Assembly (NCBI GenBank): GCA_036377595.1
Contig: DASUYB010000088.1
Location: 1 to 64,000 of the forward strand
DNA length: 64,000 bases
DNA from: Longimicrobium sp.
Lineage (GTDB): Bacteria > Gemmatimonadota > Gemmatimonadetes > Longimicrobiales > Longimicrobiaceae
Reading direction: 5' to 3'
Below the pieces are notes generated by a model, which made no database searches, had not been told where the DNA came from, and saw only the letters and a list, made by a program, of their open reading frames with translations. The translations under genes were made by a program, and so were the position numbers. This document shows positions 1-64,000 of the stretch, one piece after another. Positions within the stretch are counted from its first letter, which is position 1; each line of letters starts with the position of its first letter.

Positions 1-93
1 ACCTGCAGCAGGTGCGGCCCGGGGAAATTCCCAGACCTGGATTACCGGAGGGTGGCCCGGTCCAATCCCACCGCCCCTGGACCGTGAATGACG

Positions 94-121
94 GAAGGGC
101 CGGACAGGTGTCCGGCCCTTC
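94..121 (-). terminator. Hairpin downstream of the peroxidase gene
   Basis: A perfect 13-base inverted repeat (gaagggccggaca, 2-base loop, tgtccggcccttc) lies 60 bases beyond the stop of the minus-strand peroxidase gene. No clear T-run follows, so intrinsic termination is likely but not certain. Nothing else is recognisable in bases 1-181. Confidence 0.5.
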
Positions 122-181
122 ACGCCAACTGGCAAGCCCGGGTGTCTGTTATGTGACGGCCGTGCTGCACTCGGAGGCTTT

Positions 182-1579
182 TCAGCCTGGGAAGGGATCG
201 CTGAACTTCTCGGCAGTCAGGAAGGCCGGGTCTGTCAGGGTGCCGAGAAACGCCACCAACGCGTCACGCTCCTCCTCGGTCAGGTTCAGCCGCCGGACCC
301 GGCCGTCCGGTGTGCGCAACAGCGGGTCCAGGTTTGGAGTGTCCTGCACGCCCGCGTTGTAGAAGTTCACCACGGCCCACAGGGAGGAGTGCCGTCCGTC
401 GTGCATGTAGGGCGGTCGCACCGCGACGTTGCGCAGCGAGGGGACCTTCATTCGCCCGGCGCCGGCACCCTGGTCCCGAATCGTCCCGGGGAGTCCGTTG
501 TTGCGCGGCTGGTTGCCGACCTGAGCGTGGGTGGTGTGGCACTGCGCACATCCCGACGATTCGAACAGCTGCTGCCCGCGCTGCTCCCGGTCGGTGAACA
601 CCGCCGCGAAGTTCGGCACCGCACTGCCCGCGAACGCCTGGTCGAAGCGCGACCCGGTGGAGGTCATCGAGCGGATGAACTGCGCCAGCGCCCTGGAGAT
701 GCGGTCGCTGGTGACCTCGGGCGTGCCGAACGCAGCCTGGAACAAGGCCGGGTAGTACGCGGTGAGACCCACCTTGAGCACCGCGTCGTCCAGCCTCATC
801 CCCATCTCCACCGAGTCCTGGATCGGCTGCAGCACTTGTACTTCCAGGGTGGCGGCGCGCTCGTCCCAGAAGAAACGCCCGTTGTCATAGAAGCGGGCGT
901 TCACGAGCGACATGCCTCGCCGGCCGGTGAGCTCGCCGGCGAAGCCGCGACTGAAGCGGAGGGAATCGGAGAAGGCGCGCGACTGCTGATGGCACGACCC
1001 GCACGACACCCGGTCGTTGGCGGAGAGTCGCCGGTCGTAGAAGAGGACGCGCCCCAGGGTGGCGCCAGCATCGGTGGTCGGGTTGCCTGGCGGGGTGTTG
1101 TCGGTCGAGAAGACGCTCCCGCCGGGGCCGTCGGCCAGGAAATGCTGCGGAAGCGGCACCCGCGCGTCGGAGTACGCGTGCGGCGCGAACGGGAGCCTCG
1201 GCGAGCCCAGGTCCGCGGAGAAAGCCACCACCGCGAAGCTCTGCGTGGCGGTGGCGCCGAGGTTATCGCGGGCGGTGAGAGTCACCGTGATGGTGCCGGC
1301 CGCCTCCGGCCGGCCGGTGATCCGCCCCGCGGAGGCCGACAGCCCGTTCGCCGACGGTGCGAACGCCACAGCGTAGCTCAGCGATCCGCTCCCGCCGCTG
1401 AACGCCGCGCCTCCGCGGGTGGCGTCGTAGTCGAAGGGCGTCCCGACCACCGCGGCCTGGGGCGCGTTCTGGGTCCGCACGGCGAGGGGGACGGCTTCCA
1501 CCACCGCGGTGGTCGGGCCGGCGCCACCATCGCAGGCGGCGAGGGCGATGAGCCCTACGAGCGCGGGACGCTTGAGCAT
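182..1579 (-). CDS. Di-haem cytochrome c peroxidase family lipoprotein
   Basis: 465 residues. The N-terminus is a lipoprotein signal (hydrophobic stretch ending LIALAAC), so the protein should be anchored outside the inner membrane. Residues of roughly 35-115 resemble a putative Ig-like (He_PIG/cadherin-like) repeat, ending in typical TITVTLTARDNLGATAT. The rest is a cytochrome c peroxidase/MauG-type domain with two CXXCH haem sites: CGSCH around residue 193 and CAQCH around residue 345. The family reduces peroxide or oxidises a partner protein using a high-potential and a low-potential haem. An extra Ig-like domain ahead of the peroxidase is less usual. It is a single-gene unit followed by a hairpin. 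The family assignment is secure; the substrate is unknown. Confidence 0.9.
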   Translation of the reverse strand: MLKRPALVGLIALAACDGGAGPTTAVVEAVPLAVRTQNAPQAAVVGTPFDYDATRGGAAFSGGSGSLSYAVAFAPSANGLSASAGRITGRPEAAGTITVTLTARDNLGATATQSFAVVAFSADLGSPRLPFAPHAYSDARVPLPQHFLADGPGGSVFSTDNTPPGNPTTDAGATLGRVLFYDRRLSANDRVSCGSCHQQSRAFSDSLRFSRGFAGELTGRRGMSLVNARFYDNGRFFWDERAATLEVQVLQPIQDSVEMGMRLDDAVLKVGLTAYYPALFQAAFGTPEVTSDRISRALAQFIRSMTSTGSRFDQAFAGSAVPNFAAVFTDREQRGQQLFESSGCAQCHTTHAQVGNQPRNNGLPGTIRDQGAGAGRMKVPSLRNVAVRPPYMHDGRHSSLWAVVNFYNAGVQDTPNLDPLLRTPDGRVRRLNLTEEERDALVAFLGTLTDPAFLTAEKFSDPFPG

Positions 1580-2138
1580 GGAGCGGCTCCGGTCGGCGGG
1601 TGGGTCGCAATGGCCTTCCCACGGACGACACGCTGAGGATTGTTCACGACAGGGGCGGAGAGCCTTACGCCCTTGGGCGCCGCGTGAACCCGGTGCGAAG
1701 GCTCAGCCCCGTCGCGTCGCTCAGCGGCGCGCATGGCGGGCGAGAGTCCTGGGCCCCTGAGTTCCTCCTGGACCGGGTGAGGGGCGGAGAACCGTCGGTT
1801 GGTCGACGGAGGAGCATGGCGACTCGATCGGCATCGCCCGAGGTGCCCACACCCTCCGCGTCGGCGCATGAACGCCAACGCCTGATGTGTAGGCGAGATT
1901 CGGCGGGCCGTCAAGAAGCTTCCAGGTGAGCGCCTTCAGGCCGCAGAGTCGCCAGGATACTCTACCGGCAGATGCCCTGCGGAATCACCGCGGCCACCGT
2001 GCCGGCTTCTGGCGATTCCCACGGCTGGTCGGGAAGGTCCTGCGCATCGACCAGAGCGCCCTCGTCGTCGCGAAACTCCACTCGTCGCGTGGCCGAAAGC
2101 GTCCAGGGACCGGTTCATTCCGAACACGAGCTTCGCCA
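1580..2138. other. Intergenic region without an intact gene
   Basis: Open frames on both strands lack ribosome sites and recognisable domains. The minus strand near 1977-2095 can be read as a plausible tail (VEFRDDEGALVDAQDL) that may belong to a decayed gene together with the fragment at 2070-2139. The promoter of the peroxidase gene should lie near 1580-1700, but no convincing boxes are seen. Confidence 0.4.
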
Positions 2139-2139
2139 T
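2070..2139 (-). pseudogene. N-terminal remnant of a dihydrofolate-reductase-family gene
   Basis: An ATG at 2139 preceded by AGGAAAGGAAG starts MAKLVFGMNRSLDAF, which closely resembles the start of RibD-C/dihydrofolate-reductase-family proteins (M-x-K-L-V-F-x-M-N-x-S-L-D-G). After about 18 residues the similarity stops and the frame continues as arginine-rich nonsense. I read it as a truncated gene start. A chance match cannot be excluded because the segment is short. Confidence 0.35.
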
Positions 2140-2305
2140 CCCACTTCCTTTCCTCACGCGCGGCGGCGGCGGACACCGCCGCCACCCGGTACCGGCCCGC
2201 CGCATCGGTCCGGCCTCCGCGCTCACCGCCGCGCTGCCGGTCACCTGCACCCGTGCATCGCTGACCGCTGCCGGAGCTTTCGCTGGTCCCTGCCGGGAAA
2301 AAGGA

Positions 2306-2358
2306 CGCCTCACGCAGGCGCGGAGATGCTGAGAATCTCCGCGTCTCTGCGTGAGGCG
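2306..2358. repeat. CTCACGC-type palindromic repeat
   Basis: An imperfect inverted repeat with outer arms cgcctcacgcag and ctctgcgtgaggcg and inner arms ggagat/atctcc. It sits 12 bases beyond the BON gene stop and may act as a terminator. Related hairpins are at 59662-59727 and 59754-59808, so this is a dispersed family. Confidence 0.6.
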
Positions 2359-2369
2359 CCGTTTCGCCG

Positions 2370-3041
2370 TCAGACGGCCGCGGGGATCAGCGGGTCGACG
2401 ATGATCAGGTTCTCCACCTCCGTCACCCCCGGGGCGTTGCGCGCCGCGCGTTCGGCGTCGCGCTTCTCGGTGTACGAGCGCACCGTGCCGCGCAGGATCA
2501 CCCGGTTACCCTCGACCTCCACCCGGATGCGGTCGGCGTCGAGCTCGGCGCCCCGCTCCAGCGCGTCGCGGATCTTCTCCTTAACGTCCGACGAAGCCGG
2601 CCGCACGGCCACCGTGACCAGGTTGGTCACGCCCTTCACTCCCCTCAGCTTCCGCACCGCGCGCTCCGCCTCCTCCTTCTGGTAGTACCAGTCCACCTCC
2701 CCCTCCAGCGTCAGCCAGCCGTTCGCGACCTTCACCCTGATCCGGTCGTCCGGCACCAGGACGTTCCACTTCAGTGCGTCCACCGCGGCACGCGCGAGCT
2801 CGGGGTCCGGCCGCTCGGAGCTGGACGGGAGCCTCACCTTGATGTCGTTGGCCACCGCCTTCACGCCCCGCACCCGGCTCGCCACCCGCTCCGCCTTCCA
2901 CCGGTCGGCCCAGCTGTCCGCGAACCCCGCCAGCGTGACCACGCCGTCGCGGACGGAGACGGCGATGTCGTCGTTGGCAAGGCTCGGGTCCCATCTCAGC
3001 TCCGCCAGCACGTCTTCCTGGATCTCGCGGTCGGTGCGCAT
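2370..3041 (-). CDS. Triple BON-domain protein
   Basis: 223 residues starting at the ATG at 3041, which has a GAGGGGGG ribosome site; the frame stays open further upstream but is not protein-like there. Three BON repeats follow one another (about residues 1-72, 73-147 and 148-223), each with the pattern of a short helix, then V-x-V-x-x-G-x-V-x-L-x-G, then a helix with A-E-R-A, then G-V-x-x-V-x-N. BON domains bind phospholipid or other hydrophobic surfaces, and OsmY-type members are stress-induced. No signal peptide is visible, so the protein looks cytoplasmic. It is transcribed divergently from the DUF5335 gene that begins the following stress cluster. Confidence 0.88.
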   Translation of the reverse strand: MRTDREIQEDVLAELRWDPSLANDDIAVSVRDGVVTLAGFADSWADRWKAERVASRVRGVKAVANDIKVRLPSSSERPDPELARAAVDALKWNVLVPDDRIRVKVANGWLTLEGEVDWYYQKEEAERAVRKLRGVKGVTNLVTVAVRPASSDVKEKIRDALERGAELDADRIRVEVEGNRVILRGTVRSYTEKRDAERAARNAPGVTEVENLIIVDPLIPAAV

Positions 3042-3308
3042 CTGCCCCCCTCGCTCTCGCGGTTGATTGCACGAGCAGCCGCGCGACGGCGTGCCGGCGG
3101 CCCTCGTGCCACAAGCTCGTGCCGGCGGGCCGGTTCGAGTACCGGCGAAGGAAGAGATTCCGCTTCCGCCGCCGCCCCGGCCACGTGCCGGACGAACCGG
3201 AAGCGATTCGTCCCCATTTCCCGACGGTGCGGCGCGCAAACGGGCGTAGCTTCGTTCCCACCCGTGTGTGCGAGCAATGCGCTGACCCCTGCCCAAGGAG
3301 GGAACCGG

Positions 3309-3662
3309 ATGCGCGAGACGACGAGAATCCCGCTGGAGCGGCTGGCCTCGTATCTGGAACACTTCACCCGGCGTTTCCTGGACGGCCCCCGGCCGAGAGC
3401 GGTGGACGTGGAGCACCTGGAGTCCGAGCTGGGCGACCAGTACCCGGTGCTCGGCGCCCGCCTGACGGGAATCACGTACGACGCACGCACGCATTCGCTG
3501 GAGATCGCGCTCGACTCCGGCGACCACCGCGTCTCCGAGCCGAGAGAGGTGTGGACCATCGAGGAGGCGGACGGCTTTCTCAGCACGATCGCCGTGGTGT
3601 GCTCGAACGGCTCGCGCGAGATCGTGAGCGTGAAGCGCGTCGGCCTCCTGCGCCTGGAATGA
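3309..3662 (+). CDS. DUF5335 family protein
   Basis: 117 residues, starting at an ATG preceded by AAGGAGG. The opening (R-x-I-P-x-E-x-x-x-Y-L-x-x-F-x-R-R), the L-x-S-E-L-G-D-Q segment and the C-terminal stretch ending V-G-L-L-R match the small DUF5335 family, which is found near stress genes and has no known function. Its stop overlaps the next start (TGATG), suggesting translational coupling. Upstream, TTTCCCGAC (3217-3225) followed after 18-19 bases by CGTAGC resembles the element duplicated at 7147 and 9802, so a shared promoter type is possible. Confidence 0.7.
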   Translation: MRETTRIPLERLASYLEHFTRRFLDGPRPRAVDVEHLESELGDQYPVLGARLTGITYDARTHSLEIALDSGDHRVSEPREVWTIEEADGFLSTIAVVCSNGSREIVSVKRVGLLRLE

Positions 3663-4447
3663 TGTCGATCTCGAACGGACGTCGGACGCTGGAAGGCCGG
3701 GCCGGCCGGCGCAGCCGCTCTCCATCCCCCCGTCCGCCGGCGGACGGGAGGGTCTCCGGGGCGACGCCGTGCGCGCCTTCCCCTGACCCCGCATCCCCGC
3801 GAGCATCCATGAATCCGGGTTCCGTCTCCGAACCGTCGGAAGAACAGACACGCAGGCCCCGCGTCTCGCGTGCGCGGCCGCCGGGCGCGCCGCTCGCCGA
3901 CCTGGTGAAGCTCACCACGCTACCCGCCTGGTGGAGCGGCCGCCCGCCGGGGGCGATCGCGGAAGGCCTGCGCGACCTGCTGGCGGGGATGCTCGCCCCG
4001 GACACCGTGTCGGTGGAGCTGCGGGACCCGTCGACCGGCGAGCCGGTCGACGCCCCGGCGGGCGCCCTTCCCGCCGCGGCCTCGACTGCGGCGGAGGCGT
4101 CCACCTGCGGCGGGCGGGCGGTGCGGCTCGCGCGGTTTCCCGTGGGGCCGGAGGGTGAGCTGGGGACGCTCACGGTAGGCTCGCGGCGGCCGGGCTTTCC
4201 CAGCCGGACCGAGCGGGTGCTCCTGTGGATGGCGGCCAGCCAGGCGGCGCTCGCGCTCCAGCACGCCTCGCTGGCCACCGTGGGGCGGCTCGCGGAGGAG
4301 CTGCGCGTCCGCGCCTCGGCGGTGCGCGCGGCGGCGGAGGCCCGCCGCGGCGGGGCGGACCCGGACGGAGACGGCACCGCCTCCGCCCCCAACGATGCCG
4401 GCGCCGCCACCAGCCCAGGTGAGCCCGCGGCGGGAGGCGCGGCATGA
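3662..4447 (+). CDS. Stand-alone GAF-like sensor domain protein
   Basis: 261 residues from the ATG overlapping the upstream stop; an ATG at 3809 would give 212 residues and remove a proline/arginine-rich leader. The core (ADLVKLTTLPAWWSGRPP to QAALALQHASL) closely parallels the N-terminal sensory domain of the histidine kinase at 10568-12364 (RDLVALSTTPVWWVGRPP to QVAVALEHAAL). No kinase or output domain follows; the tail is Ala/Gly-rich and disordered. It may be a sensor paralogue that acts through a partner, or a kinase that lost its catalytic half. The stop overlaps an ATG at 4444, but the next gene probably starts at 4531. Confidence 0.6.
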   Translation: MSISNGRRTLEGRAGRRSRSPSPRPPADGRVSGATPCAPSPDPASPRASMNPGSVSEPSEEQTRRPRVSRARPPGAPLADLVKLTTLPAWWSGRPPGAIAEGLRDLLAGMLAPDTVSVELRDPSTGEPVDAPAGALPAAASTAAEASTCGGRAVRLARFPVGPEGELGTLTVGSRRPGFPSRTERVLLWMAASQAALALQHASLATVGRLAEELRVRASAVRAAAEARRGGADPDGDGTASAPNDAGAATSPGEPAAGGAA

Positions 4448-4530
4448 GCCGAACCGCGCCGCCCTTTCCGGCTGGAGCTCCCCGCGATCCGGCAGCCGCT
4501 CCACCACGACCCATTCCTCGGAGGCAGCGA

Positions 4531-5079
4531 ATGACCACTGCACTGCTCACCCCGCCCGTGGGGCCGGACGACCACGTGGAGGGACGCGACGGAGCGCCCG
4601 TGACCCTGGTGGAGTACGGGGACTTCGAGTGCCCCCACTGCGCGGCCGCGTACCCGGTGGTCGAGGCCGCGCGGGCACGGCTGGGCGACGGCCTGCGCTT
4701 CGCCTATCGGCACTTCCCGCTGGCGGAGGTGCACCCCCACGCCATCCGCGCGGCCGAGGCGGCGGAGGCCGCCGGCGCGCAAGGGAAGTTCTGGGAGATG
4801 CACCGCCTGCTGTTCCTCAACCAGCACGCGCTGGCCGACGTGGACCTGATCCGCTACGCCGCCACGCTCGGGCTCGACCTGGTCCGATTCGAGGACGAGC
4901 TGGCCACGCATGCGCACGCGCCACGGGTGCGCCGCGACTACGTGAGCGGGGCGAGCAGCGGAGTGGAGGGCACGCCCACCTTCTTCGTGAACGGCGTGCG
5001 CTACGAGGGGCCGTGGAGCGACCCCGCGCTGTTCATCGCGGCGCTGGAGCTCGTGGAGCAGGGCGCGGCGGTGCCGTAG
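4531..5079 (+). CDS. DsbA-family thiol oxidoreductase (copy 1)
   Basis: 182 residues from the ATG at 4531, which has a CGGAGG ribosome site 7-12 bases upstream. This start matches the length and N-terminus of the paralogue at 8421-8969 (LTPPVGPxDH). The protein has a thioredoxin fold with a CPHC active site near residue 34, a helical insertion, and the cis-proline loop G-T-P-T-F-F near residue 150. The family makes or reshuffles disulfides, or reduces thiols with a partner. No signal peptide is seen, so this DSBA-like member is probably cytoplasmic, as in FrnE- or NhaA-linked forms. It lies in a co-directional redox and stress gene set. Confidence 0.88.
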   Translation: MTTALLTPPVGPDDHVEGRDGAPVTLVEYGDFECPHCAAAYPVVEAARARLGDGLRFAYRHFPLAEVHPHAIRAAEAAEAAGAQGKFWEMHRLLFLNQHALADVDLIRYAATLGLDLVRFEDELATHAHAPRVRRDYVSGASSGVEGTPTFFVNGVRYEGPWSDPALFIAALELVEQGAAVP

Positions 5080-5153
5080 CGCGCGCCCGCCCGCCGATCG
5101 CACCGCCGCGCGCACGCCCTCCGGGGGGCGCGGCCGAACCAGGGAGGAAGACG

Positions 5154-5774
5154 ATGCAGATCCCGATGGTGGAGGTGGACACCCTGTCCCGGAACTGGTG
5201 GGCCGTGGCGCTGCGCGGCGCGTGCGGCATCCTCTTCGGCATCCTCACCTTCCTGGCGCCGGGGATCTCGCTGGCCGCGCTGGTGCTGCTCTACGGCGCC
5301 TGGGCCCTCGCCGACGGCGTGCTCGCGATCGCCAGCGCCGTGCGCCGGCGGACCGAGGAGCGCTGGTGGGTGCTGGTGCTGAAAGGGAGCCTGGGGATCG
5401 CCGCCGGCGTGGTGACACTCTTCTGGCCCGGCGTAACGGCCATGGCGCTGCTCTACGTGATCGCCGCCTGGGCGCTCGCCTCCGGCGTGCTCGAGGTCGC
5501 CGCCGCCATCCGGCTGCGCAAGGTGATCACCGGCGAGTGGCTGCTGGCGCTGAGCGGCGTGCTCTCCATCGTCGTGGGCGTCCTGCTGATGCTCTTCCCC
5601 GGCACCGGAGCGCTGGCGGTGGTGCTCTGGATCGGCGCGTACGCCCTGGTTTCCGGCGCGCTCCTGGTGGCGCTCGCCCTGCGGCTGCGCGCGCGGCGGA
5701 AGTCGGGCACGCCGTACGCGCCGCTGGACGGCGTCACCATCGGCGGGCCGCGGCCGGCGCCGCACGCGAAGTAG
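5154..5774 (+). CDS. HdeD-like (DUF308) membrane protein
   Basis: 206 residues with start at 5154 after AGGGAGGAAG. Six hydrophobic helices form three pairs with the DUF308 pattern (W-W-x-V-x-L-x-G-x-x-G-I, then a GA-Y-A-L-x-x-G segment in each pair). HdeD family proteins are inner-membrane proteins linked to acid and stress resistance; their biochemical function is unknown. The C-terminal 25 residues are basic and then proline-rich, probably cytoplasmic. The gene lies 14 bases before the flavoprotein gene. Confidence 0.85.
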   Translation: MQIPMVEVDTLSRNWWAVALRGACGILFGILTFLAPGISLAALVLLYGAWALADGVLAIASAVRRRTEERWWVLVLKGSLGIAAGVVTLFWPGVTAMALLYVIAAWALASGVLEVAAAIRLRKVITGEWLLALSGVLSIVVGVLLMLFPGTGALAVVLWIGAYALVSGALLVALALRLRARRKSGTPYAPLDGVTIGGPRPAPHAK

Positions 5775-5787
5775 GAGGGCGGGAGCA

Positions 5788-7053
5788 ATGTCCCATCCCC
5801 GCCTGGTGGAAGGGGAGGTGCGCGTGATCGGGCACCGCTGGTCCCCGCGCGTGCACGAGATCAAGGAGTTCCTGGCGCGGAGCGGCGTCCCGTTCCGCTG
5901 GCTGGAGGTGGAGGGCGACGGCGCGGAGGTCGGCGCGGCCGAGCGCGCCCGCCCCGCCTTCCGCCGCTTCCCCGTGGTGCTGTTCCGCGACGGCTCCGCG
6001 CTGGAGGAGCCGGACGTACGGGCGGTGGCGCGGAAGCTGGGGCTGGAGGTGCGGCCGGAGGGGCGCGAGTACGACCTGGTGGTCGTGGGCGCGGGGCCGG
6101 CGGGGCTGACGGCGTCGATCCACGGGGCGTCGGAGGGGCTGCGGACGGTGGTGGTGGAGCAGGAGGTGCCGGGCGGCCAGGCCGGGCACAGCGCGATGGT
6201 GGAGAACTACCCCGGCTTTCCGCGCGGCCTGGGCGGGAGCGACCTGGCACGCAGGACCGTGGAGCAGGCCGAGCGCTTCGGGGTGGAGATCGTGGTGACG
6301 CGCCGCGCCACGCGGCTGCGGGCGGACGCCGGCCGGTGCCGGGTGGTGACGCTGGACGACGGGACGCAGCTGGCCGCGCACGCGGTGCTCCTCGCCCTCG
6401 GCGCCACCTTCCGCTGGCTCGACGCGCCGGGCGCCCGCCCGCTGGTGGGCGCGGGGGTCTACTACGGCGCGGCCACCGCCGAGGCGTCCGCCTGCCGAGG
6501 GCAGGAGGCGTACGTGCTGGGCGGCGGGAACTCGGCCGGGCAGGCCGCGCTCGTCCTGGCGCGCCACGCCCGCCGCGTCACCCTGGTGGCGCTGCAGGAT
6601 TCGCTCGCGGAAACGATGTCGGCGTACCTGGTGGAGCGCCTGGGCCGTGCGCGCAACGTGGCGGTGCGGACCCAGCACACCGTGGCCGCCGTGGAAGGGA
6701 ACGGGCGGCTGGAGCGGCTCACGCTGAAGCACGTGAAGACGGGGGAGACGGAGCGGGTGCCCGCCGACGCGCTCTTCGTGTTCATCGGCGCCGCGCCGCG
6801 CACCGAGTGGCTGGCGGAGGCGGTGGTGCGCGACGGCAACGGCTTCATCCTCTGCGGCCCCGAGGCCGTGCGGGGCACGCGGGTGCGCACCGGGTGGCCG
6901 CTGGAGCGCGAGCCGTACGAGATGGAGACGTGCACGCCCGGCGTCTTCGTTGCCGGCGACGTGCGCGGGGGATCGGTGAAGCGGATCGCGTCGGCGGTGG
7001 GCGAGGGCGCGAGGGCCGTGCAGTCCATCCACCGCTACCTGCGCGACCGCTAG
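5788..7053 (+). CDS. Thioredoxin-reductase-like flavoprotein with glutaredoxin-like N-terminus
   Basis: 421 residues. Residues 10-90 resemble a glutaredoxin-like domain, but the expected CPxC position reads WSPR. Residues 95-420 form a TrxB-like two-dinucleotide-fold protein: FAD motif GAGPAG at 101-106, the substrate-side P-G-G-Q-A-G segment, a second nucleotide motif GGGNSA at 245-250, and the FAD-closing V-F-V-A-G-D-V-R. The CATC redox pair of true thioredoxin reductases is replaced by GAATAEA near residues 227-233. Related CxxC-lacking flavoproteins are known in actinobacteria and other phyla, so this is probably an NAD(P)H oxidoreductase that does not reduce thioredoxin by the usual route. 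The start follows an AGGAGG at 5773-5778. Confidence 0.82.
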   Translation: MSHPRLVEGEVRVIGHRWSPRVHEIKEFLARSGVPFRWLEVEGDGAEVGAAERARPAFRRFPVVLFRDGSALEEPDVRAVARKLGLEVRPEGREYDLVVVGAGPAGLTASIHGASEGLRTVVVEQEVPGGQAGHSAMVENYPGFPRGLGGSDLARRTVEQAERFGVEIVVTRRATRLRADAGRCRVVTLDDGTQLAAHAVLLALGATFRWLDAPGARPLVGAGVYYGAATAEASACRGQEAYVLGGGNSAGQAALVLARHARRVTLVALQDSLAETMSAYLVERLGRARNVAVRTQHTVAAVEGNGRLERLTLKHVKTGETERVPADALFVFIGAAPRTEWLAEAVVRDGNGFILCGPEAVRGTRVRTGWPLEREPYEMETCTPGVFVAGDVRGGSVKRIASAVGEGARAVQSIHRYLRDR

Positions 7054-7098
7054 GGCGCCGCCGTGCGCGGCACGGACCGTGGCCGGGCGCCCCGGCGC

Positions 7099-7194
7099 GA
7101 TTCGCTACGGTCGTCTGCCGGCCGAGCAGGAAGCCGGGCTTCGCACTTTCCCGACAGCACCCGCGGTGCGCGCCGTATACCTTGACCGTTGCCC
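7099..7194 (+). promoter_or_regulatory. Duplicated upstream control block, copy 1
   Basis: About 96 bases upstream of the peroxiredoxin gene match 9754-9850 closely. The best conserved core is CACTTTCCCGACA, a CACCCG(C/T)GGTG palindrome, GCGCCGTATAC, then TTGACCGTTGCCC. TTTCCCGAC and CGTATAC separated by 18 bases could be -35 and -10 elements of an alternative sigma factor. This is inferred from conservation only. Confidence 0.4.
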
Positions 7195-7340
7195 GCGCTC
7201 ACGGAAGACAAGCGGCCCCAGGCGCTCCCCCGGGACATCGTTCGCCTCTCGGCGATGGCGAGCTGGTGGTCCAGCCGCTCGCGCTCCAGCACGTCGCGCA
7301 GCCGCCGATCATGCACGCGGTCACCCCAGAGGAGGTCGAC

Positions 7341-7871
7341 ATGCCGGAACGCGAAGCGCCCTCTCACGCCGCTCAGCTCCTCGGTCCCGGAACCCGGGCG
7401 CCCCAGTTCGAGCTGCACTCTACGCCCGACCAGACCGTCTCGCTGAGCGAGCTGGGCGGCCGGCCGGTGATTCTCGCCTTCTACCCCGCGGACTGGAGCC
7501 CGGTGTGTGGGGACCAGGTGGCGCTCTTCAACCAGGTGCTTCCCCTCTTCCGGGAGCACGACGCCGAGCTGCTGGGGATCTCGGTGGACAGCGCCTGGTG
7601 TCATGCCGCCTTCGCGGGTGCCCGCAAGCTGCACTTCCCGCTGCTCAGCGACTTCGAGCCCAAGGGTGGGGTCGCGCGCCAGTACGGGGCCTACCGCCAG
7701 CGCGACGGATTCTGCGAGCGGGCGCTCTTCCTGCTCGATGGCGAGGGGATCATCCGTTGGAGCTACTGCTCGCCGGTGGGTGTCAACCCGGGCGCCGACG
7801 GCGTCCTCGGCGCTCTGGAGTCGCTGGCCGGGGGGCGTAGCGGCGGAGCCGGCGAGGCGACCGCGAGCTGA
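7341..7871 (+). CDS. AhpC/TSA-family peroxiredoxin
   Basis: 176 residues from the ATG at 7341, preceded by GAGGAGG; an upstream ATG at 7311 has no good ribosome site. The thioredoxin-fold peroxidase core carries the motif P49-x-x-x-S53-x-x-C56 (FYPADWSPVC), which places the peroxidatic cysteine. Further cysteines near 92 and 127 are candidate resolving residues. Peroxiredoxins reduce H2O2 and organic peroxides using thiol donors. The neighbouring DsbA-like proteins or the flavoprotein could supply electrons, but the missing CxxC in the flavoprotein argues against a simple pairing. Confidence 0.9.
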   Translation: MPEREAPSHAAQLLGPGTRAPQFELHSTPDQTVSLSELGGRPVILAFYPADWSPVCGDQVALFNQVLPLFREHDAELLGISVDSAWCHAAFAGARKLHFPLLSDFEPKGGVARQYGAYRQRDGFCERALFLLDGEGIIRWSYCSPVGVNPGADGVLGALESLAGGRSGGAGEATAS

Positions 7872-7937
7872 CGGCGCCCGGCCCCCCCGACCGCGACCCG
7901 TTCGGGCCACCAGACCCCCACCACCGGGAGACGTACG

Positions 7938-8258
7938 ATGGAAACCACCAGACAGGAGCCGGCCACCCTCGGGCTGTTCGTACGGCTGGAGGCAAACCCC
8001 GGAAGGGAGGACGACGTCGTGGCCTTCCTCCTCGGGGCGCTGGCGCTCGTGCGCGAGGAGCCGGCAACGACCACCTGGTTCGCCGTCCGCATGGGACCGG
8101 CGACCTTCGGAATCTTCGACACGTTCCCGGACGAGGCGGGCCGCCAGGCCCACCTGGAGGGCCGCGTCGCGGCGGAGCTGAAGGCGCGGGCACCCGAGCT
8201 CTTCGCGGAAGAGCCGGCCATCGAACGAACCGAGGTCCTGGCCGCGAAGCTTCGGTAG
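7938..8258 (+). CDS. Antibiotic biosynthesis monooxygenase (ABM) domain protein, copy 1
   Basis: 106 residues forming a single ABM-like ferredoxin-fold domain: L-x-V-R-L-E-A-x-P-G-R-E at the start, E-E-P-A-T-T-x-W-F-A in the middle and F-D-T-F-P-D-E-A-G-R-Q-x-H-L. These small dimeric proteins include quinol and haem-degrading monooxygenases, but many have unknown roles. A clear paralogue is at 22133-22456. The gene lies 66 bases after the peroxiredoxin gene on the same strand, so co-transcription is likely. Confidence 0.8.
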   Translation: METTRQEPATLGLFVRLEANPGREDDVVAFLLGALALVREEPATTTWFAVRMGPATFGIFDTFPDEAGRQAHLEGRVAAELKARAPELFAEEPAIERTEVLAAKLR

Positions 8259-8420
8259 GCTCCAGCGGGCGAGCCGCCGGAGCCGCGCCCCGCCCGGCGG
8301 GCTGCGCCCCCGCGGCGACGGCCGGCGGCCCTCGGCGCACCGGCCATCGCACTGCGTCAGCGCGGCTGGCCAGACGCATCGCCGAAAGCACGCTCCCCTT
8401 GATTCCGAGGATGGACGGCC

Positions 8421-8969
8421 GTGAGCAGAACTACACTTACCCCACCCGTCGGCCCGAGCGACCATGCCCGCGGCCCCGCCGACGCCCCCGTTACCCTGGT
8501 GGAGTACGGCGACTACGAGTGCCCGCACTGCGGGGCGGCTCATCCGGTAGTGCAGCTGGCCATGCGCCAGCTCGGCGACCAGCTTCGCTTCGTCTACCGT
8601 CACTTCCCGCTGGCCGAGATCCATCCGAACGCAGAGCCGGCGGCCGAGGCGGCGGAGGCCGCTGGAGCGCAGGGCCGCTTCTGGGCGATGCACGATGCCC
8701 TCTTCGAGCACCAGGATGCCCTCCAGGCCCGGGACCTGGCAGCCCTGGCGATGGCGTTGGATCTCGACGCCACGCGCCTCGCGCGAGAGCTGCTGGCACA
8801 CACCCACCTGGATGCCGTGCGCGAGGACTTCCTCAGTGGGGTGCGCAGTGGGGTGAACGGAACGCCGACCTTCTTCATCAACGGAGTGCGCTACGACGGC
8901 GACTGGCGCGACCCGGTGGCCTTCATCGGCACGCTCCAGGCAGCGGGGACGGGGCTGGGGGTGCGGTGA
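8421..8969 (+). CDS. DsbA-family thiol oxidoreductase (copy 2)
   Basis: 182 residues, probably starting at the GTG at 8421. It is a near full-length paralogue of the protein at 4531-5079: the same LTPPVGPxDH opening, CPHC active site near residue 34, R-H-F-P-L-A-E-I-H-P, and G-T-P-T-F-F cis-proline loop. No export signal is seen. The repeated order of sensor, DsbA-like and membrane genes on both sides of the flavoprotein suggests that part of the cluster was duplicated. Confidence 0.88.
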   Translation: MSRTTLTPPVGPSDHARGPADAPVTLVEYGDYECPHCGAAHPVVQLAMRQLGDQLRFVYRHFPLAEIHPNAEPAAEAAEAAGAQGRFWAMHDALFEHQDALQARDLAALAMALDLDATRLARELLAHTHLDAVREDFLSGVRSGVNGTPTFFINGVRYDGDWRDPVAFIGTLQAAGTGLGVR

Positions 8970-9005
8970 CCCACCCGCCACTACCCTCCAAGGAGCCTGG
9001 CCTCG

Positions 9006-9677
9006 ATGGCGAAGCGAACGAAGTCGGAGCGGTTCGCTTTGGCAGACGAGCCAGTCTCGGCAGGCGACGAGTTCCCGCCCGGCAGCGGGAGGATCGAGGT
9101 CTACGTTCGTGACCTGGATCAGCTCTTCAACTCGATGGACCCCTCCCCCTTCCACCGGAAGACGCTCGATCGCGACGCCGAGGACTTCATCGTGAGCAGC
9201 GCGAAGGAGCAGCCAGCGGACGCACCGCTGGCGCTGCTCGTCCACTTGGCGAGACCGGTGGGACTGGCGGACGACAGCGGTATCCTGATGGACGCCATCC
9301 GGCAGCACTTCGCCCGCCGGCGCGAGATGGTGCGGCGTGAGCTGCGGCAGCTGCTGCGCCGGGGCCGGAAGAGCCTCATGATCGGCCTCCCCCTTCTGGC
9401 CGCGTCGGTGCTCGGCAGCCATGTGATCGCCGGCCTCACCCAGACGTTGCCGATCGCGGTGGTGCTGAGGGAAAGCCTGGTGATCGGCGGATGGGTCGCC
9501 ATGTCGGGGCCGCTGGAGATCTTCCTCTACGAGTGGTGGCCGATCCGCGACCAGGGGCGGCTCCACGACCGCCTGAGCAGGCTGGCGATTCGCATCGTCC
9601 ACACGGCCACTGGCCAGGACGACGGGGTCTGGTGGGGTCCTGGAGACGCGGAGAGACCGCGAGGCGCGGTGAAGTGA
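9006..9677 (+). CDS. Conserved hypothetical two-helix membrane protein
   Basis: 223 residues, start at 9006 with AAGGAG upstream. The N-terminal ~115 residues are soluble and acidic, beginning with a lysine-rich segment and including SAGDEFPPGSGRIEVYV. They are followed by a basic stretch (R-R-x-L-R-Q-L-L-R-R-G-R-K) and two hydrophobic segments at about 119-140 and 150-172. After these comes the signature L-Y-E-W-W-P-I-R-x-x-x-R-L-x-x-R-L-S, seen in uncharacterised proteins of several phyla. I do not recognise a function. It ends the second redox gene set; a degenerate copy of the promoter block follows. Confidence 0.65.
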   Translation: MAKRTKSERFALADEPVSAGDEFPPGSGRIEVYVRDLDQLFNSMDPSPFHRKTLDRDAEDFIVSSAKEQPADAPLALLVHLARPVGLADDSGILMDAIRQHFARRREMVRRELRQLLRRGRKSLMIGLPLLAASVLGSHVIAGLTQTLPIAVVLRESLVIGGWVAMSGPLEIFLYEWWPIRDQGRLHDRLSRLAIRIVHTATGQDDGVWWGPGDAERPRGAVK

Positions 9678-9753
9678 GGCGGGGACAGGCACTCATCGAC
9701 CCCGGCATCCGCAGCGCGCGCCTGGTGCGGACCTGCGCGACCGCTAGTGCCGT

Positions 9754-9850
9754 GATTCGCTGCGGCCGTCTGCCGGCCAGGCAGGAAGCCCGGGCTCGCA
9801 CTTTCCCGACACCACCCGTGGTGCGCGCCGTATACGTTGACCGTTGCCCC
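9754..9850 (+). promoter_or_regulatory. Duplicated upstream control block, copy 2
   Basis: Second copy of the block at 7099-7194, placed upstream of the MEDS gene. Just before it the sequence CTGCGCGACCGCTAG repeats the last codons and stop of the flavoprotein gene (YLRDR-stop), so the duplication included the 3' end of that gene. The TTTCCCGAC and CGTATAC elements are conserved here too. Confidence 0.4.
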
Positions 9851-9908
9851 CGCGCGTGAGCGTCCGCTCCCAGGGGAGCCCCATCCTCCCCCCCTCGACG
9901 GAGTCCCG

Positions 9909-10562
9909 ATGCATTCCGCGGCCGCCCCGATCCGCTTCGCCGGCTCCACCCTGGGCAGGTACCGGCACGTCTGCGCCTTCTTCAACACGCCGCAGGACGA
10001 ATACCGCACCCTGCTGCCCTTCATCCGCGACGGGCTGGAACGGGGCGAGCGCGCCTTCCACGTCCTTGACCCCGAAAATCGTGCGCCCCACCTGGCCCGC
10101 CTGCGCGAGGCCGGGATCGACGTGGATGGGGTGCAGGAGAGCGGACAGCTCGAGGTGCGGGTGCCGCAGGAGACCTACCTGCGCGGCGGCTGCTTCGACA
10201 AGGACGCGATGCTGGAGCTGATCCGGGAGGTGCTCGAGGCGGGACTCGCACGCGGCTACCCGCTCACCCGGCTGGTGGCGCACGCCGAGTGCGTGCTGCA
10301 CGACCGGCACGGGTCCGACGACTGGGTGGAGTACGAGACGCGGCTGAACCACGTGCTGCCGCGCTACGACGACCCGGTGATCTGCACCTACGACCTCCAT
10401 CGCCTGGACGCCGCGACCGCGATCGACGTGATGCGGACGCACCCCGTGGTCATCGTGGGGGGCGTGCTGCAGGAGAATCCCTTCTTCGTGCCCCCCGACG
10501 AGTTTCTCCGCGAGCTGGAGGAGCGGAAGGGGCGCCGGCCGGTGTCGGGCTCGGGCCGGTGA
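9909..10562 (+). CDS. MEDS (DcmR sensory) domain protein
   Basis: 217 residues from the ATG at 9909. The whole protein fits the MEDS domain: H-V-C-A-F-F-N-x-x-x-D-E-Y near the start, F-I-x-x-G-L-E-x-G-E-R-A-F-H, the YLRGGxFD segment, and the C-terminal histidine/aspartate region (YDLHRL). MEDS domains are proposed small-molecule sensors in DcmR regulators and in anti-sigma or kinase partners. No DNA-binding or kinase domain is attached. The stop overlaps a GTG and lies 5 bases before the ATG of the downstream kinase, so the two are probably translated together and act in one pathway. Confidence 0.82.
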   Translation: MHSAAAPIRFAGSTLGRYRHVCAFFNTPQDEYRTLLPFIRDGLERGERAFHVLDPENRAPHLARLREAGIDVDGVQESGQLEVRVPQETYLRGGCFDKDAMLELIREVLEAGLARGYPLTRLVAHAECVLHDRHGSDDWVEYETRLNHVLPRYDDPVICTYDLHRLDAATAIDVMRTHPVVIVGGVLQENPFFVPPDEFLRELEERKGRRPVSGSGR

Positions 10563-10567
10563 TCCGC

Positions 10568-12364
10568 ATGGCCGAACTGCCCGATTCCGCCGCCGAGACG
10601 AAGCGGCTGCGGGCGTGCCTTCGCGACCTGGTGGCCCTCTCCACCACGCCCGTGTGGTGGGTCGGCCGCCCGCCCGCGGCGATCGCCGAAAGCCTGCGCG
10701 ACCTGCTGGTGAGCATGCTGCGCGCCGACGTGGCGTACGTTCGGATCCGCGACGCCGACAGCGGGGAGTGCCTGGTGGCCGCCGCCGGCGCCGATCCGGC
10801 CCAGGTGGAGGCGGCGCTGGAGCGGGCGGCCGGGAGCGGGGAGCTCCCCACGCTCCCCGGCGAAGGGGGCGTCGGGGTGCGCCTGGCCTCCGTTCCCGTG
10901 GGGCTGGACGGCGACCGGGGCTGCATCGCGGTGGGCGTCGAGCGGTCCGGCTTTCCGGACGAGATCGAGTCGCTCCTCCTGCAGGTGGGGGCCAGCCAGG
11001 TGGCCGTCGCCCTGGAGCACGCCGCCCTCCTGGAGCGGCACGAGCGGGTCGAGCGGCTGATGGCGGCGCAGGCGGCGGAGCAGGCCGCCGTGGCCCGGCT
11101 GGGGCTGCGCGCGCTCACCGGGCTGGGCCCGGCGCGTCTCCTCCAGGAGGTGGTGGAGGCGGTGCGCGACGCCCTCAAGGTGGACTTCTGCACCGTGCTC
11201 GAGGTGGCCGGCGGCGGGGATTCGCTCCTGCTGAGGGCCGGCGCCGGCTGGGAGCCGGGGGTGGTGGGGCACGCGCGGGAGAGCGCGGGGCCGGGCTCGC
11301 AGGCCGGGTACACCCTGCTGGTCAGCCAGCCGGTGGTGGTCACCGACCTGGAGCGGGAGACGCGGTTCACCGCTTCGCCCCTGCTGCGCGAGCACGGGGT
11401 GGCGAGCGGGATGAGCGTGCTCATCCTCGGCCACGACGCACCCTTCGGCGTGCTCGACGCCCACACCCGCGCGGCGCGCGTCTTCGGCCGCGATGACGTG
11501 CACTTCCTGCAGTCCGTGGCCAACCTGGTCGCCACGGCGCTCCAGCGCCACCGGGCCGAGGCCGAGCGCGAGGAGCTCCTCGCCCGCACGCTGGCGGCGC
11601 AGGAGGAGGCCGAGCGGGCCGCCCGCAGCAAGTCCGACTTCCTGGCGGTCATGAGCCACGAGCTGCGCACGCCGCTGGGCAGCATCTCCGGCTACGTGGA
11701 CCTGCTGGAGATGGGGGTGCACGGGCCGCTCACCGACACCCAGCACCACGACCTGGCGCGTATTCGCCGCTGCCAGGAATTCCTGCTCGGCCTGATCAAC
11801 AACGTGCTCGCCTACATGAAGCTGGGGAGCGGACACGTGAGCTACGACATCACCAGCGTCCCGGTGGGCGACCTGGCCGCCTCGGTCGAGGAGTTGATCC
11901 GTCCGCAGATGGACGCCCGGCGTCTGCGCTACGAACGGCGCGTTCCCGGGGGCGACGTCCGGGTGCGCGCCGACCCCGGCAAGCTGGAGCAGATCGTACT
12001 GAACCTCCTCTCCAACGCCACCAAGTTCACCGAGCCGGGAGGCAGTGTGGAGCTGGAGTGCGCCGCGGAGGCAAGCACCGTGGGCATCCGGGTCCGCGAC
12101 ACCGGCTGTGGCATTCCCCGGGAGCAGCTCGAGAGGGTGTTCGACCCATACGTCCAGGTAGCGGACGCCGCTCCGCGGCGCTCCGGCCAGGGCACCGGCC
12201 TGGGCCTCGCCATCAGCCGCGACCTGGCGCGGGGGATGGGCGGCGACATCCTCGTGGAGAGCCGGCTGGGGGAAGGCTCCACCTTTACCGTGCTCCTCCC
12301 GCTGGACACGGAGCAGGTTCCCCGACCTCCCGCCGCGGCCGACCCGGGCCCCGGCCGGTCCTGA
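10568..12364 (+). CDS. GAF-domain sensor histidine kinase
   Basis: 598 residues from the ATG at 10568; a GTG at 10559 overlapping the MEDS stop is possible. Residues 1-155 are a GAF-like domain shared with the orphan protein at 3662-4447. Residues 160-330 are a second GAF domain. A short coiled coil precedes HisKA with the phospho-acceptor His364 (SHELRTPLG). HATPase_c follows with N-box N-L-L-S-N-A-T-K-F, G1 box D-T-G-C-G-I-P near 511 and G2 box G-T-G-L-G-L-A. There is no membrane segment, so it is a cytoplasmic sensor, presumably working with the MEDS protein. No adjacent response regulator gene is present. Confidence 0.9.
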   Translation: MAELPDSAAETKRLRACLRDLVALSTTPVWWVGRPPAAIAESLRDLLVSMLRADVAYVRIRDADSGECLVAAAGADPAQVEAALERAAGSGELPTLPGEGGVGVRLASVPVGLDGDRGCIAVGVERSGFPDEIESLLLQVGASQVAVALEHAALLERHERVERLMAAQAAEQAAVARLGLRALTGLGPARLLQEVVEAVRDALKVDFCTVLEVAGGGDSLLLRAGAGWEPGVVGHARESAGPGSQAGYTLLVSQPVVVTDLERETRFTASPLLREHGVASGMSVLILGHDAPFGVLDAHTRAARVFGRDDVHFLQSVANLVATALQRHRAEAEREELLARTLAAQEEAERAARSKSDFLAVMSHELRTPLGSISGYVDLLEMGVHGPLTDTQHHDLARIRRCQEFLLGLINNVLAYMKLGSGHVSYDITSVPVGDLAASVEELIRPQMDARRLRYERRVPGGDVRVRADPGKLEQIVLNLLSNATKFTEPGGSVELECAAEASTVGIRVRDTGCGIPREQLERVFDPYVQVADAAPRRSGQGTGLGLAISRDLARGMGGDILVESRLGEGSTFTVLLPLDTEQVPRPPAAADPGPGRS

Positions 12365-12530
12365 CGCGGCGTCCCACCGGGGCCGGCGCCTTCGCTCAGG
12401 TTCCTGGGCCGTGGTGCGATCATCTCCACCGTCCGCCCTGCGCATGGGGCGGGTGTGCGCGTCGGTCGGCGCCAACGTGCAGCGTACGGGAGAGTCTGGA
12501 GCGGCGCTTCCTTCAAGGAATACCGGCTGC

Positions 12531-12779
12531 CGCAATTGATTGTGCATTCCGATCGGATGTCATTCCGAGCGGCGCCGCTGCTCCGAACCTCCAATCGCGC
12601 TGATGCCAGGCGGCGCCCGAGGAATCTGTGGCCTGCGTCTGAGCGACAGGCGGCCTGTGGCTCGGGAGCCGGCCACAGATTCCTCAGGCGCCACGGCTTT
12701 GGCACGGAGGACAGGGCGGCGCAGCGCCTTCGGAATGACATTCCTTCGTCCAATGCACAGTTGATCCTGGAATCCGGTA
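12531..12779. repeat. Long inverted-repeat element, copy 1
   Basis: About 250 bases. The outer arms begin TACCGG and carry GATTGTGCATT on the left and its counterpart on the right (AATGCACAGTTGATC). Inside are the arms TGTCATTCCGA (12558-12568 and 12730-12740), then a perfect 15-base pair GAGGAATCTGTGGCC (12619-12633 and 12671-12685), then ACAGG/CCTGT at the centre. The ends match the elements at 13030-13284 and 16038-16223. No protein-coding gene is seen between 12365 and 13622. Confidence 0.75.
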
Positions 12780-13029
12780 GAAGTCGACCAGACAGATTCT
12801 TGAACACACCCTGATACCGGATCCGTAGACTCACGTCCGGGAACCGTGCCGCTCACCTCGACCGTGGGGTGGGCGGATTGCTTTCAAGATCGCGCATCAG
12901 GGGGGCGGCCGGCTTGTTCCCGTGTGGTGCGGGGATCATCGGCCGATCCGCATCCGTCCCAAAACAACAAAAAATTCTCATCGCCCCCTGCCGCGCTTCC
13001 ATCCCTCTCCCGTTCCCGACATCCTGCTG

Positions 13030-13284
13030 ATACCGCTTCCACCGCTTGATTGTGCAAAGCCCTCGCACGTCATCCTGAGGCCGGACAGACCGCAACCGAT
13101 TGCGGCGCAGTCACTTCGCAGGCCGAAGGATCTATACTGTGGGTCCGAGCGACAGGCCGCCTGTGGAGCGGACGCACGCGATAGATCCTTCGGGCTGCGG
13201 CCGATGTGCACGACGCGGCTGCGTCCGGTCCGCCCTCAGGATGACGTCCATAGCGTTTGCACCATCGATTCTCCGAAACGGTAT
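13030..13284. repeat. Long inverted-repeat element, copy 2
   Basis: About 255 bases. The outer arms begin ATACCG and carry GAT(T/G)GTGCAAA. A perfect 14-base arm ACGTCATCCTGAGG is at 13067-13080 and 13234-13247, and a 13-base arm CCGAAGGATCTAT is at 13123-13135 and 13181-13193. The centre GAGCGACAGGC-GCCTGTGG is shared with copy 1. It lies upstream of the multi-PAS kinase gene. Confidence 0.75.
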
Positions 13285-13622
13285 GAGACGGTCTTCTGGT
13301 TGCTTCCGGATGCGGCGGGCGCCTTGCTCGCCGTCCCCATCGCCTGCGCGCTCGAGGTGCCGACGGACCGCACCGTCCGCATTGCCCCCTCGGCCGGCTG
13401 CCCGGCCGACCAGGTCGGAAGGCCGACGCCCATCATTCCGCGACATTCCGGAAGCCGGCGGTCGACCCGTGCCGGAGCACCCGGTCCGCCGCTGGGACAC
13501 GCGTGGGTGCGTAATTGCAAAGCGTACGAAGGCCCCCGCACTTCGGACGCGCCGGACCCGCGAAGCCCCCGCCCCCATGCCACGCGGTCCGGCTCGAACC
13601 TCCCCATCAGGAAACGGTAGCG

Positions 13623-16037
13623 GTGACCCAGGAACCCTTCGTTCGATCCGAAACCCGGTCCGGCCGTGAAGCCGGGACGGGCACAGCAGGAGCCCCGACA
13701 CCCGGGACCGACGGCGCGGACCGCGGCCCGGATCTCCCGGCGCCGGCGCCGCCGGCGGCTGAAGTCCGGTCCAGGGCGCGCCGGCGCCAGGCGGAGCTCC
13801 GGGACGGCACTGCCGACGTCCTCGACGCGATGACGGACGGGTTGATGGTCGTCGACCGCGGCTGGCGCCTTACCTACCTGAACGCCGCAGCCGAGAAGGA
13901 AAACGGAGTGGCGAGGGAAAGCGCGCTGGGGAAGTCGTTCTGGGAAGTGTTCCCGGCCGTGGTGGGGACGGAGGCGGACGGGGCCCTGCGCCGGGCCATG
14001 GCCGAGCGGGTGGCGATCGATCTCGAGTTCTTCTTCCCGCCGCACGGCACCTGGTACAGGATGAGCGCCAACCCGGTCGGGAAAGGGGGCCTGGCGTTCC
14101 ACGGGCGCGACATCACGGAGCGCCGGAAGGCCGAAGAAGCCCGGCTGCGCCTCCAGCGCGAGCGGGACGAGCTGCTGGAGCGCCTGCGTCTGCAGTTCGA
14201 GCGGATGCCCATCGCGTGCTTCGTGACCGACACACAGTCGCGCATCGTGGAATGGAACCCCGCGGCCGAGGCAACCTTCGGCTGGCGGTGGGAGGAGATC
14301 CTGGGAAAGGAAGCTCCCGCGCTCCTGGTGACACCCGAGGTCCGGGCACGGACCGCCGGGATCATCCGCCGCCTGGAGCAGGGCGACATGGCCGCCCACT
14401 CGGTGAACGAGAACGTCACCCGGGACGGACGCACCATCGTCTGCGAGTGGCACAACACGCCGTTGCGCGATGCCGCGGGCGCGGTGACCGGCATCATGTG
14501 CATGGCCCAGGACGTCACCGAGCGAACGCGGGCGGAGGAGGCGCTGCACCAGGTCACCACCCGGATGGAGCTGGCCACGCGGGGCTCGGACATCGGCGTC
14601 TTCGAGCTCGAGTTCCCGGACGGGGCCTTCCCGGACGGCCGCGTCCTCTACAGCAGCGTGTGGGAACAGCTCGGCTACGGCCGCGAGCCGCTGCCCACCT
14701 TCGCCGCCGGGGTGGAGCTGGCGCATCCCGATGACCGGGCAGCTCAACAGGAGTTCTTCCGGGCCTTCCTGGCGGGCGAAAGCGGGCACCTCGAGTTCGA
14801 GCACCGGCTCCGGCACCGCGACGGCTCGTACCACACCCTGCTGGTGCGCGGGGTGGCCGTCCGCGACCCGGGAAAGCCCGTCCGGGTGATTGGCAGCTGC
14901 GTCGACATCACCTACCGCAAGCGGGCCGAACAGGCGCTGCGCGACAGCGAGGAGCGCTTCCGCGGCGCATTCCAGGCGGCGGCGATCGGCTTCGCCCTGG
15001 TGGAGACCGACGGCCGCTTCCGAGCCGTCAACCCTTCCCTGTGCAGGATGCTGGGCTACGGCGAGGCGGAGCTGCTCGCGATGACCTGGCAGGACGTGAC
15101 CCACCCGGACGACGTGGAACGGGACCGCTCGCTGCGCGCCCAGATGGCGGCCGGCAGGATCGAGAGCTTTCACCTCGACAAACGGTACGTACACAAGGGG
15201 GGAACCGTCGTCTGGGGGCAGCTCGCGGTATCGCTGGTGCGCGACGCCGCGGGCGCGCCCGCCTACACCGTCACGCAGGTGATCGACGTTACGGCGCGCA
15301 GGGAGGCGGAGCAGGCGCTGGCCCGGCACGCGGCGGAGCTGGAGCGCTCGAACGCCGAGCTCGAACAGTTCGCCGCCATCGCCTCGCACGACCTGCAGGA
15401 GCCGCTGCGGGCGGTGGCCAGCTACGTCCAGCTCCTGGCCGAGCGGTACCAGGGGCTCGACGAGCGCGCCGTCCGCTGGACCGGCTACACCGTGGGCGCC
15501 GTGAAGCGCATGCAGCGCCTGGTCGCGGGGCTGCTGGCGCTGGCGCAGGTGCGGACGGACGGCGGCGCGCTCGCCCCGGTATCGCTCGAAGCCGCCCTTG
15601 CCCACGCCTGGGAGCACCTGCGCCCGCGGCACGCCGGCAGCAAGGCGCGGCTCACTCACGGCGCGCTTCCCACGCTGGTCGCGGACCCCGCCCAGCTGGA
15701 GCAGCTCTTCCAGAACCTGCTGGGCAATGCCCTCAAGTACCGGCGCCCCGGCGTGCCGCCGCGCATCCACGTTTCGGCCGAGCGCCGGGCGACCGCATCG
15801 GGGGCCGAGTGGGAGCTGGCGGTGCGCGACCACGGGATCGGGCTGAAGGTGGAGGACGCCGGCCGCATCTTCGAGATCTTCCACCGGCTGCACCGCGACG
15901 ACGAGTACGAAGGAACGGGGATCGGGCTGGCGATCTGCAGGAAGATCGTGGAGCGCCACGGCGGCCGGATCTGGGTGGAGTCGCCCCCCGGCGACGGCGC
16001 CGTATTCCGTCTCACGCTCCCGGAGCGGAGGGACTGA
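13623..16037 (+). CDS. Multi-PAS sensor histidine kinase
   Basis: 804 residues from a GTG at 13623 with AGGAAA upstream; an ATG at 13515 would add 36 unlikely residues. Four PAS/PAC units follow an N-terminal Pro/Ala-rich leader (about residues 60-185, 190-310, 315-440 and 445-570), several ending in the typical D-I-T-E-R-x-x-A-E-E linker. A HisKA domain has the acceptor His589 (ASHDLQEPL), and HATPase_c carries N-L-L-G-N-A-L-K-Y, D-H-G-I-G and G-T-G-I-G-L-A-I. It has no transmembrane segment, so it probably senses internal redox or small-molecule cues. Its stop codon abuts the third inverted-repeat element. No partner regulator is adjacent. Confidence 0.9.
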   Translation: MTQEPFVRSETRSGREAGTGTAGAPTPGTDGADRGPDLPAPAPPAAEVRSRARRRQAELRDGTADVLDAMTDGLMVVDRGWRLTYLNAAAEKENGVARESALGKSFWEVFPAVVGTEADGALRRAMAERVAIDLEFFFPPHGTWYRMSANPVGKGGLAFHGRDITERRKAEEARLRLQRERDELLERLRLQFERMPIACFVTDTQSRIVEWNPAAEATFGWRWEEILGKEAPALLVTPEVRARTAGIIRRLEQGDMAAHSVNENVTRDGRTIVCEWHNTPLRDAAGAVTGIMCMAQDVTERTRAEEALHQVTTRMELATRGSDIGVFELEFPDGAFPDGRVLYSSVWEQLGYGREPLPTFAAGVELAHPDDRAAQQEFFRAFLAGESGHLEFEHRLRHRDGSYHTLLVRGVAVRDPGKPVRVIGSCVDITYRKRAEQALRDSEERFRGAFQAAAIGFALVETDGRFRAVNPSLCRMLGYGEAELLAMTWQDVTHPDDVERDRSLRAQMAAGRIESFHLDKRYVHKGGTVVWGQLAVSLVRDAAGAPAYTVTQVIDVTARREAEQALARHAAELERSNAELEQFAAIASHDLQEPLRAVASYVQLLAERYQGLDERAVRWTGYTVGAVKRMQRLVAGLLALAQVRTDGGALAPVSLEAALAHAWEHLRPRHAGSKARLTHGALPTLVADPAQLEQLFQNLLGNALKYRRPGVPPRIHVSAERRATASGAEWELAVRDHGIGLKVEDAGRIFEIFHRLHRDDEYEGTGIGLAICRKIVERHGGRIWVESPPGDGAVFRLTLPERRD

Positions 16038-16223
16038 TACCCGTTTCCGAGGATTCATTGTGCATTCTGATCTCCTGAACTGAAGAATGTCACACGGCCA
16101 CGGAGGGACGGAGGTAACGGAGGAACTTCGATCGCGTTCAGTTCCTCCGTTACCTCCGTTCCCTCCGTGTGAGCTCATTCTTCTGAGGAGGCCAGAATGC
16201 ACACTGAATCCTCGAACTTGGTA
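16038..16223. repeat. Long inverted-repeat element, copy 3
   Basis: About 186 bases immediately after the kinase stop. The outer arms share GAGGATTCA-TGTGCATTCTG, then (T)CACACGG, GGGA-CGGAGGTAACGGAGGAAC and their complements, around a CGATCGCG centre. The end motif (TACC, then about 12 bases, then GGATTCAxTGTGCATT) matches copies 1 and 2 although the internal arms differ. It could serve as the kinase gene's terminator. Confidence 0.75.
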
Positions 16224-16413
16224 CGACGGAGACGATCGAGACCATGCCGTTTGCCGCCGGTCGGCCTACGGGCGGCGTCGGGCAACCGCGAAGCCGGAGG
16301 TGGCGCTGGCCCGGCGGCGCGTCCGCATTCCAGGCATACCTTCCATCCCACCGTGATCGTGCGGGGAGGCGGCCGTTCGGCCGCCCCGGGATTCCATCCG
16401 GAAGGGGGACAGG

Positions 16414-16893
16414 ATGCACGCGCTCGTGACTCGCCGTGGAGCTTCGCTCACGCGGCTGCTGGTCCTGCTGCTCGCCACCGGTGGTCTCGCGGCGTGCAGC
16501 GACGAGGCCGAGGTCGACAAGGTGCCCGAAGTCGCCGAGGTGAAGGCCGACACGGCACCGGGAGGGGTGGTGGAGGTGAAGCTGGAGAAGGCGTACCCGC
16601 TGGGGCCCGAGGACGTGGGGAAGGTGATCTACGCAACCGGCACCGTGGTGGGGAAGGTTCTCCCGGCGGGGTTCTTCCTGAAGACCGAGGGGAACCAGGT
16701 GATCTTCGTGGCGACCCCCCCGGCGGTGAACCCTCCGCTGGGCGTCGCGTTGCGCGTGGTCGGCCCGCTGCGGGCGTCGACCGCGGCGATCTTCGAGGGG
16801 TGGAAGACCGACGCCCTGGAGGGGAAGGTCGAGGCCCAGTGGCAGCTCGTCACCACGTACTTCATCGAAGCCACCGCGGTCGCGGCCGCGTAG
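16414..16893 (+). CDS. Hypothetical lipoprotein
   Basis: 159 residues from the ATG at 16414 after GGAAGGGGGACAG. A lipoprotein signal ends at LAAC near residue 28. The mature part (about 130 residues) has alternating short strands with K-V-I-Y-A-T-G-T-V-V-G-K-V-L-P-A-G-F-F-L-K-T, suggesting an OB-fold or similar small beta domain, but no family is recognised. The gene ends facing the response regulator gene, with a shared hairpin between them. Confidence 0.7.
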   Translation: MHALVTRRGASLTRLLVLLLATGGLAACSDEAEVDKVPEVAEVKADTAPGGVVEVKLEKAYPLGPEDVGKVIYATGTVVGKVLPAGFFLKTEGNQVIFVATPPAVNPPLGVALRVVGPLRASTAAIFEGWKTDALEGKVEAQWQLVTTYFIEATAVAAA

Positions 16894-16910
16894 GCGGGAC
16901 GAGTGCGAAG

Positions 16911-16950
16911 GTGCGAAAGCGCGGGAGGACACCTTTTCGCGCTTTCGCAC
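16911..16950. terminator. Bidirectional terminator hairpin
   Basis: A perfect 13-base inverted repeat GTGCGAAAGCGCG (16911-16923) and CGCGCTTTCGCAC (16938-16950) lies between two convergent genes, 17 bases after one stop and 2 bases after the other. Confidence 0.65.
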
Positions 16951-16952
16951 CC

Positions 16953-17723
16953 TCACGTCCCCAGGATTCCCGCCTCGACGGCGAAGCGGACGTACTCGGT
17001 GCGGTGCTCCAGCCCCAGCTTCTCCCGGATGCGCTGCTTGTACGCGGCCACCGTCTTGGTGCTGATGCGCAGCCGCTCCGCGACCTCTGCCCCGCTGTAC
17101 CCCTGCGCGACCAGCTGCAGCACCGTCCGCTCGCGCGGGCTGAGCTCCTGGAAGCGCCCGCTGGCCGTCCGCGCCGCGCGCCGGGTGACCACGGCCGAGG
17201 CGAGCAGGCGGACCGTGGCGGGGCGGACGTAGACCTCGCCCCCGGCCACCACCCGGATCGCCTCCACCAGCTCCTGCGACGCCGCCTCCTTGGTAAGGTA
17301 GCCGCCGGCGCCCGCCTCCAGCAGCTCCAGCAGGCGCTCCTGCTCCGGGTGCATGGTGAGGATCAGCACGCGCACCGCCGGCAGCACCGAGAGGATCTCC
17401 CGCAGCGCCGCGAGGCCGCCCCCCTCCGGCATGTCCAGGTCGAGCACGGCCACGTCTGGAGCCAGCCGCCGGGCCAGCGCCACCGCGGAAGTGCCGCTGG
17501 CGGCCTCGCCCACCACGTCGATGTCCGGGGCCCCGCGCAGCACCAGCCGCAGCCCCTCGCGAACCAGCTCATGGTCGTCGGCCAGGATCACGCGGATCGT
17601 CTCCGTGCTCGGCGGCACGCCGCGCCGGGCATACGGCTTGGCGGCGAAGCTTGCGCCGAGAGCCGCCAGGGCGTCGGGCGGGCCGTCGCCGGTCCGCCGC
17701 CTTGCCGTGGTCTCCATCGCCAT
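16953..17723 (-). CDS. NarL/LuxR-type response regulator
   Basis: 256 residues. A disordered 40-residue N-terminus precedes a receiver domain with the acidic pair ADDHE, the phospho-acceptor in V-L-D-L-D-M-P, T in L-T-M-H and K in L-T-K-E. A LuxR helix-turn-helix follows (L-S-P-R-E-R-T-V-L-Q-L-V-A-Q-G-Y to T-K-T-V-A-A-Y-K-Q-R-I). It should bind DNA as a dimer after phosphorylation. Its ATG is one base after the stop of the kinase gene at 17725-19410, so the two form one operon and almost certainly one two-component system. Confidence 0.92.
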   Translation of the reverse strand: MAMETTARRRTGDGPPDALAALGASFAAKPYARRGVPPSTETIRVILADDHELVREGLRLVLRGAPDIDVVGEAASGTSAVALARRLAPDVAVLDLDMPEGGGLAALREILSVLPAVRVLILTMHPEQERLLELLEAGAGGYLTKEAASQELVEAIRVVAGGEVYVRPATVRLLASAVVTRRAARTASGRFQELSPRERTVLQLVAQGYSGAEVAERLRISTKTVAAYKQRIREKLGLEHRTEYVRFAVEAGILGT

Positions 17724-17724
17724 T

Positions 17725-19410
17725 TCAGTTGATCGTGGTCGGTTCCGGCGCCGCCGGGACAGCCGCCGCCAGGGTGAACCAGAAGGTGCTCCCCCTTCCC
17801 GGCGCGCTCTCCACGTGCAGCCGGGAGCCGTGCGCCTCGATCAGCCCGCGCGCGATCGCCAGCCCCAGCCCGGCGCCGCCGCGGCGGGTGCGGTCGGACT
17901 GCCAGAACCAGTCGAAGACGTGGGGCAGGTCTTCCGGCGGGATCCCGGGGCCCGTGTCGCTCACCACGAAGCAGACCGCGTCCGCGCCGCCGTTCCCCTC
18001 CTCCGCGGCGGCCGTGCGCACCCGGAGCGCCACCCGGCCGCCGGCGGGCGTGAACTTGAGCGCGTTGCTCAGCAGGTTCGCGAGCACCTGCAGGAGCCGC
18101 CCGGGGTCGGCGTCGATCTCGGGCAGCCCCGCCTCGCACTCCACCGTGAGCTCGATCTCTTCCTCCTCCTCCGCCGCCACCACGAACATCACCTGCGCGG
18201 CCCCGATCACGTCGGAGACGGCGGTGGGCCGCCGCTCCAGCGCCAGCCGGCCGGCGTCGAGGCTGGCGCGGTCCAGGAGGTCGCGTACGATCTGCTGCAT
18301 CCAGTCGGCCGAGCGCTGGATGATCCGGGCCATGTTGCGCATCCCCTCCGCGGGCTGCGGCTCCGGGTCCAGCAGCGCGGCGGCGCACACCTGGATGGTG
18401 CCGAGCGGGTTGCGCAGGTCGTGCGAGACGATGCCGAAGGCCCGGTCGCGTGCCGCCACCGCCCGCTCCGCCCGGCGGAGGAGGCGCACCCGCTCCAGCG
18501 CCACGCCCAGCCGGTCGGCGAGCGAGCGGGCGAACTCGGCGGCCAGAGCCCCGTCGGCGCGCGCGGGCCCGCACGCGAGCACCACCACCCCGTGGCCGGG
18601 GCCGCCGGTGTGCAGGCGGACCGCGCTCCCCGAGGCCATCGCCAGCGAGTCCAGCAGCGGCCGGAGGACGTCGCCCCTCGGCTCCGGGCCGTCCAGCGCC
18701 GCGAGCAGCGGGTCGCTGGTTCCGGCCGGCGGGTCCAGGAGGTGCCGGACGCGCCTGCGGAGCGCGGCGCCCCGCCGCCGGTTCGCGTGCTCCGCATCCG
18801 CGACCCCCGCCACCGCGTCTCCGCCGGAGAAGAGGAGGACGAAGCAGTCCGCCTCCGCCGGCACCACCAGCCGGGCCACCTTGCGGACCGCGGCAGCAGG
18901 GTCGTCCGTCGCGGCCAGCACGCCCGCCGCCTCGGCCAGGAGTTGCCAGCGCCGGGCGGCGGTCTCCTGCGCGTGCATCGCGGCGTCCAGCTCGCGCAGC
19001 AGGTGCTGCCGCTCGCCGGCGTAGCGGAGGATGCGGCGCAGGGTGGCCCCGTCGGGCGGGGGCTTCAGTACGTAGTCCTGGGCGCCCGCGCGCAGCGCCC
19101 GCAGCGCCAGCGCCTCGTCGGCGGTGCCGGTGAGCACGATCACCGGCACCCCGGGCGCCTCGGCTCGCACCCGGTGGAACGCGCCCGGCCAGCGCGCGTC
19201 GGGGAGGGAGAGGTCCAGGATCACCGTGTCGACCGGAGTCTCGCGGAGCGCGGCGCACGCTTCGGCCGCGCTGCCTGCGTGCAGCAGGCGCACCGGGGGC
19301 CCTCCCGCCGCGCCGGCGGACTCCAGCCGCAGGGCGATGAGCTCCGCGTCGGCGGGGTTGTCCTCGACCAGGAGCACCACGAACTCGGCGGTACCCGGCA
19401 GCGCGGTCAT
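17725..19410 (-). CDS. Hybrid receiver-GAF-histidine kinase
   Basis: 561 residues starting at the ATG at 19410 with GGGAGAGG upstream; the open frame continues into the decayed receiver gene behind it. Order: receiver at 10-125 (V-L-L-V-E-D-N-P-A-D, V-I-L-D-L-S-L-P, V-L-K-P), a GAF-like region at about 145-300, HisKA with I-V-S-H-D-L-R-N-P-L near 330, and HATPase_c with N-L-L-S-N-A-L-K-F, D-T-G-P-G-I-P and G-A-G-L-G-L-A. It is cytoplasmic. A receiver at the N-terminus means it can take phosphate from another kinase or be regulated by it. It pairs with the LuxR-type regulator downstream. Confidence 0.9.
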   Translation of the reverse strand: MTALPGTAEFVVLLVEDNPADAELIALRLESAGAAGGPPVRLLHAGSAAEACAALRETPVDTVILDLSLPDARWPGAFHRVRAEAPGVPVIVLTGTADEALALRALRAGAQDYVLKPPPDGATLRRILRYAGERQHLLRELDAAMHAQETAARRWQLLAEAAGVLAATDDPAAAVRKVARLVVPAEADCFVLLFSGGDAVAGVADAEHANRRRGAALRRRVRHLLDPPAGTSDPLLAALDGPEPRGDVLRPLLDSLAMASGSAVRLHTGGPGHGVVVLACGPARADGALAAEFARSLADRLGVALERVRLLRRAERAVAARDRAFGIVSHDLRNPLGTIQVCAAALLDPEPQPAEGMRNMARIIQRSADWMQQIVRDLLDRASLDAGRLALERRPTAVSDVIGAAQVMFVVAAEEEEEIELTVECEAGLPEIDADPGRLLQVLANLLSNALKFTPAGGRVALRVRTAAAEEGNGGADAVCFVVSDTGPGIPPEDLPHVFDWFWQSDRTRRGGAGLGLAIARGLIEAHGSRLHVESAPGRGSTFWFTLAAAVPAAPEPTTIN

Positions 19411-19469
19411 GTCGCCACCCTCTCCCCCGGATCTCGTCGCCCTGCTTCGTGCTTCGCCGCAATCCCCGG

Positions 19470-19910
19470 TCCCCTCCTGGTATCGGGGCCGGAGGGGCCG
19501 ATGGGCGGCGCCGCACCAGAACTCGCAGTTGGCGCGGCCGAGCTGCGCCGGCTTCGCCACGCGGGCGTTCGCTCCCGGCTCGTACGACAGGATGCGGTCC
19601 TCCCGCAGCGCGGAGCCGGAGAGGGCCACCGCGGAGAGTGCGCGGAGCGCCGCGCCGCGCTCGATTTCCGCGAGCACGCGGCGCCGGTTCGCGTGCGGGA
19701 GGTCGAGGTCGAGGAGGACCAGGTCGGGCCGCGGCGGGCCGCCCGCGCCTCCATCATCATCGGGTACGCCAGCGCCTCGGCCCCGTCGGACCTGCACCGC
19801 GCGGTCACCTCGTCGCGCGGCAGCTCCGCGTCGGCCGGGTGGTCCTCCACGTAGAGGATCTCGGTTCGGCGGGCGCGCACCCGCTCGGGCTGCGGGATCT
19901 CGGGCGTCAT
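19470..19910 (-). pseudogene. Frameshifted CheY/Rcp1-like response regulator
   Basis: The ATG at 19910 starts MTPEIPQPE, then E-I-L-Y-V-E-D-H-P-A-D-A-E-L, a typical single-domain receiver opening. Near 19738 the reading frame changes: P-D-L-V-L-L-D-L-D-L-P-H-A-N and L-S-Y-E-P-G-A-N-A-R-V-A-K-P continue in another frame. At least one indel is needed, and the segment between the acidic pair and D-G-A-E-A-L is shorter than usual, so a deletion is also likely. It lies directly ahead of the hybrid kinase, whose N-terminal receiver may have replaced it. A sequencing error could explain the frameshift but not the deletion. Confidence 0.6.
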
Positions 19911-20217
19911 GGGCTCGCTCGGGGTGGCACGGCGCGGCGGGAGGTTGGGCCCTGCGAGCCGCTGTGCCCTGCGCTCGTGCGCCAAGGAGGCAGGCGGCGC
20001 CCTCCAGACGCGGTGGCGCGCCGGATTCCGGCCGGGACACCCGCGGGAACGGATCGTCCGCGCAAACCACGCGCGGGCCACGCGGGTCCCTCCCGAATCT
20101 GGCAGCACAAACGGCCCGCCGCTGTCGGAGAAGAGGGAAGCTCCTGTCCTACGATCGGGAAGCGTCTGGACGGAAGCCGCGCGGGATCCGCCTGGCCGCC
20201 GGCCGCCCGACGCGGCC

Positions 20218-20262
20218 CAGGCCGCTTCGCCCTCGTCGGGCAGGCGCTTCCCGAATGCCCGG
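20218..20262 (+). repeat. Direct repeat left of the aminotransferase gene
   Basis: CAGGCCGCTTCGCCCTCGTC, followed by GGGCAGGCGCTTCCCGAATG, recurs at 21943-21987 with about two mismatches in the same orientation, bracketing the aminotransferase gene. The interval 19911-20319 has no other recognisable gene. Confidence 0.6.
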
Positions 20263-20319
20263 GACCGCTCGATGTGACCCCTTTTCTTCCCCGCCCGGCG
20301 GAACCCGTCGCGACCGACT

Positions 20320-21507
20320 TCATGTGGGCTGAAGGGACTTTTCGAAGATGTCGAGTCCGCGCTGGGCGGTTTGGCGGGTGATGGTCAGGGCGGGAAAGAG
20401 CATGAGGACGTCTTCTTCGGCCGAGACGAGTAGGCCGTTTTCGCGGCAGGTGTCGCCGACCTCGGAGGCATAGGCTTCGTCTTCGACTTCGATGCCGATG
20501 GCGAAGCCTTTGCCGTGGATGGTGGCTTTGCATTTGAAGCTCATCTGGGAGAGCCGGGTGAGGAAGTACTCGCCCAGCTGGGTGGCGTTCTTGAGAAGCC
20601 TGTTCCGGTGGCGCGTCAGATAGCGGAGGTTGGCCAGGGCAGCGGCGACGGCGCGCGGGTGCCAGCCATAGGTGGAATAGAGGCCGAAGTCTTCCTTGAT
20701 GGCGTTTGCTATTCTGGACGTGGTGATCACGGCACCCAGGCCGCCGTAGCCGCCGGTGATTGCCTTGGCCATGCACAGGACATCGGGCTCGAGATCGAAG
20801 TGCTCGCAGGCGAACAGCTTTCCGGTCCGGCCGAAACCCGTGGCGACTTCGTCGGCGATGAAGAGGGTGCCGTAGCGGGTGCAGAGCTCGCGGACGCCGC
20901 GGACGAACTCGTCCTCGGGGACGAGGGCGCCCAGGTTGCAGATGATCGGCTCCATGATGAAGGCGGCAACGTCGCGCTTCTTCAGCAGCGTCTCGACCTT
21001 GCCAAGAGCCTTGTGATCCAGCGGCGGCTCGATCTTGTGGCAGTTGGGCAGGAGGTTCTTGAACGTTTCGCGGTTGCTCGATGCGCCGATGCTCATGGCG
21101 GCGATGGAGTTGCCATGGTAGCTGTCCTCCACGGAGACGAACGCGCCGCGGCCGGTGTAGGCCATGGCGATCTGCAGCGCGCCTTCCACGGACTCGGTGC
21201 CGCCGGTCGTGCGGTAGGAGACCGCGAGCTTGCCCGGCGTGATGCGGGCGAGCATTTCGGCCAGCTGGGCCCAGGGGCGGTAGAGGTAGTCGGGATGAAC
21301 GTAATCGGGGCCGTCGAAATCCCGCACCGCCGCGCGGATGTCGGTGTTTCCCCAGCCCAGGTTGCCGACGCACCAGCCCATCATGAAGTCGATGTATTTG
21401 CGCCCGCGGGTATCTGTGAGATAGCTGTCGGCGGAGTCGCCGACGATGACGTCCCTGGGTTCGCCCTGGCGGCCGAAGTGCTTTTTGTCGAGCTGGCGGA
21501 GGTCCAT
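20320..21507 (-). CDS. Class III PLP-dependent aminotransferase
   Basis: 395 residues from the ATG at 21507 with GAGGAG upstream. Fold type I class III motifs are present: S-Y-R-T-T-G-G-T-E-S-V-E-G-A for phosphate binding, S-Y-H-G-N-S, the E-V-A-T-G-F-G-R-T-G-K cofactor segment, and the Schiff-base lysine in M-A-K-A-I-T-G-G. The family moves amino groups from omega-amino acids, ornithine, acetylornithine, GABA or similar to keto acids; the substrate cannot be assigned. It stands alone, between two ~45-base direct repeats, and its codon use looks less GC-biased than its neighbours, so acquisition by transfer is possible. Confidence 0.85.
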   Translation of the reverse strand: MDLRQLDKKHFGRQGEPRDVIVGDSADSYLTDTRGRKYIDFMMGWCVGNLGWGNTDIRAAVRDFDGPDYVHPDYLYRPWAQLAEMLARITPGKLAVSYRTTGGTESVEGALQIAMAYTGRGAFVSVEDSYHGNSIAAMSIGASSNRETFKNLLPNCHKIEPPLDHKALGKVETLLKKRDVAAFIMEPIICNLGALVPEDEFVRGVRELCTRYGTLFIADEVATGFGRTGKLFACEHFDLEPDVLCMAKAITGGYGGLGAVITTSRIANAIKEDFGLYSTYGWHPRAVAAALANLRYLTRHRNRLLKNATQLGEYFLTRLSQMSFKCKATIHGKGFAIGIEVEDEAYASEVGDTCRENGLLVSAEEDVLMLFPALTITRQTAQRGLDIFEKSLQPT

Positions 21508-22132
21508 GCGGGGGCTCCTCGCACATGCGGAAGCACGATCCGCGCAGCGTGGGGGTAAACGAAGAGGACGCGATTCCATCGCAGCAAATCGAGCGCCATC
21601 CAACTGCGTCCCCTCATCGACTCCCACCATGATGCGTCCCTCTGCGGCATGACTCGTTCTTGAATGGACGGATCTCCAGCGAACGCACATGCCTCGCCGG
21701 GTTCCAAAAAGCGCGCGGACCGCGCCGATCCTGTCTTGCGCATGGCCGAATTCGCTCATCTCCAGAAAACAACCCACCCCCCGGCCGTCGAGCGACGGTA
21801 AATCGCGCGCATTCAACTCGCTGCCAGGCGAGCCGAAGCGCGTTACGCGGGATACCACCTTCGGTGGCGGGATAACGCTCTGTGCGGCGCGCTATCGGGA
21901 ACCACCGTGCACCGGCCACGACTCGTCTCTCTTTCCCTGCGCCAGGCCGCTTCGCCCTCGTCGGACAGGCGCTTCCCGAATGTCCGGCGGCCCGCAGCCC
22001 GGCATCCGGGCAGCTTTCGAGATCGGGATAGCTCCCACGCCCGTACGCCGGGGGCCGGCTCCATCCACGGCGGTGCGCCGGCGGGGAATCGCCTGAAATC
22101 TGCTCGATCCGTATCACGGGAGGAGGCATGCG
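21508..22132. other. Intergenic region between aminotransferase and ABM genes
   Basis: No supportable gene on either strand. It contains the second direct repeat (21943-21987), and the promoters of both flanking divergent genes are expected here, but no clear boxes are seen. Confidence 0.5.
21943..21987 (+). repeat. Direct repeat right of the aminotransferase gene
   Basis: Second copy of the repeat at 20218-20262, same orientation, ~1.7 kb apart. The repeat includes a small TCGG(G/A)/CCCGA hairpin. Confidence 0.6.
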
Positions 22133-22456
22133 ATGATGGAGAGCACCGCAGAGAAGGTGGCGATGGTGGGACTGTTCGCGAGGCTGGAGGCGAACGCCGG
22201 GCAGGAAGACGACGTGGAGACCCTGCTCCGCGGCGTGCTGGAGCTGGTCCTCGAGGAGCCCGCGACCCTCGCCTGGTTCGCGATCCGCCTGCGACCGTCG
22301 ACCTTTGCGGTCTTCGCCACCTTTTCCGGCAAGGCCGGCCGACAGGTACACCTCGCCGGGCGCGCGGCGGCGGCGCTGACTGAAAAAGCGCCGGAGCTGT
22401 TCGCGGAGCCGCCCGCCATCGAGCGGGTGGACATCGTCGCGGCCAAACTCCCGTAG
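22133..22456 (+). CDS. ABM domain protein, copy 2
   Basis: 107 residues with a GGAGGAGG ribosome site; the ATG at 22136 is equally possible. It aligns along its whole length with the protein at 7938-8258: G-L-F-x-R-L-E-A-N-x-G-x-E-D-D-V, E-E-P-A-T, W-F-A-x-R, and a shared C-terminus (E-L-F-A-E-x-P-A-I-E-R). It is a putative small monooxygenase or ligand-binding dimer of unknown substrate. It stands alone here; the region behind it is gene debris. Confidence 0.8.
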   Translation: MMESTAEKVAMVGLFARLEANAGQEDDVETLLRGVLELVLEEPATLAWFAIRLRPSTFAVFATFSGKAGRQVHLAGRAAAALTEKAPELFAEPPAIERVDIVAAKLP

Positions 22457-22525
22457 CGCTGACCGCCGCGAGCGCGATGCAAACTGTCAGTTCTTCGCAC
22501 GCCGCTTTCGCTGCTGTGGCGAACA

Positions 22526-22539
22526 AATAAAGTTGGCCA
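22526..22539 (-). repeat. Single copy of the AATAAAGTTGGC(C/T)A motif
   Basis: The 14-base motif aataaagttggcca is the complement of tggccaactttatt, matching the motif clustered at 28384-28580 (TAGCCAACTTTATT) with one mismatch. It lies directly upstream of a decayed kinase fragment, which suggests a junction of an old insertion or deletion. Confidence 0.4.
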
Positions 22540-22544
22540 GTGAT

Positions 22545-22692
22545 GACAGCCGAGGGCTGGCGCGGCTGATGGGCGGCGAGGTGTCGATTGACCGGACTGC
22601 CGCGGGCCCCGGGGCCACGTTCATACTCCGGCTCCCACCGCATCACCCGCGCCGGGCCACGAGCCGGCGGAGACCGCAGTGGGTGGGGAGGT
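22545..22692 (+). pseudogene. C-terminal fragment of a histidine kinase
   Basis: One frame reads DSRGLARLMGGEVSIDRT, then A-A-G-P-G-A-T-F-I-L-R-L-P, the typical last 35 residues of a HATPase_c domain (S-x-x-L-A-x-x-M-G-G to G-x-G-S/A-T-F-x-L-x-L-P). It runs on to a stop at 22690-22692. The upstream kinase body is missing. The region 22693-22930 has no recognised gene. Confidence 0.6.
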
Positions 22693-22960
22693 GATTCCGC
22701 CGTCGGCCTTGGAGTCGGAGCGCGCGACAGCGGTGCGCGGACTCCGGGCGGCCGCCGAGGCGCTGCTGCGCCAGGTTGCTCCCACGATGAACGAGTTCGG
22801 CCGAGGCATGGCGCGGACCGTGCACCGTTCCGCAGGCTGCGGGTCGACGACGGGTCTGGGCGGTTCGGTCCCCCATAGGCAGCCAGGGCGACCGTTGCGC
22901 CCCGCTCCATGCGCATGATCGCGCCCCGGAGCGTTGTCTCCTGCCAGGTCGGTAACTCGG

Positions 22961-23569
22961 GTGCACCACACTCGTCCGCGGCACTTCTACGACGTTTTCG
23001 CCGACCTTGCGCGCGGCGCGTCGAACGCAGCCCGCATCCTGCACCGGATTTTCGCGGAGCCGCATCCGTTCACCGAACTGCTGGCGGAGATGACGGAGGT
23101 GGAGCGGGTCTCCAGCAATGCGCGGCAGGAACTGGTCGGAAAGATCGATGGCGCCACGGTGACGCCGCTGGACCGCGAGGACGTGCACGCGGTGGCGTCG
23201 CGCCTCGGCGGGTTGGTCAGCCTGCTGCACGACACGGCAAGGAGCGCCCAGGACCTGCACCTGATGCACCAGGGCCAGGCGGCACGTTCGCTCGCGGAGC
23301 TGCTCGTGCGTGCCACCGCGTGCATCGAGGAGTCGGTGGCCCAGCTCAAGCATCCGGCAGCGGTGGTGGAGATCCGCACGGAGATGGAGGGCCTGGCCGA
23401 GGAGGGGATCGCGGTGTACGACCAGGCCTCGGGTGTCCTGTTCTCAGGCGCGCCCGTGGCGATGGAGGTGCTGCGGTGGAAGGAGGTCTACGATGCCCTG
23501 GAGCAGGCGCTGGCCGAGTGCAGGAGCGTGCAGAACCTGCTGTCCAGCATCGCCCTGGAGAACCGGTAA
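22961..23569 (+). CDS. DUF47/PhoU-like protein
   Basis: About 202 residues from a GTG at 22961; a TTG at 22934 is an alternative and neither has a strong ribosome site. The protein is all-helical. It opens H-F-Y-D-V-F-A-D-L-A-R-G-A-S-N-A-A, has the L-D-R-E-D-V-H-A-V-A-S-R-L metal-binding-type motif, and ends with the E-V-Y-D-A-L-E-Q-A segment of the DUF47 (Pit accessory, PhoU-like) family. Such proteins usually regulate low-affinity phosphate transporters, but no pit gene is adjacent. Family assignment is fairly sure; the role here is unknown. Confidence 0.75.
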   Translation: MHHTRPRHFYDVFADLARGASNAARILHRIFAEPHPFTELLAEMTEVERVSSNARQELVGKIDGATVTPLDREDVHAVASRLGGLVSLLHDTARSAQDLHLMHQGQAARSLAELLVRATACIEESVAQLKHPAAVVEIRTEMEGLAEEGIAVYDQASGVLFSGAPVAMEVLRWKEVYDALEQALAECRSVQNLLSSIALENR

Positions 23570-23614
23570 GCGCTCCGCGGAGGCGCAGCAGCAGGCACCG
23601 GGGACCCGTGGAGA

Positions 23615-23923
23615 TCAGGGAGGGACAGGCAGAACGCCGGCCGCGGCGTGTGCCAGCGCGTCATCCAGGCGGGCGGTGGCCCGGCGCACCGCCTGCGCAC
23701 GCGTCTCTTCCGGGAGAGCATGGGATGCGTCGAGGTCGGCGAGCGCCGCGGTGAAGCAATCCGCGATCTCGCGCGAACGGGCGTAGCCGAGCCCGTGAAG
23801 GCGCCGGCCCAGCTGATCGATCTCGCTCGACGCGCGGTTGAGGACGACGTGCGTGAGGGGGGCGCCGCAAAGTTCCCTCGTGATCCTTCGCAGCGCTTCG
23901 TTGAACGCCGATGGTTCGCCCAC
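23615..23923 (-). CDS. Hypothetical helical protein
   Basis: 102 residues from the GTG at 23923, chosen because AAGGAGGAG lies 6 bases upstream; an ATG at 23941 lies upstream of that site. Predicted all-alpha, with an amphipathic N-terminus (F-N-E-A-L-R-R-I-T-R-E-L), a central H-V-V-L-N-R-A-S-S-E-I-D-Q-L and many alanine/arginine helices. I recognise no family. It ends 45 bases from the convergent DUF47 gene. Confidence 0.5.
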   Translation of the reverse strand: MGEPSAFNEALRRITRELCGAPLTHVVLNRASSEIDQLGRRLHGLGYARSREIADCFTAALADLDASHALPEETRAQAVRRATARLDDALAHAAAGVLPVPP

Positions 23924-24089
23924 GTCTCTCCTCCTTCGCATCTCCCCGCGCCCGCCGGCTGCTGCCCGCGATTCGCGCGGCCGCGGCCACGCGTGCACCG
24001 CATCAGGCGTAGATACTTCCCGGTCTCGCGGTTAGCTTCAGGTGCGCCCCCGTGGGCGCCACCTGCCGGTTCCCCTGTCCGGAGAAGTC

Positions 24090-24329
24090 ATGGCAAGCTC
24101 GTTCTCGCTCCGTCTTTCCCACGTTTCGTCCACCCCCGGCGACACCCTGCGCGACGAGATCCGCGCGCACACCGAAGACGACGAGGCCGCCGAAAGCATC
24201 CTGCGTGGAATCGAGCGTCTCGGCAGCGACCCCTCGATCGCGCACTACGAGATGACACGCGTGGAGAACCGCCGCTCCTACCGCGGAGCCCAGCGCACGT
24301 CGTGGAGCGTGCGCGCCGTGCGGCCGTAA
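24090..24329 (+). CDS. Small hypothetical protein
   Basis: 79 residues from an ATG at 24090 with GGAG 6 bases upstream. It has an acidic middle (E-D-D-E-A-A-E-S-I-L-R-G-I-E) and a basic C-terminus (R-R-S-Y-R-G-A-Q-R-T). No family is recognised. The good ribosome site and consistent codon use support a real gene. Confidence 0.45.
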   Translation: MASSFSLRLSHVSSTPGDTLRDEIRAHTEDDEAAESILRGIERLGSDPSIAHYEMTRVENRRSYRGAQRTSWSVRAVRP

Positions 24330-24502
24330 CCGCCGCGCCTTACGCCGCTTCCGCGGCCGCACGCGGCCGCGCCGTTCCACCTGACCGGTCGCGAAACGGG
24401 GGGATTCCGTTCCCGTTGCAGCCCCTCGCCCCGAGCTCGCCCGCGCCCCCCGTCGCGGGCGTTTCAATTCAATCCACCGCGGGCGGACGGAACACGGACG
24501 CC

Positions 24503-25186
24503 TCACCCTCCACACAGGCCTCGCGGCGTCCAATCCGCCGCCGCCACGGAGCGCGGTTTCGTGGCGTCCTGGAGAATGAGCACCACCGAGCGCCGCACGC
24601 CCGTGCCGGTGCCGGTCAGCCTCATGGGAAGGCCACCCGGAACCATCACGCCCGGCCCTCCTGCCCGCTGTTCGAGCCTGCCATCGGGCGTCTCAACGCA
24701 CATGGAGCCCTCCAGCGTATACCACGCCTCCACCCCCGGATGTCTGTGTGTCACCGAGCTCATTCCGGGCTGGAACACCCCCTCCATGTATACCGCCGCG
24801 AAACTGTCCGCATCCACCAGCGGCAGCGGACCGATGCGCGCCACGCGATGGCCCGCGGGCGGACGCCAGTCGGCCGCGGCCACGGTAAACAGCCACACCC
24901 GGCCGAATGACTCCACGACCGTCGAGCGCGGCCCCCGGTCCGCTTCCGCGCGGGCCCGGGTGGCGTACGTGTGCAGGTGCCAGAACAGGGCGGGAGTGGC
25001 GGAAAGCGGGCCCAGCTCCTGCCTTGCGGTGATGAAGCACCCGTAGATGCGGCCCGCCCGTTCGGCGGCTGGCACGCAGGTGCCGTCCGTCTGCGCGGCC
25101 AGCGGCGCGGCCGCGGCCGCGACCATGGCGATGGCGAGTCCGGGAAAGGATGCGCGGATCGCCCGCGCGAGTGGAATCCGGAGCAT
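24503..25186 (-). CDS. Secreted cupin-domain protein
   Basis: 227 residues. An N-terminal signal peptide ends around A-A-P-L-A-A-Q (residue 32). The C-terminal half is a cupin barrel with H-R-H-P-G-V-E-A-W-Y-T-L-E-G-S (motif 1: two histidines and a glutamate for metal) and a second motif around G-P-G-V-M-V-P-G-G-L-P-M. The N-terminal half also has beta-rich character (F-W-H-L-H-T-Y) and may be a second, degenerate barrel. It probably works in the periplasm as a metal-dependent sugar- or small-molecule-binding protein or enzyme. A TetR-type gene lies 138 bases upstream on the same strand and may regulate it. Confidence 0.78.
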   Translation of the reverse strand: MLRIPLARAIRASFPGLAIAMVAAAAAPLAAQTDGTCVPAAERAGRIYGCFITARQELGPLSATPALFWHLHTYATRARAEADRGPRSTVVESFGRVWLFTVAAADWRPPAGHRVARIGPLPLVDADSFAAVYMEGVFQPGMSSVTHRHPGVEAWYTLEGSMCVETPDGRLEQRAGGPGVMVPGGLPMRLTGTGTGVRRSVVLILQDATKPRSVAAADWTPRGLCGG

Positions 25187-25324
25187 GCTCTGTAGCCTCG
25201 GTTCAAGTGCCTCGAGTCGCCTCGATGGGGCGCGGGCGTGAATCCGGCGCGCCGCGTGATTCCAGCCGGTCCAGGTGGCGCAACGCGCTCTCCCAGACCG
25301 TCCGGCGGCCGAGGGCCCACGGCA

Positions 25325-25924
25325 TCACGCCAGGCGCCCGATCACGCCGCGCACGGCGGCCAGGTAATCGTCGGTGTCGAAACCCCCGGGGTCGATCATG
25401 GCCTGCACCGCGCAGCCGTGGATCCAGCTCACCGCCACGGCCGCCATCCCGTCGGCGGTCACGCGCGCGAGCGGGCCCGGCTCGGCCTCGAGCAGCTCTT
25501 CCACGATGGCGCGGAAGGCCGCCCGGTAGCGCCTCAGCTCCGCGCCGATGCGCGTCCGGATCTCCTCGTGCCGCGCGCCCAATGCCCAGAACTCGAAAAA
25601 CAGCCGGGTGTGCCGCGGCTGGTGGCTGAGCCGTGCCATCTCCTGCTGCAGCAGCGCGTGCAGCCGGTCCACCGCGCGAGGGAGCCGGGCGATGTCGTCG
25701 GACATGTGCAGCACCGTGGTAGTCTCGATGAGCCAGTCCAGCAGCGCGTGCACCAGCCTTTCCTTGCGCTGGAAGTAGTGGACGACCAGCGCGTGGCTCA
25801 CCTCGGCCTCGGCGGCCACCGCGCGGATCGTCAATCCCCCGATCCCCTCGCGCGACGCCACCTCGAAGGCAGCCCGCAGGATCTGCTCGCGCCGCACGTC
25901 CACCGGTGCCCGATTGCGTGCCAT
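25325..25924 (-). CDS. TetR-family regulator
   Basis: 199 residues from the ATG at 25924. The N-terminal helix-turn-helix is typical (R-R-E-Q-I-L-R-A-A-F-E-V-A to V-S-H-A-L-V-V-H-Y-F-Q-R-K-E). The C-terminal ligand and dimer domain resembles the BetI/TetR_C_6 type. It should repress its targets until a ligand binds. A long inverted repeat at 25975-26028, just upstream, is the likely operator, implying self-regulation. Confidence 0.85.
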   Translation of the reverse strand: MARNRAPVDVRREQILRAAFEVASREGIGGLTIRAVAAEAEVSHALVVHYFQRKERLVHALLDWLIETTTVLHMSDDIARLPRAVDRLHALLQQEMARLSHQPRHTRLFFEFWALGARHEEIRTRIGAELRRYRAAFRAIVEELLEAEPGPLARVTADGMAAVAVSWIHGCAVQAMIDPGGFDTDDYLAAVRGVIGRLA

Positions 25925-25974
25925 CGTTCGTCCATCCGCGAATGCCGTTTCACCCAAGGACCTCGCCCGGGTGG

Positions 25975-26028
25975 TTATTGACCACCTGTACAATTCAGTG
26001 TAGCTTCTCTTGAACGGTTGGTCAATAA
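25975..26028. promoter_or_regulatory. Probable TetR operator region
   Basis: A perfect 10-base inverted repeat TTATTGACCA (25975-25984) and TGGTCAATAA (26019-26028) is separated by 34 bases. The right half continues as TTGAACGGTTGGTCAA, a TetR-type dyad. It lies between the tetR gene and a truncated divergent gene start at 26030, so it may have controlled both. Confidence 0.5.
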
Positions 26029-26029
26029 G

Positions 26030-26379
26030 ATGTCTGCCAAGCGTTTGCCGGTTGCGGACGAACGCCGGCAGACGAGCTCACCCGGAGAAGGAAAGCCGCG
26101 ATGGCGTGCCGCCTCAGCCATCTTACGGCAACCGGGCAGCCCGGCTCGACGCCCGAGCGCGCGCAGGCGCCGAGGTCCGCGACACCGACATCGCCCGCGA
26201 GCACTCGCCCGCGTCTTCGGCCGCTCCTGCGCCCCTGGTCCGCTTCTTCGGAGGGATCGGGCTGTCGGCGGCCCGTGAGTTCAGCCGGCTGCTGGGGGGC
26301 GGGGTGGAGGATCGAGAGCGAGCCGGGGCGCGGGAGCATCCTCCGCGTCCAGCTTCCCCGCACGCGTGGAGACGAGTGA
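26030..26379 (+). pseudogene. Scar: regulator start joined to kinase end
   Basis: The ATG at 26030 begins MSAKRLPVADERRQ, like the first residues of many TetR regulators, but the helix-turn-helix never follows. Near 26255-26379 another frame reads G-W-R-I-E-S-E-P-G-R-G-S-I-L-R-V-Q-L-P, the last strand of a HATPase_c domain, ending in a stop that overlaps the next gene's ATG (TGATG). Both ends look like remnants joined by deletion. The regulator-start reading is tentative; the kinase tail is clearer. Confidence 0.4.
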
Positions 26380-27614
26380 TGCCGAGGAGAGAGCCGCCGG
26401 CCTCGTTCGCCAACGGCCGCGGACGCGAGCATGCCCTGCAGCGGGCCGTCGCCGTCCCCGCGCCGGCCGCGGAAGCGATGCGGCTGGCCGACTTCATCGT
26501 CGCGAACCGCGAGCCGATCCTTGCGGAGTGGGAGGCGTTCGCGCGCACCTGCACGCCGGCCAGCGGGGCGATGGACATCGTGGCGCTGCGTGACCATGCC
26601 AACGAGATGCTCACGGTCATCGCCGCCGACCTGCGCACGCCGCAGGGCGAAGACGCGCGGTCGGAGAAGTCGAAGGGAAACGCGCCGGACGACGGCGCGG
26701 ACTCGCCGACGGCGGCCGAGGAGCACGGGGCCGGACGGGCCGAGAGCGGATTCACCGTCGAGCAGATGGTGTCCGAGTACCGCGCCCTGCGCGCCAGCGT
26801 GATCCGGCTGTGGACGCTCGGGCGGGGCGAGCTCGGGCCGGCGGACCTGGCCGACCTGACCCGGTTCAACGAGGCCATCGACCAGTCGCTGGCCGAGTCG
26901 CTGTCGCGGTACACCGACGACCTGGACTACTCCAAGGAGATGTTCCTGGCGATCCTAGGGCACGATCTGCGGACGCCGCTCGGGGCGGTGAGCACGTCCG
27001 CGCAGTTCATGCTCGACACCCAGGAACTGAAGGAGCCCTCCCTGACGCTCACCTCCCGGATTGCCAGCAGCTCCGCCCGCATGATCCAGATGGTCGGCGA
27101 CCTTCTGGACTTCACCCGCAGCCGCCTGGGCGGCGGGATCCCGGTGGTGCGCGCCGACATGAGCATGGCGAAGGCGGTGCACGACGTGGTGGACGAGCTC
27201 GCCGCGGCGCGCCCCGACCGGACGCTGCAGGTCGAAACCCGCGGCGCGCAGCGGGGGGAGTGGGACTGCGCGCGCATCACCCAGGCGCTGACCAACCTGG
27301 TGGGGAACGCGCTCGAGCACGGCTCCCCCGGGACCGTCGTCCGAGTCGACGTCCAGGGCAACGACGACGAGATCACGGTGGCCGTCCACAACCGCGGAGC
27401 CGCAATCGCGGCGGACCGGCTGAACGGGATCTTCAACCCCATGAAGCCGCGGGAGGCGGGCGGGAGCACTACCGCGGGCGGGTCGGCCGGGCACCTGGGG
27501 CTGGGGCTCTACATCGCCGAGCGGATCGTGAACGCGCACCACGGCAGGATCGACGTGGAGTCTTCGGAAGAGCGCGGCACCACCTTCACCGTCCACCTGC
27601 CGCGCCACGGATGA
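26379..27614 (+). CDS. Histidine kinase with RsbRD-like N-terminus
   Basis: 411 residues from the ATG overlapping the upstream fragment's stop; the frame is open further upstream but not protein-like. Residues ~28-175 resemble the RsbRD N-terminal helical domain (F-I-V-A-N-R-E-P-I-L-A-E-W-E-A-F-A), with an acidic insertion. HisKA follows with acceptor His195 (I-L-G-H-D-L-R-T-P-L-G-A). HATPase_c has the N-box N-L-V-G-N-A-L-E-H, a weakened G1 box (H-N-R-G-A-A-I) and G2 L-G-L-G-L-Y-I-A. It is cytoplasmic with no adjacent regulator. Confidence 0.85.
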   Translation: MPRREPPASFANGRGREHALQRAVAVPAPAAEAMRLADFIVANREPILAEWEAFARTCTPASGAMDIVALRDHANEMLTVIAADLRTPQGEDARSEKSKGNAPDDGADSPTAAEEHGAGRAESGFTVEQMVSEYRALRASVIRLWTLGRGELGPADLADLTRFNEAIDQSLAESLSRYTDDLDYSKEMFLAILGHDLRTPLGAVSTSAQFMLDTQELKEPSLTLTSRIASSSARMIQMVGDLLDFTRSRLGGGIPVVRADMSMAKAVHDVVDELAAARPDRTLQVETRGAQRGEWDCARITQALTNLVGNALEHGSPGTVVRVDVQGNDDEITVAVHNRGAAIAADRLNGIFNPMKPREAGGSTTAGGSAGHLGLGLYIAERIVNAHHGRIDVESSEERGTTFTVHLPRHG

Positions 27615-27812
27615 GCGCCGGCCGCATTCCGCGCATCGTTCTGCCGGTGCGGCCTGGCCCCCCGGGTCGTCCGGCGCCTGCGTGTACCACGCGGGCGCGC
27701 CGCGGCGGACAGGTCCGGTCTGAACCCGTCCGGGGATTCCCGGCCCACGAGCGGCCGGACCCCGCGGGTTCCATCACCGACCCGGTGCGGAACACCCGCG
27801 GAGGAGCCGCGC

Positions 27813-28178
27813 ATGGACGATCCCGCCGGCTCTATGGACCGATGGACCCGGTCGCCCAATCCTGACGGCCGCGCAGGTAACTCACAGCAAAGCGAGGCGA
27901 TTGTGACTCCCTCCTCCGACGCTCCTCCTGGGATGCTTCATCCGCCGGGCACCGACGCCTTCCCCACGACCGCTCCGCACGGCGTGAGGCCCTATGCCAG
28001 CACGCGCCGGACGTCCCGGCTGGCCCGCTGGTGGCACGCGATCTTCGCGCGGAACGCATACGCGCGCGGGCCCGACACGGTGCGGTCCGGGCGCAGCGGC
28101 CACCGCTTCTTCCAACACCTGATCGAGACGGATGACACGAACGGCGCCCCCGCCGGTCACGAGGCGGGGGAGAAGTAG
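27813..28178 (+). CDS. Small hypothetical protein
   Basis: 121 residues from an ATG with a strong GGAGGAG ribosome site 7 bases upstream; a GTG at 27903 would give 91 residues. It is mostly low-complexity, with a tryptophan-containing basic segment (S-R-L-A-R-W-W-H-A-I-F-A-R-N-A-Y-A-R). No family is recognised. It is the last gene before the accessory island. Confidence 0.35.
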   Translation: MDDPAGSMDRWTRSPNPDGRAGNSQQSEAIVTPSSDAPPGMLHPPGTDAFPTTAPHGVRPYASTRRTSRLARWWHAIFARNAYARGPDTVRSGRSGHRFFQHLIETDDTNGAPAGHEAGEK

Positions 28179-28793
28179 CCGCGCCCTGCTCTCCCCCGCT
28201 CCTTGTCGTGATGCAGGAACGGAGGTTTACGGGTGCAGCTCGGCGCGCGGCTCATTTCCGGGCCGCGTGAAAGTGATGGAACTGAACCAAGCGCGCGCAG
28301 GCGGCGGGGTGGTGTGGATTCCGTGCGTGAAGCGGCAAGGGGAAAGGCTCCGCGAGCACTGCGCTCACGGAGCCGATTTCTACTAGCCAACTTTATTTCT
28401 TACCAGGCTAGCCAACTTTATTAGTTCAGCACAGCTGCTGCTGTGCGATGATAATAAACTCGGCTACCGGAACAACAGCAAATACCCGCGAAATTCGAGA
28501 ACGTCTAAAGAATTACTCGGCTACTGAGCAGGGATTCAGACGAAGGAGGGTGATTGCATGCGAAATAATAGAGTTGGCTACTCGTCCCAAGGACCGTCCC
28601 GCGCGCCTCCCGCAACGGTGCGGCGATGGCCTCGCGCTCAAGCGCGGCACCGCCCCCAGCGCTGGACGGCGCGGTTGTCCCCGCCTGGCGCGCCAGTTTC
28701 CTCTATCCGGACTGAACCCCCCACAGCACCACGCTCAACTCCTCCTCCGTCACGCCGCCGTACTCGATAGCAATCCGCCCCCGCGCTGCGGCG
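28179..28793. other. Boundary region of the accessory island, no intact gene
   Basis: The GC content drops between about 28380 and 28570. A short plus-strand frame from 28448 and a minus-strand stretch reading R-I-A-I-E-Y-G-G-V-T-E-E-E-L near 28710-28790 may be gene debris, but neither has convincing support. The main content is the motif array listed separately. Confidence 0.4.
28384..28580. repeat. Array of TAGCC(A/G)A(C/G)T-type motifs in two orientations
   Basis: TAGCCAACTTTATT occurs at 28384-28397 and 28409-28422. Inverted relatives follow: AATAAACTCGGCTA (28453-28466), ATTACTCGGCTA (ending 28523) and AATAGAGTTGGCTA (28567-28580). The last three end exactly 57 bases apart. Such spaced, partly conserved motifs are typical of transposase or integrase binding sites at element ends. 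No recombinase gene is in the window, so this is an inference. Confidence 0.5.
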
Positions 28794-29885
28794 CTAGAGT
28801 GCTATCTCAAACCTGCGCTGCAGCTGTTCTTCTGCATTTTTGCAGCATGGGTGCCCGGCGACGAGCGTGCTGGGCACTTGAGCATAAAGTGGTTCTATCG
28901 CCAGCGACCGAACGCGCGGAGCGTCACGGACCGGACCGAGAAGCTCTTCCAGGCGTCCAGCATCCGGACGGTCAGCCCACGCGCATGTGAGCCGAAAATA
29001 CGATGGCTGGAGCTCGCGCTCAGCGAACGAGAGCGGTTGGACCAGTCCGGAGGCTTCCACTTTCCTTCGAATCGCGTTCGCGCGCCGCTGCCGTGCACCC
29101 AGACGGCGCAGAGCGGCGGAGAAATCCTCGTTGGCCCACACCGCGGCGACCGGGTGGATACGGAGGTTTAACGCGAACTCATTGGCGAGTCGCAGACCGA
29201 GTTCCCGCTTGTGCCGGTGCGGGTGCTGGGTCAGCCACACGAGGCGTGCGTAGAGGTTGTCGTCGTCGGTGAGCACCGCCCCGCCCTCCCCCGCGAAGAG
29301 CGTCTTCCCAGCCGTAAACGAGGTGACCACCACGTGCGCGAGCGCCCCAGCGGGCCGTCCCTCGCGCGTCGCCCCCAAGCTTTGCGCAGCATCATGGATG
29401 TACCACAGCCCCTTCTCGTCCGCTAGCGAGCGGAGAGCTTCGTCGTCGGCAGGCACGCCAAACAGGTCAACGGCAAGCAGCGCCCGCACTCGGGAGCTAA
29501 GAGCCTCTTGTGCTGCGGCAGGACAGAGGGTGAGTGTCAACGGATCGACATCTCCAAACAGCAATCGGGCACCGACGTGGAGGAACCCCGCGATACTTCC
29601 CCCCCAGGCAAGCGGCGGCGCAACCACCTCCCCCTCCCCGAGGTCCAGCGCGATCGCCACCGCGAGCAGAGCGGACGTGGCGTTGGCCACCACCAGCGCG
29701 TGCCGTTTCCCATAGTGCCGGCGGAGACGGTCCTCGAGCTCGCCCACTGCCCCAGTCCCGAGCAGGTGCTCGTGCGCGGCAGCTGCATCAACCCGCGCCC
29801 GACGCAGATACGCCACCACCGCGGCCTCCACGCCGGGGGCGGCGCTGCCGACGCCCCGCGCCGCCCGTGCGGTCTGGCTAGACAT
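28794..29885 (-). CDS. DegT/DnrJ/EryC1/StrS-type aminotransferase
   Basis: 363 residues from the ATG at 29885, which lies inside the end of the AAA gene (8-base overlap). The fold type I sugar-aminotransferase pattern is clear: V-A-N-A-T-S-A-L near 75, D-A-A-Q-S-L-G-A for cofactor binding, and the internal aldimine lysine in S-F-T-A-G-K-T-L, followed by G-G-A-V-L-T-D-D. Typical members aminate nucleotide-linked keto sugars, but some act on other carbonyls. There are no sugar-nucleotide genes nearby, so the substrate is open. It is the last gene of the second island operon and translationally linked to the ATPase. Confidence 0.82.
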   Translation of the reverse strand: MSSQTARAARGVGSAAPGVEAAVVAYLRRARVDAAAAHEHLLGTGAVGELEDRLRRHYGKRHALVVANATSALLAVAIALDLGEGEVVAPPLAWGGSIAGFLHVGARLLFGDVDPLTLTLCPAAAQEALSSRVRALLAVDLFGVPADDEALRSLADEKGLWYIHDAAQSLGATREGRPAGALAHVVVTSFTAGKTLFAGEGGAVLTDDDNLYARLVWLTQHPHRHKRELGLRLANEFALNLRIHPVAAVWANEDFSAALRRLGARQRRANAIRRKVEASGLVQPLSFAERELQPSYFRLTCAWADRPDAGRLEELLGPVRDAPRVRSLAIEPLYAQVPSTLVAGHPCCKNAEEQLQRRFEIAL

Positions 29886-31692
29886 GGGCACCCGGCCCGA
29901 GCGCGCGGATACGCGCATCCAGCCGCTCCACGTCCACGTCTCCGCTAACAGGATCCACTAGCTCCCGGAGGTGGGCCGGGTACGGATAGGCGCCGGGGTC
30001 GGCATACCAAGGCAGGTAGCGCTTCGACGTGCACGCTCGGATCGCCCACAGGTCCGCGTATTCGCTGGATACGCGGTCTGCGCTGGGCCGGAGATCGCGA
30101 GCCGCCTGCAGCACGATCTTGGGGTCGAGCCCGGACGCCGCCAGAAGAGCCATGCTCAGCGCCGCGCGAATCTCCCGGGGCGACGCGCCCTTGTCGTAGA
30201 ACAGGTCGGCCGCGCCCCGCACCTCGTCAGGGCCCAGCCGGGCCTCCGGCATCATTCGCGTGGCGATCACGGAGATGATGGCGGGATAATCCTCCCGCAG
30301 CGGTTGGAGCACCGGCACGATGGTGAACCGGCTCCGCATCGCGGCGCCCATCCGCCACGGGCAGTTGGTCGTGGCCACCAGGAGCGACCGGCCCCGCCGC
30401 GATTCGTCCGAGAGGGCCGTGAGTAGTGCGGCAGTTACCGCCCTGCTCGCGCCCGAGTCGCCGTCGAAATCGGAGCGCTCCAGGGGAAGCGCCTCGGTGA
30501 TCTCGTCCACGAACGCCACGTTGGGCGTCCAGTCGGAAAGCGCCAGCGTCAGGAGGCGGGCCTTCCGTTCTGTCTCGCCCACGATTCCACCCTTGGGCGA
30601 GTGGACCTGGTATGCCGACGCTCGCGCCTCGCGCGCCGCGAGGAGCGCCAGGTCCGTCTTCCCCGTACCGGGCGGCCCCACCAGGAGAACGTTGGCCGGG
30701 ATGTGCGGGTTGCCGTGCAGAAGCCCGTTCCCGAACCGGAGCAGGAGGTCCAGGGGACACTTGATGTTGCAGCCGACCAGCCGGAGCTGGTCGATCCGGC
30801 GGGTGTCGAGCACGGTGAGGGTGTGCTCCGAGAGAATGACCACGTCGCGGCTCTTTTGCTCCTGCAGCTCTTCCACCGTCACCGGAGCCGCGCGCAGGTG
30901 CGAGGCGCGCATCCGCCCTTCGAGGCCCCGGTTGGGGGTGTTGCTCGTCAGCCGCGCGACGTCCTCGTCCGTGACTCCCTCTTCGAAGCGGGCCTCCGGG
31001 TACACCGCGCGCGCGGCGACCAGGAACGCGTACTTCTCGGTCGCGTCGGGCTGCCCCAGCCGGACGGGATGCAGCACGCCGGCCACCAGGTCGTCGATCC
31101 GTCCCTCGCGGCCGTGGAACACCACGAGGTTTCCCGACTGCCTGAGCGCGTTGCTTTGCCCCAGGATGTGGGCGAGTTCCACCGCCGTGATCTCCGGATC
31201 GGTCCGCCCGGTCCCCTCGCCGCTCGGCGTCAGGTGCTCGGCGAATTCCAGCACGAAGACGAACCGGAGCGGCATGCCGTCGCTCCAGGCGAGACCCTCG
31301 GCGGGGGCGCGCGCCAGCGCGGCGATGCCGCGGATCACCCGCACCATCTCGTGCTCGTCCGCTTGGACTTCGAGCAGCCTGTGCGAGCGCAGCACCGTCT
31401 CGATTGTGTGGCGGTCGCGCCCGTCCCGCAGGCGCGGCGCATCCCAGTCCAGCCCGTTCGCCAGCGAGTACGTCAACAGGTGCATGCCGTGCGCGCTGCG
31501 TGCATGTCTGCGCAGGTGTTCCAGCAGCGTCAGCAGACGCCCTTCTCCGTCCGCCACCGGATCGTAGAGCGAGCGGCCCGTGACGAGCAGCGCGCAGTTC
31601 CCCTCAGTGTAGGCCTGCAGGATCCGCTCGGCCGGCGGGAGACGCGGCGGCGTCGCGCGGGCGTCCGGTGGGTCCAGGGTCACGGGTGCCAT
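29878..31692 (-). CDS. AAA-family ATPase with large N-terminal region
   Basis: 604 residues. The C-terminal half is an AAA module: Walker A G-P-P-G-T-G-K-T near 339-346, Walker B V-A-F-V-D-E-I near 393-399, sensor 1 in L-V-A-T-T-N, an arginine-finger-like S-R-F and a helical lid. Residues 20-330 have an alpha/beta layout without a P-loop (L-L-V-T-G-R-S-L-Y-D-P, R-F-V-F-V-L-E-F, N-L-V-V-F-H-G-R-E-G-R-I-D-D), possibly a degenerate ATPase domain. It probably remodels partner proteins. The co-encoded vWA-like lipoprotein recalls MoxR/vWA pairs, although here the ATPase is not MoxR-like in sequence. It starts 15 bases after the previous gene. Confidence 0.8.
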   Translation of the reverse strand: MAPVTLDPPDARATPPRLPPAERILQAYTEGNCALLVTGRSLYDPVADGEGRLLTLLEHLRRHARSAHGMHLLTYSLANGLDWDAPRLRDGRDRHTIETVLRSHRLLEVQADEHEMVRVIRGIAALARAPAEGLAWSDGMPLRFVFVLEFAEHLTPSGEGTGRTDPEITAVELAHILGQSNALRQSGNLVVFHGREGRIDDLVAGVLHPVRLGQPDATEKYAFLVAARAVYPEARFEEGVTDEDVARLTSNTPNRGLEGRMRASHLRAAPVTVEELQEQKSRDVVILSEHTLTVLDTRRIDQLRLVGCNIKCPLDLLLRFGNGLLHGNPHIPANVLLVGPPGTGKTDLALLAAREARASAYQVHSPKGGIVGETERKARLLTLALSDWTPNVAFVDEITEALPLERSDFDGDSGASRAVTAALLTALSDESRRGRSLLVATTNCPWRMGAAMRSRFTIVPVLQPLREDYPAIISVIATRMMPEARLGPDEVRGAADLFYDKGASPREIRAALSMALLAASGLDPKIVLQAARDLRPSADRVSSEYADLWAIRACTSKRYLPWYADPGAYPYPAHLRELVDPVSGDVDVERLDARIRALGPGAHV

Positions 31693-31707
31693 GCGCTCCT
31701 CCTCCGG

Positions 31708-32553
31708 TCAGCCCCGCTGCGACGCCTGCGGGCGCACGTTCCGCCGCCGCGCGTGTGCGTGCTCCGATGCCGCGGGCACGCGCGCCTCCGGCTTCGGGCG
31801 CAGGATGCCCCCCACGAAGTCACGCGCCGCCGCGAGCTGGCATACGCCGCCAGTGCAGGTGCGTGCTGGAGCGCTCGAGCGGACGCCGGCCGCCTCCAGC
31901 GCCGCATCGAAGCGGTCGAGGATGTCGCCGCATGACCCGTCGTACACCCCGATCACCTCGGTTTCCAGGGCGGCGTCGCCCTCCGCCGAGGTGCGAAGCT
32001 CGCTGACCAGCGCGTGCCCCGCCGGGTGCTCCGCCACAATCCGCACGGTGCCGTCAGCCGTCACGCGGGTATCCACCGCCGAGAAGCCGAGGGTGTCGGC
32101 GGCGCGGGCGCAGGCGGACACCACGCACCGGGTGAACAGGGTGCCGTGCTCCACCCGGACAGCCTGGAGCAGGTCCTCCCGCGCGCGCATGGCCTGAGCG
32201 GGCGTGACGGCTGCCCGGAGGGCGCGGAGGGGAGCGGCGAGCCGCTGCACGTCGGCGACCACGTAGCCGGCCAGGCTCGCCGCCGCCTCGACCCTGATCC
32301 GGTCGGTAGCCGCGAGTGATCCTGCGGCACCGGCCACGGCCGCCAGACTCGACGTCTCCTGGTCCCGTGCCGCGCGAAGCGGCGGTATCACTCCCTCCGT
32401 CACGGCACGCAACGCGGGCCGGGCCGCCGCGCGTACGGCGGACCCCGCCGCGCGGAGGAGCAGGGCGGCCAGGGCCGCCCCAGCCATCACGGACTCCGCC
32501 GTCACGGCAGAGGCTACCCCGCTGATCCTTGGTCGGCTCGTGACTGCGCTCAT
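31708..32553 (-). CDS. Hypothetical alanine-rich protein
   Basis: 281 residues from the ATG at 32553 with GGGAGGTAC upstream. The N-terminal 130 residues are Ala/Arg-rich helices, one hydrophobic enough (V-M-A-G-A-A-L-A-A-L-L-L) to be membrane-associated. The middle (T-A-D-G-T-V-R-I-V-A-E-H-P-A-G-H-A-L) has beta strands and a few cysteines, including C-x-x-x-x-C near the end. I do not recognise a family. It lies between the membrane protein and the ATPase in the same operon, so a shared complex is likely. Confidence 0.6.
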   Translation of the reverse strand: MSAVTSRPRISGVASAVTAESVMAGAALAALLLRAAGSAVRAAARPALRAVTEGVIPPLRAARDQETSSLAAVAGAAGSLAATDRIRVEAAASLAGYVVADVQRLAAPLRALRAAVTPAQAMRAREDLLQAVRVEHGTLFTRCVVSACARAADTLGFSAVDTRVTADGTVRIVAEHPAGHALVSELRTSAEGDAALETEVIGVYDGSCGDILDRFDAALEAAGVRSSAPARTCTGGVCQLAAARDFVGGILRPKPEARVPAASEHAHARRRNVRPQASQRG

Positions 32554-32596
32554 CGGTACCTCCCGAGTTCTGGGTTCAGTTCTGGATCGAGCGGGT

Positions 32597-33715
32597 TCAG
32601 ACGTGAAATTCCGCATCCCTGTCGCGGAGCCGCGCGTCGAGGATCCGGCGGAGGTACTCCGCCTCGGCCTGGGCATCGCCTTGGTCGTCCGGCCTCTCGG
32701 CGTCGGCCGGAGTGGACGCCCGCGCACCGTGCACGCCGGGCGGAGGCGGCGGCGGGGGCGCCTCGACCGAGGGCTCCTCGTTCCCCGCCGGCGGCGGCTC
32801 GTCACCGTCGGCGGAAAGCACCACGCGCTCGCCCAGCGCGTCGTTGATCAGGTCGGCCTCGTGTCGCGCCAGGAGGAGGGAAGAGAGGGGCGCGCCGTGA
32901 ATTCGCCGGTACTCGTCGAGTGCGGCGGAGTACGGGGGCATCGCCTCCCACGCCCGGCTGCGCGCGCTGTCGACACGGCGCTGCGCCCGGCCGGCTCGTC
33001 GCTCGAAGGCCCGCAGACGGAGCCTCCCGACCAAGTGGGAGATGCCGTCCAGCGTGGCCTGCGCGGTGAAGATCATGACGGCGTGGCACACGAAGGCGAG
33101 GGCGAGGATCCCGATCCCCAGCATCGCCGTGGCTGCATCGAGGACCTCTTCCTTGGCCTCAAGCGAGAGCCGGAGCGCGTACCAACTCATGGCAGGCATT
33201 ACCAGCGCCAGCGTGACAGCCACCACCCACCAGCCCCAAGCGGCCCCTCGAGCGGCGCGCCGGGCATGCTCACGCGAGGCAGCCACCTGCATTCCCACCA
33301 GAGTCTCGAGGCACTGCAGCGTCAGCGGCACCGGGAGGAGCATCCAGGGCGGCGGGGGCGCCCCTTCCGGGAGGATGTACGCCAGCGAGATGGCGAATTC
33401 GGCGACCGCGGCGAGGAGGATGACGTCGAGGGTGAGCACGCTGAGCGGCTTCACCATGCCAGAGAGGATGGCGCCGGCCATGCGCCGGACGCCGCCTTCC
33501 ACGACCGTTGGGTTCTCCTCCACGAAGCGCGTCCGCGCCTCCTCCCGCCGGTCCAGTTCCAGGCGTCGCATCTCATACTGCCCCGCGGCGTCCACGAGCT
33601 CCGCCCGCGTCGCCGCGACCTCACCCTGCGCGCCTTCCCGGGCCATAGCGGAGCGAGCGGCATCGACTCGCTGCGCCCGCTCGGCCCGTCGCGCATCGAA
33701 GTGGTTCTCGGGCAT
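32597..33715 (-). CDS. Membrane protein with four helices and coiled coils
   Basis: 372 residues from the ATG at 33715 after GTGAGGTG. An N-terminal helical, charged segment (about 1-75) is followed by two pairs of hydrophobic helices: L-T-L-D-V-I-L-L-A-A-V-A-E-F-A and W-M-L-L-P-V-P-L-T-L-Q, then W-V-V-A-V-T-L-A-L-V-M-P-A-M-S-W and I-G-I-L-A-L-A-F-V-C-H. A basic coiled coil follows, then an acidic, proline-rich tail (about 300-372). No family is recognised. It could anchor the ATPase or connect it with the lipoprotein encoded 8 bases upstream. Confidence 0.65.
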   Translation of the reverse strand: MPENHFDARRAERAQRVDAARSAMAREGAQGEVAATRAELVDAAGQYEMRRLELDRREEARTRFVEENPTVVEGGVRRMAGAILSGMVKPLSVLTLDVILLAAVAEFAISLAYILPEGAPPPPWMLLPVPLTLQCLETLVGMQVAASREHARRAARGAAWGWWVVAVTLALVMPAMSWYALRLSLEAKEEVLDAATAMLGIGILALAFVCHAVMIFTAQATLDGISHLVGRLRLRAFERRAGRAQRRVDSARSRAWEAMPPYSAALDEYRRIHGAPLSSLLLARHEADLINDALGERVVLSADGDEPPPAGNEEPSVEAPPPPPPPGVHGARASTPADAERPDDQGDAQAEAEYLRRILDARLRDRDAEFHV

Positions 33716-33723
33716 CGGACACC

Positions 33724-34548
33724 TCACTTCTGGCTGAGCACGAGCCGGATCGCGGCCTCCGGTGACTCGAGCTGAACCGGGGCGGGCCGCAGCTCCCTGA
33801 GCTCTTGCGGGAGCGTATCCGCGTTGACCACGTAGAACTCGGTCCCGGCGGGCAGGGGCCGGAGTGCACCCGAAACGTTGTTCTGGAGGTCGGAGATCAC
33901 GATGGCGACCCGCCGGGGCGGCGTTCCCCACTGGCCAGGCTCATCCAGGAAGTAGCCGATCCGGCTGATCGCGGTGATCACCGCTGAATGCGACGCGTCC
34001 CGGGGGTGGGAAAGCAGCGGCCCGGCCTCGGCGCGGAATACCTCGGCGGCGCGCTCCGCATCGGCCAGGCGCCGATGCTCCTCGGCGTTATATGCGGCGG
34101 TATCGGCTTGGTAGCGGCGAACCGAGCGGGCCACCTGCCGTGCGGTGCCCTGGCGGAGCGGCGCGTTGGGCGGCTTCCCGGGTTCGGGGACGTAGAACCG
34201 GATGAACGGCGTCCGCGAGTTCGAGTCCAGTTTCCCCAGCGCCAACTCGCCTCCGCACGCCTTCACCCGGTTCATGACCAGCGTCAGGTGCTCGATCCGG
34301 ATCTCAGGGGTGAGATTGCTGTCGGCCGATGCGCTCTTGTCCGGCACGATCGCGATCCGGAGCGGTGGTCCGCACGGCGCTTCCGCTGCTGCGGCGGCGG
34401 AGACCGTTGTTTCCGTCGGGTTCGGTCGGGCGGCGGTCCCCTGGCAGGCGGCAAGCCCCAGCGCGATGCCGAGGATTGCCAGGAGGCGCAGGCTGCGTCG
34501 AGCGCGAGCGCGCCGCCGCGGAGCAAGTGCTCTGTCGATCCCGGTCAT
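33724..34548 (-). CDS. vWA-like lipoprotein
   Basis: 274 residues with a strong GGAGGAGGAG ribosome site. The N-terminus is basic, then hydrophobic, then a lipobox L-A-A-C near residue 35. The mature domain reads I-A-I-V-P-D-K-S-A-S-A-D, a D-x-S-x-S-like MIDAS start. It ends with R-R-V-A-I-V-I-S-D-L-Q-N-N, as in von Willebrand factor A folds, with an inserted charged helix between. vWA domains bind protein partners via a metal. Outer-face anchoring, with an ATPase and membrane protein in the same operon, suggests a trans-envelope assembly. The fold assignment is moderate. Confidence 0.6.
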   Translation of the reverse strand: MTGIDRALAPRRRARARRSLRLLAILGIALGLAACQGTAARPNPTETTVSAAAAAEAPCGPPLRIAIVPDKSASADSNLTPEIRIEHLTLVMNRVKACGGELALGKLDSNSRTPFIRFYVPEPGKPPNAPLRQGTARQVARSVRRYQADTAAYNAEEHRRLADAERAAEVFRAEAGPLLSHPRDASHSAVITAISRIGYFLDEPGQWGTPPRRVAIVISDLQNNVSGALRPLPAGTEFYVVNADTLPQELRELRPAPVQLESPEAAIRLVLSQK

Positions 34549-34701
34549 CTCCTCCTCCTTCGTACGAGGTGTCGCCCGGAGCCGCAGTGCCCGCGCGCCT
34601 CAGCGACAACGGAGTGCGGCATTCCGGCACAGTGAAAGATCACCGGCGGCAGTCTGCACCAGTTAGCCTGCCCGGAGCGGCTTGGATGCGCCCGGATCGG
34701 G

Positions 34702-36603
34702 ATAGGGGGCAGCCGGGGAATTCCGGCTGCCACCCTCCCACACCACCGGACGTGCGGGTCCGCATCCGGCGGTTCGGAGAGTTGAGGTCAGTGCGGTGCG
34801 AGCCGGGGAAGACCCATCTGCTCGAAGAGCTTCCCCGGCAGGGCGGTGTGGAGCGCACCGTGGCTGGACAGCCTCCACCAGCTTCGCATGTGCGCGGCGG
34901 CGGCTCGGGCAAGCTGATCGGGCACTCCCCGAGTTCTCATCTCCCGGTACGCCGTGCGTCCACGCTTCCACTGCTTCAGCCGCACCATCCGCAGCCTTCG
35001 GGCGATCCACTGGTCGAGGTCGTGAAAGACTCCGGGTGTATCCGCCAGTCGGAAGTAGGCCTTCCAGCCCAGCAGGTACATTCGTAACTCCTCCACCACC
35101 TTCTGCAGCGACCTCCCTCCGTTCCGGCGGGTGATCTGCCGGATGCGCTCCTTGAATTCCGTCAGGGCCTTCGGCGCGACGCGGCATTTGACCTCTCGCC
35201 CCTTGGCTACCCAGAAGCTGTAGCCGAGGAACTTGCGGTCCCACACGCGCGCCACCGCGCTCTTGTCCTCGTTGACCTTCAGCCGGAGCTTCGCGAAGAG
35301 CCTGCGCAGCCGCTCCATCACACGCTCGTCCGCCCGCCTCGACCGCACGTACACGTTGCAATCATCGGCGTAGCGTACGAAGGCGTGCCCGCTTCTCTCC
35401 AGCTGCCGGTCGACCTCGTCCAGGAGCACGTTCGCCAGCAGCGGCGAGAGGGGGCCGCCCTGCGGCGTCCCCTCGTGCCGCTCCACCACCACGCCGTCGG
35501 CCAGTACTCCGGCCCCAGGTAGCGGCGGATCACCCTGAGCAGCCGTCTGTCTCCGATCCGCTTCTCCAGACGCGACATCAGCACGTCGTGGTTCACGCGG
35601 TCGAAGAATTTCTCCAGATCCACGTCCACCACCCAGCGCCGGCCCGACTGGATGTAGCGCTGCGCCTGACAGACCGCGTCGTGCGCCCGCCGCCCCGGCC
35701 GGAAGCCGTAGCTGTGCTCCGAAAACGTGGGATCGAAGATCGGCTGCAGCACCTGCAGGATCGCCTGCTGGATGAACCGGTCGAGCACGGTCGGGATGCC
35801 CAGCTGCCGCACCCCTCCCCCGCTCTTCGGGATCTCCTGCCGACGCACCACCGAAGGCCGGTAGCTTCCCCCGAGCAGCTCACTCCGGATCCGCTCCTAG
35901 TTCTCCCGCAGGTACGGCAGCAGGTCGTCCACCCTCATCCCGTCGATGCCCGGACTGCCCTTGTTCTTCCGCACGCGCTGCAACGCCAGCTTCAGGTTGC
36001 CGCGCTCGACCACCCGTTCCATCAACTCCACCGGGCGGCCGCTTCCCGAGCGCTCGTCTCCCTGCGCCGCCCGAAAGGCTTCACCGCTCCGCCGTACGCT
36101 CGGGGCTTCACCCCTACCCTCCAGCGGGAGCTCGATCTGCATCGACTTCTGGTGCGCTGCCATTCCGAGACGCAACGTCGTTTCGCTCTCCTCTCCGTTC
36201 GGCCCTTCACCGGCGGGGCTGGGCCCAAGCGCATGTGTGCACCCCAACCGGCTACTACGGCCTCTGCTGACTTCTCGCTCCGCCCGGTGCTTTCACCGTG
36301 CGTCGCCCTTTCAGGCGTGAGGCGAGACCTCCCCGGGTAAGAACTGAGACTTTCACCGCACCACCGCCGGATCTACGCCGCCTGAGCCTTGGTCGTGAGA
36401 GCTTCGCGGTCGTTTGCCCGCTCGCCCTGCTCGGCTGCGCCTCCTATCCGGTTTCTGTTCGTCGGCGCGCGGTTTCGCTCCACGCTTCTTTCAGCGCCAC
36501 CCTCGCGGGTGGTTCGTTTCCTCGCCTTGCGCTTCGCTCGGGTCGCTACGACCAACTCCCCGGAGGACTTTCACCTCCTAGCCTCAGCCCATGCCGGGCA
36601 CAC
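34702..36603 (-). mobile_element. Decayed group II intron (probable class C)
   Basis: The 5' end on the minus strand is GTGTGCCCGGCATGG at 36603, followed by a GGTGAAAGTCCTCC segment, typical of bacterial group II introns. Domain V is seen near 34725-34775 as GAACCGCCGGATGCGG and CCGCACGTCCGGTGG. Domain VI follows as a GCAGCCGG/CCGGCTGC hairpin, and the 3' end is probably at CCCCCTAT (about 34702). The intron starts 8 bases after a strong terminator hairpin with a T-rich tail, the classic site of class C introns. The encoded protein is interrupted, so mobility would need help in trans. Confidence 0.8.
34788..36163 (-). pseudogene. ltrA: Group II intron reverse transcriptase/maturase, broken
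   Basis: The LtrA-type protein starts at 36163 (M-A-A-H-Q-K-S). The RT fingers and palm are recognisable: K-N-K-G-S-P-G-I-D-G-M, Y-G-F-R-P-G-R-R-A-H-D-A, D-L-E-K-F-F-D-R-V-N-H, and catalytic R-Y-A-D-D near 35375. The X/maturase domain follows; no HNH domain is seen, as in class C. Two lesions break it. A TAG at 35897-35899 replaces the expected tryptophan (L-R-E-N-stop-E-R-I-R). A one-base shift near 35512 takes R-Y-L-G-P into the wrong frame, with G-V-L-A-D-G-V-V-V-E-R-H-E-G-T-P-Q-G-G continuing in another. Confidence 0.88.
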
Positions 36604-36611
36604 AAACAGAA

Positions 36612-36641
36612 CGCCCCGCCCCTTCTGCAGGGGGCGGGGCG
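36612..36641 (-). terminator. Rho-independent terminator of the phosphorelay operon
   Basis: An 11-base perfect GC stem, CGCCCCGCCCC (36612-36622) and GGGGCGGGGCG (36631-36641), is followed on the minus strand by TTCTGTTT. It lies 31 bases beyond the stop of the 700-residue receiver protein gene. The group II intron begins directly after it. Confidence 0.8.
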
Positions 36642-36671
36642 CGGTCGGGAGCGCCTAGCCGGTCCGCGTCG

Positions 36672-38774
36672 TCAGGCTGAGAGACGGTTGATCACGTCGT
36701 TCAGGCGCGTCCTCCACGACGGGAGCTTCCGGTACAGCTTCTCGAACACTCCGTCGTCGATAAAAAACTCGAGTTCGTGCTTCAAGAGGCTTGCGGCGGC
36801 CCGGACGGTGTCCGGCCGGACCTCGTCGTGCCGGCCCAACTCCGCCAGCGCTCTCGCCGCGGCCTCCACGGTCGCCACGGCCTCCTCGCCGAGGGCCACG
36901 GACAGGGCGCCTCCAGCGGGATCGTCGTCGTGCACGTCCTCCGTCGCCGCGTCCAGCACGGCCGGCGGTACCTGCTCCCGGAGGCGCGCGAGGATGTCTT
37001 CGATGCTCTCCACCAACTCGCTGGCCTCTCCCTCCTCGTCGGCGGTCAGGAGCGGGGGAAGCCCCAGGTCGAGCGCCTGCTCGTCCAGCCAGCGCACCTC
37101 ATGCGGCATCAGACGCAGCTTTCCCAAGTCGATCCGGGGCCCGCTCCGGGGAAGACCGAGGACGGACATGATCGATGGGAACGAGGAAGGGTACGGATCC
37201 GCTCCGCGGTCCCCCTTACGGATCGCGTTGCTTCGTGCCTTTTCCATCATCTGTGGAAACAGCCTGGCCAGCACGGTCCAGTAGCTCCGCTCGGGCCGCA
37301 GCTGGCGGCCGTACAGCGTAAGGACCACCAGCCGGCCGCAGAGCACGTCCTGAAAACGCGCGAAGGTGTAGGGCTCCGCCCGCGTGCCCGAAGGTACGTT
37401 GAGCGCTAAGGAAAACGGCGGTTCCGAGACGTCCTGCCGCTGACCCCCGGTTTCGTAGGCGTCCAGGCTCTCGCGGGCGCGCGTGAAGCACTCGCTGAAG
37501 AACGCCTGCTGCCTGGCCTCGCTCCACATCCGGACGGTTACGTAGTGCTCGCCCAAGCCGTGCTTGCGCCAGGGTGCGAATCCGAGTTGCGCCGGCGTTT
37601 CGTCTTGAAATCCCAGCGCCTCCTGGATCTTGGTGGTGATGTGGTGTGCGAGGCCCCGGTAATTCTGCACCCCGAGATCGCCGGGCTCGTGTTTGGGATA
37701 CCACGAGAGGCGCGCGCGCGCATCCTCCGGCGCGGCGTTGAGGATGGCCGCCACGATGTCGCTGGGAAGCGAGGTGAGCCCCACGAGGGGGCCGGTGCAC
37801 AGAGCAGCGGCGTGCAGGAGCACGTCCGGCCCCTGCAGCGGCTGCATGAACCCGTCCGTCTCCCCCTGTTCCCGCAGGTCCCAGTCGGAAACCACGCCGC
37901 TGAACCGCCGTCCCGCCGCGTCGCGGTTGCGCAGCTCCGCGAGCGCCGAACGTCCCTCCTCGAACCCCTGCACTTCGGTGAAGTAGCGCTCCAGACCCTG
38001 CACGATCTGCCTCCGCTGGGCCGCATCGTCCTCCACCACGACCACCGCATACGGCGCCGCTTTGTCCCTCTCCTTGTCCTCTTCAGCCTCGCGGTGCACC
38101 CGCCGCAGGCGTTCCTGGATCCGCGCGCCGAGCTCCTCGGCGGCGCGCAGGTCGCCGTTCTGGACCGCCTGCTGTGCGTCGCTGATCCACTGCTCGAAGG
38201 TGCTCAGATCTTGGAAGGTGCGGGCGAGAGCCGGCCTGCGCGCGCGCACCTTCGCGGCCAAGCGGTCGAGCGCCCGCCGCAGCCCTGCGGGGTCGCCGCT
38301 GGTGTCACGCCGGAAGTTGTGTTCCCACATCAGGAAAGGTCTAGCGCTCAGCACGTGGTCCCTGAGCCACACGTGCACCATCTGAGACACGGGCTCCGCG
38401 CTCGACGCGGCCTCCGCCAGCGCGGCTGGCGGGACGGGAAGGCGCACGAACGGAAATATCAGGCGGGCGGCCTCGCCCCGTTCGTCGCCGAGGGCGACGA
38501 GCGCTCGTCGCGAAAGGAACGAGCAGACGGCCAGCTGCGGGATCTGTCGCTCCGATTCGAAGAGGTCGACGATGAACCTCAGCCCTTCGAACTCGGTCAA
38601 CCTCCCGCTCGCGGGGGCCCACTCGGCTAGGACGACCAGGGGGGCTTCGCGGAGCCTGGTGTAGCGGCGTAGCTCCCGGAGCTCGCGGGGAGAGGTGGCG
38701 ACCGCGTACCCTGCGCGCCTGAGGTAGGTGGTGAACGCTCCCGGGTTCCAGAGGAAAACGGCAGGAGGAGACAT
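36672..38774 (-). CDS. Large protein with two receiver-like domains
   Basis: 700 residues. Residues 1-125 form a degenerate receiver-like alpha/beta domain (A-V-F-L-W-N-P, L-V-V-L-A-E-W, L-A-V-C-S-F-L-S, I-F-P-F-V-R-L-P). A helical, partly coiled region follows (165-240). A second receiver spans ~243-385: V-V-V-V-E-D-D at 245-250, likely phospho-acceptor Asp297 in V-V-S-D-W-D-L, and L-T-S near 334. The C-terminal 310 residues are of unknown type and end in helices. No DNA-binding motif is seen, so the output is probably by protein contact. Its start is 4 bases after the decarboxylase gene stop, and a terminator follows. Confidence 0.72.
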   Translation of the reverse strand: MSPPAVFLWNPGAFTTYLRRAGYAVATSPRELRELRRYTRLREAPLVVLAEWAPASGRLTEFEGLRFIVDLFESERQIPQLAVCSFLSRRALVALGDERGEAARLIFPFVRLPVPPAALAEAASSAEPVSQMVHVWLRDHVLSARPFLMWEHNFRRDTSGDPAGLRRALDRLAAKVRARRPALARTFQDLSTFEQWISDAQQAVQNGDLRAAEELGARIQERLRRVHREAEEDKERDKAAPYAVVVVEDDAAQRRQIVQGLERYFTEVQGFEEGRSALAELRNRDAAGRRFSGVVSDWDLREQGETDGFMQPLQGPDVLLHAAALCTGPLVGLTSLPSDIVAAILNAAPEDARARLSWYPKHEPGDLGVQNYRGLAHHITTKIQEALGFQDETPAQLGFAPWRKHGLGEHYVTVRMWSEARQQAFFSECFTRARESLDAYETGGQRQDVSEPPFSLALNVPSGTRAEPYTFARFQDVLCGRLVVLTLYGRQLRPERSYWTVLARLFPQMMEKARSNAIRKGDRGADPYPSSFPSIMSVLGLPRSGPRIDLGKLRLMPHEVRWLDEQALDLGLPPLLTADEEGEASELVESIEDILARLREQVPPAVLDAATEDVHDDDPAGGALSVALGEEAVATVEAAARALAELGRHDEVRPDTVRAAASLLKHELEFFIDDGVFEKLYRKLPSWRTRLNDVINRLSA

Positions 38775-38778
38775 CGCG

Positions 38779-41319
38779 TTACCCCGCGCGGCCGTTCGTC
38801 AGGATGCCGGTCACCAGCTGCTCCAACAGCCTGTGCAGCGCTTCTTTAAGCGCGGCGATGTCGCCGCCCCTGGGCTTCTCGATCATCTGGTCCGGGTTCA
38901 ATCCGAGTTCCGCCAGCTCTTCCCGGACCTGCGGAATGCCGGCGAACCGGGAAAAGACCACGAGCTGGCCCGGGCTGAGCCGGGCAGTCTCGATGAGCTG
39001 CCTTGCCACGAACAGGCCCGACAGGTCCAGCTCCCGACCCGGGTGGAGCTGGAGGTCCAGGACCACCTTGTCCCATTCCCGAGGGTCCATCGCGCGAATC
39101 TTGTCCGCGGACGGGAACGACTTCGACTCGAGGTACCGAGAGTAGCTGTCGCCAAAGCAGATCGTCCGGGTGATCGAGCTCGCGTCCGCCGTTTCGTCCT
39201 CCACCACCGCCACGCGCAGGCGCCGCATCGCTCTATCGGGACGGCTGACGAAGCGCTCGAGCAGGAACGGCGGGAGCAGCCGGTGGGCGGCATCGAACAC
39301 ATGCTTCGCGAACGCAACGTCGAAGGGCGTCTGGCCGGGCTCGACCGGTCTCTCAATCCACGCGCTGAGCAGCGGGTTCAGCACGAACACACGAAGCAAG
39401 GTGACGGATTTGGCCGAACCGTCCTGAAGTTCCGACAGCGTATCGTCCAGCATCCGCTGTAGAACCGGTATGTAGTCGTTGACGTTGACGTCCGATTTCG
39501 AGATCAGGAACGCGTAGCCCCCCACATTGAACGTTTTCTCGTCAACCGTCATGGTTTCCCAAACCGCCAGCGTGAACGCGTTCAGTTCGGCGAGGGAGAG
39601 GGCGTCGTTCCGGGGGACGAGCGCGAAACAGAAGCCTGTGGTGTCGGGGTGGTTGAACGGGCAAAACCGCAGCCGGCTCCTGGGATCGTGTTCGAAGATG
39701 TCGGCCAGCCTGCGAAAGAGCGCTTGGGTTGCCCGGACACAGTTCGCGATCAACTCTCCATGACCATCGCGGGTCAACGGGATCACCGCCTGCGAGAGGT
39801 AGCAGCTCACCGCGGCCGCGCCTGATCGTGAGCCTTCGAGCGTCCACATCCCCAGGAACCCGCGGAAACCGTCCCGCCGGTCGCCGGCCAGATAGGGCGC
39901 CTCATACGCGATGAAGTCACGCGCCGCGTGGCTGCGGAAGAGGACGGCTCCGCAGGGATAGGGAACGTACCCGAATTTGTGCGGATCCAGCGCCATGGAG
40001 TCGGCATTGCGCAGAGAGCAGATCGCCCGGAAGACCTCCTCCTCGAGGGGGAAGCGCTCTCCTTGTTCCTCGAAGGGTAAGGGCTCGCCGTCCCTGTCCC
40101 GCGCCACTAGGGTCGCGAAGAACCCGCCCAGCGCGGCATCACAGTGGTGCCAGAAGCGGGGCAGCCCGGGATCTTGCCGGAGGTCGTGGAGTTCGTGCAG
40201 GGGGTCCACGGCGGCTTCTTCGGTCGTCCCGCACACGCTGGCGACCATGAGCACGTTCTGACCCTTCTCTTCCAGCTTTTCTCGCAAAGCGTGGAGGCTG
40301 AGGCGGATGCGGTTGTCGACGCCGGTTTGGAGCAGGGCCTCGGACCCCAGCCCTACGAGATCCATGGCCTTCTTCCAGCCGTAATGGCTGGTAACAGGAA
40401 CCAGAACGACCGGCAGTTGCTCGAACTGGTCTCCGGTGAACGCCTTGTTGTACTCGGTCAGGAACCCTGCGAGACCAATTCTCTGAGCCGTACGCAGCTT
40501 CTCTTCGAATTCCCGGGCCAGACTCGAGGGCTGCGCCGCTGGTCCGCCTGCACCGCCTCTCATAGCCAACCAGCGTTTCACGGCTTGGTGCAGCGCCAGG
40601 ACGCTGTCTACGGACAGGTTCCATAACTGCGCCGTGGAGAGGCCGGAGAAGCTGACTCGCTCGGTCCCGACGGCAAGCTCCAGCTCTCCCAGACCCGCGA
40701 AGTGAGGGCGCGACGTCACAAAAAGCCGGAGGGCGAGCGGAAAGAGACGCACGTTCCGGGCGATCCATAGGGCCTCCATGTTAGCCGTCGTGCCACCGCT
40801 GCACAGGTGCCCCCACGAGGGCCCGGCCGTGGCAAGCGCACCGTCCGCGCGATCGGGCTCCGGCACTATCTCGCCGAGCAACTCGGGATACCTCACCATC
40901 CGCGCAAGCGCCGCGACGTACTCGCGCTCCCGGCACACCGTTTCGGGCGCCACCTCCTGCACTACGTTGTTCTGGTTGTACAGCATCCCCGCGAAGTACC
41001 CCACCATTCCCGGAAGCGAGGGATCGCTGACGATGTGGGCCACCTGCCGCGGAGAGTAGAGTGGCGCCCCGCGCTTCAGCCCGGCTAGAATCTCGAACAA
41101 CTCGTCGCGGAGGCGCGCTCGGGTGTGCACGAAGGCGGGATCAGTCTTCTCGTCCTCGCGGATCAGGCGCGGGTCTTCGGGGTGGAAGTTCCGTCTCCAG
41201 AAGACGTGGTCGCGCAGCACGTCTAGGATGAGTTGCTCCAACTCCCCGGCGTTCTCCCCGCGTGGACCCAGGAAGGCAGCGCTGTGCGCCAGACCGGGAG
41301 CGTGGGCGGAGATGGTCAC
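38779..41319 (-). CDS. PLP-dependent decarboxylase fused to a C-terminal receiver
   Basis: 846 residues from a GTG at 41319 with GGAGGT 6 bases upstream; the GTGA overlaps the previous stop. Residues ~40-620 are a group II PLP decarboxylase (glutamate/aromatic amino acid decarboxylase fold): S-G-G-T-T-A-N-M-E-A near 175, H-H-C-D-A-A-L-G-G-F with the cofactor aspartate near 394, and the Schiff-base lysine near 448 in L-D-P-H-K-F-G-Y. Residues ~700-846 are a receiver: V-V-E-D-E, phospho-acceptor Asp755 in V-V-L-D-L-Q-L, S790 in V-V-F-S-R, K815 in I-E-K-P. A decarboxylase under direct receiver control is unusual; phosphorylation probably switches the enzyme. Confidence 0.82.
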   Translation of the reverse strand: MTISAHAPGLAHSAAFLGPRGENAGELEQLILDVLRDHVFWRRNFHPEDPRLIREDEKTDPAFVHTRARLRDELFEILAGLKRGAPLYSPRQVAHIVSDPSLPGMVGYFAGMLYNQNNVVQEVAPETVCREREYVAALARMVRYPELLGEIVPEPDRADGALATAGPSWGHLCSGGTTANMEALWIARNVRLFPLALRLFVTSRPHFAGLGELELAVGTERVSFSGLSTAQLWNLSVDSVLALHQAVKRWLAMRGGAGGPAAQPSSLAREFEEKLRTAQRIGLAGFLTEYNKAFTGDQFEQLPVVLVPVTSHYGWKKAMDLVGLGSEALLQTGVDNRIRLSLHALREKLEEKGQNVLMVASVCGTTEEAAVDPLHELHDLRQDPGLPRFWHHCDAALGGFFATLVARDRDGEPLPFEEQGERFPLEEEVFRAICSLRNADSMALDPHKFGYVPYPCGAVLFRSHAARDFIAYEAPYLAGDRRDGFRGFLGMWTLEGSRSGAAAVSCYLSQAVIPLTRDGHGELIANCVRATQALFRRLADIFEHDPRSRLRFCPFNHPDTTGFCFALVPRNDALSLAELNAFTLAVWETMTVDEKTFNVGGYAFLISKSDVNVNDYIPVLQRMLDDTLSELQDGSAKSVTLLRVFVLNPLLSAWIERPVEPGQTPFDVAFAKHVFDAAHRLLPPFLLERFVSRPDRAMRRLRVAVVEDETADASSITRTICFGDSYSRYLESKSFPSADKIRAMDPREWDKVVLDLQLHPGRELDLSGLFVARQLIETARLSPGQLVVFSRFAGIPQVREELAELGLNPDQMIEKPRGGDIAALKEALHRLLEQLVTGILTNGRAG

Positions 41320-41879
41320 GAGGCACCTCCGGAGCGGGGAAGATGATACGAGGGAAAGGTTTCCCGCAGCTCCTTCACCTCCCGCCACGCCTCCTCGGTC
41401 ATGGGTTGCAGTCGACCTAGCGTCTCCACCAGCGACGCGGGCCGTGCCGGCAGTCGGCGGAACGCGAAGCTGCCCTGCTCCTGTTCGTGCTTGCCGGCAC
41501 GGTAGCGGTGAAACAGGTGGAGGCAGGCGTTCAGGTGGCTGAGGCGGAGGACTTCGGGATCGAACCAGGTCAGCAGGACCACGGGAAGCAAGTAGCCCCG
41601 CTCGCGGAGATCGGCGAAGAAGCGAAGCCCGGGCGAATCACGCATCGTGGTCCACGATGCATACGGGGTGTGCGTGTCCAGGATGATTCGCCTGACATCA
41701 GCCATCCCGTTGCCCTCGTTCTCGCTGGGCAACGAGGAGCCGGCGATGACGGTGGACGTACCTGCCGCAGGAGGCAGGACTGGACAACTGCGTAGTTCAG
41801 CGGGGGGATGGGGATCGCCCGGTATGTCGCGGATGCTTGCACTCAGGCCCGCAATCCTGGTAATGACGAGTGTAGTCAT
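41316..41879 (-). CDS. Degenerate receiver-like protein
   Basis: 187 residues with GGAGGAGG upstream. The layout fits a receiver fold: an N-terminal strand T-T-L-V-I-T-R, then I-I-L-D-T-H-T-P with an aspartate after the third strand, V-V-L-L-T-W-F-D-P with the switch threonine, and F-R-R-L-P in place of the K-P pair. The acidic pair after the first strand is missing, so normal Mg-dependent phosphorylation is doubtful. The stop overlaps the decarboxylase start by 4 bases, so a stoichiometric complex with the decarboxylase is plausible. The fold call is inferred from pattern, not from strong similarity. Confidence 0.5.
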   Translation of the reverse strand: MTTLVITRIAGLSASIRDIPGDPHPPAELRSCPVLPPAAGTSTVIAGSSLPSENEGNGMADVRRIILDTHTPYASWTTMRDSPGLRFFADLRERGYLLPVVLLTWFDPEVLRLSHLNACLHLFHRYRAGKHEQEQGSFAFRRLPARPASLVETLGRLQPMTEEAWREVKELRETFPSYHLPRSGGAS

Positions 41880-41910
41880 GATTACCTCCTCCGGATGATG
41901 TTGCCGAGCT

Positions 41911-41922
41911 CATCTATAGATG
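41911..41922. promoter_or_regulatory. Perfect palindrome CATCTATAGATG
   Basis: A 12-base palindrome, unusually AT-rich for this region, lies 32 bases upstream of the degenerate receiver gene in a 152-base gap. TATAGA could be a -10 box of an internal promoter or the palindrome an operator. No -35 is evident. Confidence 0.25.
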
Positions 41923-42031
41923 CAACCGGAGCTTGAGGGCGCCGTCCGACGGATTTCTCCGTCCATGCCTGTTTCCACCGTCGTCCAGACGACGCCTCGA
42001 CCCGGGCTGACCCTCAGCAGGATGAGCGGCT

Positions 42032-42793
42032 TCATTCGCCACCCGAGACCGTCCAACCCGTCCGCATCTCAATGAAGGGCTTCAACATCTTGTCGCGCAG
42101 GACACCGAGTTCCGCTATGGCGCGTTCTTCGCCGTCCTCGAACGCAGCCTTGAGGCGGACCAGGTCATGCTCGATTTGCCGACTCCTTGCCACTGCCTCT
42201 TCGAATCCCTCCCGGGTATAACAGAGGTGCAGGATCTGCAGCGCGTTCTCAAGCTCCTCATCCTCATCGGCCCCATTTACATAAGCGTCGAACGCAGCCT
42301 TCAACTCCTCGGTCCATTCCTGCGACGCTTCGAACGCACGAACCTGCCTGGCCAGCGCGCCCAAGCGAGAGCCAGGGCCCGCCAGCTCCTCGCGGCTATG
42401 AAAACGAAGCAGTGTTTCACCTGCCAACTGCAATTGTGCGACCGACCGCCGCCAAACTTCCGGAAACCCCGCCGGGGGCGAGGAGAGATGGCAGCTGACC
42501 ACCAGCTTGCTTCCGGCCAGCCGGTCGTCTAGGCAGTTCGTCAAATCCTCGATGAGGTGGTCGGTTGTTCGCTGAGGGTCATCACGTGGGTACCGCGAAG
42601 TGTTGGTTGCCTGATCCACCCGGTATCCACGGATCAGCACGAGCGAGCGCTCGGTGCCGTCACTGTAAACGACCCACGGCTCATGGGTATCCTTCCGCCC
42701 CCAGCCCCACTCCGCGACGAATTCATCCGCATGGGCGTTTCCCTGTTCTTCCGGGAGAAGCCAACGAGTAAGGACGGATACGATACGGTGCAT
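42032..42793 (-). CDS. Hypothetical protein of the phosphorelay operon
   Basis: 253 residues, 2 bases after the stop of the giant kinase-like gene. The N-terminal half is alpha/beta with W-V-V-Y-S-D-G-T-E-R-S-L-V-L-I-R-G-Y and S-K-L-V-V-S-C-H-L. The C-terminal half is acidic and helical (E-E-L-K-A-A-F-D-A-Y-V, E-R-A-I-A-E-L-G-V-L-R-D), probably a coiled coil. No family is recognised. Its place suggests a partner or modulator of the kinase-like protein. Confidence 0.6.
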   Translation of the reverse strand: MHRIVSVLTRWLLPEEQGNAHADEFVAEWGWGRKDTHEPWVVYSDGTERSLVLIRGYRVDQATNTSRYPRDDPQRTTDHLIEDLTNCLDDRLAGSKLVVSCHLSSPPAGFPEVWRRSVAQLQLAGETLLRFHSREELAGPGSRLGALARQVRAFEASQEWTEELKAAFDAYVNGADEDEELENALQILHLCYTREGFEEAVARSRQIEHDLVRLKAAFEDGEERAIAELGVLRDKMLKPFIEMRTGWTVSGGE

Positions 42794-42795
42794 TT

Positions 42796-45700
42796 TCAGA
42801 ACTCTCCCCGAGGGCGGCGACCGAGAGCCATTATGGCCGAGGTGAGGCTCAACTTTGAAATTTGGTCCTGAATGTAGTGCTGTACGAGCGAGTACGGAAT
42901 GAATTTCACGTCCGAATCAGACCGCGGGATGCCGCGCCCCGAGTCCACCACGACGTAGGGGACGGCGTCGCAGATATTCTTCAGGAAAGTGGGTGCTTCA
43001 ACGCCGAAGAGGCGATGCACCCCATCCAGGATACCCTGGTGGATGATAACCATCTCCGCCTGAACGTCAACGTACTGTGTATCGGCCCCGGTGATCCAGT
43101 GACTCCTGACGGCGCCGTCCCTGGCGCGGCTGACTACGAACCGCCGCGGGGGGGAAAGTGATGAAGCGCTCGTCTCCCGCGCCGCGGGGGCGGTTCCGCC
43201 AATCGCGTAAAGTGGCTCCTCCTTGTCGTTCACGCGGAGGTGCGTACAGATGAACACGTTGGCGGCCCCGGCCACCTCGAGCCGGGTCGGTGGCGCCTCC
43301 GCGCCGCTGATGTAGGAGTAGACCTTTCTCAGGTTTTCGGAGTCGTTGTCGTTCACGCGCTCGGACGCATGCTCGGCCAAACGTTCGTCGATGACGATCA
43401 CCCGAAGCAGGCCAGCCTCGACCATCTGCCACGGCAACGGCCAATGTTGCCGCATGGCTTCCGGTTCGTTCTCGTCGGGAAAGGTTGGCGAGAAAATCGG
43501 CACGAAATCCGCCGAGGCCTTGTCGAGCACCATGTAGGCATGGCGCTGTTGAAGCAGCGGTGGCATGGATTCATCATCCTGCCGGCTACAATTGAGAAAC
43601 GACCTCACCACGCCCTCTCCCCCCGTTCCATGCCGATCGTAGATGACCAGCCGCCGCCCACAAACATCCGGAGGGGGGGTCGTGCGGAATTCGACCGGAT
43701 TGTCTCTCACCGGGAAATCGAACACTGCGCGGGACCATCCCTTTTCGGAGGCATGCGGGTCGGTTCCCTGCGCGCGAAGCTCCAGGTGGAGAAGGAGGAG
43801 CACCCTCTCAGGGTTCTCCCCATCGCGAAGGAAACGTTTCGTCACCCATGTCCTCCAGAGCGCACTGGTGAACTTGCTCACCTCCAGGGGATCGGATGCG
43901 TTCCGGAACAGCGTTTGGATGATCTCGTCCAACGTCTCTGCGACAACCGCCCGGCCTCGTTCGTGTAGCGCCCGGATCGGGGCGATTCCTGCGGCATCGG
44001 CGCCGGTGATCAGCACGCGAAACGGAAGTTGCGAAAGAAGCGGTTCCAGGGTTTCAAGATCTCCCATCGACGGATGCACCTGGATCAGGGCGAACTTGAA
44101 CCTGGACGCGTGTTTTGCCAAGTGCTTCTGCAGCGAGGAAAGAGAGTCGAAGATCCAGATTCCTCGCAGGTGGAGCAGGTTCCTCGGTGTCTCGTCCATG
44201 ACACCCGCAGCTTCCGGCGCTACGATGCATACGAGCTGCGCGCGCAGCATCTTGAAGCGATATCGAAGAATCCTGTCTTTTCCCAAGACGAGGGTCAGGG
44301 CGTCCTTGAGACCCTTCTGTGAGTTGGTGTCGCTTCCGCGCAGGAGGTTCGCACAGATCCGCATCTCCGCGAGACCCCAGTTCGCCTTTTTCAGGCTGCC
44401 GTTTTCCTCGATCAGATCCTCATTCCGTATCTTGTCGAACCTTTCCTGGAAAACCCTGAGGTACCTGTACAGTTCGCGGTCCGTGCTGGCGTCCCACAGG
44501 TTCGTGGTCAGCTCGACCGTGTGGTGATCCGGATCCTCGTCGACGCCAGGGGGATCGACGTGAAGCCTAACCTCGATCGTCGCCTCGGCGCCCTGCGCAA
44601 GAAGTTGAGTCTTGTGGTGTTTCGCCACATTGCGCACGAAGTTCTCCAGCAGGCCGTATACGGCAAGGTCACCCTGCGCTCCCGGCAGCGCCACCTCCAC
44701 GTCCACCCGTTGATGCATCACGGGCCTGAGCCATCGCTTGTCCCCAGGTTCAGCCGCGGCTTGCAGCGATCCGTAGGGGAACGTATACGGAATCGTGGTA
44801 GGATAGGTGAACGTGGCCACTTCCCCCTCTCCGGCCCCGCTGTCTTCGTAGGTGACGCCGAGCTCGGTTCCCCGGATGCTCACGTGGAATTGCAGGCCAC
44901 ACGGCGTGCCATCGATGACCACCCCCTCGTGGTTCACCCGATACCCGACTCCCTCGTTGCGGGCAAGGTTGTCGGAAAGCAGTGTGTTCTGAATGAGGGA
45001 GAGCATTACTTCGCGATAGAACAGCGCAGAGCGGGTGGTCGTAAGCGGCTCCGTGGTCAGCTCCGCCAGGAAGTCACCCTTTCTCTGGATCAGGTAGTCG
45101 AGACGCCGTTTCAGCTGTGACGCCACGTTGAAGTGCTCGATGCCAGCTGTGCCCCCAAGTCTCCTGTGAATTGCCTCCAGCGTGGACCGGGGAGTCACAT
45201 GCGAACCGAGGTTGTGCGACAGGTTGCGAGACATGATCGCAGCCACCGCGAACTTGCGGGACTGCTCGTGGGTCTTCTGCGTATGCTGCTGAAGGTAGCT
45301 CGCGCGGTTCCTCAGAGTGAGCAGTTCCGCCAGCAGGGCGTCGTCGATGCGCGTATTGTCCGTGACGTGGACGATGAGACCGCCGGCGGAGACCTCCTTG
45401 TCCTGCTCCAGCGAGTCGCGCGAGGCATAAAGCCTCACTTCCGGGATGTCGCGTGCAACGAACGCATTGAACGTGAGCACCTTGATCAGCTTGATGACGA
45501 GCTCGTCGTCGAGGTTCCAGCCATCGTTGCGGCGAAACACCGCTAGGGACGCGAACACCCGCTGAAAATCCTTCAGGATGCGATCGAGCTCGTCGGTGAA
45601 CGGTTCCGACGACTCTCCGGGTGCATCGTTGAACAGCCAGGTACGAAGTTGGCTCGATACCTCCTCCAGATCTTGATTATTGATGGAAAGATACTGTCCG

Positions 45701-47430
45701 TACTCGAACTCTTTCTGGAAACGCAGCTCGCGGACCGCCCGAGCCAGGAGCGGTGTCGCGGCATCCTCGAGCCAGATTCGGAACGTAGGATTGAGGATGG
45801 TGTCGGGCAGAGTCACCGTGAGCTGCTCCACGCTTCCGTCCCTTCGCAGGCGCACGGTCAGTGGCGCGGAGGCTTCTGCTCGGCCGTTCAGGCGCTTGAC
45901 CACGACGCAGGCTTTGTCGGGTAGTTCCCGGAACAAGAAGTTGGTGACCTTGAACCCCTCCACGAACTGCAGCGAGAGAGCGTAGTACAGGAGAAGTCGG
46001 CGGCTCGCGTCCCTGTCTTGGAAGAAGACGGGCACGTTCCGCGTCCAGTTCCCAGTCACCAGGTCCCACTGGAGAAAAAGAACCGCGGCGGGATTCCGGA
46101 TGGCGCCATAGTTGAGAAGCGACTTCGTGTCACCCTTCCAGACTCGGAACTGTTCTTTGGAATTGTGTCGCGTTGGAACGCGGACGTCCATGAATAGCCT
46201 ACGGATGTCTACCGAAGCGGCCGGCGTGACGCCAGGCGAATCAGAGGTATCCGCTTCGCCGCACGGAAGCCGATGATGCAGAACGTAGAGCTTCAAGCGG
46301 TCCTTGACCGTCAGCTCTGCATTCAGGTTCAGGCCACCAGCCAGCTTCTGAAGCGTCCGCCGGAGGCCGGAGTTGACGCTCTTCGCATCCGCGCTGCCCT
46401 TCTTGCGCTGCTTCGAATCCTGTTCGTGGTAGGGGAAGATCGAAAAGATGCGCAGGGCCGCGGCTTCCAACCAATCATCCGGCTTGATGCGGGTGCTGTA
46501 CTCGACGCAAAGAGAGGGGATGGGGCGTAGGGAGTCGTCCCGGCGAGGTCCCTCCCCAGCGGGCGGAGGACAGAGCCGGAAGCCAAGCTCCTGCAGTCGT
46601 TCGACCGCGGGCGCAACTCTCGCCGCGGTGACCGGCCGGTAGGTCCGCCAGCCGCGGTCCGCGAAATCTTGGAGCGCCCGGCGGATGAACGAGAGGTATT
46701 TCAGTCGTTCGTCCTCCTCGTGCAACGTATGCAGGTCCTCCACCTCCTCGAACGAGTGCGACCAGCACGCGTGGTCTCCGCCCATCTCGGAGATGACCAC
46801 CATGCCACCCGTACGCACCAGCTCTCTGCTCTGCGCAATCCCCTCATTCCAATCGTCAAGGTGGTGGAGCAGGAGAAACAACAGGCAGACGTCGAACGGC
46901 TCGGTGGCGGTAGGCCCGTATTCGGACAGGGACTTCTGGATCAACTCCACCCTGATTCGCCTCCGGCAGCCGGCGTCTTCAATCTCAAACGATGTCGGGA
47001 CCGCCTCAGCGCCCCACTCGGGGGGGGCAGGGAGGGAGGGAGCATAGGTGAGGGGACCGTCGGGCATCGCTGCGGCAAGCTCCCGGTACAGGCGGGAGAG
47101 CATCGCCGGGCTCGTGTCGATCCCGACCAGTTCGATCGTCGTGGGGCCGTCGCCCTCGTGGGCGAAGACGCGGCTGAGCAGGAGGGCCGTGAGCCAGCCA
47201 CCCCCGATCCCGGCATCCAGGATCCTCCAGGTTTTTCGTACGGCTCCGCATTCGTCGCGCAACAGACGCAGGAGCAGCGAGAAAAGGTCGTCCGCGAGTT
47301 TCCGCCGAGTTTCAATGGAGTCGGTCGGATGCACAAGCCGCTGGTAGCAGTCGACTCCCTCGGGTGTGTGCGAGGTGACCCCTCGCTTCGTTCGCACGGC
47401 GCCGACAAGCGGCGTGACGTCCGTACTCAT
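42796..47430 (-). CDS. Giant methyltransferase-histidine kinase-like protein
   Basis: 1544 residues. Residues ~35-260 are a class I SAM-dependent methyltransferase: motif I I-L-D-A-G-I-G-G-G-W near 70-79, V-G-I-D-T-S-P near 102, and F-D-V-C-L-L-F-L-L-L-H-H-L. Residues ~260-700 are of unknown type. A divergent dimerisation/phospho-acceptor helix follows with M-S-R-N-L-S-H-N-L-G-S-H, His739 the likely acceptor. An HATPase-like region has L-L-E-N-F-V-R-N-V-A-K-H near 927-938, with Asn930/934 as N-box residues. Residues ~1060-1544 form a further unknown region containing V-V-V-D-S-G-R-G-I-P. No membrane segment is seen. The ATG overlaps the livK stop by 4 bases, tying it to the importer. Confidence 0.72.
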   Translation of the reverse strand: MSTDVTPLVGAVRTKRGVTSHTPEGVDCYQRLVHPTDSIETRRKLADDLFSLLLRLLRDECGAVRKTWRILDAGIGGGWLTALLLSRVFAHEGDGPTTIELVGIDTSPAMLSRLYRELAAAMPDGPLTYAPSLPAPPEWGAEAVPTSFEIEDAGCRRRIRVELIQKSLSEYGPTATEPFDVCLLFLLLHHLDDWNEGIAQSRELVRTGGMVVISEMGGDHACWSHSFEEVEDLHTLHEEDERLKYLSFIRRALQDFADRGWRTYRPVTAARVAPAVERLQELGFRLCPPPAGEGPRRDDSLRPIPSLCVEYSTRIKPDDWLEAAALRIFSIFPYHEQDSKQRKKGSADAKSVNSGLRRTLQKLAGGLNLNAELTVKDRLKLYVLHHRLPCGEADTSDSPGVTPAASVDIRRLFMDVRVPTRHNSKEQFRVWKGDTKSLLNYGAIRNPAAVLFLQWDLVTGNWTRNVPVFFQDRDASRRLLLYYALSLQFVEGFKVTNFLFRELPDKACVVVKRLNGRAEASAPLTVRLRRDGSVEQLTVTLPDTILNPTFRIWLEDAATPLLARAVRELRFQKEFEYGQYLSINNQDLEEVSSQLRTWLFNDAPGESSEPFTDELDRILKDFQRVFASLAVFRRNDGWNLDDELVIKLIKVLTFNAFVARDIPEVRLYASRDSLEQDKEVSAGGLIVHVTDNTRIDDALLAELLTLRNRASYLQQHTQKTHEQSRKFAVAAIMSRNLSHNLGSHVTPRSTLEAIHRRLGGTAGIEHFNVASQLKRRLDYLIQRKGDFLAELTTEPLTTTRSALFYREVMLSLIQNTLLSDNLARNEGVGYRVNHEGVVIDGTPCGLQFHVSIRGTELGVTYEDSGAGEGEVATFTYPTTIPYTFPYGSLQAAAEPGDKRWLRPVMHQRVDVEVALPGAQGDLAVYGLLENFVRNVAKHHKTQLLAQGAEATIEVRLHVDPPGVDEDPDHHTVELTTNLWDASTDRELYRYLRVFQERFDKIRNEDLIEENGSLKKANWGLAEMRICANLLRGSDTNSQKGLKDALTLVLGKDRILRYRFKMLRAQLVCIVAPEAAGVMDETPRNLLHLRGIWIFDSLSSLQKHLAKHASRFKFALIQVHPSMGDLETLEPLLSQLPFRVLITGADAAGIAPIRALHERGRAVVAETLDEIIQTLFRNASDPLEVSKFTSALWRTWVTKRFLRDGENPERVLLLLHLELRAQGTDPHASEKGWSRAVFDFPVRDNPVEFRTTPPPDVCGRRLVIYDRHGTGGEGVVRSFLNCSRQDDESMPPLLQQRHAYMVLDKASADFVPIFSPTFPDENEPEAMRQHWPLPWQMVEAGLLRVIVIDERLAEHASERVNDNDSENLRKVYSYISGAEAPPTRLEVAGAANVFICTHLRVNDKEEPLYAIGGTAPAARETSASSLSPPRRFVVSRARDGAVRSHWITGADTQYVDVQAEMVIIHQGILDGVHRLFGVEAPTFLKNICDAVPYVVVDSGRGIPRSDSDVKFIPYSLVQHYIQDQISKLSLTSAIMALGRRPRGEF

Positions 47431-48626
47431 CGTTCACCCGAGCCGGCGGCGGGCGGGTTCGCCACGGCGGAATCGAGGGCGGCGACGAGGCGCCCGTTCT
47501 GGAAGCGGGCCAACACCCAGGTGCTTCTCGAATTCCCGTCCGGACCGATGGAGATTTTCCCGCTGGCCGTCTCCACCTGCGAGAAAGACCGCAGCGTCCG
47601 CTGGACCTGTTCAGGGTCGGTGGTTCCCGCCCGAGTGATCGCGTCGGCCAGCAGCTTCATCGTGGTGTAGCCGAATGCCGCGTCGTAGTTAGGCATTCCT
47701 CCGAACCGCGCCCTATAGGCGGTGATGAACGAATGGGTGACCGGGCTCACCTGTTGGTTCAAAGTGTAGGACGGAACGGCCACCACTACGCCCTCCAGCA
47801 GCGCTGGCGTGAGCTGACCCCGGTCCGCAGCCATGGCAACGTCGTGCACGCCGAGGATCCGCGACGTCTGCCGAAGCCCGCTCTCGTCCACCGCCCGCAG
47901 GAGCGCGGGCATGTTGTTATAGTATCCGATCAGGATGATCAGCTCCGGCTGCATGCTTCTGACCCTGACCATCACGTTCCGGATCATGGCGAAATCGTCC
48001 CCGGTAAACGATTCGGCTGCAACTGACGTGGCGCCCATCTGTCTGAGTCCCGGAGTGAGCACTTCCTGCGCGAGGCGCTGGAACGCCGGGTTTTCCTGAA
48101 AGATGATGGCAACCTTCTTGGGTTTGAGGGTGCTGGCGTGTGCGAGCAGCATATCCCCCTCTTCGTGGATCCCCGGGTAGATGCGGAAAACATTGTCGGC
48201 GTTCGCGGGAATCGACTCGTCCATGGCGAAGACGAACTGGAGGACGCCGGCGCGCTCCGCGACGATGGGCTTGACCGCCAGGCTCACCCCAGTCATGGAG
48301 GTGATGAGGAAGGAGGCGCCGCTCGTGCTAATAAGCTTCTGCGCCGCCGCGGCGCCGTCCGCCGGCTGCCCCCTGCTGTCCTCGAAGACGATTTCGAGGC
48401 GGCGCCCCAGGATCCCCCCGTTCGCGTTGATCTCCGCTACGGCGAGTTGCATCCCTCGCTGCTCAGACTCTCCCAGGAAGGAGACCGGCCCGGTAAGGGG
48501 CAGGACAGCCCCGACCCGGATTTCCGGGCCGCCGGACGATGTCGGCCGGCGTGCGAGCAGGATGCCGAGCACGAGCACCGCGGCCAGAACAGCCGCGCCA
48601 ATGATCCAGCCGGTCTTGCGTTTCAT
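47427..48626 (-). CDS. livK: Amino-acid ABC importer substrate-binding protein
   Basis: 399 residues from the ATG at 48626, overlapping the livF stop. An N-terminal hydrophobic helix (G-W-I-I-G-A-A-V-L-A-A-V-L-V-L-G-I-L-L-A, residues ~6-25) is a signal anchor or uncleaved signal; there is no lipobox. A Peripla_BP_6 type I fold follows: V-G-A-V-L-P-L-T-G-P-V-S-F-L-G, G-G-I-L-G-R-R-L-E-I-V-F-E-D-S and Y-D-A-A-F-G-Y-T-T. Members bind branched-chain amino acids, amides, urea or aromatic compounds, so the ligand is open. It is the last importer gene before the kinase-like gene and could be both transport and sensing subunit. Confidence 0.85.
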   Translation of the reverse strand: MKRKTGWIIGAAVLAAVLVLGILLARRPTSSGGPEIRVGAVLPLTGPVSFLGESEQRGMQLAVAEINANGGILGRRLEIVFEDSRGQPADGAAAAQKLISTSGASFLITSMTGVSLAVKPIVAERAGVLQFVFAMDESIPANADNVFRIYPGIHEEGDMLLAHASTLKPKKVAIIFQENPAFQRLAQEVLTPGLRQMGATSVAAESFTGDDFAMIRNVMVRVRSMQPELIILIGYYNNMPALLRAVDESGLRQTSRILGVHDVAMAADRGQLTPALLEGVVVAVPSYTLNQQVSPVTHSFITAYRARFGGMPNYDAAFGYTTMKLLADAITRAGTTDPEQVQRTLRSFSQVETASGKISIGPDGNSRSTWVLARFQNGRLVAALDSAVANPPAAGSGER

Positions 48627-49393
48627 CTTGACCTCGACGTGCTGGAGGAAGGATGGTCGACCGCTGTGTCGCCGATGCGTTCCCAGTAGAGGTCCAGGAA
48701 TCCCTCTGGCTTGTGCAGCCAATCCTGGGGGTGATCCGTCTGGCGTGCCGTTCTCCCGGCGACGAGGACTACGGCGCGGCTGGCAACGCGCAATGCTCCC
48801 GTTACGTTCTGCTCGACGAGAAGGACTCCCAGACCCGCTTCGCGGGCGAGCGCCGGCACCGCGTCGAGAATACCGTGGGCCACAGCCGGAGCGACCCCAG
48901 CGGAAGGCTCGTCCAGGAGGAGCACACTGCGGCACCGGACCAGGGCCATCGCCACAGCCAATGCCTGGCGCTCGCCCCCCGAGAGCAATCCGGCGCGAAC
49001 ATCGAGGCGTGTCCGCAACACGGGGAAGATTTTGAGGGCCAGTAGGCGCCGCTCGCCCGCCGGCGTGAGCGCATCGCCGGCAGGACCGATCGTCAGGTGT
49101 TCTCGTACGCTGAGGCTCGGGAATATCCGTCCCCCCTGCATTGCGTACGCAAGACCCAGTCTGACGCGCTCATGGGCAGGCAAGGCCGTGACGTCGCGCC
49201 CATCCAGACACACGCTCCCCCGGCGGGGTGTCAAAACGCCGGCGGCCACGTGCAGCAGTGTGGACTTGCCTGCGCCGTTCGGTCCAAGCACGGCAACGAT
49301 CTCGCCCCTACCCACCTCGAGCGTGATGCCGTGCAGCACCTCTTTCTGCCCGAAGCCGGCATGTATCTCCCGGATGCACAGCCCGGTGCTCAC
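48623..49393 (-). CDS. livF: Branched-chain-type ABC importer ATPase (LivF)
   Basis: 256 residues. Walker A G-P-N-G-A-G-K-S-T, Q-loop in Y-A-M-Q-G-G, signature L-S-G-G-E-R-Q, and Walker B V-L-L-L-D-E-P are all present. Its length and the L-S-V-R-E-H-L segment fit LivF rather than LivG. It powers import with LivG at the cytoplasmic face of LivHM. It overlaps livG and livK by 4 bases each, so translation is coupled throughout. The C-terminus has an extra ~20 residues ending in serines. Confidence 0.9.
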   Translation of the reverse strand: MSTGLCIREIHAGFGQKEVLHGITLEVGRGEIVAVLGPNGAGKSTLLHVAAGVLTPRRGSVCLDGRDVTALPAHERVRLGLAYAMQGGRIFPSLSVREHLTIGPAGDALTPAGERRLLALKIFPVLRTRLDVRAGLLSGGERQALAVAMALVRCRSVLLLDEPSAGVAPAVAHGILDAVPALAREAGLGVLLVEQNVTGALRVASRAVVLVAGRTARQTDHPQDWLHKPEGFLDLYWERIGDTAVDHPSSSTSRSR

Positions 49394-50157
49394 GGCAACG
49401 CCTCCATGCCCAGGTACGCGGCACGCACCGTGGCGTCCCGCAGCACTTCGTCCGAAGTGCCGGAGAGGCTAATCCGTCCTGCTTCCATGAAGCAGACCCG
49501 ATCTGCCACTTCAGCCACTACACCCATGTCGTGCTCAATCACCACGACTGTGGATCCTTCATTCGCGATCTTCCGGATCGTGCCCAGCAGTTGTGGCACC
49601 AGGTGGGGAGCGACACCCGCGGCAGGCTCGTCCAGCAGCAGCACGTCGGCTCTCGCCGCCAGGAGGCGGGCGAGCGCAACGAGTTTCTGCTGTCCAAACG
49701 ATAGGTTCCCTGCCAACTCGTCCGCGCGGACGTGCAACCCTACGGATTTAAGCAGAGACGAGGCCCGTTCCTTGAGGCTCTCTTCCTGGACGCGAACGCT
49801 CCGCCGCCACAAGATCGCCCGCCAGACGCGCTCTCCCGATTGGCCGGGGAACGCCGCGAGCACGTTGTCGAGCACGGTCATCCGCCCGAAGAGCCGTACG
49901 TCCTGGAACAGTCGACCGATCCCCAGCCGTGCCACCTTCCAGGGAGCGAGTCCGTCCAGCCGTTGTCCGTAACAGCGGATCGCCCCGGCGTCCGGGCGTA
50001 GGTAGCCGCTGATGAGGTTGAACAGCGTGGTCTTGCCCGCCCCGTTCGGCCCGATCAGTGCGCTGACGCGGCCGGGCGCGAAGCGGAGGGATACGTCGTT
50101 GACGGCGTCGATTCGACCGAATGACTTCCGGATCCCGATCAACTCGAGCGGCATCAT
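49390..50157 (-). CDS. livG: Branched-chain-type ABC importer ATPase (LivG)
   Basis: 255 residues from the first of two adjacent ATGs (50157). Walker A G-P-N-G-A-G-K-T-T-L, Q-loop in R-L-F-Q-D-V-R-L-F, signature L-S-F-G-Q-Q-K-L-V-A-L-A-R, Walker B V-L-L-L-D-E-P-A-A-G, and H-loop E-H-D-M are intact. The L-S-F-G-Q-Q-K signature and the C-terminal A-Y-L-G segment are typical of LivG. It pairs with LivF as a heterodimeric ATPase. Confidence 0.9.
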   Translation of the reverse strand: MMPLELIGIRKSFGRIDAVNDVSLRFAPGRVSALIGPNGAGKTTLFNLISGYLRPDAGAIRCYGQRLDGLAPWKVARLGIGRLFQDVRLFGRMTVLDNVLAAFPGQSGERVWRAILWRRSVRVQEESLKERASSLLKSVGLHVRADELAGNLSFGQQKLVALARLLAARADVLLLDEPAAGVAPHLVPQLLGTIRKIANEGSTVVVIEHDMGVVAEVADRVCFMEAGRISLSGTSDEVLRDATVRAAYLGMEALP

Positions 50158-51023
50158 GCGAAGCGGTACTCGCCGATGAGCCCCTGAGGACGGAAGCGCA
50201 TCAGCAGGATTATCAGCAGGCCATAGATCACCTGCCGGAGGTTGGCGGCAACGGCATCGGGGAGGCCGAGGAAACGGAGCGCCTCGGGAAGAGTCACCAT
50301 GAGCGCGGTGCCGGCGAGGGGGCCGGAGAAGTTGCCCGCCCCTCCGATGACGAGGATGGACAGGATAAAGACGGACTCGAGCAGGGTGAAGCTCGTTGGA
50401 TCCACATAGCGGAGTTGGCTGGCGAAGAGTGCGCCGGCGACCGCGGCGAAGCCGCTGGCCAGGGCGAAGGCCGAGACTTTGAACACGGTCACGTTCTTCC
50501 CCAGGGCAGTGGCGGCGACCTCGTCTTCCCTGATTGTCTTGAGCGTACGTCCGTAAGGAGAATGTCCCACCAGGTAGAGCAGCCCCCCACACCCGGCCGA
50601 CACGGTTCCCGTGAAGAGCGCCAGCGTTGCAGGCGAGTCGATCACGATCCCGAAAAGCGTGGGACGGGGAATTCCCGAAATGCCGTACGGCCCGTGCGTG
50701 AGGTCCACCCAATTGTAGAGAACCGCGAAAACGACGGCCTGGAATCCGAGCGATGCCAGGACGAAATAGTCACCGCGCAGGCGGAGCGACGGGAGAGAGA
50801 TCGCGAAGCTGAGGAGAAGGTTGAGCGTGACCGCAAGGATCACTGCCAGCCAGAAACCGGCCCCCAGGTTGACCATGCTGAGGGCGCTCGTGTAGGCGCC
50901 CAGCCCGAAGAACGCGGCGTGACAGAGCGAGAGCAACCCTGCGTATCCCACGAGCAAGTTCAGAGACCACGCCAGGATCGCGTAGATGCCGAGCATTATG
51001 AGAAGGTGGAGAAGGTAGCTCAT
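50154..51023 (-). CDS. livM: Branched-chain-type ABC importer permease (LivM)
   Basis: 289 residues, about nine hydrophobic helices. Typical LivM features: A-I-L-A-W-S-L-N-L-L-V-G-Y-A-G-L-L-S-L-C-H-A-A-F-F-G in helix 2, and the coupling loop E-D-E-V-A-A-T-A-L-G-K-N-V. It forms the inner-membrane channel with LivH. It overlaps livH by 4 bases and livG by 4 bases. Confidence 0.9.
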   Translation of the reverse strand: MSYLLHLLIMLGIYAILAWSLNLLVGYAGLLSLCHAAFFGLGAYTSALSMVNLGAGFWLAVILAVTLNLLLSFAISLPSLRLRGDYFVLASLGFQAVVFAVLYNWVDLTHGPYGISGIPRPTLFGIVIDSPATLALFTGTVSAGCGGLLYLVGHSPYGRTLKTIREDEVAATALGKNVTVFKVSAFALASGFAAVAGALFASQLRYVDPTSFTLLESVFILSILVIGGAGNFSGPLAGTALMVTLPEALRFLGLPDAVAANLRQVIYGLLIILLMRFRPQGLIGEYRFA

Positions 51024-51904
51024 GCGGCAGCCTCCTCAATACGGCGGCGGCGGCCCAGCAGGCCTTCCGGACGGAGGAGAAGAACGACCAGGAGCATCAC
51101 GAACGTGACGGCCTCCTGCCAGCGTGCCCCGCCCTGCCACACGGCGAGGCTCTGAAGCGTCCCGAGTGCCAAGGCTCCCAGGACTGCGCTCTCGAACACA
51201 CCCAGTCCGCCGAGGATGACCGCCACGGCTGCATTCAGCACTGCGGAAAGCCCCATGTGTGGGCCGAGCCCCGCGTCGAGGGAAAGCAGAATGGACGCGA
51301 TCGCGGCCACGCCCGATCCCACGCCGAACACGACCGCCCGAATATGCGCCGGATCGATGCCCGCCGCTGACACCAGTTCGGGATCGTCGCGCATGGCCCG
51401 CAGCATCCTCCCCCACGAGGAGCATCGCAACGCGACAACCAACGCAGCGAACACACTCAGGAACACGATCACGGCCACGACCTGCACCTCCGTCAGGATC
51501 AACTCGCCCACCCTGAACGTCTCCTGGGCTTCCGCCCCAAGCACCCTAGTCTGATTTCCATAGACCAGAGCGATGAGGTTGACCACGACGATGTAAACCC
51601 CGACCGAGCTGAGCAAGTGGATTGACGGCGAAGCACGTCGTCGGTGCAACGGCGCATGCACGGCTTTCTCCACCCCAATCCCCAGCGCCCCCGCTGCGAC
51701 GACCGTGAGGACGGACGCGGCAGAGAGGGGAAGCTTCCAAACCACCAAGAACGTATAGATGAAATATCCGGCCGCAGCGTAGACCGCCCCGTGCGCGATG
51801 TGGAAGACCCGGGTGGTGTTGTAGATCAATCCGAATCCCAGTGCGAGCAGGGCGTAGACGCAGCCCGTTACCCACCCGTTCACGATCGTTTGCAAGAAGA
51901 GCAT
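51020..51904 (-). CDS. livH: Branched-chain-type ABC importer permease (LivH)
   Basis: 294 residues from the ATG at 51904; a GTG at 51967 would add 21 residues. Typical LivH features: G-C-V-Y-A-L-L-A-L-G-F-G-L-I-Y near the start, H-I-A-H-G-A-V-Y in the second helix, and the coupling loop M-R-D-D-P-E-L-V-S-A-A-G-I-D. It is the first gene of the importer. A tandem 10-base repeat and possible promoter boxes lie just upstream. Confidence 0.88.
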   Translation of the reverse strand: MLFLQTIVNGWVTGCVYALLALGFGLIYNTTRVFHIAHGAVYAAAGYFIYTFLVVWKLPLSAASVLTVVAAGALGIGVEKAVHAPLHRRRASPSIHLLSSVGVYIVVVNLIALVYGNQTRVLGAEAQETFRVGELILTEVQVVAVIVFLSVFAALVVALRCSSWGRMLRAMRDDPELVSAAGIDPAHIRAVVFGVGSGVAAIASILLSLDAGLGPHMGLSAVLNAAVAVILGGLGVFESAVLGALALGTLQSLAVWQGGARWQEAVTFVMLLVVLLLRPEGLLGRRRRIEEAAA

Positions 51905-51971
51905 GCGGCGATTCTGCTGGAATGCGACCGCTCCCAACGGACTGACGGTGACCTCACGAAGTAACACCCGG

Positions 51972-51991
51972 ACGAGTTAGCACGAGTTAGC
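51972..51991 (-). repeat. Tandem 10-base repeat upstream of livH
   Basis: ACGAGTTAGC occurs twice without a gap (51972-51981 and 51982-51991), i.e. GCTAACTCGT twice on the coding strand. A 10-base spacing puts both copies on one face of the helix, as for many response-regulator sites. It lies between a possible -10 box and the livH start. Confidence 0.5.
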
Positions 51992-52008
51992 AGACGCAGC
52001 AGATCGCG

Positions 52009-52038
52009 AGTTTACTTGCTCCGGGCTCTTCGGTTCAA
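52009..52038 (-). promoter_or_regulatory. Possible promoter of the importer-phosphorelay operon
   Basis: On the minus strand TTGAAC (52038-52033) and TAAACT (52014-52009) are 18 bases apart, in a locally AT-richer stretch 105 bases upstream of the livH ATG. The match to sigma-70 boxes is fair; no experiment supports it. Confidence 0.3.
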
Positions 52039-52129
52039 AAACCGTTCGTCGAAGGTCACGATATCTCAACGATGGACGCGCTCGTCCTCCGCTTCGCGGA
52101 GGCGCCGCGTTACCCAAGGTAGGCGGCGC

Positions 52130-53987
52130 TCAGAGCGCCAGGGGAAGCGGTTCCTCGTCGGGCTCGGGGAGCGGGACCCGGGCGCCATGGGTGATCGGAT
52201 GGGCGAGGGAATGCCGGGCGACCTCAGCGAGCACTCGGGGGTCTTCGATCCGCCTGCCAAGCCATCGCTCGGTCCAGTACCGGCCGATGGCCTCGGCGGT
52301 GCGACCGCGGCGCGGCAGCAGGTAGTCGCCCCGTCGCGCGCGTCCTAAGAGCACCTCGCGGAAGTTCGCCGGCCAGCGGGATTCCGTAGACGACGCGGGG
52401 CTGGCCATGCTGGAGAAGGAGGTCTGAGGGGAGCCCGATCTCGTCAAGCGCCGCGCGCACCTTCCGCAGTTTCGGGTTGACTCCCTCGCCGAAGATGCTG
52501 TTGACCTCTCGCCCGCGGTGATTGCGCGCGAGGAGGATCTCCATCGCCTCGACCGTCTCGGCGGAGAAGTGGTAGGAGCCGAAGCCAGTGGTCTGTCCGA
52601 GGCGTTCATACTGGATCTCCGCCCCAGGCGTCCCTTCGGCAGCCTCGGCTGGCATGCGCACACGATTGTACTGGCTCGGTGCATTTCCGTAGAGGCTGGT
52701 CGTCCCCAGCAGGACCAACTCGGGATCGCGCCGGACGGGTCTTCCGGCCATGGCAGAAGCAATTACGCTGGGGGTGTTCCGGTACTGGTCGGCGTAGGCG
52801 CGGACAACCTCGGAACTCGCCATCAACAACGATACCAACTTGCCGCCCAGTAGCGCATTGTAAGGGGCAACCGCGCCGCAGACGGTGATGTCCATCATGT
52901 TGACGCCTACGTGCTTGGCCTTCACGCGCCGCAGGATGCCCAGCAGCGCGCGAACGCCGCGCGGGTGGGCGAGCGCGCGCTCGAGGTCCGGCCCGCGTGC
53001 GCGCCGTAGTCCCGCCTCGCGCAGGTAGAACCGGATGGCGAGCAGATCGGCCAGCGCACGTGCCCGCTTGTACCGGAAGAGATGGGTTCGCGCCCGCGCC
53101 TCCCAGTCGGTGTCGTCCTGGACTTTTTTGTGCTCGTCCAGCTGAGGGAAGAGCCGGTGATCACGGCGCGCCTCCTCACTCAGCCCGCGGAGACGTGCGA
53201 GGACGGCGAGATCGGGCTCGGCGATCTGCTCCGCAGTCAGAACGCCCTCCGCCGCCAGATCGGCGCAGTACACGTCTCCGATCAGGTCATCCAGTGCGCG
53301 GAGCGCCCACCGCGCCCACGATTTGGGATCCTCTCGGACCGCTTGCAGAAAATTTTCTGCGGACCAGCCGATCCAGGTGTCACGTACACGCAACTGGACG
53401 ATCGAGCTTCCGAGCGCACCAATTCCGATGACGGGGTGGTTCGGAGCGGCGGCGTCGCGGATCAGGAACGCGAGGTTCCGTCCGGGCGTGCTCTGGTAAA
53501 CCGTGGTCCAGGTATGGCGGAAGTACCGCCATATCTGGGATAGGTCGAGCCCGGTGAAGCGGCAGTGCTCACCGCGCCGCGCTACCTGGACGTAGGGCCG
53601 GATTACCGCGGAGACCGCCGCACTTCGCTCCAGGCCGGGCGGCAGAGATCCGGCCCGTTCGAGTTCCCGGGCGAGCGTGCGGCCGTCCCGGATCAGGGAG
53701 AAGATGGAGTGCCATCCCGTCGGTCCCAGCCGGCGCCGCTCCATGGACTGGACGAAGGCGCGTGTCGCGGGCTGCGCGAGTTGGGCGTCGCGCTCGATCA
53801 GGTGGCCCGTGCGGACAAAGTCCTTGAACGCCTCCGGCGCGAGGGCGGTGGCATCGGGCGGACGTGTGCAAACCACGCCATCCTCCACGTAGTAGCACCA
53901 CCCCATCGCACGCAGGTCGCAGAGGATCCCGACCAAGACGCGCAGGTGATCCGCGTGCGGGCCGGGAAGCCGTCGCACATGGGCCAC
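52130..53987 (-). pseudogene. DruA-like (DUF4338) gene with a frameshift
   Basis: From the ATG at 53987 about 540 codons read a DUF4338-type protein, the family of Druantia anti-phage component DruA: D-T-W-I-G-W-S-A-E-N, V-A-P-Y-N-A-L-L-G-G-K-L-V-S-L-L, T-T-S-L-Y-G-N-A-P-S-Q-Y-N-R and V-N-S-I-F-G-E-G-V-N-P-K-L-R-K. Near 52370 the frame shifts: after G-I-P-L-A the family-like ending (N-F-R-E-V-L-L-G-R-A-R-R-G-D-Y to R-Y-W-T-E-R-W-L-G-R-R-I) continues in another frame to a stop at 52130. In the original frame it would end at 52224 with an arginine-rich tail. No other Druantia genes are adjacent. The family call is from memory of its motifs. Confidence 0.55.
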
Positions 53988-54134
53988 GTAGCCGGCTGCG
54001 CCGACAGCCGGCTCTTCGACCGCCTGCTGCCGGAATTCGCCGATCTACGCGAGCCGGCCGGCCCCTCGCCGCTGGTGGCGCAGGCGCTGTGGCCGAAAGC
54101 TCGCCGCTCGCGGGACTGCCTGAAGATCAGCGCC

Positions 54135-54291
54135 TCACTCCACCGTCACGCTCTTGGCCAGGTTCCGCGGCGGGTCGACGTTGGTGCCGCGCAGCACGGC
54201 GATGTGGCAGGCCAGCTGCTGCAGCGGCACGCTGGCCAGGATCGGCGTCAGCGCGTCGAGCGCGCGAGGGATACGGATCACGTGGTCCACC
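54135..54291 (-). pseudogene. glmS: Duplicated 3' end of glmS
   Basis: The segment encodes [14 protein letters not shown] and ends N-L-A-K-S-V-T-V-E-stop, almost identical to the last ~50 codons of the glmS at the right edge. I count about nine base differences in ~155. It lacks the rest of the gene and cannot be functional. Direct-repeat copies of glmS ends at 54135 and 62403 bracket 8.1 kb, as expected if elements inserted at the glmS 3' end carried or duplicated it. Between this fragment and the DruA-like gene, 53988-54134 holds only a possible plus-strand remnant. Confidence 0.85.
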
Positions 54292-54331
54292 CCCTCCCCC
54301 GCTCGAGGTTCGTCCCGGCTCGAGACCCGGT

Positions 54332-54808
54332 CTACGGGCGCGGCGCATTCACCAGGTTGATGGCGAAGGGGCCGGTGCCGTGGAGCTGGATCACGGTTTC
54401 GCCCCGCGCGCCGCCGAAGTGCGGCATCTGGGGAGGGATGTAGAAATAGTCGCCCGCCCCGTAGGTGTGCAGGCCGCTCTCGTCGGCGCGCTCTCCCATG
54501 GCCAGCAGGAAGGTGCCCGAGAGCACCGTCAGGTTCTCGGCGGCGGGGTGCCAGTGGGGCGGGAAGCGGTAGCCGTCCGGGAAGCTGAGGCGCATGGTGT
54601 ACGGGCCCGCCTGCGCCGGGTTTCCGTCGACCACGGCCATCTTCATCCCCGGCGCGAAGCCGGGGATGTTGGCGTCGGCCCAGGTGAGCGAGCTGTTCGC
54701 CACCATCCGCATGCCGCCGGCCGGCGGCGCCGGCTGTTGCTGGGCCGCGGCGTGGACACCGGTCAGCACCAGCGCCGCAGCCGCGAGCGTGCACGTCATC
54801 CCGCGCAT
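54332..54808 (-). CDS. Secreted single-domain cupin
   Basis: 158 residues from the ATG at 54808 after GGGAGGTGC. The signal peptide ends around V-H-A-A-A-Q (residue 23). One cupin barrel follows: [16 protein letters not shown] (metal ligands His, His, Glu) and later Y-I-P-P-Q-M-P-H-F. Probably a periplasmic metal-binding enzyme or binding protein. It is transcribed divergently from the amidohydrolase gene with a shared palindromic control region, so the two probably respond together. The C-terminus (I-N-L-V-N-A-P-R-P) is typical of small secreted cupins. Confidence 0.82.
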
Positions 54809-54977
54809 ACGCACCTCCCTCGGGTTCGGGTTGCGCGTCGGAAGCAGGCGGGCACGTCCGGGGGGCTCGCCGTCCTGCTCCCGGAGTGGACAGCGAACCA
54901 AGGTGCGTCCGGCCAGCCCGGACAGCAACACTTTCGACCGAAGGGCGGGACGAAGCCCCTGCGACACGACCGGTCAC

Positions 54978-55042
54978 GGATACCTTGACATTCGACAACA
55001 GGACCACTAGCCTGGCCTTTGTTGTCGGATGACAAGGTATCC
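54978..55042. promoter_or_regulatory. Divergent promoters within a long palindrome
   Basis: Two 23-base arms (54978-55000 and 55020-55042) are complementary except for two positions and begin GGATACCTTG and end CGACAACA. On the plus strand TTGACA (54985-54990) and TAGCCT (55008-55013) are 17 bases apart, facing the amidohydrolase gene. The mirrored TTGTCA serves the cupin side. A dimeric regulator binding the palindrome would control both genes. Confidence 0.6.
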
Positions 55043-55062
55043 TGCCTACCGGGAGCTCTCCG

Positions 55063-56355
55063 ATGTCAGAGACGACTCGCGAGCGGCCTCGCCGCCCGTG
55101 GCGCGGGGCGGCGGCCGCCCGCCTGCTGCGGGGCACCCTTCTCGCCGCCGTCGCCGCCTGCGGGCCGGTCGGCGGACCCGCTCCCGCCGCGCACGGCGTG
55201 GAGTACCGCGGCGGCCGCTGGTTCGACGGCACCCGCTTCGTGCCGCGCACGATGTACGTGGTGGACGGCGTCTTCCGCTCCCGGGCGCCGGCGCGCGTGG
55301 ACTCGGTGGTGGACCTGGCGGGCGGGTACGTGGTGCCGCCGTTCGCGGACGCGCACCAGCACCTCCTCGACCCGCGGATCGGCCCCACCGTCGCCGCGTA
55401 CCTGCGCGACGGGATCTTCTACGTGAAGGACCAGGGGAACGCGCCGATCATGCGGCGCCTGATCGACCCCGCGCTGAACCGCCCCACCTCGATCGACTAC
55501 ATCAGCGCCAACCAGGCGTGGACCTCTCCCGGCGGGCACCCCGTGGAGGTCATCCGGCGCGGCGTGGCGATGGGCGGGCCGATCGCGGCGTTCATCCGCG
55601 ACAGCCTGGACCCGGGGACAGTGATGCAGGTGGACACCCGCGCCGACGTCGAGCGGCGCTGGCCGTACTTCCTGGCCGGGCGCCCCGACTTCGTGAAGGT
55701 GCACCTGCTCCGCTCGGAGGACTACGCGCGGCTGCGAGCCGACCCGCGCGCCGAGGGGAACCGGGGGATGGATCCGGCGCTCGTCCCGGAGATCGTCCGG
55801 CTCGCGCACCGCGCGGGGCTGCAGGTCTCCGCGCACGTCTACACCGCGCAGGACTTCCGCAACGCCCTCGAGGGCGGCGTCGACCAGATCGCGCACCTTC
55901 CCGGCGGGCGCGGCGACGCCGCTCCCTTCCTCCTCACCGACACCGACGCGGCGCGCGCCGCGGCCCGCCACGTCACCGTCGTCACCACGGTGACCCAGCA
56001 CGGCGACAGCGCGCTGACCGACCGGCTGATCCGGGACCAGTACACGCACAACATCGACGTCCTGCGCCGCCACGGCGTTCCCCTCCTGCTCGGCAGCGAC
56101 AAGTTCGGCGGCACGGCGGCCATCGAAGCCGCAGCGCTGGCCCGCTCGGGGCTGTTCGGCAACCTGGAGCTCCTGCGCATGTGGAGCGTGACCACGCCCC
56201 GCGCCATATTTCCCGCCCGGCGGATCGGCGCGCTGGCCGACGGCTACGAGGCCAGCTTCCTGGTACTCGCCGCCGACCCGCTGGCGGACTTCCGCGCCAC
56301 CCGTACGATCGTGCTGCGCGTCAAGCAGGGCGTGCCGATCCGCCTGGCGCCGTAG
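55063..56355 (+). CDS. Amidohydrolase-family lipoprotein
   Basis: 430 residues. A long basic N-terminus precedes a hydrophobic stretch and a lipobox-like A-V-A-A-C near 33. The amidohydrolase (metallo-dependent TIM barrel) motifs are D-A-H-Q-H-L on strand 1, K in F-V-K-V-H, H in S-A-H-V-Y, H in Q-I-A-H-L-P, and the metal Asp in L-G-S-D-K-F. This is the imidazolonepropionase/prolidase-like branch common in secreted forms. The substrate is unknown; cyclic amides, peptides or organophosphate-like esters are options. It shares its control region with the divergent cupin gene. Confidence 0.85.
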
Positions 56356-56378
56356 GTTCCATCGCACGACCAAGCAAG

Positions 56379-56550
56379 TAGTCCCAAGTCCTGAGTCCTA
56401 AGTCCTAAGTGATTAAATTCAAGCAAGATGCGGGGCTCGTTCACCCAGGACTTGGCGACTCGGGACTTAGGACTTAGGACTTGGGACTTAGAACTTGGGA
56501 CTTAGAACTTGGGACTTAGGACTCAGGACTTAGGACTCAGGACTTAGGAC
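56379..56550. repeat. GGACTTA heptamer repeats in both orientations
   Basis: About four units of AGTCCTA/AGTCCTG (56379-56411) and, after a 35-base spacer, about thirteen units of GGACTTA, GGACTCA or GGACTTG (56450-56545). The two blocks are complementary and can form a large cruciform. The second block ends directly before the PadR region. Confidence 0.75.
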
Positions 56551-56618
56551 TCGTGAATCCGGCAGAACTTCTGAGCACCTGCCTGGGATATACCACCGCT
56601 TTCGCGAAGGGCGCCGCC

Positions 56619-56948
56619 ATGGGTGAAGCCGTCGATCTGCTGCAGGGCACGCTCGACCTCCTGATCCTCAAGACGCTGGCCCTGGGGCCGCTGCACGGCT
56701 GGGGGATCTCCAAGCGCGTGCGCCAGCTCTCCGAAGACGCGCTGCAGGTGCACCAGGGATCGCTCTACCCCGCGCTGTACCGGCTGGAGGACCGGGGGTG
56801 GATCGAGGCCGAGTGGGGGACCTCGCCCGAGGGGCGCCGCGTCAAGTTCTACCGCCTGACCGACGGCGGCCGGCGCGCATTCGCCGACGAGCGGGCGAGC
56901 TGGCGGACGTTCGTGGCGGCGGTGGAGCAGGTGCTCCAGGCTACCTGA
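56619..56948 (+). CDS. PadR-family regulator
   Basis: 109 residues from the ATG at 56619; ATG at 56553 would add 22 residues lacking family similarity. Winged-helix features: L-L-Q-G-T-L-D-L-L-I-L-K-T-L, G-P-L-H-G-W-G-I-S-K-R, Q-G-S-L-Y-P-A-L-Y-R-L-E-x-R-G-W-I, and Y-R-L-T-D-G-G-R-R. This subgroup is regularly found beside ADOP permeases in Acidobacteria and Gemmatimonadota. The stop is 8 bases before the permease start, so they form an operon. Confidence 0.92.
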   Translation: MGEAVDLLQGTLDLLILKTLALGPLHGWGISKRVRQLSEDALQVHQGSLYPALYRLEDRGWIEAEWGTSPEGRRVKFYRLTDGGRRAFADERASWRTFVAAVEQVLQAT

Positions 56949-56956
56949 GGCGCGCC

Positions 56957-59623
56957 ATGGAAGCACTCCCGCGGTGGCTGCGCCGCCTCTCGCGCCTGGC
57001 GCACAGGCGGCGCCTGGAGCGCGAGATGGACGACGAGATGCGCTTCCACGTGGAGATGGAGGCCGCGGAGCTCGTGCGCGAGGGGATGCCGCCGGCCGAG
57101 GCCCGCCGCCAGGCGCTGCTCCGCTTCGGCGGCGTGGAGCGGTTCAAGGAGGAGGCGCGCGACGCCTGGCCGCTGCGCGGGGCCGAGCGCGTGCTGGCCG
57201 ACCTGCGCTACGCGCTGCGCTCCCTGCGCCGCGCCCGCGGCTTCACCACGGCGGCGGTGCTTGCGCTGGCGCTGGGGATCGGCGCCAACGCCGCCGTGTT
57301 CGGCACCGTGGACTCCATTGCCTTCCGCCCGCTGGCCGCGCGCGCGCCGGAGGAGCTGGTGGCGCTCTACGGCGTGCAGGGCGAAGCCGGGCTGCTGAAC
57401 TTCTCCTGGCCCGCCTTCCAGGACTTCCGCCGCGGCGCCGCCGCCTTCTCCGACCTCGCGGCCTTCACCGAGGGTCCGGTGAGCCTGGGCGGGCGGACCG
57501 AGCCCGAGATCGCCTGGGCCGTGCACGCGAGCGACAACTACTTCACCCTGCTGGGGGTGAAGCCGGCGCTGGGTGCCTTCTTCGGGCCGGGCGACCTGGA
57601 TGCGCCGGTGGTGGTGCTGAGCCACGCGCTCTGGCTGCGGCGCTTCGGCGGCTACCCCGACGTGGTGGGGCGCACGCTGCCCGTGAACGGCACCCCCTTC
57701 ACCGTGGTGGGCGTGGCACCCGCCCAGTTCACCGGCACCCGCCTCTTCACCTACGAGCCGAGCGTGTGGCTCCCGGCGGGGATGCACGCCAATACGATCC
57801 CCGGGAGCGCGGGGCTGCTGGCCAGGCACGACGCGGCGCGCTTCATCCTGCTGGGGCGGCTGCGTCCCGGGGTGACGCCGGCCCGGGCGCGCGCCGGCGC
57901 CGACGCGGTGGCGCGGCGGCTGGCGGCAGAGCATCCCGAGCTGTACCGGGGGCTGCGCACCCGGCTGGTCTCCAACCGGACGCCGATCAACCCCTGGCTG
58001 GCGCCCCCCGCGCGGATCGCCGCCGCCGCGCGGATGGTGCTGCTGGGCGTGGCGCTGGTGCTGCTGATCGCCTGCGCCGACGTGGCCATCCTGCTGCTGG
58101 CGCGCATGACGGTGCGCCGCCGCGAGATGGCGATCCGGCTGTCGCTGGGCGCCTCGCGGAGGCGGCTGGTGCAGCAGCTGCTCACCGAGAGCGTGGCGCT
58201 GGCCGCCCTGGGTGCCGCGGCGGCGCTCCCCGTGGCCTGGCTGGCGATGCGCGGCGTGCAGCGGCTGTTTCCCCGCCTGGAGTACGCCTCCACCCTCCGC
58301 CCCGCCGCCGGCGCGCGGGTGTTCGCGTACGCGGCGCTGCTGGCCCTGGGCGCGGCCGTGGTGTTCGGCCTGGCCCCCGCGCTCCAGGCCTGCCGGCGGA
58401 GCCCGGCGCCCGGGCTGCGCGGGGGCGAGGCCGGACCCGGCGGGCGGAGGCCAGGGCTGCGCGAGCTGCTGGTGGTGGCCCAGGTGGCGCTCTCGGTGCT
58501 GGTGCTGGTGAGCGCGGGGCTCTTCCTGCGCAGCCTGCGCCAGGCGCGCTCCCTCGACCCCGGCTTCGCGGTCGACGGCGCGCTGGCCTTCACCCTCGAC
58601 CCGCGGCTCGCGCCGGCGTACGACAGCGCGCGCAGCCGGCTCGTCTACGCGCGCGTGCTGGGCCGGCTGGCGGAGCTCCCCGGCGTGCGGGCGGTGGGGC
58701 GCGCGGCGTCGGTGCCGCTGGACGGGAACAGCGCGGTGGTACGGGTCTTCGCCGACGGCGCGCCGGCCGATCCGGAGCGCGCTCCCGTGGCCGAGTACAT
58801 CCTTAGCGGGCCCGGCTGGTTCCGCGCGATCGGCACCCCGCTCGTGGCGGGACGCGACTTCGTGGCGGCCGACACCGGCGCCCGCAGCGAGCCCGTGGTG
58901 GTCAACGAGGTGCTGGCGCGCCGGCTCTGGCCGGGGGAGCCGGCGGTGGGGAAGCGGCTGCGCCTGGATTCGGCCGCGGGTCCGCCGCTGGAGGTGGTGG
59001 GCGTGGCGCGCGCGTCGAAGTACCGCGCCCTCGGCGAGGCGCCGCGCGCGGCCGTCTGGCGCGACCTGGACCGCGCCGCGCGCTCGCGCAGCACCGTGGT
59101 GGTGCGTGCCGCCGGCAACGAGGCCGCGCTCCTTCCCGCGGTGCGTGCCGCGGTGCGCGAGGCCGACCCCGCGCTTCCCCTGATCGGGCTCGGCACGCTG
59201 CGCGAACGCGTGTCGGTGGCGTACGCCGCGGTGCGGAGCGGTGCCTCGGCCGCGCTCGGCTTCGGCGTCCTGGCCGTGCTGCTGGCGGCCTCGGGGATCT
59301 ACGGGGTGGTCTCCTACGACGTCACCCAGCGCCGGCGCGAGATCGCCATCCGGATGGCGCTCGGCGCCGGGCGGGCGGCGGTGGTGCGCCTGGTGGTGGG
59401 GCGCGCGCTGCGGCTGGCGCTGGCGGGCACGGTGCTGGGATTGCTGGGGGCGGTCGCCGTTCCCACCGGGATCGAGCGCATGCTCTTCGGCGTCTCGCGC
59501 ACCGACCCGCTCGCGCTCGCCGCCTCGGTGGTCCTCTTCTGCGCGATCGCGGCGCTGGCGGCGTTCCTCCCGGCGCAGCGGGCGGCGCGCCTCGACCCGA
59601 TGCGCGTGCTGCGCCTGGAGTAG
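56957..59623 (+). CDS. ADOP-type ABC permease (MacB/FtsX-like)
   Basis: 888 residues. An N-terminal cytoplasmic segment (E-M-D-D-E-M-R-F-H-V-E-M, about 1-75) is characteristic of the ADOP family. Then come helix 1 (T-A-A-V-L-A-L-A-L-G-I-G-A-N), a MacB-type periplasmic domain, an FtsX triple-helix unit, a second periplasmic domain and a second FtsX unit ending R-A-A-R-L-D-P-M-R-V-L-R. The family has duplicated FtsX modules and no fused ATPase, and the partner ATPase is unknown; none is adjacent. Export or signalling across the envelope is the usual guess. The PadR protein presumably regulates it. Confidence 0.9.
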   Translation: MEALPRWLRRLSRLAHRRRLEREMDDEMRFHVEMEAAELVREGMPPAEARRQALLRFGGVERFKEEARDAWPLRGAERVLADLRYALRSLRRARGFTTAAVLALALGIGANAAVFGTVDSIAFRPLAARAPEELVALYGVQGEAGLLNFSWPAFQDFRRGAAAFSDLAAFTEGPVSLGGRTEPEIAWAVHASDNYFTLLGVKPALGAFFGPGDLDAPVVVLSHALWLRRFGGYPDVVGRTLPVNGTPFTVVGVAPAQFTGTRLFTYEPSVWLPAGMHANTIPGSAGLLARHDAARFILLGRLRPGVTPARARAGADAVARRLAAEHPELYRGLRTRLVSNRTPINPWLAPPARIAAAARMVLLGVALVLLIACADVAILLLARMTVRRREMAIRLSLGASRRRLVQQLLTESVALAALGAAAALPVAWLAMRGVQRLFPRLEYASTLRPAAGARVFAYAALLALGAAVVFGLAPALQACRRSPAPGLRGGEAGPGGRRPGLRELLVVAQVALSVLVLVSAGLFLRSLRQARSLDPGFAVDGALAFTLDPRLAPAYDSARSRLVYARVLGRLAELPGVRAVGRAASVPLDGNSAVVRVFADGAPADPERAPVAEYILSGPGWFRAIGTPLVAGRDFVAADTGARSEPVVVNEVLARRLWPGEPAVGKRLRLDSAAGPPLEVVGVARASKYRALGEAPRAAVWRDLDRAARSRSTVVVRAAGNEAALLPAVRAAVREADPALPLIGLGTLRERVSVAYAAVRSGASAALGFGVLAVLLAASGIYGVVSYDVTQRRREIAIRMALGAGRAAVVRLVVGRALRLALAGTVLGLLGAVAVPTGIERMLFGVSRTDPLALAASVVLFCAIAALAAFLPAQRAARLDPMRVLRLE

Positions 59624-59661
59624 ACGAACACCGTCGTGCCGGATCCCGGAAAACAACGGGC

Positions 59662-59808
59662 CTCACGCGGAGACGCGGAGAACTGCGGAAGACGATGACC
59701 GCGGTTCTCTCCGCGACTCCGCGTGATATAAAATCCAAAAACAACAGGTCTCACGCAGAGCAGCAGAGGCAGCTGAGGTGAGTTCTCTGCTGCCTCCGCT
59801 GCTCTGCG
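59662..59808. repeat. Two CTCACGC-type hairpin repeats
   Basis: The first (59662-59727) has arms TCACGCGGAG and CTCCGCGTGA with inner GAGAAC/GTTCTC. The second (59754-59808) has arms CGCAGAGCAGCAGAGGCAGC and its complement with one mismatch. They follow the permease gene stop and may stop transcription. They belong to the same family as 2306-2358. Confidence 0.65.
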
Positions 59809-60284
59809 ACGGCAGGCGCATTGCGCCGTGATGCACCGTCAGCGTATCGCGTCATAGTCACTGCGTGGGTTCGGAACCCGGGACGAGATCGAGCACGACG
59901 CCGGGTGGGCTGTCATGCCATGCGACGAGGGGAATGCCGAGTTCCCGGAGGGCGATAGTTCGCACCCTTCAAACGGTTTCCTTAATCGCGACGGCATCCT
60001 CGTCCTCTCGGGCCGAATGGCGTCGCGACTCGGCCAGTACCATTCCTTCACGAAGCCAGCGGCGCACAGCGGCCCAATCCTCAGGCCTTCCCCGCGCTCA
60101 TGAAGGACGACCTCGCACGCAAATCGCCTGTACTTTGGGCGCAAGGCTCTCGAACATTCTCCTGGGCCTTGGACATGCGGTAGAATGGCATCCACTCAGC
60201 CCGTTGTGGGAATTCTGATCGCGCATGGCTCTGAGGTACTTGCAAAGACGCGCCGAGTTGAGCGCGAAGTCCCCCGGCGTGTAC
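59809..60284. other. Intergenic region with a possible decayed gene
   Basis: On the minus strand, pieces in different frames read like protein: M-F-E-S-L-A-P-K-V-Q-A-I, then M-V-L-A-E-S-R-R-H-S-A-R-E-D-E-D-A-V-A-I-K-E-T-V-stop, then I-A-L-R-E-L-G-I-P-L-V-A-W-H-D-S and V-V-L-D-L-V-P-G-S-E. This suggests an interrupted small gene of unknown family. No intact gene is supportable. Confidence 0.35.
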
Positions 60285-61925
60285 ATGCCGCCGCACGCGC
60301 ATAGGCATCTCGGCGTCAGCGTGCTTGCCGCCGTGTGCCTGCTCGTGTCGTGCGTCGCCCCCGCCTCCGCTCCGCTCGCGCTGACCGCTTCCCCGTCCGC
60401 CGAGGGAGTACGCGCCGCCGTTCGATCCGCCGTGGGCTACGAGCGCCTGCGCTCGCTCGGCAACGGGTTCGAGATCGTGGAGACGGATTCCGCGGACCGC
60501 GACACCGTCGTCTACCGCTTCGGACTGGAAGGCGAGTTGATGCGGCTGCAGGGCGGCGCACCGTCAGCCGATCTCGGGTTCGACGGCCGCTTCGCCTGGC
60601 AGGTGACCGCGCGCAGCCAGGGCGTGGCCGACCCGCTGTCGCAGCGCAACCGCGAGAAGCTGCTGACGCCGTTGTGGGTGCGCGGTGATTGGTGGCTGGA
60701 CGAGCGGGCGCCGTTCGACTTCGCGACGGTGGATTCGCTCTCCGACGCCTCGCGGGTCGCGCTGTCGCTGAGGGCGCCCGGCGGCCTGGTGGGGAGCACC
60801 CTCTTCGTCGACCGCGCGACCTCACTGCCGGCGGAACTGGTGGTGGAGTACGAGCGCGGGCCCAACCGCATCGTCTACGGCGACTGGCGATCGGTGCTCG
60901 GGTTCCGCGTGCCTTTCCGCGTGATGGCGACGTACGCCGGCAGCACGTCCAGCCGCCGCGTCGTGGCCGTGCGCCCGCTGGCGGAGCCGGCGCGGACGGC
61001 GTTCGCGGTGCCGCCGCTGCCGCCCGGTATCACCTTCGACGACGCGCAGCCCGCCGCGCTGCGGGTGGCGCGCGCGGCGCCGTACGCGGACGGCACGCCG
61101 GGACACGTGTTCGTGCGGCCGCGGGTGGACGGCCGCGAGGTGGGGTGGTGGAACTTCGACAGCGGGGCCGAGGGAATGACGATCGACGCCGCCCTGGCGG
61201 ACTCGCTCGGGCTGCCGGTGGTCGGGCGCACCGCCGTCACCGGCGCCGACGGCCGCCGGCGCGAGGCCACCATCCGCCGCGCGCGCACCTTCACGCTCGG
61301 CCGGCTGACCTACCGCGATCCCCTGCTGCTGGCCGAGGACCTGTCCGCGACCACGGCGCCGCCGGGGACGAAGCGTGGCGGCGTGGTCGGCTATCCCGTC
61401 TTCCGCCGCGGCGTGGTGGAGTTCGCCGCCGGCGGCGACTCGGTGGCGCTGTACAACCCGGCGACGTACTCGCTCCTGGATAGAGGGCGCTGGGCGGCGC
61501 TGTCGTTCATCGACCTGACGCCGGCGGCGTGCGCGGGGCTGGAGGGCGGCCGGCGCGGGCTCTTCCAGCTCGACACCGGCGCCGGTGGCACGGTCAGCTT
61601 CTACGCCGCGTTCGTGGCGAGGGAGAACCTGCTCGCCGGGCGCGACACGCAGACGGTCACCAGCACGGGCACGGGCGGGACGTTCCGCACCACCGAGGGC
61701 CACCTGGAGTGGTTCGAGTTGGCCGGACGTCGCTGGGAGCGGCCTCTCGTCGAGTTCCGCACCGGCGGGTTCAGCCGCGAGGGTGGGGCGGGGGTGATCG
61801 GGAGAGAATTCCTGCGGGCGTTCACCGTCGTCTTCGACTACCCGCACCTCCGCCTGGCGCTGCTGCCGGCGGATGGAACGGCCGCCGGCGAAGACGTGGT
61901 GCGGTCGCTGGAGCGGTGCCGTTGA
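60285..61925 (+). CDS. Aspartyl-protease-like lipoprotein
   Basis: 546 residues from the ATG at 60285. The signal ends in a lipobox-like L-L-V-S-C near residue 22. Residues ~30-270 form a beta-rich region resembling outer-membrane-associated DUF proteins (Y-x-F-x-L-x-G-E-L). Residues ~280-540 carry two retropepsin-like lobes: F-D-S-G-A-E-G near 307 and L-D-T-G-A-G-G near 430, each followed by a hydrophobic flap, and a final G-V-I-G-R-E-F-L-R-A-F strand. Two D-(S/T)-G motifs fit a bilobal aspartic protease. The target is unknown. No RBS of note is seen. Confidence 0.75.
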   Translation: MPPHAHRHLGVSVLAAVCLLVSCVAPASAPLALTASPSAEGVRAAVRSAVGYERLRSLGNGFEIVETDSADRDTVVYRFGLEGELMRLQGGAPSADLGFDGRFAWQVTARSQGVADPLSQRNREKLLTPLWVRGDWWLDERAPFDFATVDSLSDASRVALSLRAPGGLVGSTLFVDRATSLPAELVVEYERGPNRIVYGDWRSVLGFRVPFRVMATYAGSTSSRRVVAVRPLAEPARTAFAVPPLPPGITFDDAQPAALRVARAAPYADGTPGHVFVRPRVDGREVGWWNFDSGAEGMTIDAALADSLGLPVVGRTAVTGADGRRREATIRRARTFTLGRLTYRDPLLLAEDLSATTAPPGTKRGGVVGYPVFRRGVVEFAAGGDSVALYNPATYSLLDRGRWAALSFIDLTPAACAGLEGGRRGLFQLDTGAGGTVSFYAAFVARENLLAGRDTQTVTSTGTGGTFRTTEGHLEWFELAGRRWERPLVEFRTGGFSREGGAGVIGREFLRAFTVVFDYPHLRLALLPADGTAAGEDVVRSLERCR

Positions 61926-62012
61926 GGCCGCGGTGTCCGGGTCCGCGTCCGAGACGACTCTCGCACGGCCACGGCGTCGCTCAGCGGCGAGCGGCGCTCG
62001 CGGTGGCCGGGC

Positions 62013-62141
62013 TCACGGCGCAGGGACCGTGTAGCCCGTCACCACCGCCTTCATCACCCCCCGCGCGCGGTTCGACACCAGGCTTCCCGGTTGTCGTAGA
62101 TGCGGCTTCAACCGCTTGGCCCGGCCGACGTAGACGCGCTC
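62013..62141 (-). pseudogene. Fragment resembling a GIY-YIG-type protein
   Basis: The minus strand reads E-R-V-Y-V-G-R-A-K-R-L-K-P-H-L-R, then S-N-R-A-R-G-V-M-K-A-V-V-T-G-Y-T and a stop. The V-Y-V-G-R-A-x-R-L-x-x-x-L-R core recalls GIY-YIG/URI nucleases (Y-V-G-x-T/S-x-x-L). Only ~40 residues remain and no start is visible. The family call is tentative. Confidence 0.35.
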
Positions 62142-62155
62142 GGCGCCGGGCGGAT

Positions 62156-62290
62156 TTCTGCGATAAACACTCCATCTTCATTGATGATGCGGCGGTGACA
62201 ATCTGGAAATGCACATTCATTCCCGGATTTGAGGTACAATTCCCGTAGCGTGTCATTGGTTGGAGTCAATCGCTTAGGTGTTTCACTCAT
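62156..62290 (-). pseudogene. N-terminal fragment of an HNH-like protein
   Basis: The ATG at 62290 begins a protein with L-R-E-L-Y-L-K-S-G-N-E-C-A-F-P-D-C and I-I-N-E-D-G-V-F-I-A-E-I, closely matching the start of HNH-type nuclease proteins (L-x-x-x-S-G-N-x-C-A-F-P-G-C). The similarity stops abruptly after ~45 residues, where it joins the fragment at 62013-62141. The AT-rich composition differs from its surroundings. It is a truncated insertion relic beside the glmS 3' end. Confidence 0.6.
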
Positions 62291-62319
62291 CTGATAATCG
62301 ATCGTGGAAACTGGTGCAC

Positions 62320-62353
62320 CTCAGCCCCACGGCAGATTTGCCATGGGGCTGAG
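62320..62353 (-). terminator. Hairpin downstream of glmS
   Basis: A 14-base stem CTCAGCCCCACGGC and GCCATGGGGCTGAG (one mismatch), extended by GGTGCACC and GGTGCAACC on either side. It lies 50 bases after the glmS stop. No T-run follows. Confidence 0.5.
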
Positions 62354-62402
62354 TTGGTGCAACCGTTACACGTGACGCGGGCAGCAGCCCCCGGTTGAAG
62401 TT

Positions 62403-64000
<1,598 letters not shown>

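Follow-up and report, generated by a model that had tools for sequence, protein, structure and literature searches.

A compact Liv-importer operon of Longimicrobium sp. encoding a candidate phosphorelay with exchangeable input and output modules

Detocs is a phage-sensing kinase system whose effectors are fused to receivers. A signal-making PLP enzyme stands beside the kinase in CqsA-CqsS and LqsA-LqsS, and in Lsr AI-2 is imported and read out internally. In the RRNPP/Rgg-SHP systems with Opp, cells take back a peptide of their own making and sense it internally, and radical-SAM peptides have been linked to some of these systems (PMC7564271, PMC13361665). Receivers are also part of the vWA-ternary and TCAD conflict systems, where they are stated to occur without histidine kinases (PMC7159879, PMC8195603). 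The operon that we analyse here, from a 64,000-nucleotide stretch of Longimicrobium sp. (contig DASUYB010000088.1, positions 1 to 64,000; hereafter the window), joins a Liv importer to a methyltransferase/histidine-kinase protein, receivers and a PLP decarboxylase; as the original prediction held, our literature search, beyond whose reach most subscription papers lie, turned up no described system of equal composition.

Judged by its layout, the set made up of livHMGFK, a 1544-aa kinase, p253, p187, a decarboxylase-receiver and p700 is one compact minus-strand operon. An ORF check of the window recovered ten minus-strand frames, from livHMGFK to p700, whose coordinates and junctions match those originally predicted, with the starts of livK and the decarboxylase corrected to 48626 and to a GTG at 41319 (846 aa), respectively. 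Overlaps of exactly four bases join livH/M, M/G, G/F, F/K, K/kinase and p187/decarboxylase, two bases separate the kinase from p253 and four the decarboxylase from p700, and the sole real gap, of 152 bases, lies 5' of p187. The terminator expected to close the set corresponds to a terminator-like hairpin 3' of p700 (36611..36642, minus strand), with a 12-pair GC-rich stem and a weak T tail. A group II intron begins directly behind this hairpin.

The importer is of the HAAT (Liv) type and complete in the window, with H, M, G, F and K subunits all present and assigned to the Pfam families BPD_transp_2 (twice), ABC_tran (twice) and Peripla_BP_6. Its minus-strand genes encode a livH-like permease (51020..51967, true start possibly ~51904; PF02653, E 1e-31), a livM-like permease (50154..51023; PF02653, E 3e-41), a livG-like ABC ATPase (49390..50157; PF00005, best NCBIfam LivG), a livF-like ABC ATPase (48623..49393; PF00005, best NCBIfam UrtE/LivF) and a LivK-type substrate-binding protein (47427..48626; PF13458, Peripla_BP_6, E 3e-52). 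The solved structures nearest to LivK are Leu/Ile/Val and amino-acid binding proteins, which makes the proposed amino-acid sensing plausible, but other loci have importers of Opp or NMT1 type. The window LivM shares 69, 61, 61 and 56% identity with system LivM of KSB1, Acidobacteria, Chloroflexi and Nitrospira, respectively, and at most 42% with LivM of its own order; no second Liv permease was found in the genome of the window, and none in other sampled genomes of the genus. The 30 system LivM (that of the window and 29 others) form one clade against 21 background LivM (support 98/86, 99% of bootstraps); by this phylogeny, system LivM is a dedicated importer lineage, apart from the other LivM sampled.

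Overlapping livK is the gene of the 1544-aa protein (42796..47430, minus strand), in which Pfam, motifs and homologues delineate a class I methyltransferase, an SHN-type histidine-kinase core and a C-terminal domain. The methyltransferase part is N-terminal (about residues 44-233) and followed by an undefined middle, and the kinase core has its H-box at residues 733-744, its N-box at 929-937 and its G-box at 1018-1023. The family has its own H-box consensus, M[SA]RN[ML]SHN[IL]GSHV, and across 46-52 members, the window protein among them, the phosphoacceptor His, the N-box and the G-box vary little or not at all. Against the PDB, the kinase-core profile found its best match in CpxA-type kinases, below threshold (E 0.04). 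In one alignment a T occupies the Asp position of the D-box (TTN); pairwise alignment with the relative L009 keeps the Asp (LWDA), so that its loss is probably an alignment artefact. The predicted C-terminal domain, recognized by the motifs IDER, IHxG and SGRG, is new and has no relative in the PDB. Because Pfam calls neither the kinase nor the receiver of the decarboxylase fusion, both assignments rest on motifs and homologues.

Directly 3' of the kinase gene, p253 (253 aa; 42032..42793, minus strand; hhalign E 3.9e-6 to its family) has an alpha/beta part with a His102 that is nearly invariant among the 27 proteins compared (group A5, encoded right after the kinase), and a helical C-terminus (LHxCL...LRDxLL). 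An HPt four-helix bundle was not supported for p253: its AF2 model (pLDDT 76) shows alpha/beta structure plus helices, and a PDB fold search at E<=0.001 returned neither an HPt domain nor anything else. Three further downstream proteins had been predicted to be receiver-like, which held with a distinction between complete and degenerate domains. p187 (187 aa; 41316..41879, minus strand), a stand-alone inactive-receiver-like domain, shares homology, by hhalign (E 1.8e-7), with the N-terminal domain of p700-type proteins, and the acidic pocket is missing in both p187 and the N-terminal receiver of p700, as in the inactive-receiver type. The next gene (38779..41319, minus strand) encodes a PLP decarboxylase (PF00282, Pyridoxal_deC, E 6e-16; motif DPHKFGYVPYP) fused to a C-terminal receiver; scoring 243 bits against the TIGR03811 tyrosine-decarboxylase model, far under the 905-bit equivalog cut-off, it is by this measure TDC-like only and outside the equivalog. 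Finally, p700 (700 aa, type B; 36672..38774, minus strand; PF00072 partial) combines the inactive receiver with a second receiver (residues 244-385) and a conserved C-terminal region, and belongs to a 35-member cluster whose members elsewhere occupy the equal operon position. Acidic pair, phosphoacceptor Asp, Thr/Ser and Lys are all present, by eye, in the decarboxylase C-terminus (VVEDE, LDL, FSR, EKP) and in the second receiver of p700 (VEDD, SDWDL, LTS, PKH).

Relatives were found with a kinase-core profile from a two-sequence core alignment, after the H-box pattern had matched one viral contig; whole-kinase queries gave no match on plasmids, on viral contigs or in 394 other genomes of the window's phylum. 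The profile retrieved 61 loci, which come from archaeal MAG contigs as well as from about 20 bacterial lineages. Homologues thus co-occur in many bacterial phyla and archaeal MAGs, and the importer, kinase and receiver proteins, predicted to be one set, recur together in dozens of unrelated genomes. The neighbourhood is conserved: of the 46 loci whose upstream DNA extends to 5.5 kb or more, 27 have a complete Liv cassette in equal orientation immediately 5' of the kinase gene, and other loci have Opp- or NMT1-type importers. The importer-to-kinase gap has a median of 1.5 bases, and 62 of 144 junctions overlap. Since the operon arrangement recurs across phyla, it is not due to chance. Along the kinase tree the importer type switched several times (8 changes for Liv, at least 5 of them forced). 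Occurrence is sparse (1/395 and 5/296 genomes), and the queries tried recovered the system from neither plasmids nor phages. Plasmid homologues of the decarboxylase, considered as members, were set aside, as they do not lie within such operons. The best reading is a patchily distributed, horizontally spread unit, rare but present across bacteria and a few archaeal lineages; nearly all relatives being MAGs, binning errors may account for some of the taxonomic labels.

The swapping of modules around the kinase is directly visible. Most loci have a methyltransferase, separate or kinase-fused, or a radical-SAM enzyme beside the importer: about 20 loci have a methyltransferase adjoining the kinase or joined to it, about 11 have radical-SAM enzymes and 5 have PLP enzymes, and about eight Liv-type loci are without a separate SAM enzyme. 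In three Opp-type loci, the radical-SAM gene has beside it a gene for a short peptide common to all three, whose pattern was defined post hoc. On the output side, the fusion partners of receivers are a decarboxylase, sigma54-type AAA+ and HerA/TrwB-like ATPases and HEPN-motif domains. The decarboxylase-receiver fusion occurs only in the window and in L039, from a TM6 bacterium (28% identity over residues 14-807, E 7e-110), and the proposal of a relay that switches decarboxylation is not supported in that form, decarboxylation not being the general output; downstream, other loci have HEPN-motif, AAA+/sigma54-type or HerA/TrwB-type modules. L044 (Chloroflexi) and L026 have PLP decarboxylases of another type adjoining the importer. 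RNxxxH is invariant in 7 HEPN-motif effector proteins of relatives, for which the HEPN-like domain gave a low-confidence helical AF2 model (pLDDT 56) and no significant Foldseek match; the HEPN and PIN assignments in relatives are putative, at motif level. PIN-like motifs in L036 and L046 are not claimed as PIN, the L046 stretch having no PDB match.

A phosphorelay would be the natural reading of the kinase and receivers, and we consider it probable (roughly 60%) that the operon encodes an importer-coupled phosphorelay with exchangeable input and output, spread horizontally. A dedicated ABC importer, here of the Liv type, would take in a small amino-acid- or peptide-like molecule with its binding protein, and a SAM-dependent enzyme, here the kinase-fused methyltransferase, would make, modify or read out that molecule. 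The soluble SHN-type histidine kinase would then autophosphorylate and, we infer, pass phosphate to the receiver proteins, a conserved pair of components that would correspond to p700 and, in this operon, to the split p187 and decarboxylase-receiver. Because the switched output here would be the PLP amino-acid decarboxylase, arrival of the signal would turn amine production on or off, and relatives would switch other effectors from the equal position, some with a ribonuclease-like (HEPN) motif and others ATPases. The signal would be imported, possibly self-made, and derived from an amino acid or peptide. More tentatively, this may be an unknown class of cell-cell signalling or alarm system of bacteria and archaea, in which the operon makes a modified amino acid or peptide (by methyltransferase, radical-SAM or PLP enzyme), re-imports it by the dedicated ABC importer and, through the internal kinase, fires receiver-fused effectors, toxic in some lineages and amine-producing here. 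If the imported molecule is operon-made, this would be a new route of microbial communication that ends in toxic or metabolic outputs; otherwise, the layout coupling transport, enzymology and phosphorelay would still be new. The kinase family, the follow-on protein and the receiver pairs are mostly invisible to Pfam, NCBIfam and PADLOC, yet recur in about 20 lineages, and one operon yields testable predictions on ligand, phosphotransfer and effector control.

An anti-phage or abortive-infection two-component system of Detocs-like logic, with infection sensed by the kinase, toxic effectors set off through the receivers and a co-signal supplied by importer and enzyme, seems unlikely though plausible: the patchy occurrence across phyla, the HEPN-motif and putative PIN/DUF3800 motifs of proteins that carry receivers or are encoded nearby, the iREC and TCAD9 domains, familiar from studies of conflict systems, and a gene adjoining the operon that matches the DruA model of Druantia would all suit it, but PADLOC matches no core component except for the methyltransferase, weakly, to mad2, plasmids and phages gave nothing with the queries tried, the nuclease calls are at motif level and phage defence does not usually include a dedicated importer of the nutrient type. 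Less likely still is nutrient control: an amino acid from the surroundings would enter through the importer and be sensed by the kinase, and the relay would then switch on its decarboxylation, serving acid resistance or amine metabolism. The kinship of LivK to amino-acid binding proteins, the TDC-like decarboxylase with its receiver fusion kept in the TM6 bacterium and the decarboxylases adjoining the importer in L044 and L026 are consistent with it; however, decarboxylases occur in only 4 of about 62 loci, elsewhere an equal kinase/importer core is coupled to different outputs, also where the importer is of Opp type, the operon holds no amine antiporter gene, and so sparse an occurrence is unlike that of a housekeeping catabolic switch. 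That an importer operon fortuitously abuts a separate signalling operon is most improbable, since a second start point could fit in the 152-base gap but dozens of recurrent loci, 4-base overlaps throughout and the dedicated LivM clade oppose it.

The proposed importer-coupled phosphorelay shares with a CpxA-like two-component phosphorelay the core of H-, N- and G-boxes and receivers with complete Asp/Thr-Ser/Lys sets, and differs from it in its own H-box, the fused or adjacent SAM enzyme, the IDER/SGRG domain, the ABC importer within the operon and the pairing of inactive and active receivers. The gene set of the MADS defence system (mad1-8) is absent, with only a weak PADLOC match of the methyltransferase region to mad2. 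No PADLOC match to the Detocs proteins DtcA, DtcB and DtcC was obtained, from a 2023 library that may lack Detocs; both systems have a kinase, a spare receiver and a receiver fused to a swappable effector, whereas the importer and the SAM or PLP enzymes are particular to the one described here. With the vWA-ternary and TCAD systems it has in common receiver, iREC and TCAD9-like modules among effectors, but it possesses a histidine kinase and neither vWA nor MoxR. The likeness to RRNPP/Rgg-SHP is a functional analogy only, the receptor there being a transcription regulator and here a histidine kinase. Finally, CqsA-CqsS, LqsA-LqsS and Lsr are alike in layout, with a synthase by the kinase, import and read-out, although built from different proteins.

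Our analyses of sequence show that the operon at 36672-51967 belongs to a compact, conserved type in which a dedicated importer, a kinase and receivers are encoded together, with both input and output modules swapped among relatives. All ten open reading frames of the original prediction were confirmed on the minus strand, where they run livH, livM, livG, livF, livK, 1544-aa protein, 253-aa protein, 187-aa protein, decarboxylase-receiver fusion and 700-aa protein. Their claimed tight packing also held, with six overlaps of 4 bases, two short gaps (2 and 4 bases) and a sole sizeable gap of 152 bases, and a terminator-like hairpin was found after the last gene. Family searches confirmed the importer and binding protein as well as the methyltransferase and PLP decarboxylase. 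Pfam recognised neither the kinase core nor the 253-aa and 187-aa proteins nor the decarboxylase receiver, which were assigned from motifs and homologues. A DruA-family gene (52224-53987, minus strand; PF14236, E 7e-35) lies directly upstream of livH on the same strand. Directly 3' of the terminator is a group II intron (34696-36512, minus strand) whose reverse transcriptase looks frameshifted, occupying two overlapping reading frames (34788-35492 and 35318-35851). An AAA+ ATPase gene followed by an overlapping DegT/DnrJ-type aminotransferase gene (28794-31692, minus strand) lies a few kb away.

As a query, the whole 1544-aa protein had no match in 394 other genomes of its phylum, plasmids or viral contigs. 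The H-box pattern RNLSHNLGSHV matched one viral contig, whose operon is laid out like that of the window: a kinase gene, then those for a small protein, a receiver-AAA+ protein and a large protein. An alignment of these two kinase cores retrieved 61 loci (L handles below) from GTDB genomes, with importer, kinase and receiver genes recurring together in dozens of them. Their hosts include Bacteroidota, Chlorobiota, KSB1, Acidobacteriota, Nitrospirota, Planctomycetota, Myxococcota, Elusimicrobiota, Verrucomicrobiota, Chloroflexi, TM6, Clostridia, Cloacimonadota, others and archaeal MAG contigs, individual labels needing caution because nearly all relatives are MAGs. The unit is rare: within the window's phylum it was found in 1 of 395 genomes, and in a second phylum in 5 of 296. 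It normally occurs once per genome, and our queries did not find it in collections of plasmids and phages.

Across 46-52 members, the kinase core carries the H-box M[SA]RN[ML]SHN[IL]GSHV, the motif YLQxRMDFIA, an N-box (ENxIRNxAKH), a D-box (DN, ambiguous in the window protein) and a G-box (WGLxEM); the only PDB matches of its profile were CpxA-type kinases, at sub-significant level (E 0.04). In the closest relative (L008:9995-12608), a frameshift in the MAG splits H-box and core between frames. The C-terminus is an undescribed conserved domain of about 450 aa (42796-44295, minus strand), possibly enzymatic, with invariant DER, IHxG, SGRG and Lys and a common xHG motif; a PDB sequence search with it found no relatives. 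The N-terminus varies, being a methyltransferase in the window, with weaker matches in L016, L028, L035 and L067, and GAF domains in L055.

The importer belongs to the kinase unit. Among 46 loci whose sequence reaches 5.5 kb or more upstream of the kinase, 27 have a full Liv cassette there; the first Liv gene and the kinase are separated by a median of 1.5 bases, and 62 of 144 junctions overlap. In L028, L029 and L040, livK adjoins the kinase and the remaining subunits are close by. The window LivM shares 56-69% identity with LivM of kinase-linked operons from four other phyla, but no more than 42% with LivM of its own order; its genome has no further LivM, and the other sampled genomes of the genus lack LivM altogether. 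Three of the four genomes having both kinds carry a clearly more distant second copy. One branch of the LivM tree (98/86, 99% of bootstrap trees) parts 30 kinase-linked LivM from a small background sample of 21. Opp-like importers (SBP_bac_5, BPD_transp_1) occur in L007, L009, L011, L047 and L065, and an NMT1-type binding protein in L050; importer type changed at least five times on the kinase tree, and input modules were therefore exchanged. Single-domain CheY-like receivers lie beside Liv genes, near livH, in L017, L018, L020, L044, L053, L028 and L029.

Genes for small-molecule enzymes adjoin the importer or sit between binding protein and kinase. They encode methyltransferases (L015, L018, L020, L023, L024, L034, L038, L041, L042, L043, L045, L049, L054, L057, L066, plus fused forms), radical-SAM proteins (L007, L009, L011, L017 weakly, L019, L024, L030, L037, L039, L047, L051), PLP enzymes (PALP in L008, an aminotransferase and an ornithine-type decarboxylase in L044, a decarboxylase in L026), an AlaRS-like protein (L030), an isopropylmalate-type dehydrogenase (L028), an NAD-synthase-like protein (L029) and still others; about eight Liv-type loci have no such gene. 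Upstream of the L025 kinase, a protein starting FDVTLREGEQTPG (L025:7343-8677) looks by eye like an isopropylmalate/homocitrate synthase, which fits the theme of amino-acid chemistry. Three Opp-type loci have, adjoining the radical-SAM gene, a short ORF (L007:4734-5003, L047:4645-4842, L009:3481-3597) with the motif N-x-G-S-x-G-[RK]-G-K-x-F, which appears nowhere else in the 2.18 million codons translated from all the loci. The starts of the L007 and L047 ORFs differ mostly at third codon positions, as in coding sequence. These candidate precursor peptides are a lead, because the motif was defined after inspection.

Directly downstream of the kinase, proteins like the 253-aa one in position and motif share one near-invariant His in the 27 loci compared, and a subset has a common helical C-terminus (hhalign E 3.9e-6); the AF2 model of the 253-aa protein (pLDDT 76) had no PDB match. 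These are followed by receiver proteins some 600 aa long, in which an inactive receiver and a receiver precede either an effector (type A) or a conserved C-terminus (type B, including the 700-aa protein). The 187-aa protein is a free-standing inactive-receiver domain (E 1.8e-7), and together with the decarboxylase-receiver it thus probably fills the type-A place. That fusion recurs in the TM6 locus L039 (28% identity over 14-807); other receiver partners are a sigma54-type AAA+, a TrwB/HerA-like ATPase and a TCAD9/APH-like region. Seven receiver-carrying proteins share a C-terminal domain that has an invariant RNxxxH, HEPN-like by motif, for which a fold search left the HEPN fold unconfirmed.

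In the proposed mechanism, the importer would bring in a ligand sensed by the cytoplasmic kinase, phosphate would pass to the receivers, and these would gate effectors. In its boldest step, the adjacent enzyme would make or modify the imported ligand, as suggested by enzymes mostly of amino-acid, peptide or methyl chemistry adjoining amino-acid/peptide importers. A role in defence is a serious alternative, favoured by the sparse distribution of the unit and the HEPN-like motifs, and is compatible with a ligand-sensing relay.

PADLOC gave no match apart from a weak methyltransferase one, papers on conflict systems list receivers without kinases (PMC7159879, PMC8195603), and the literature searched, mostly open-access journal papers, contained no such system. 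Neither the system as a whole nor several of its domains could be assigned to a described family. Its parts (importer, kinase, receiver) are of known kinds, and it follows two-component relay logic; the proposed enzyme-made, imported ligand would resemble the peptide re-import of streptococci (PMC7564271, PMC13361665).
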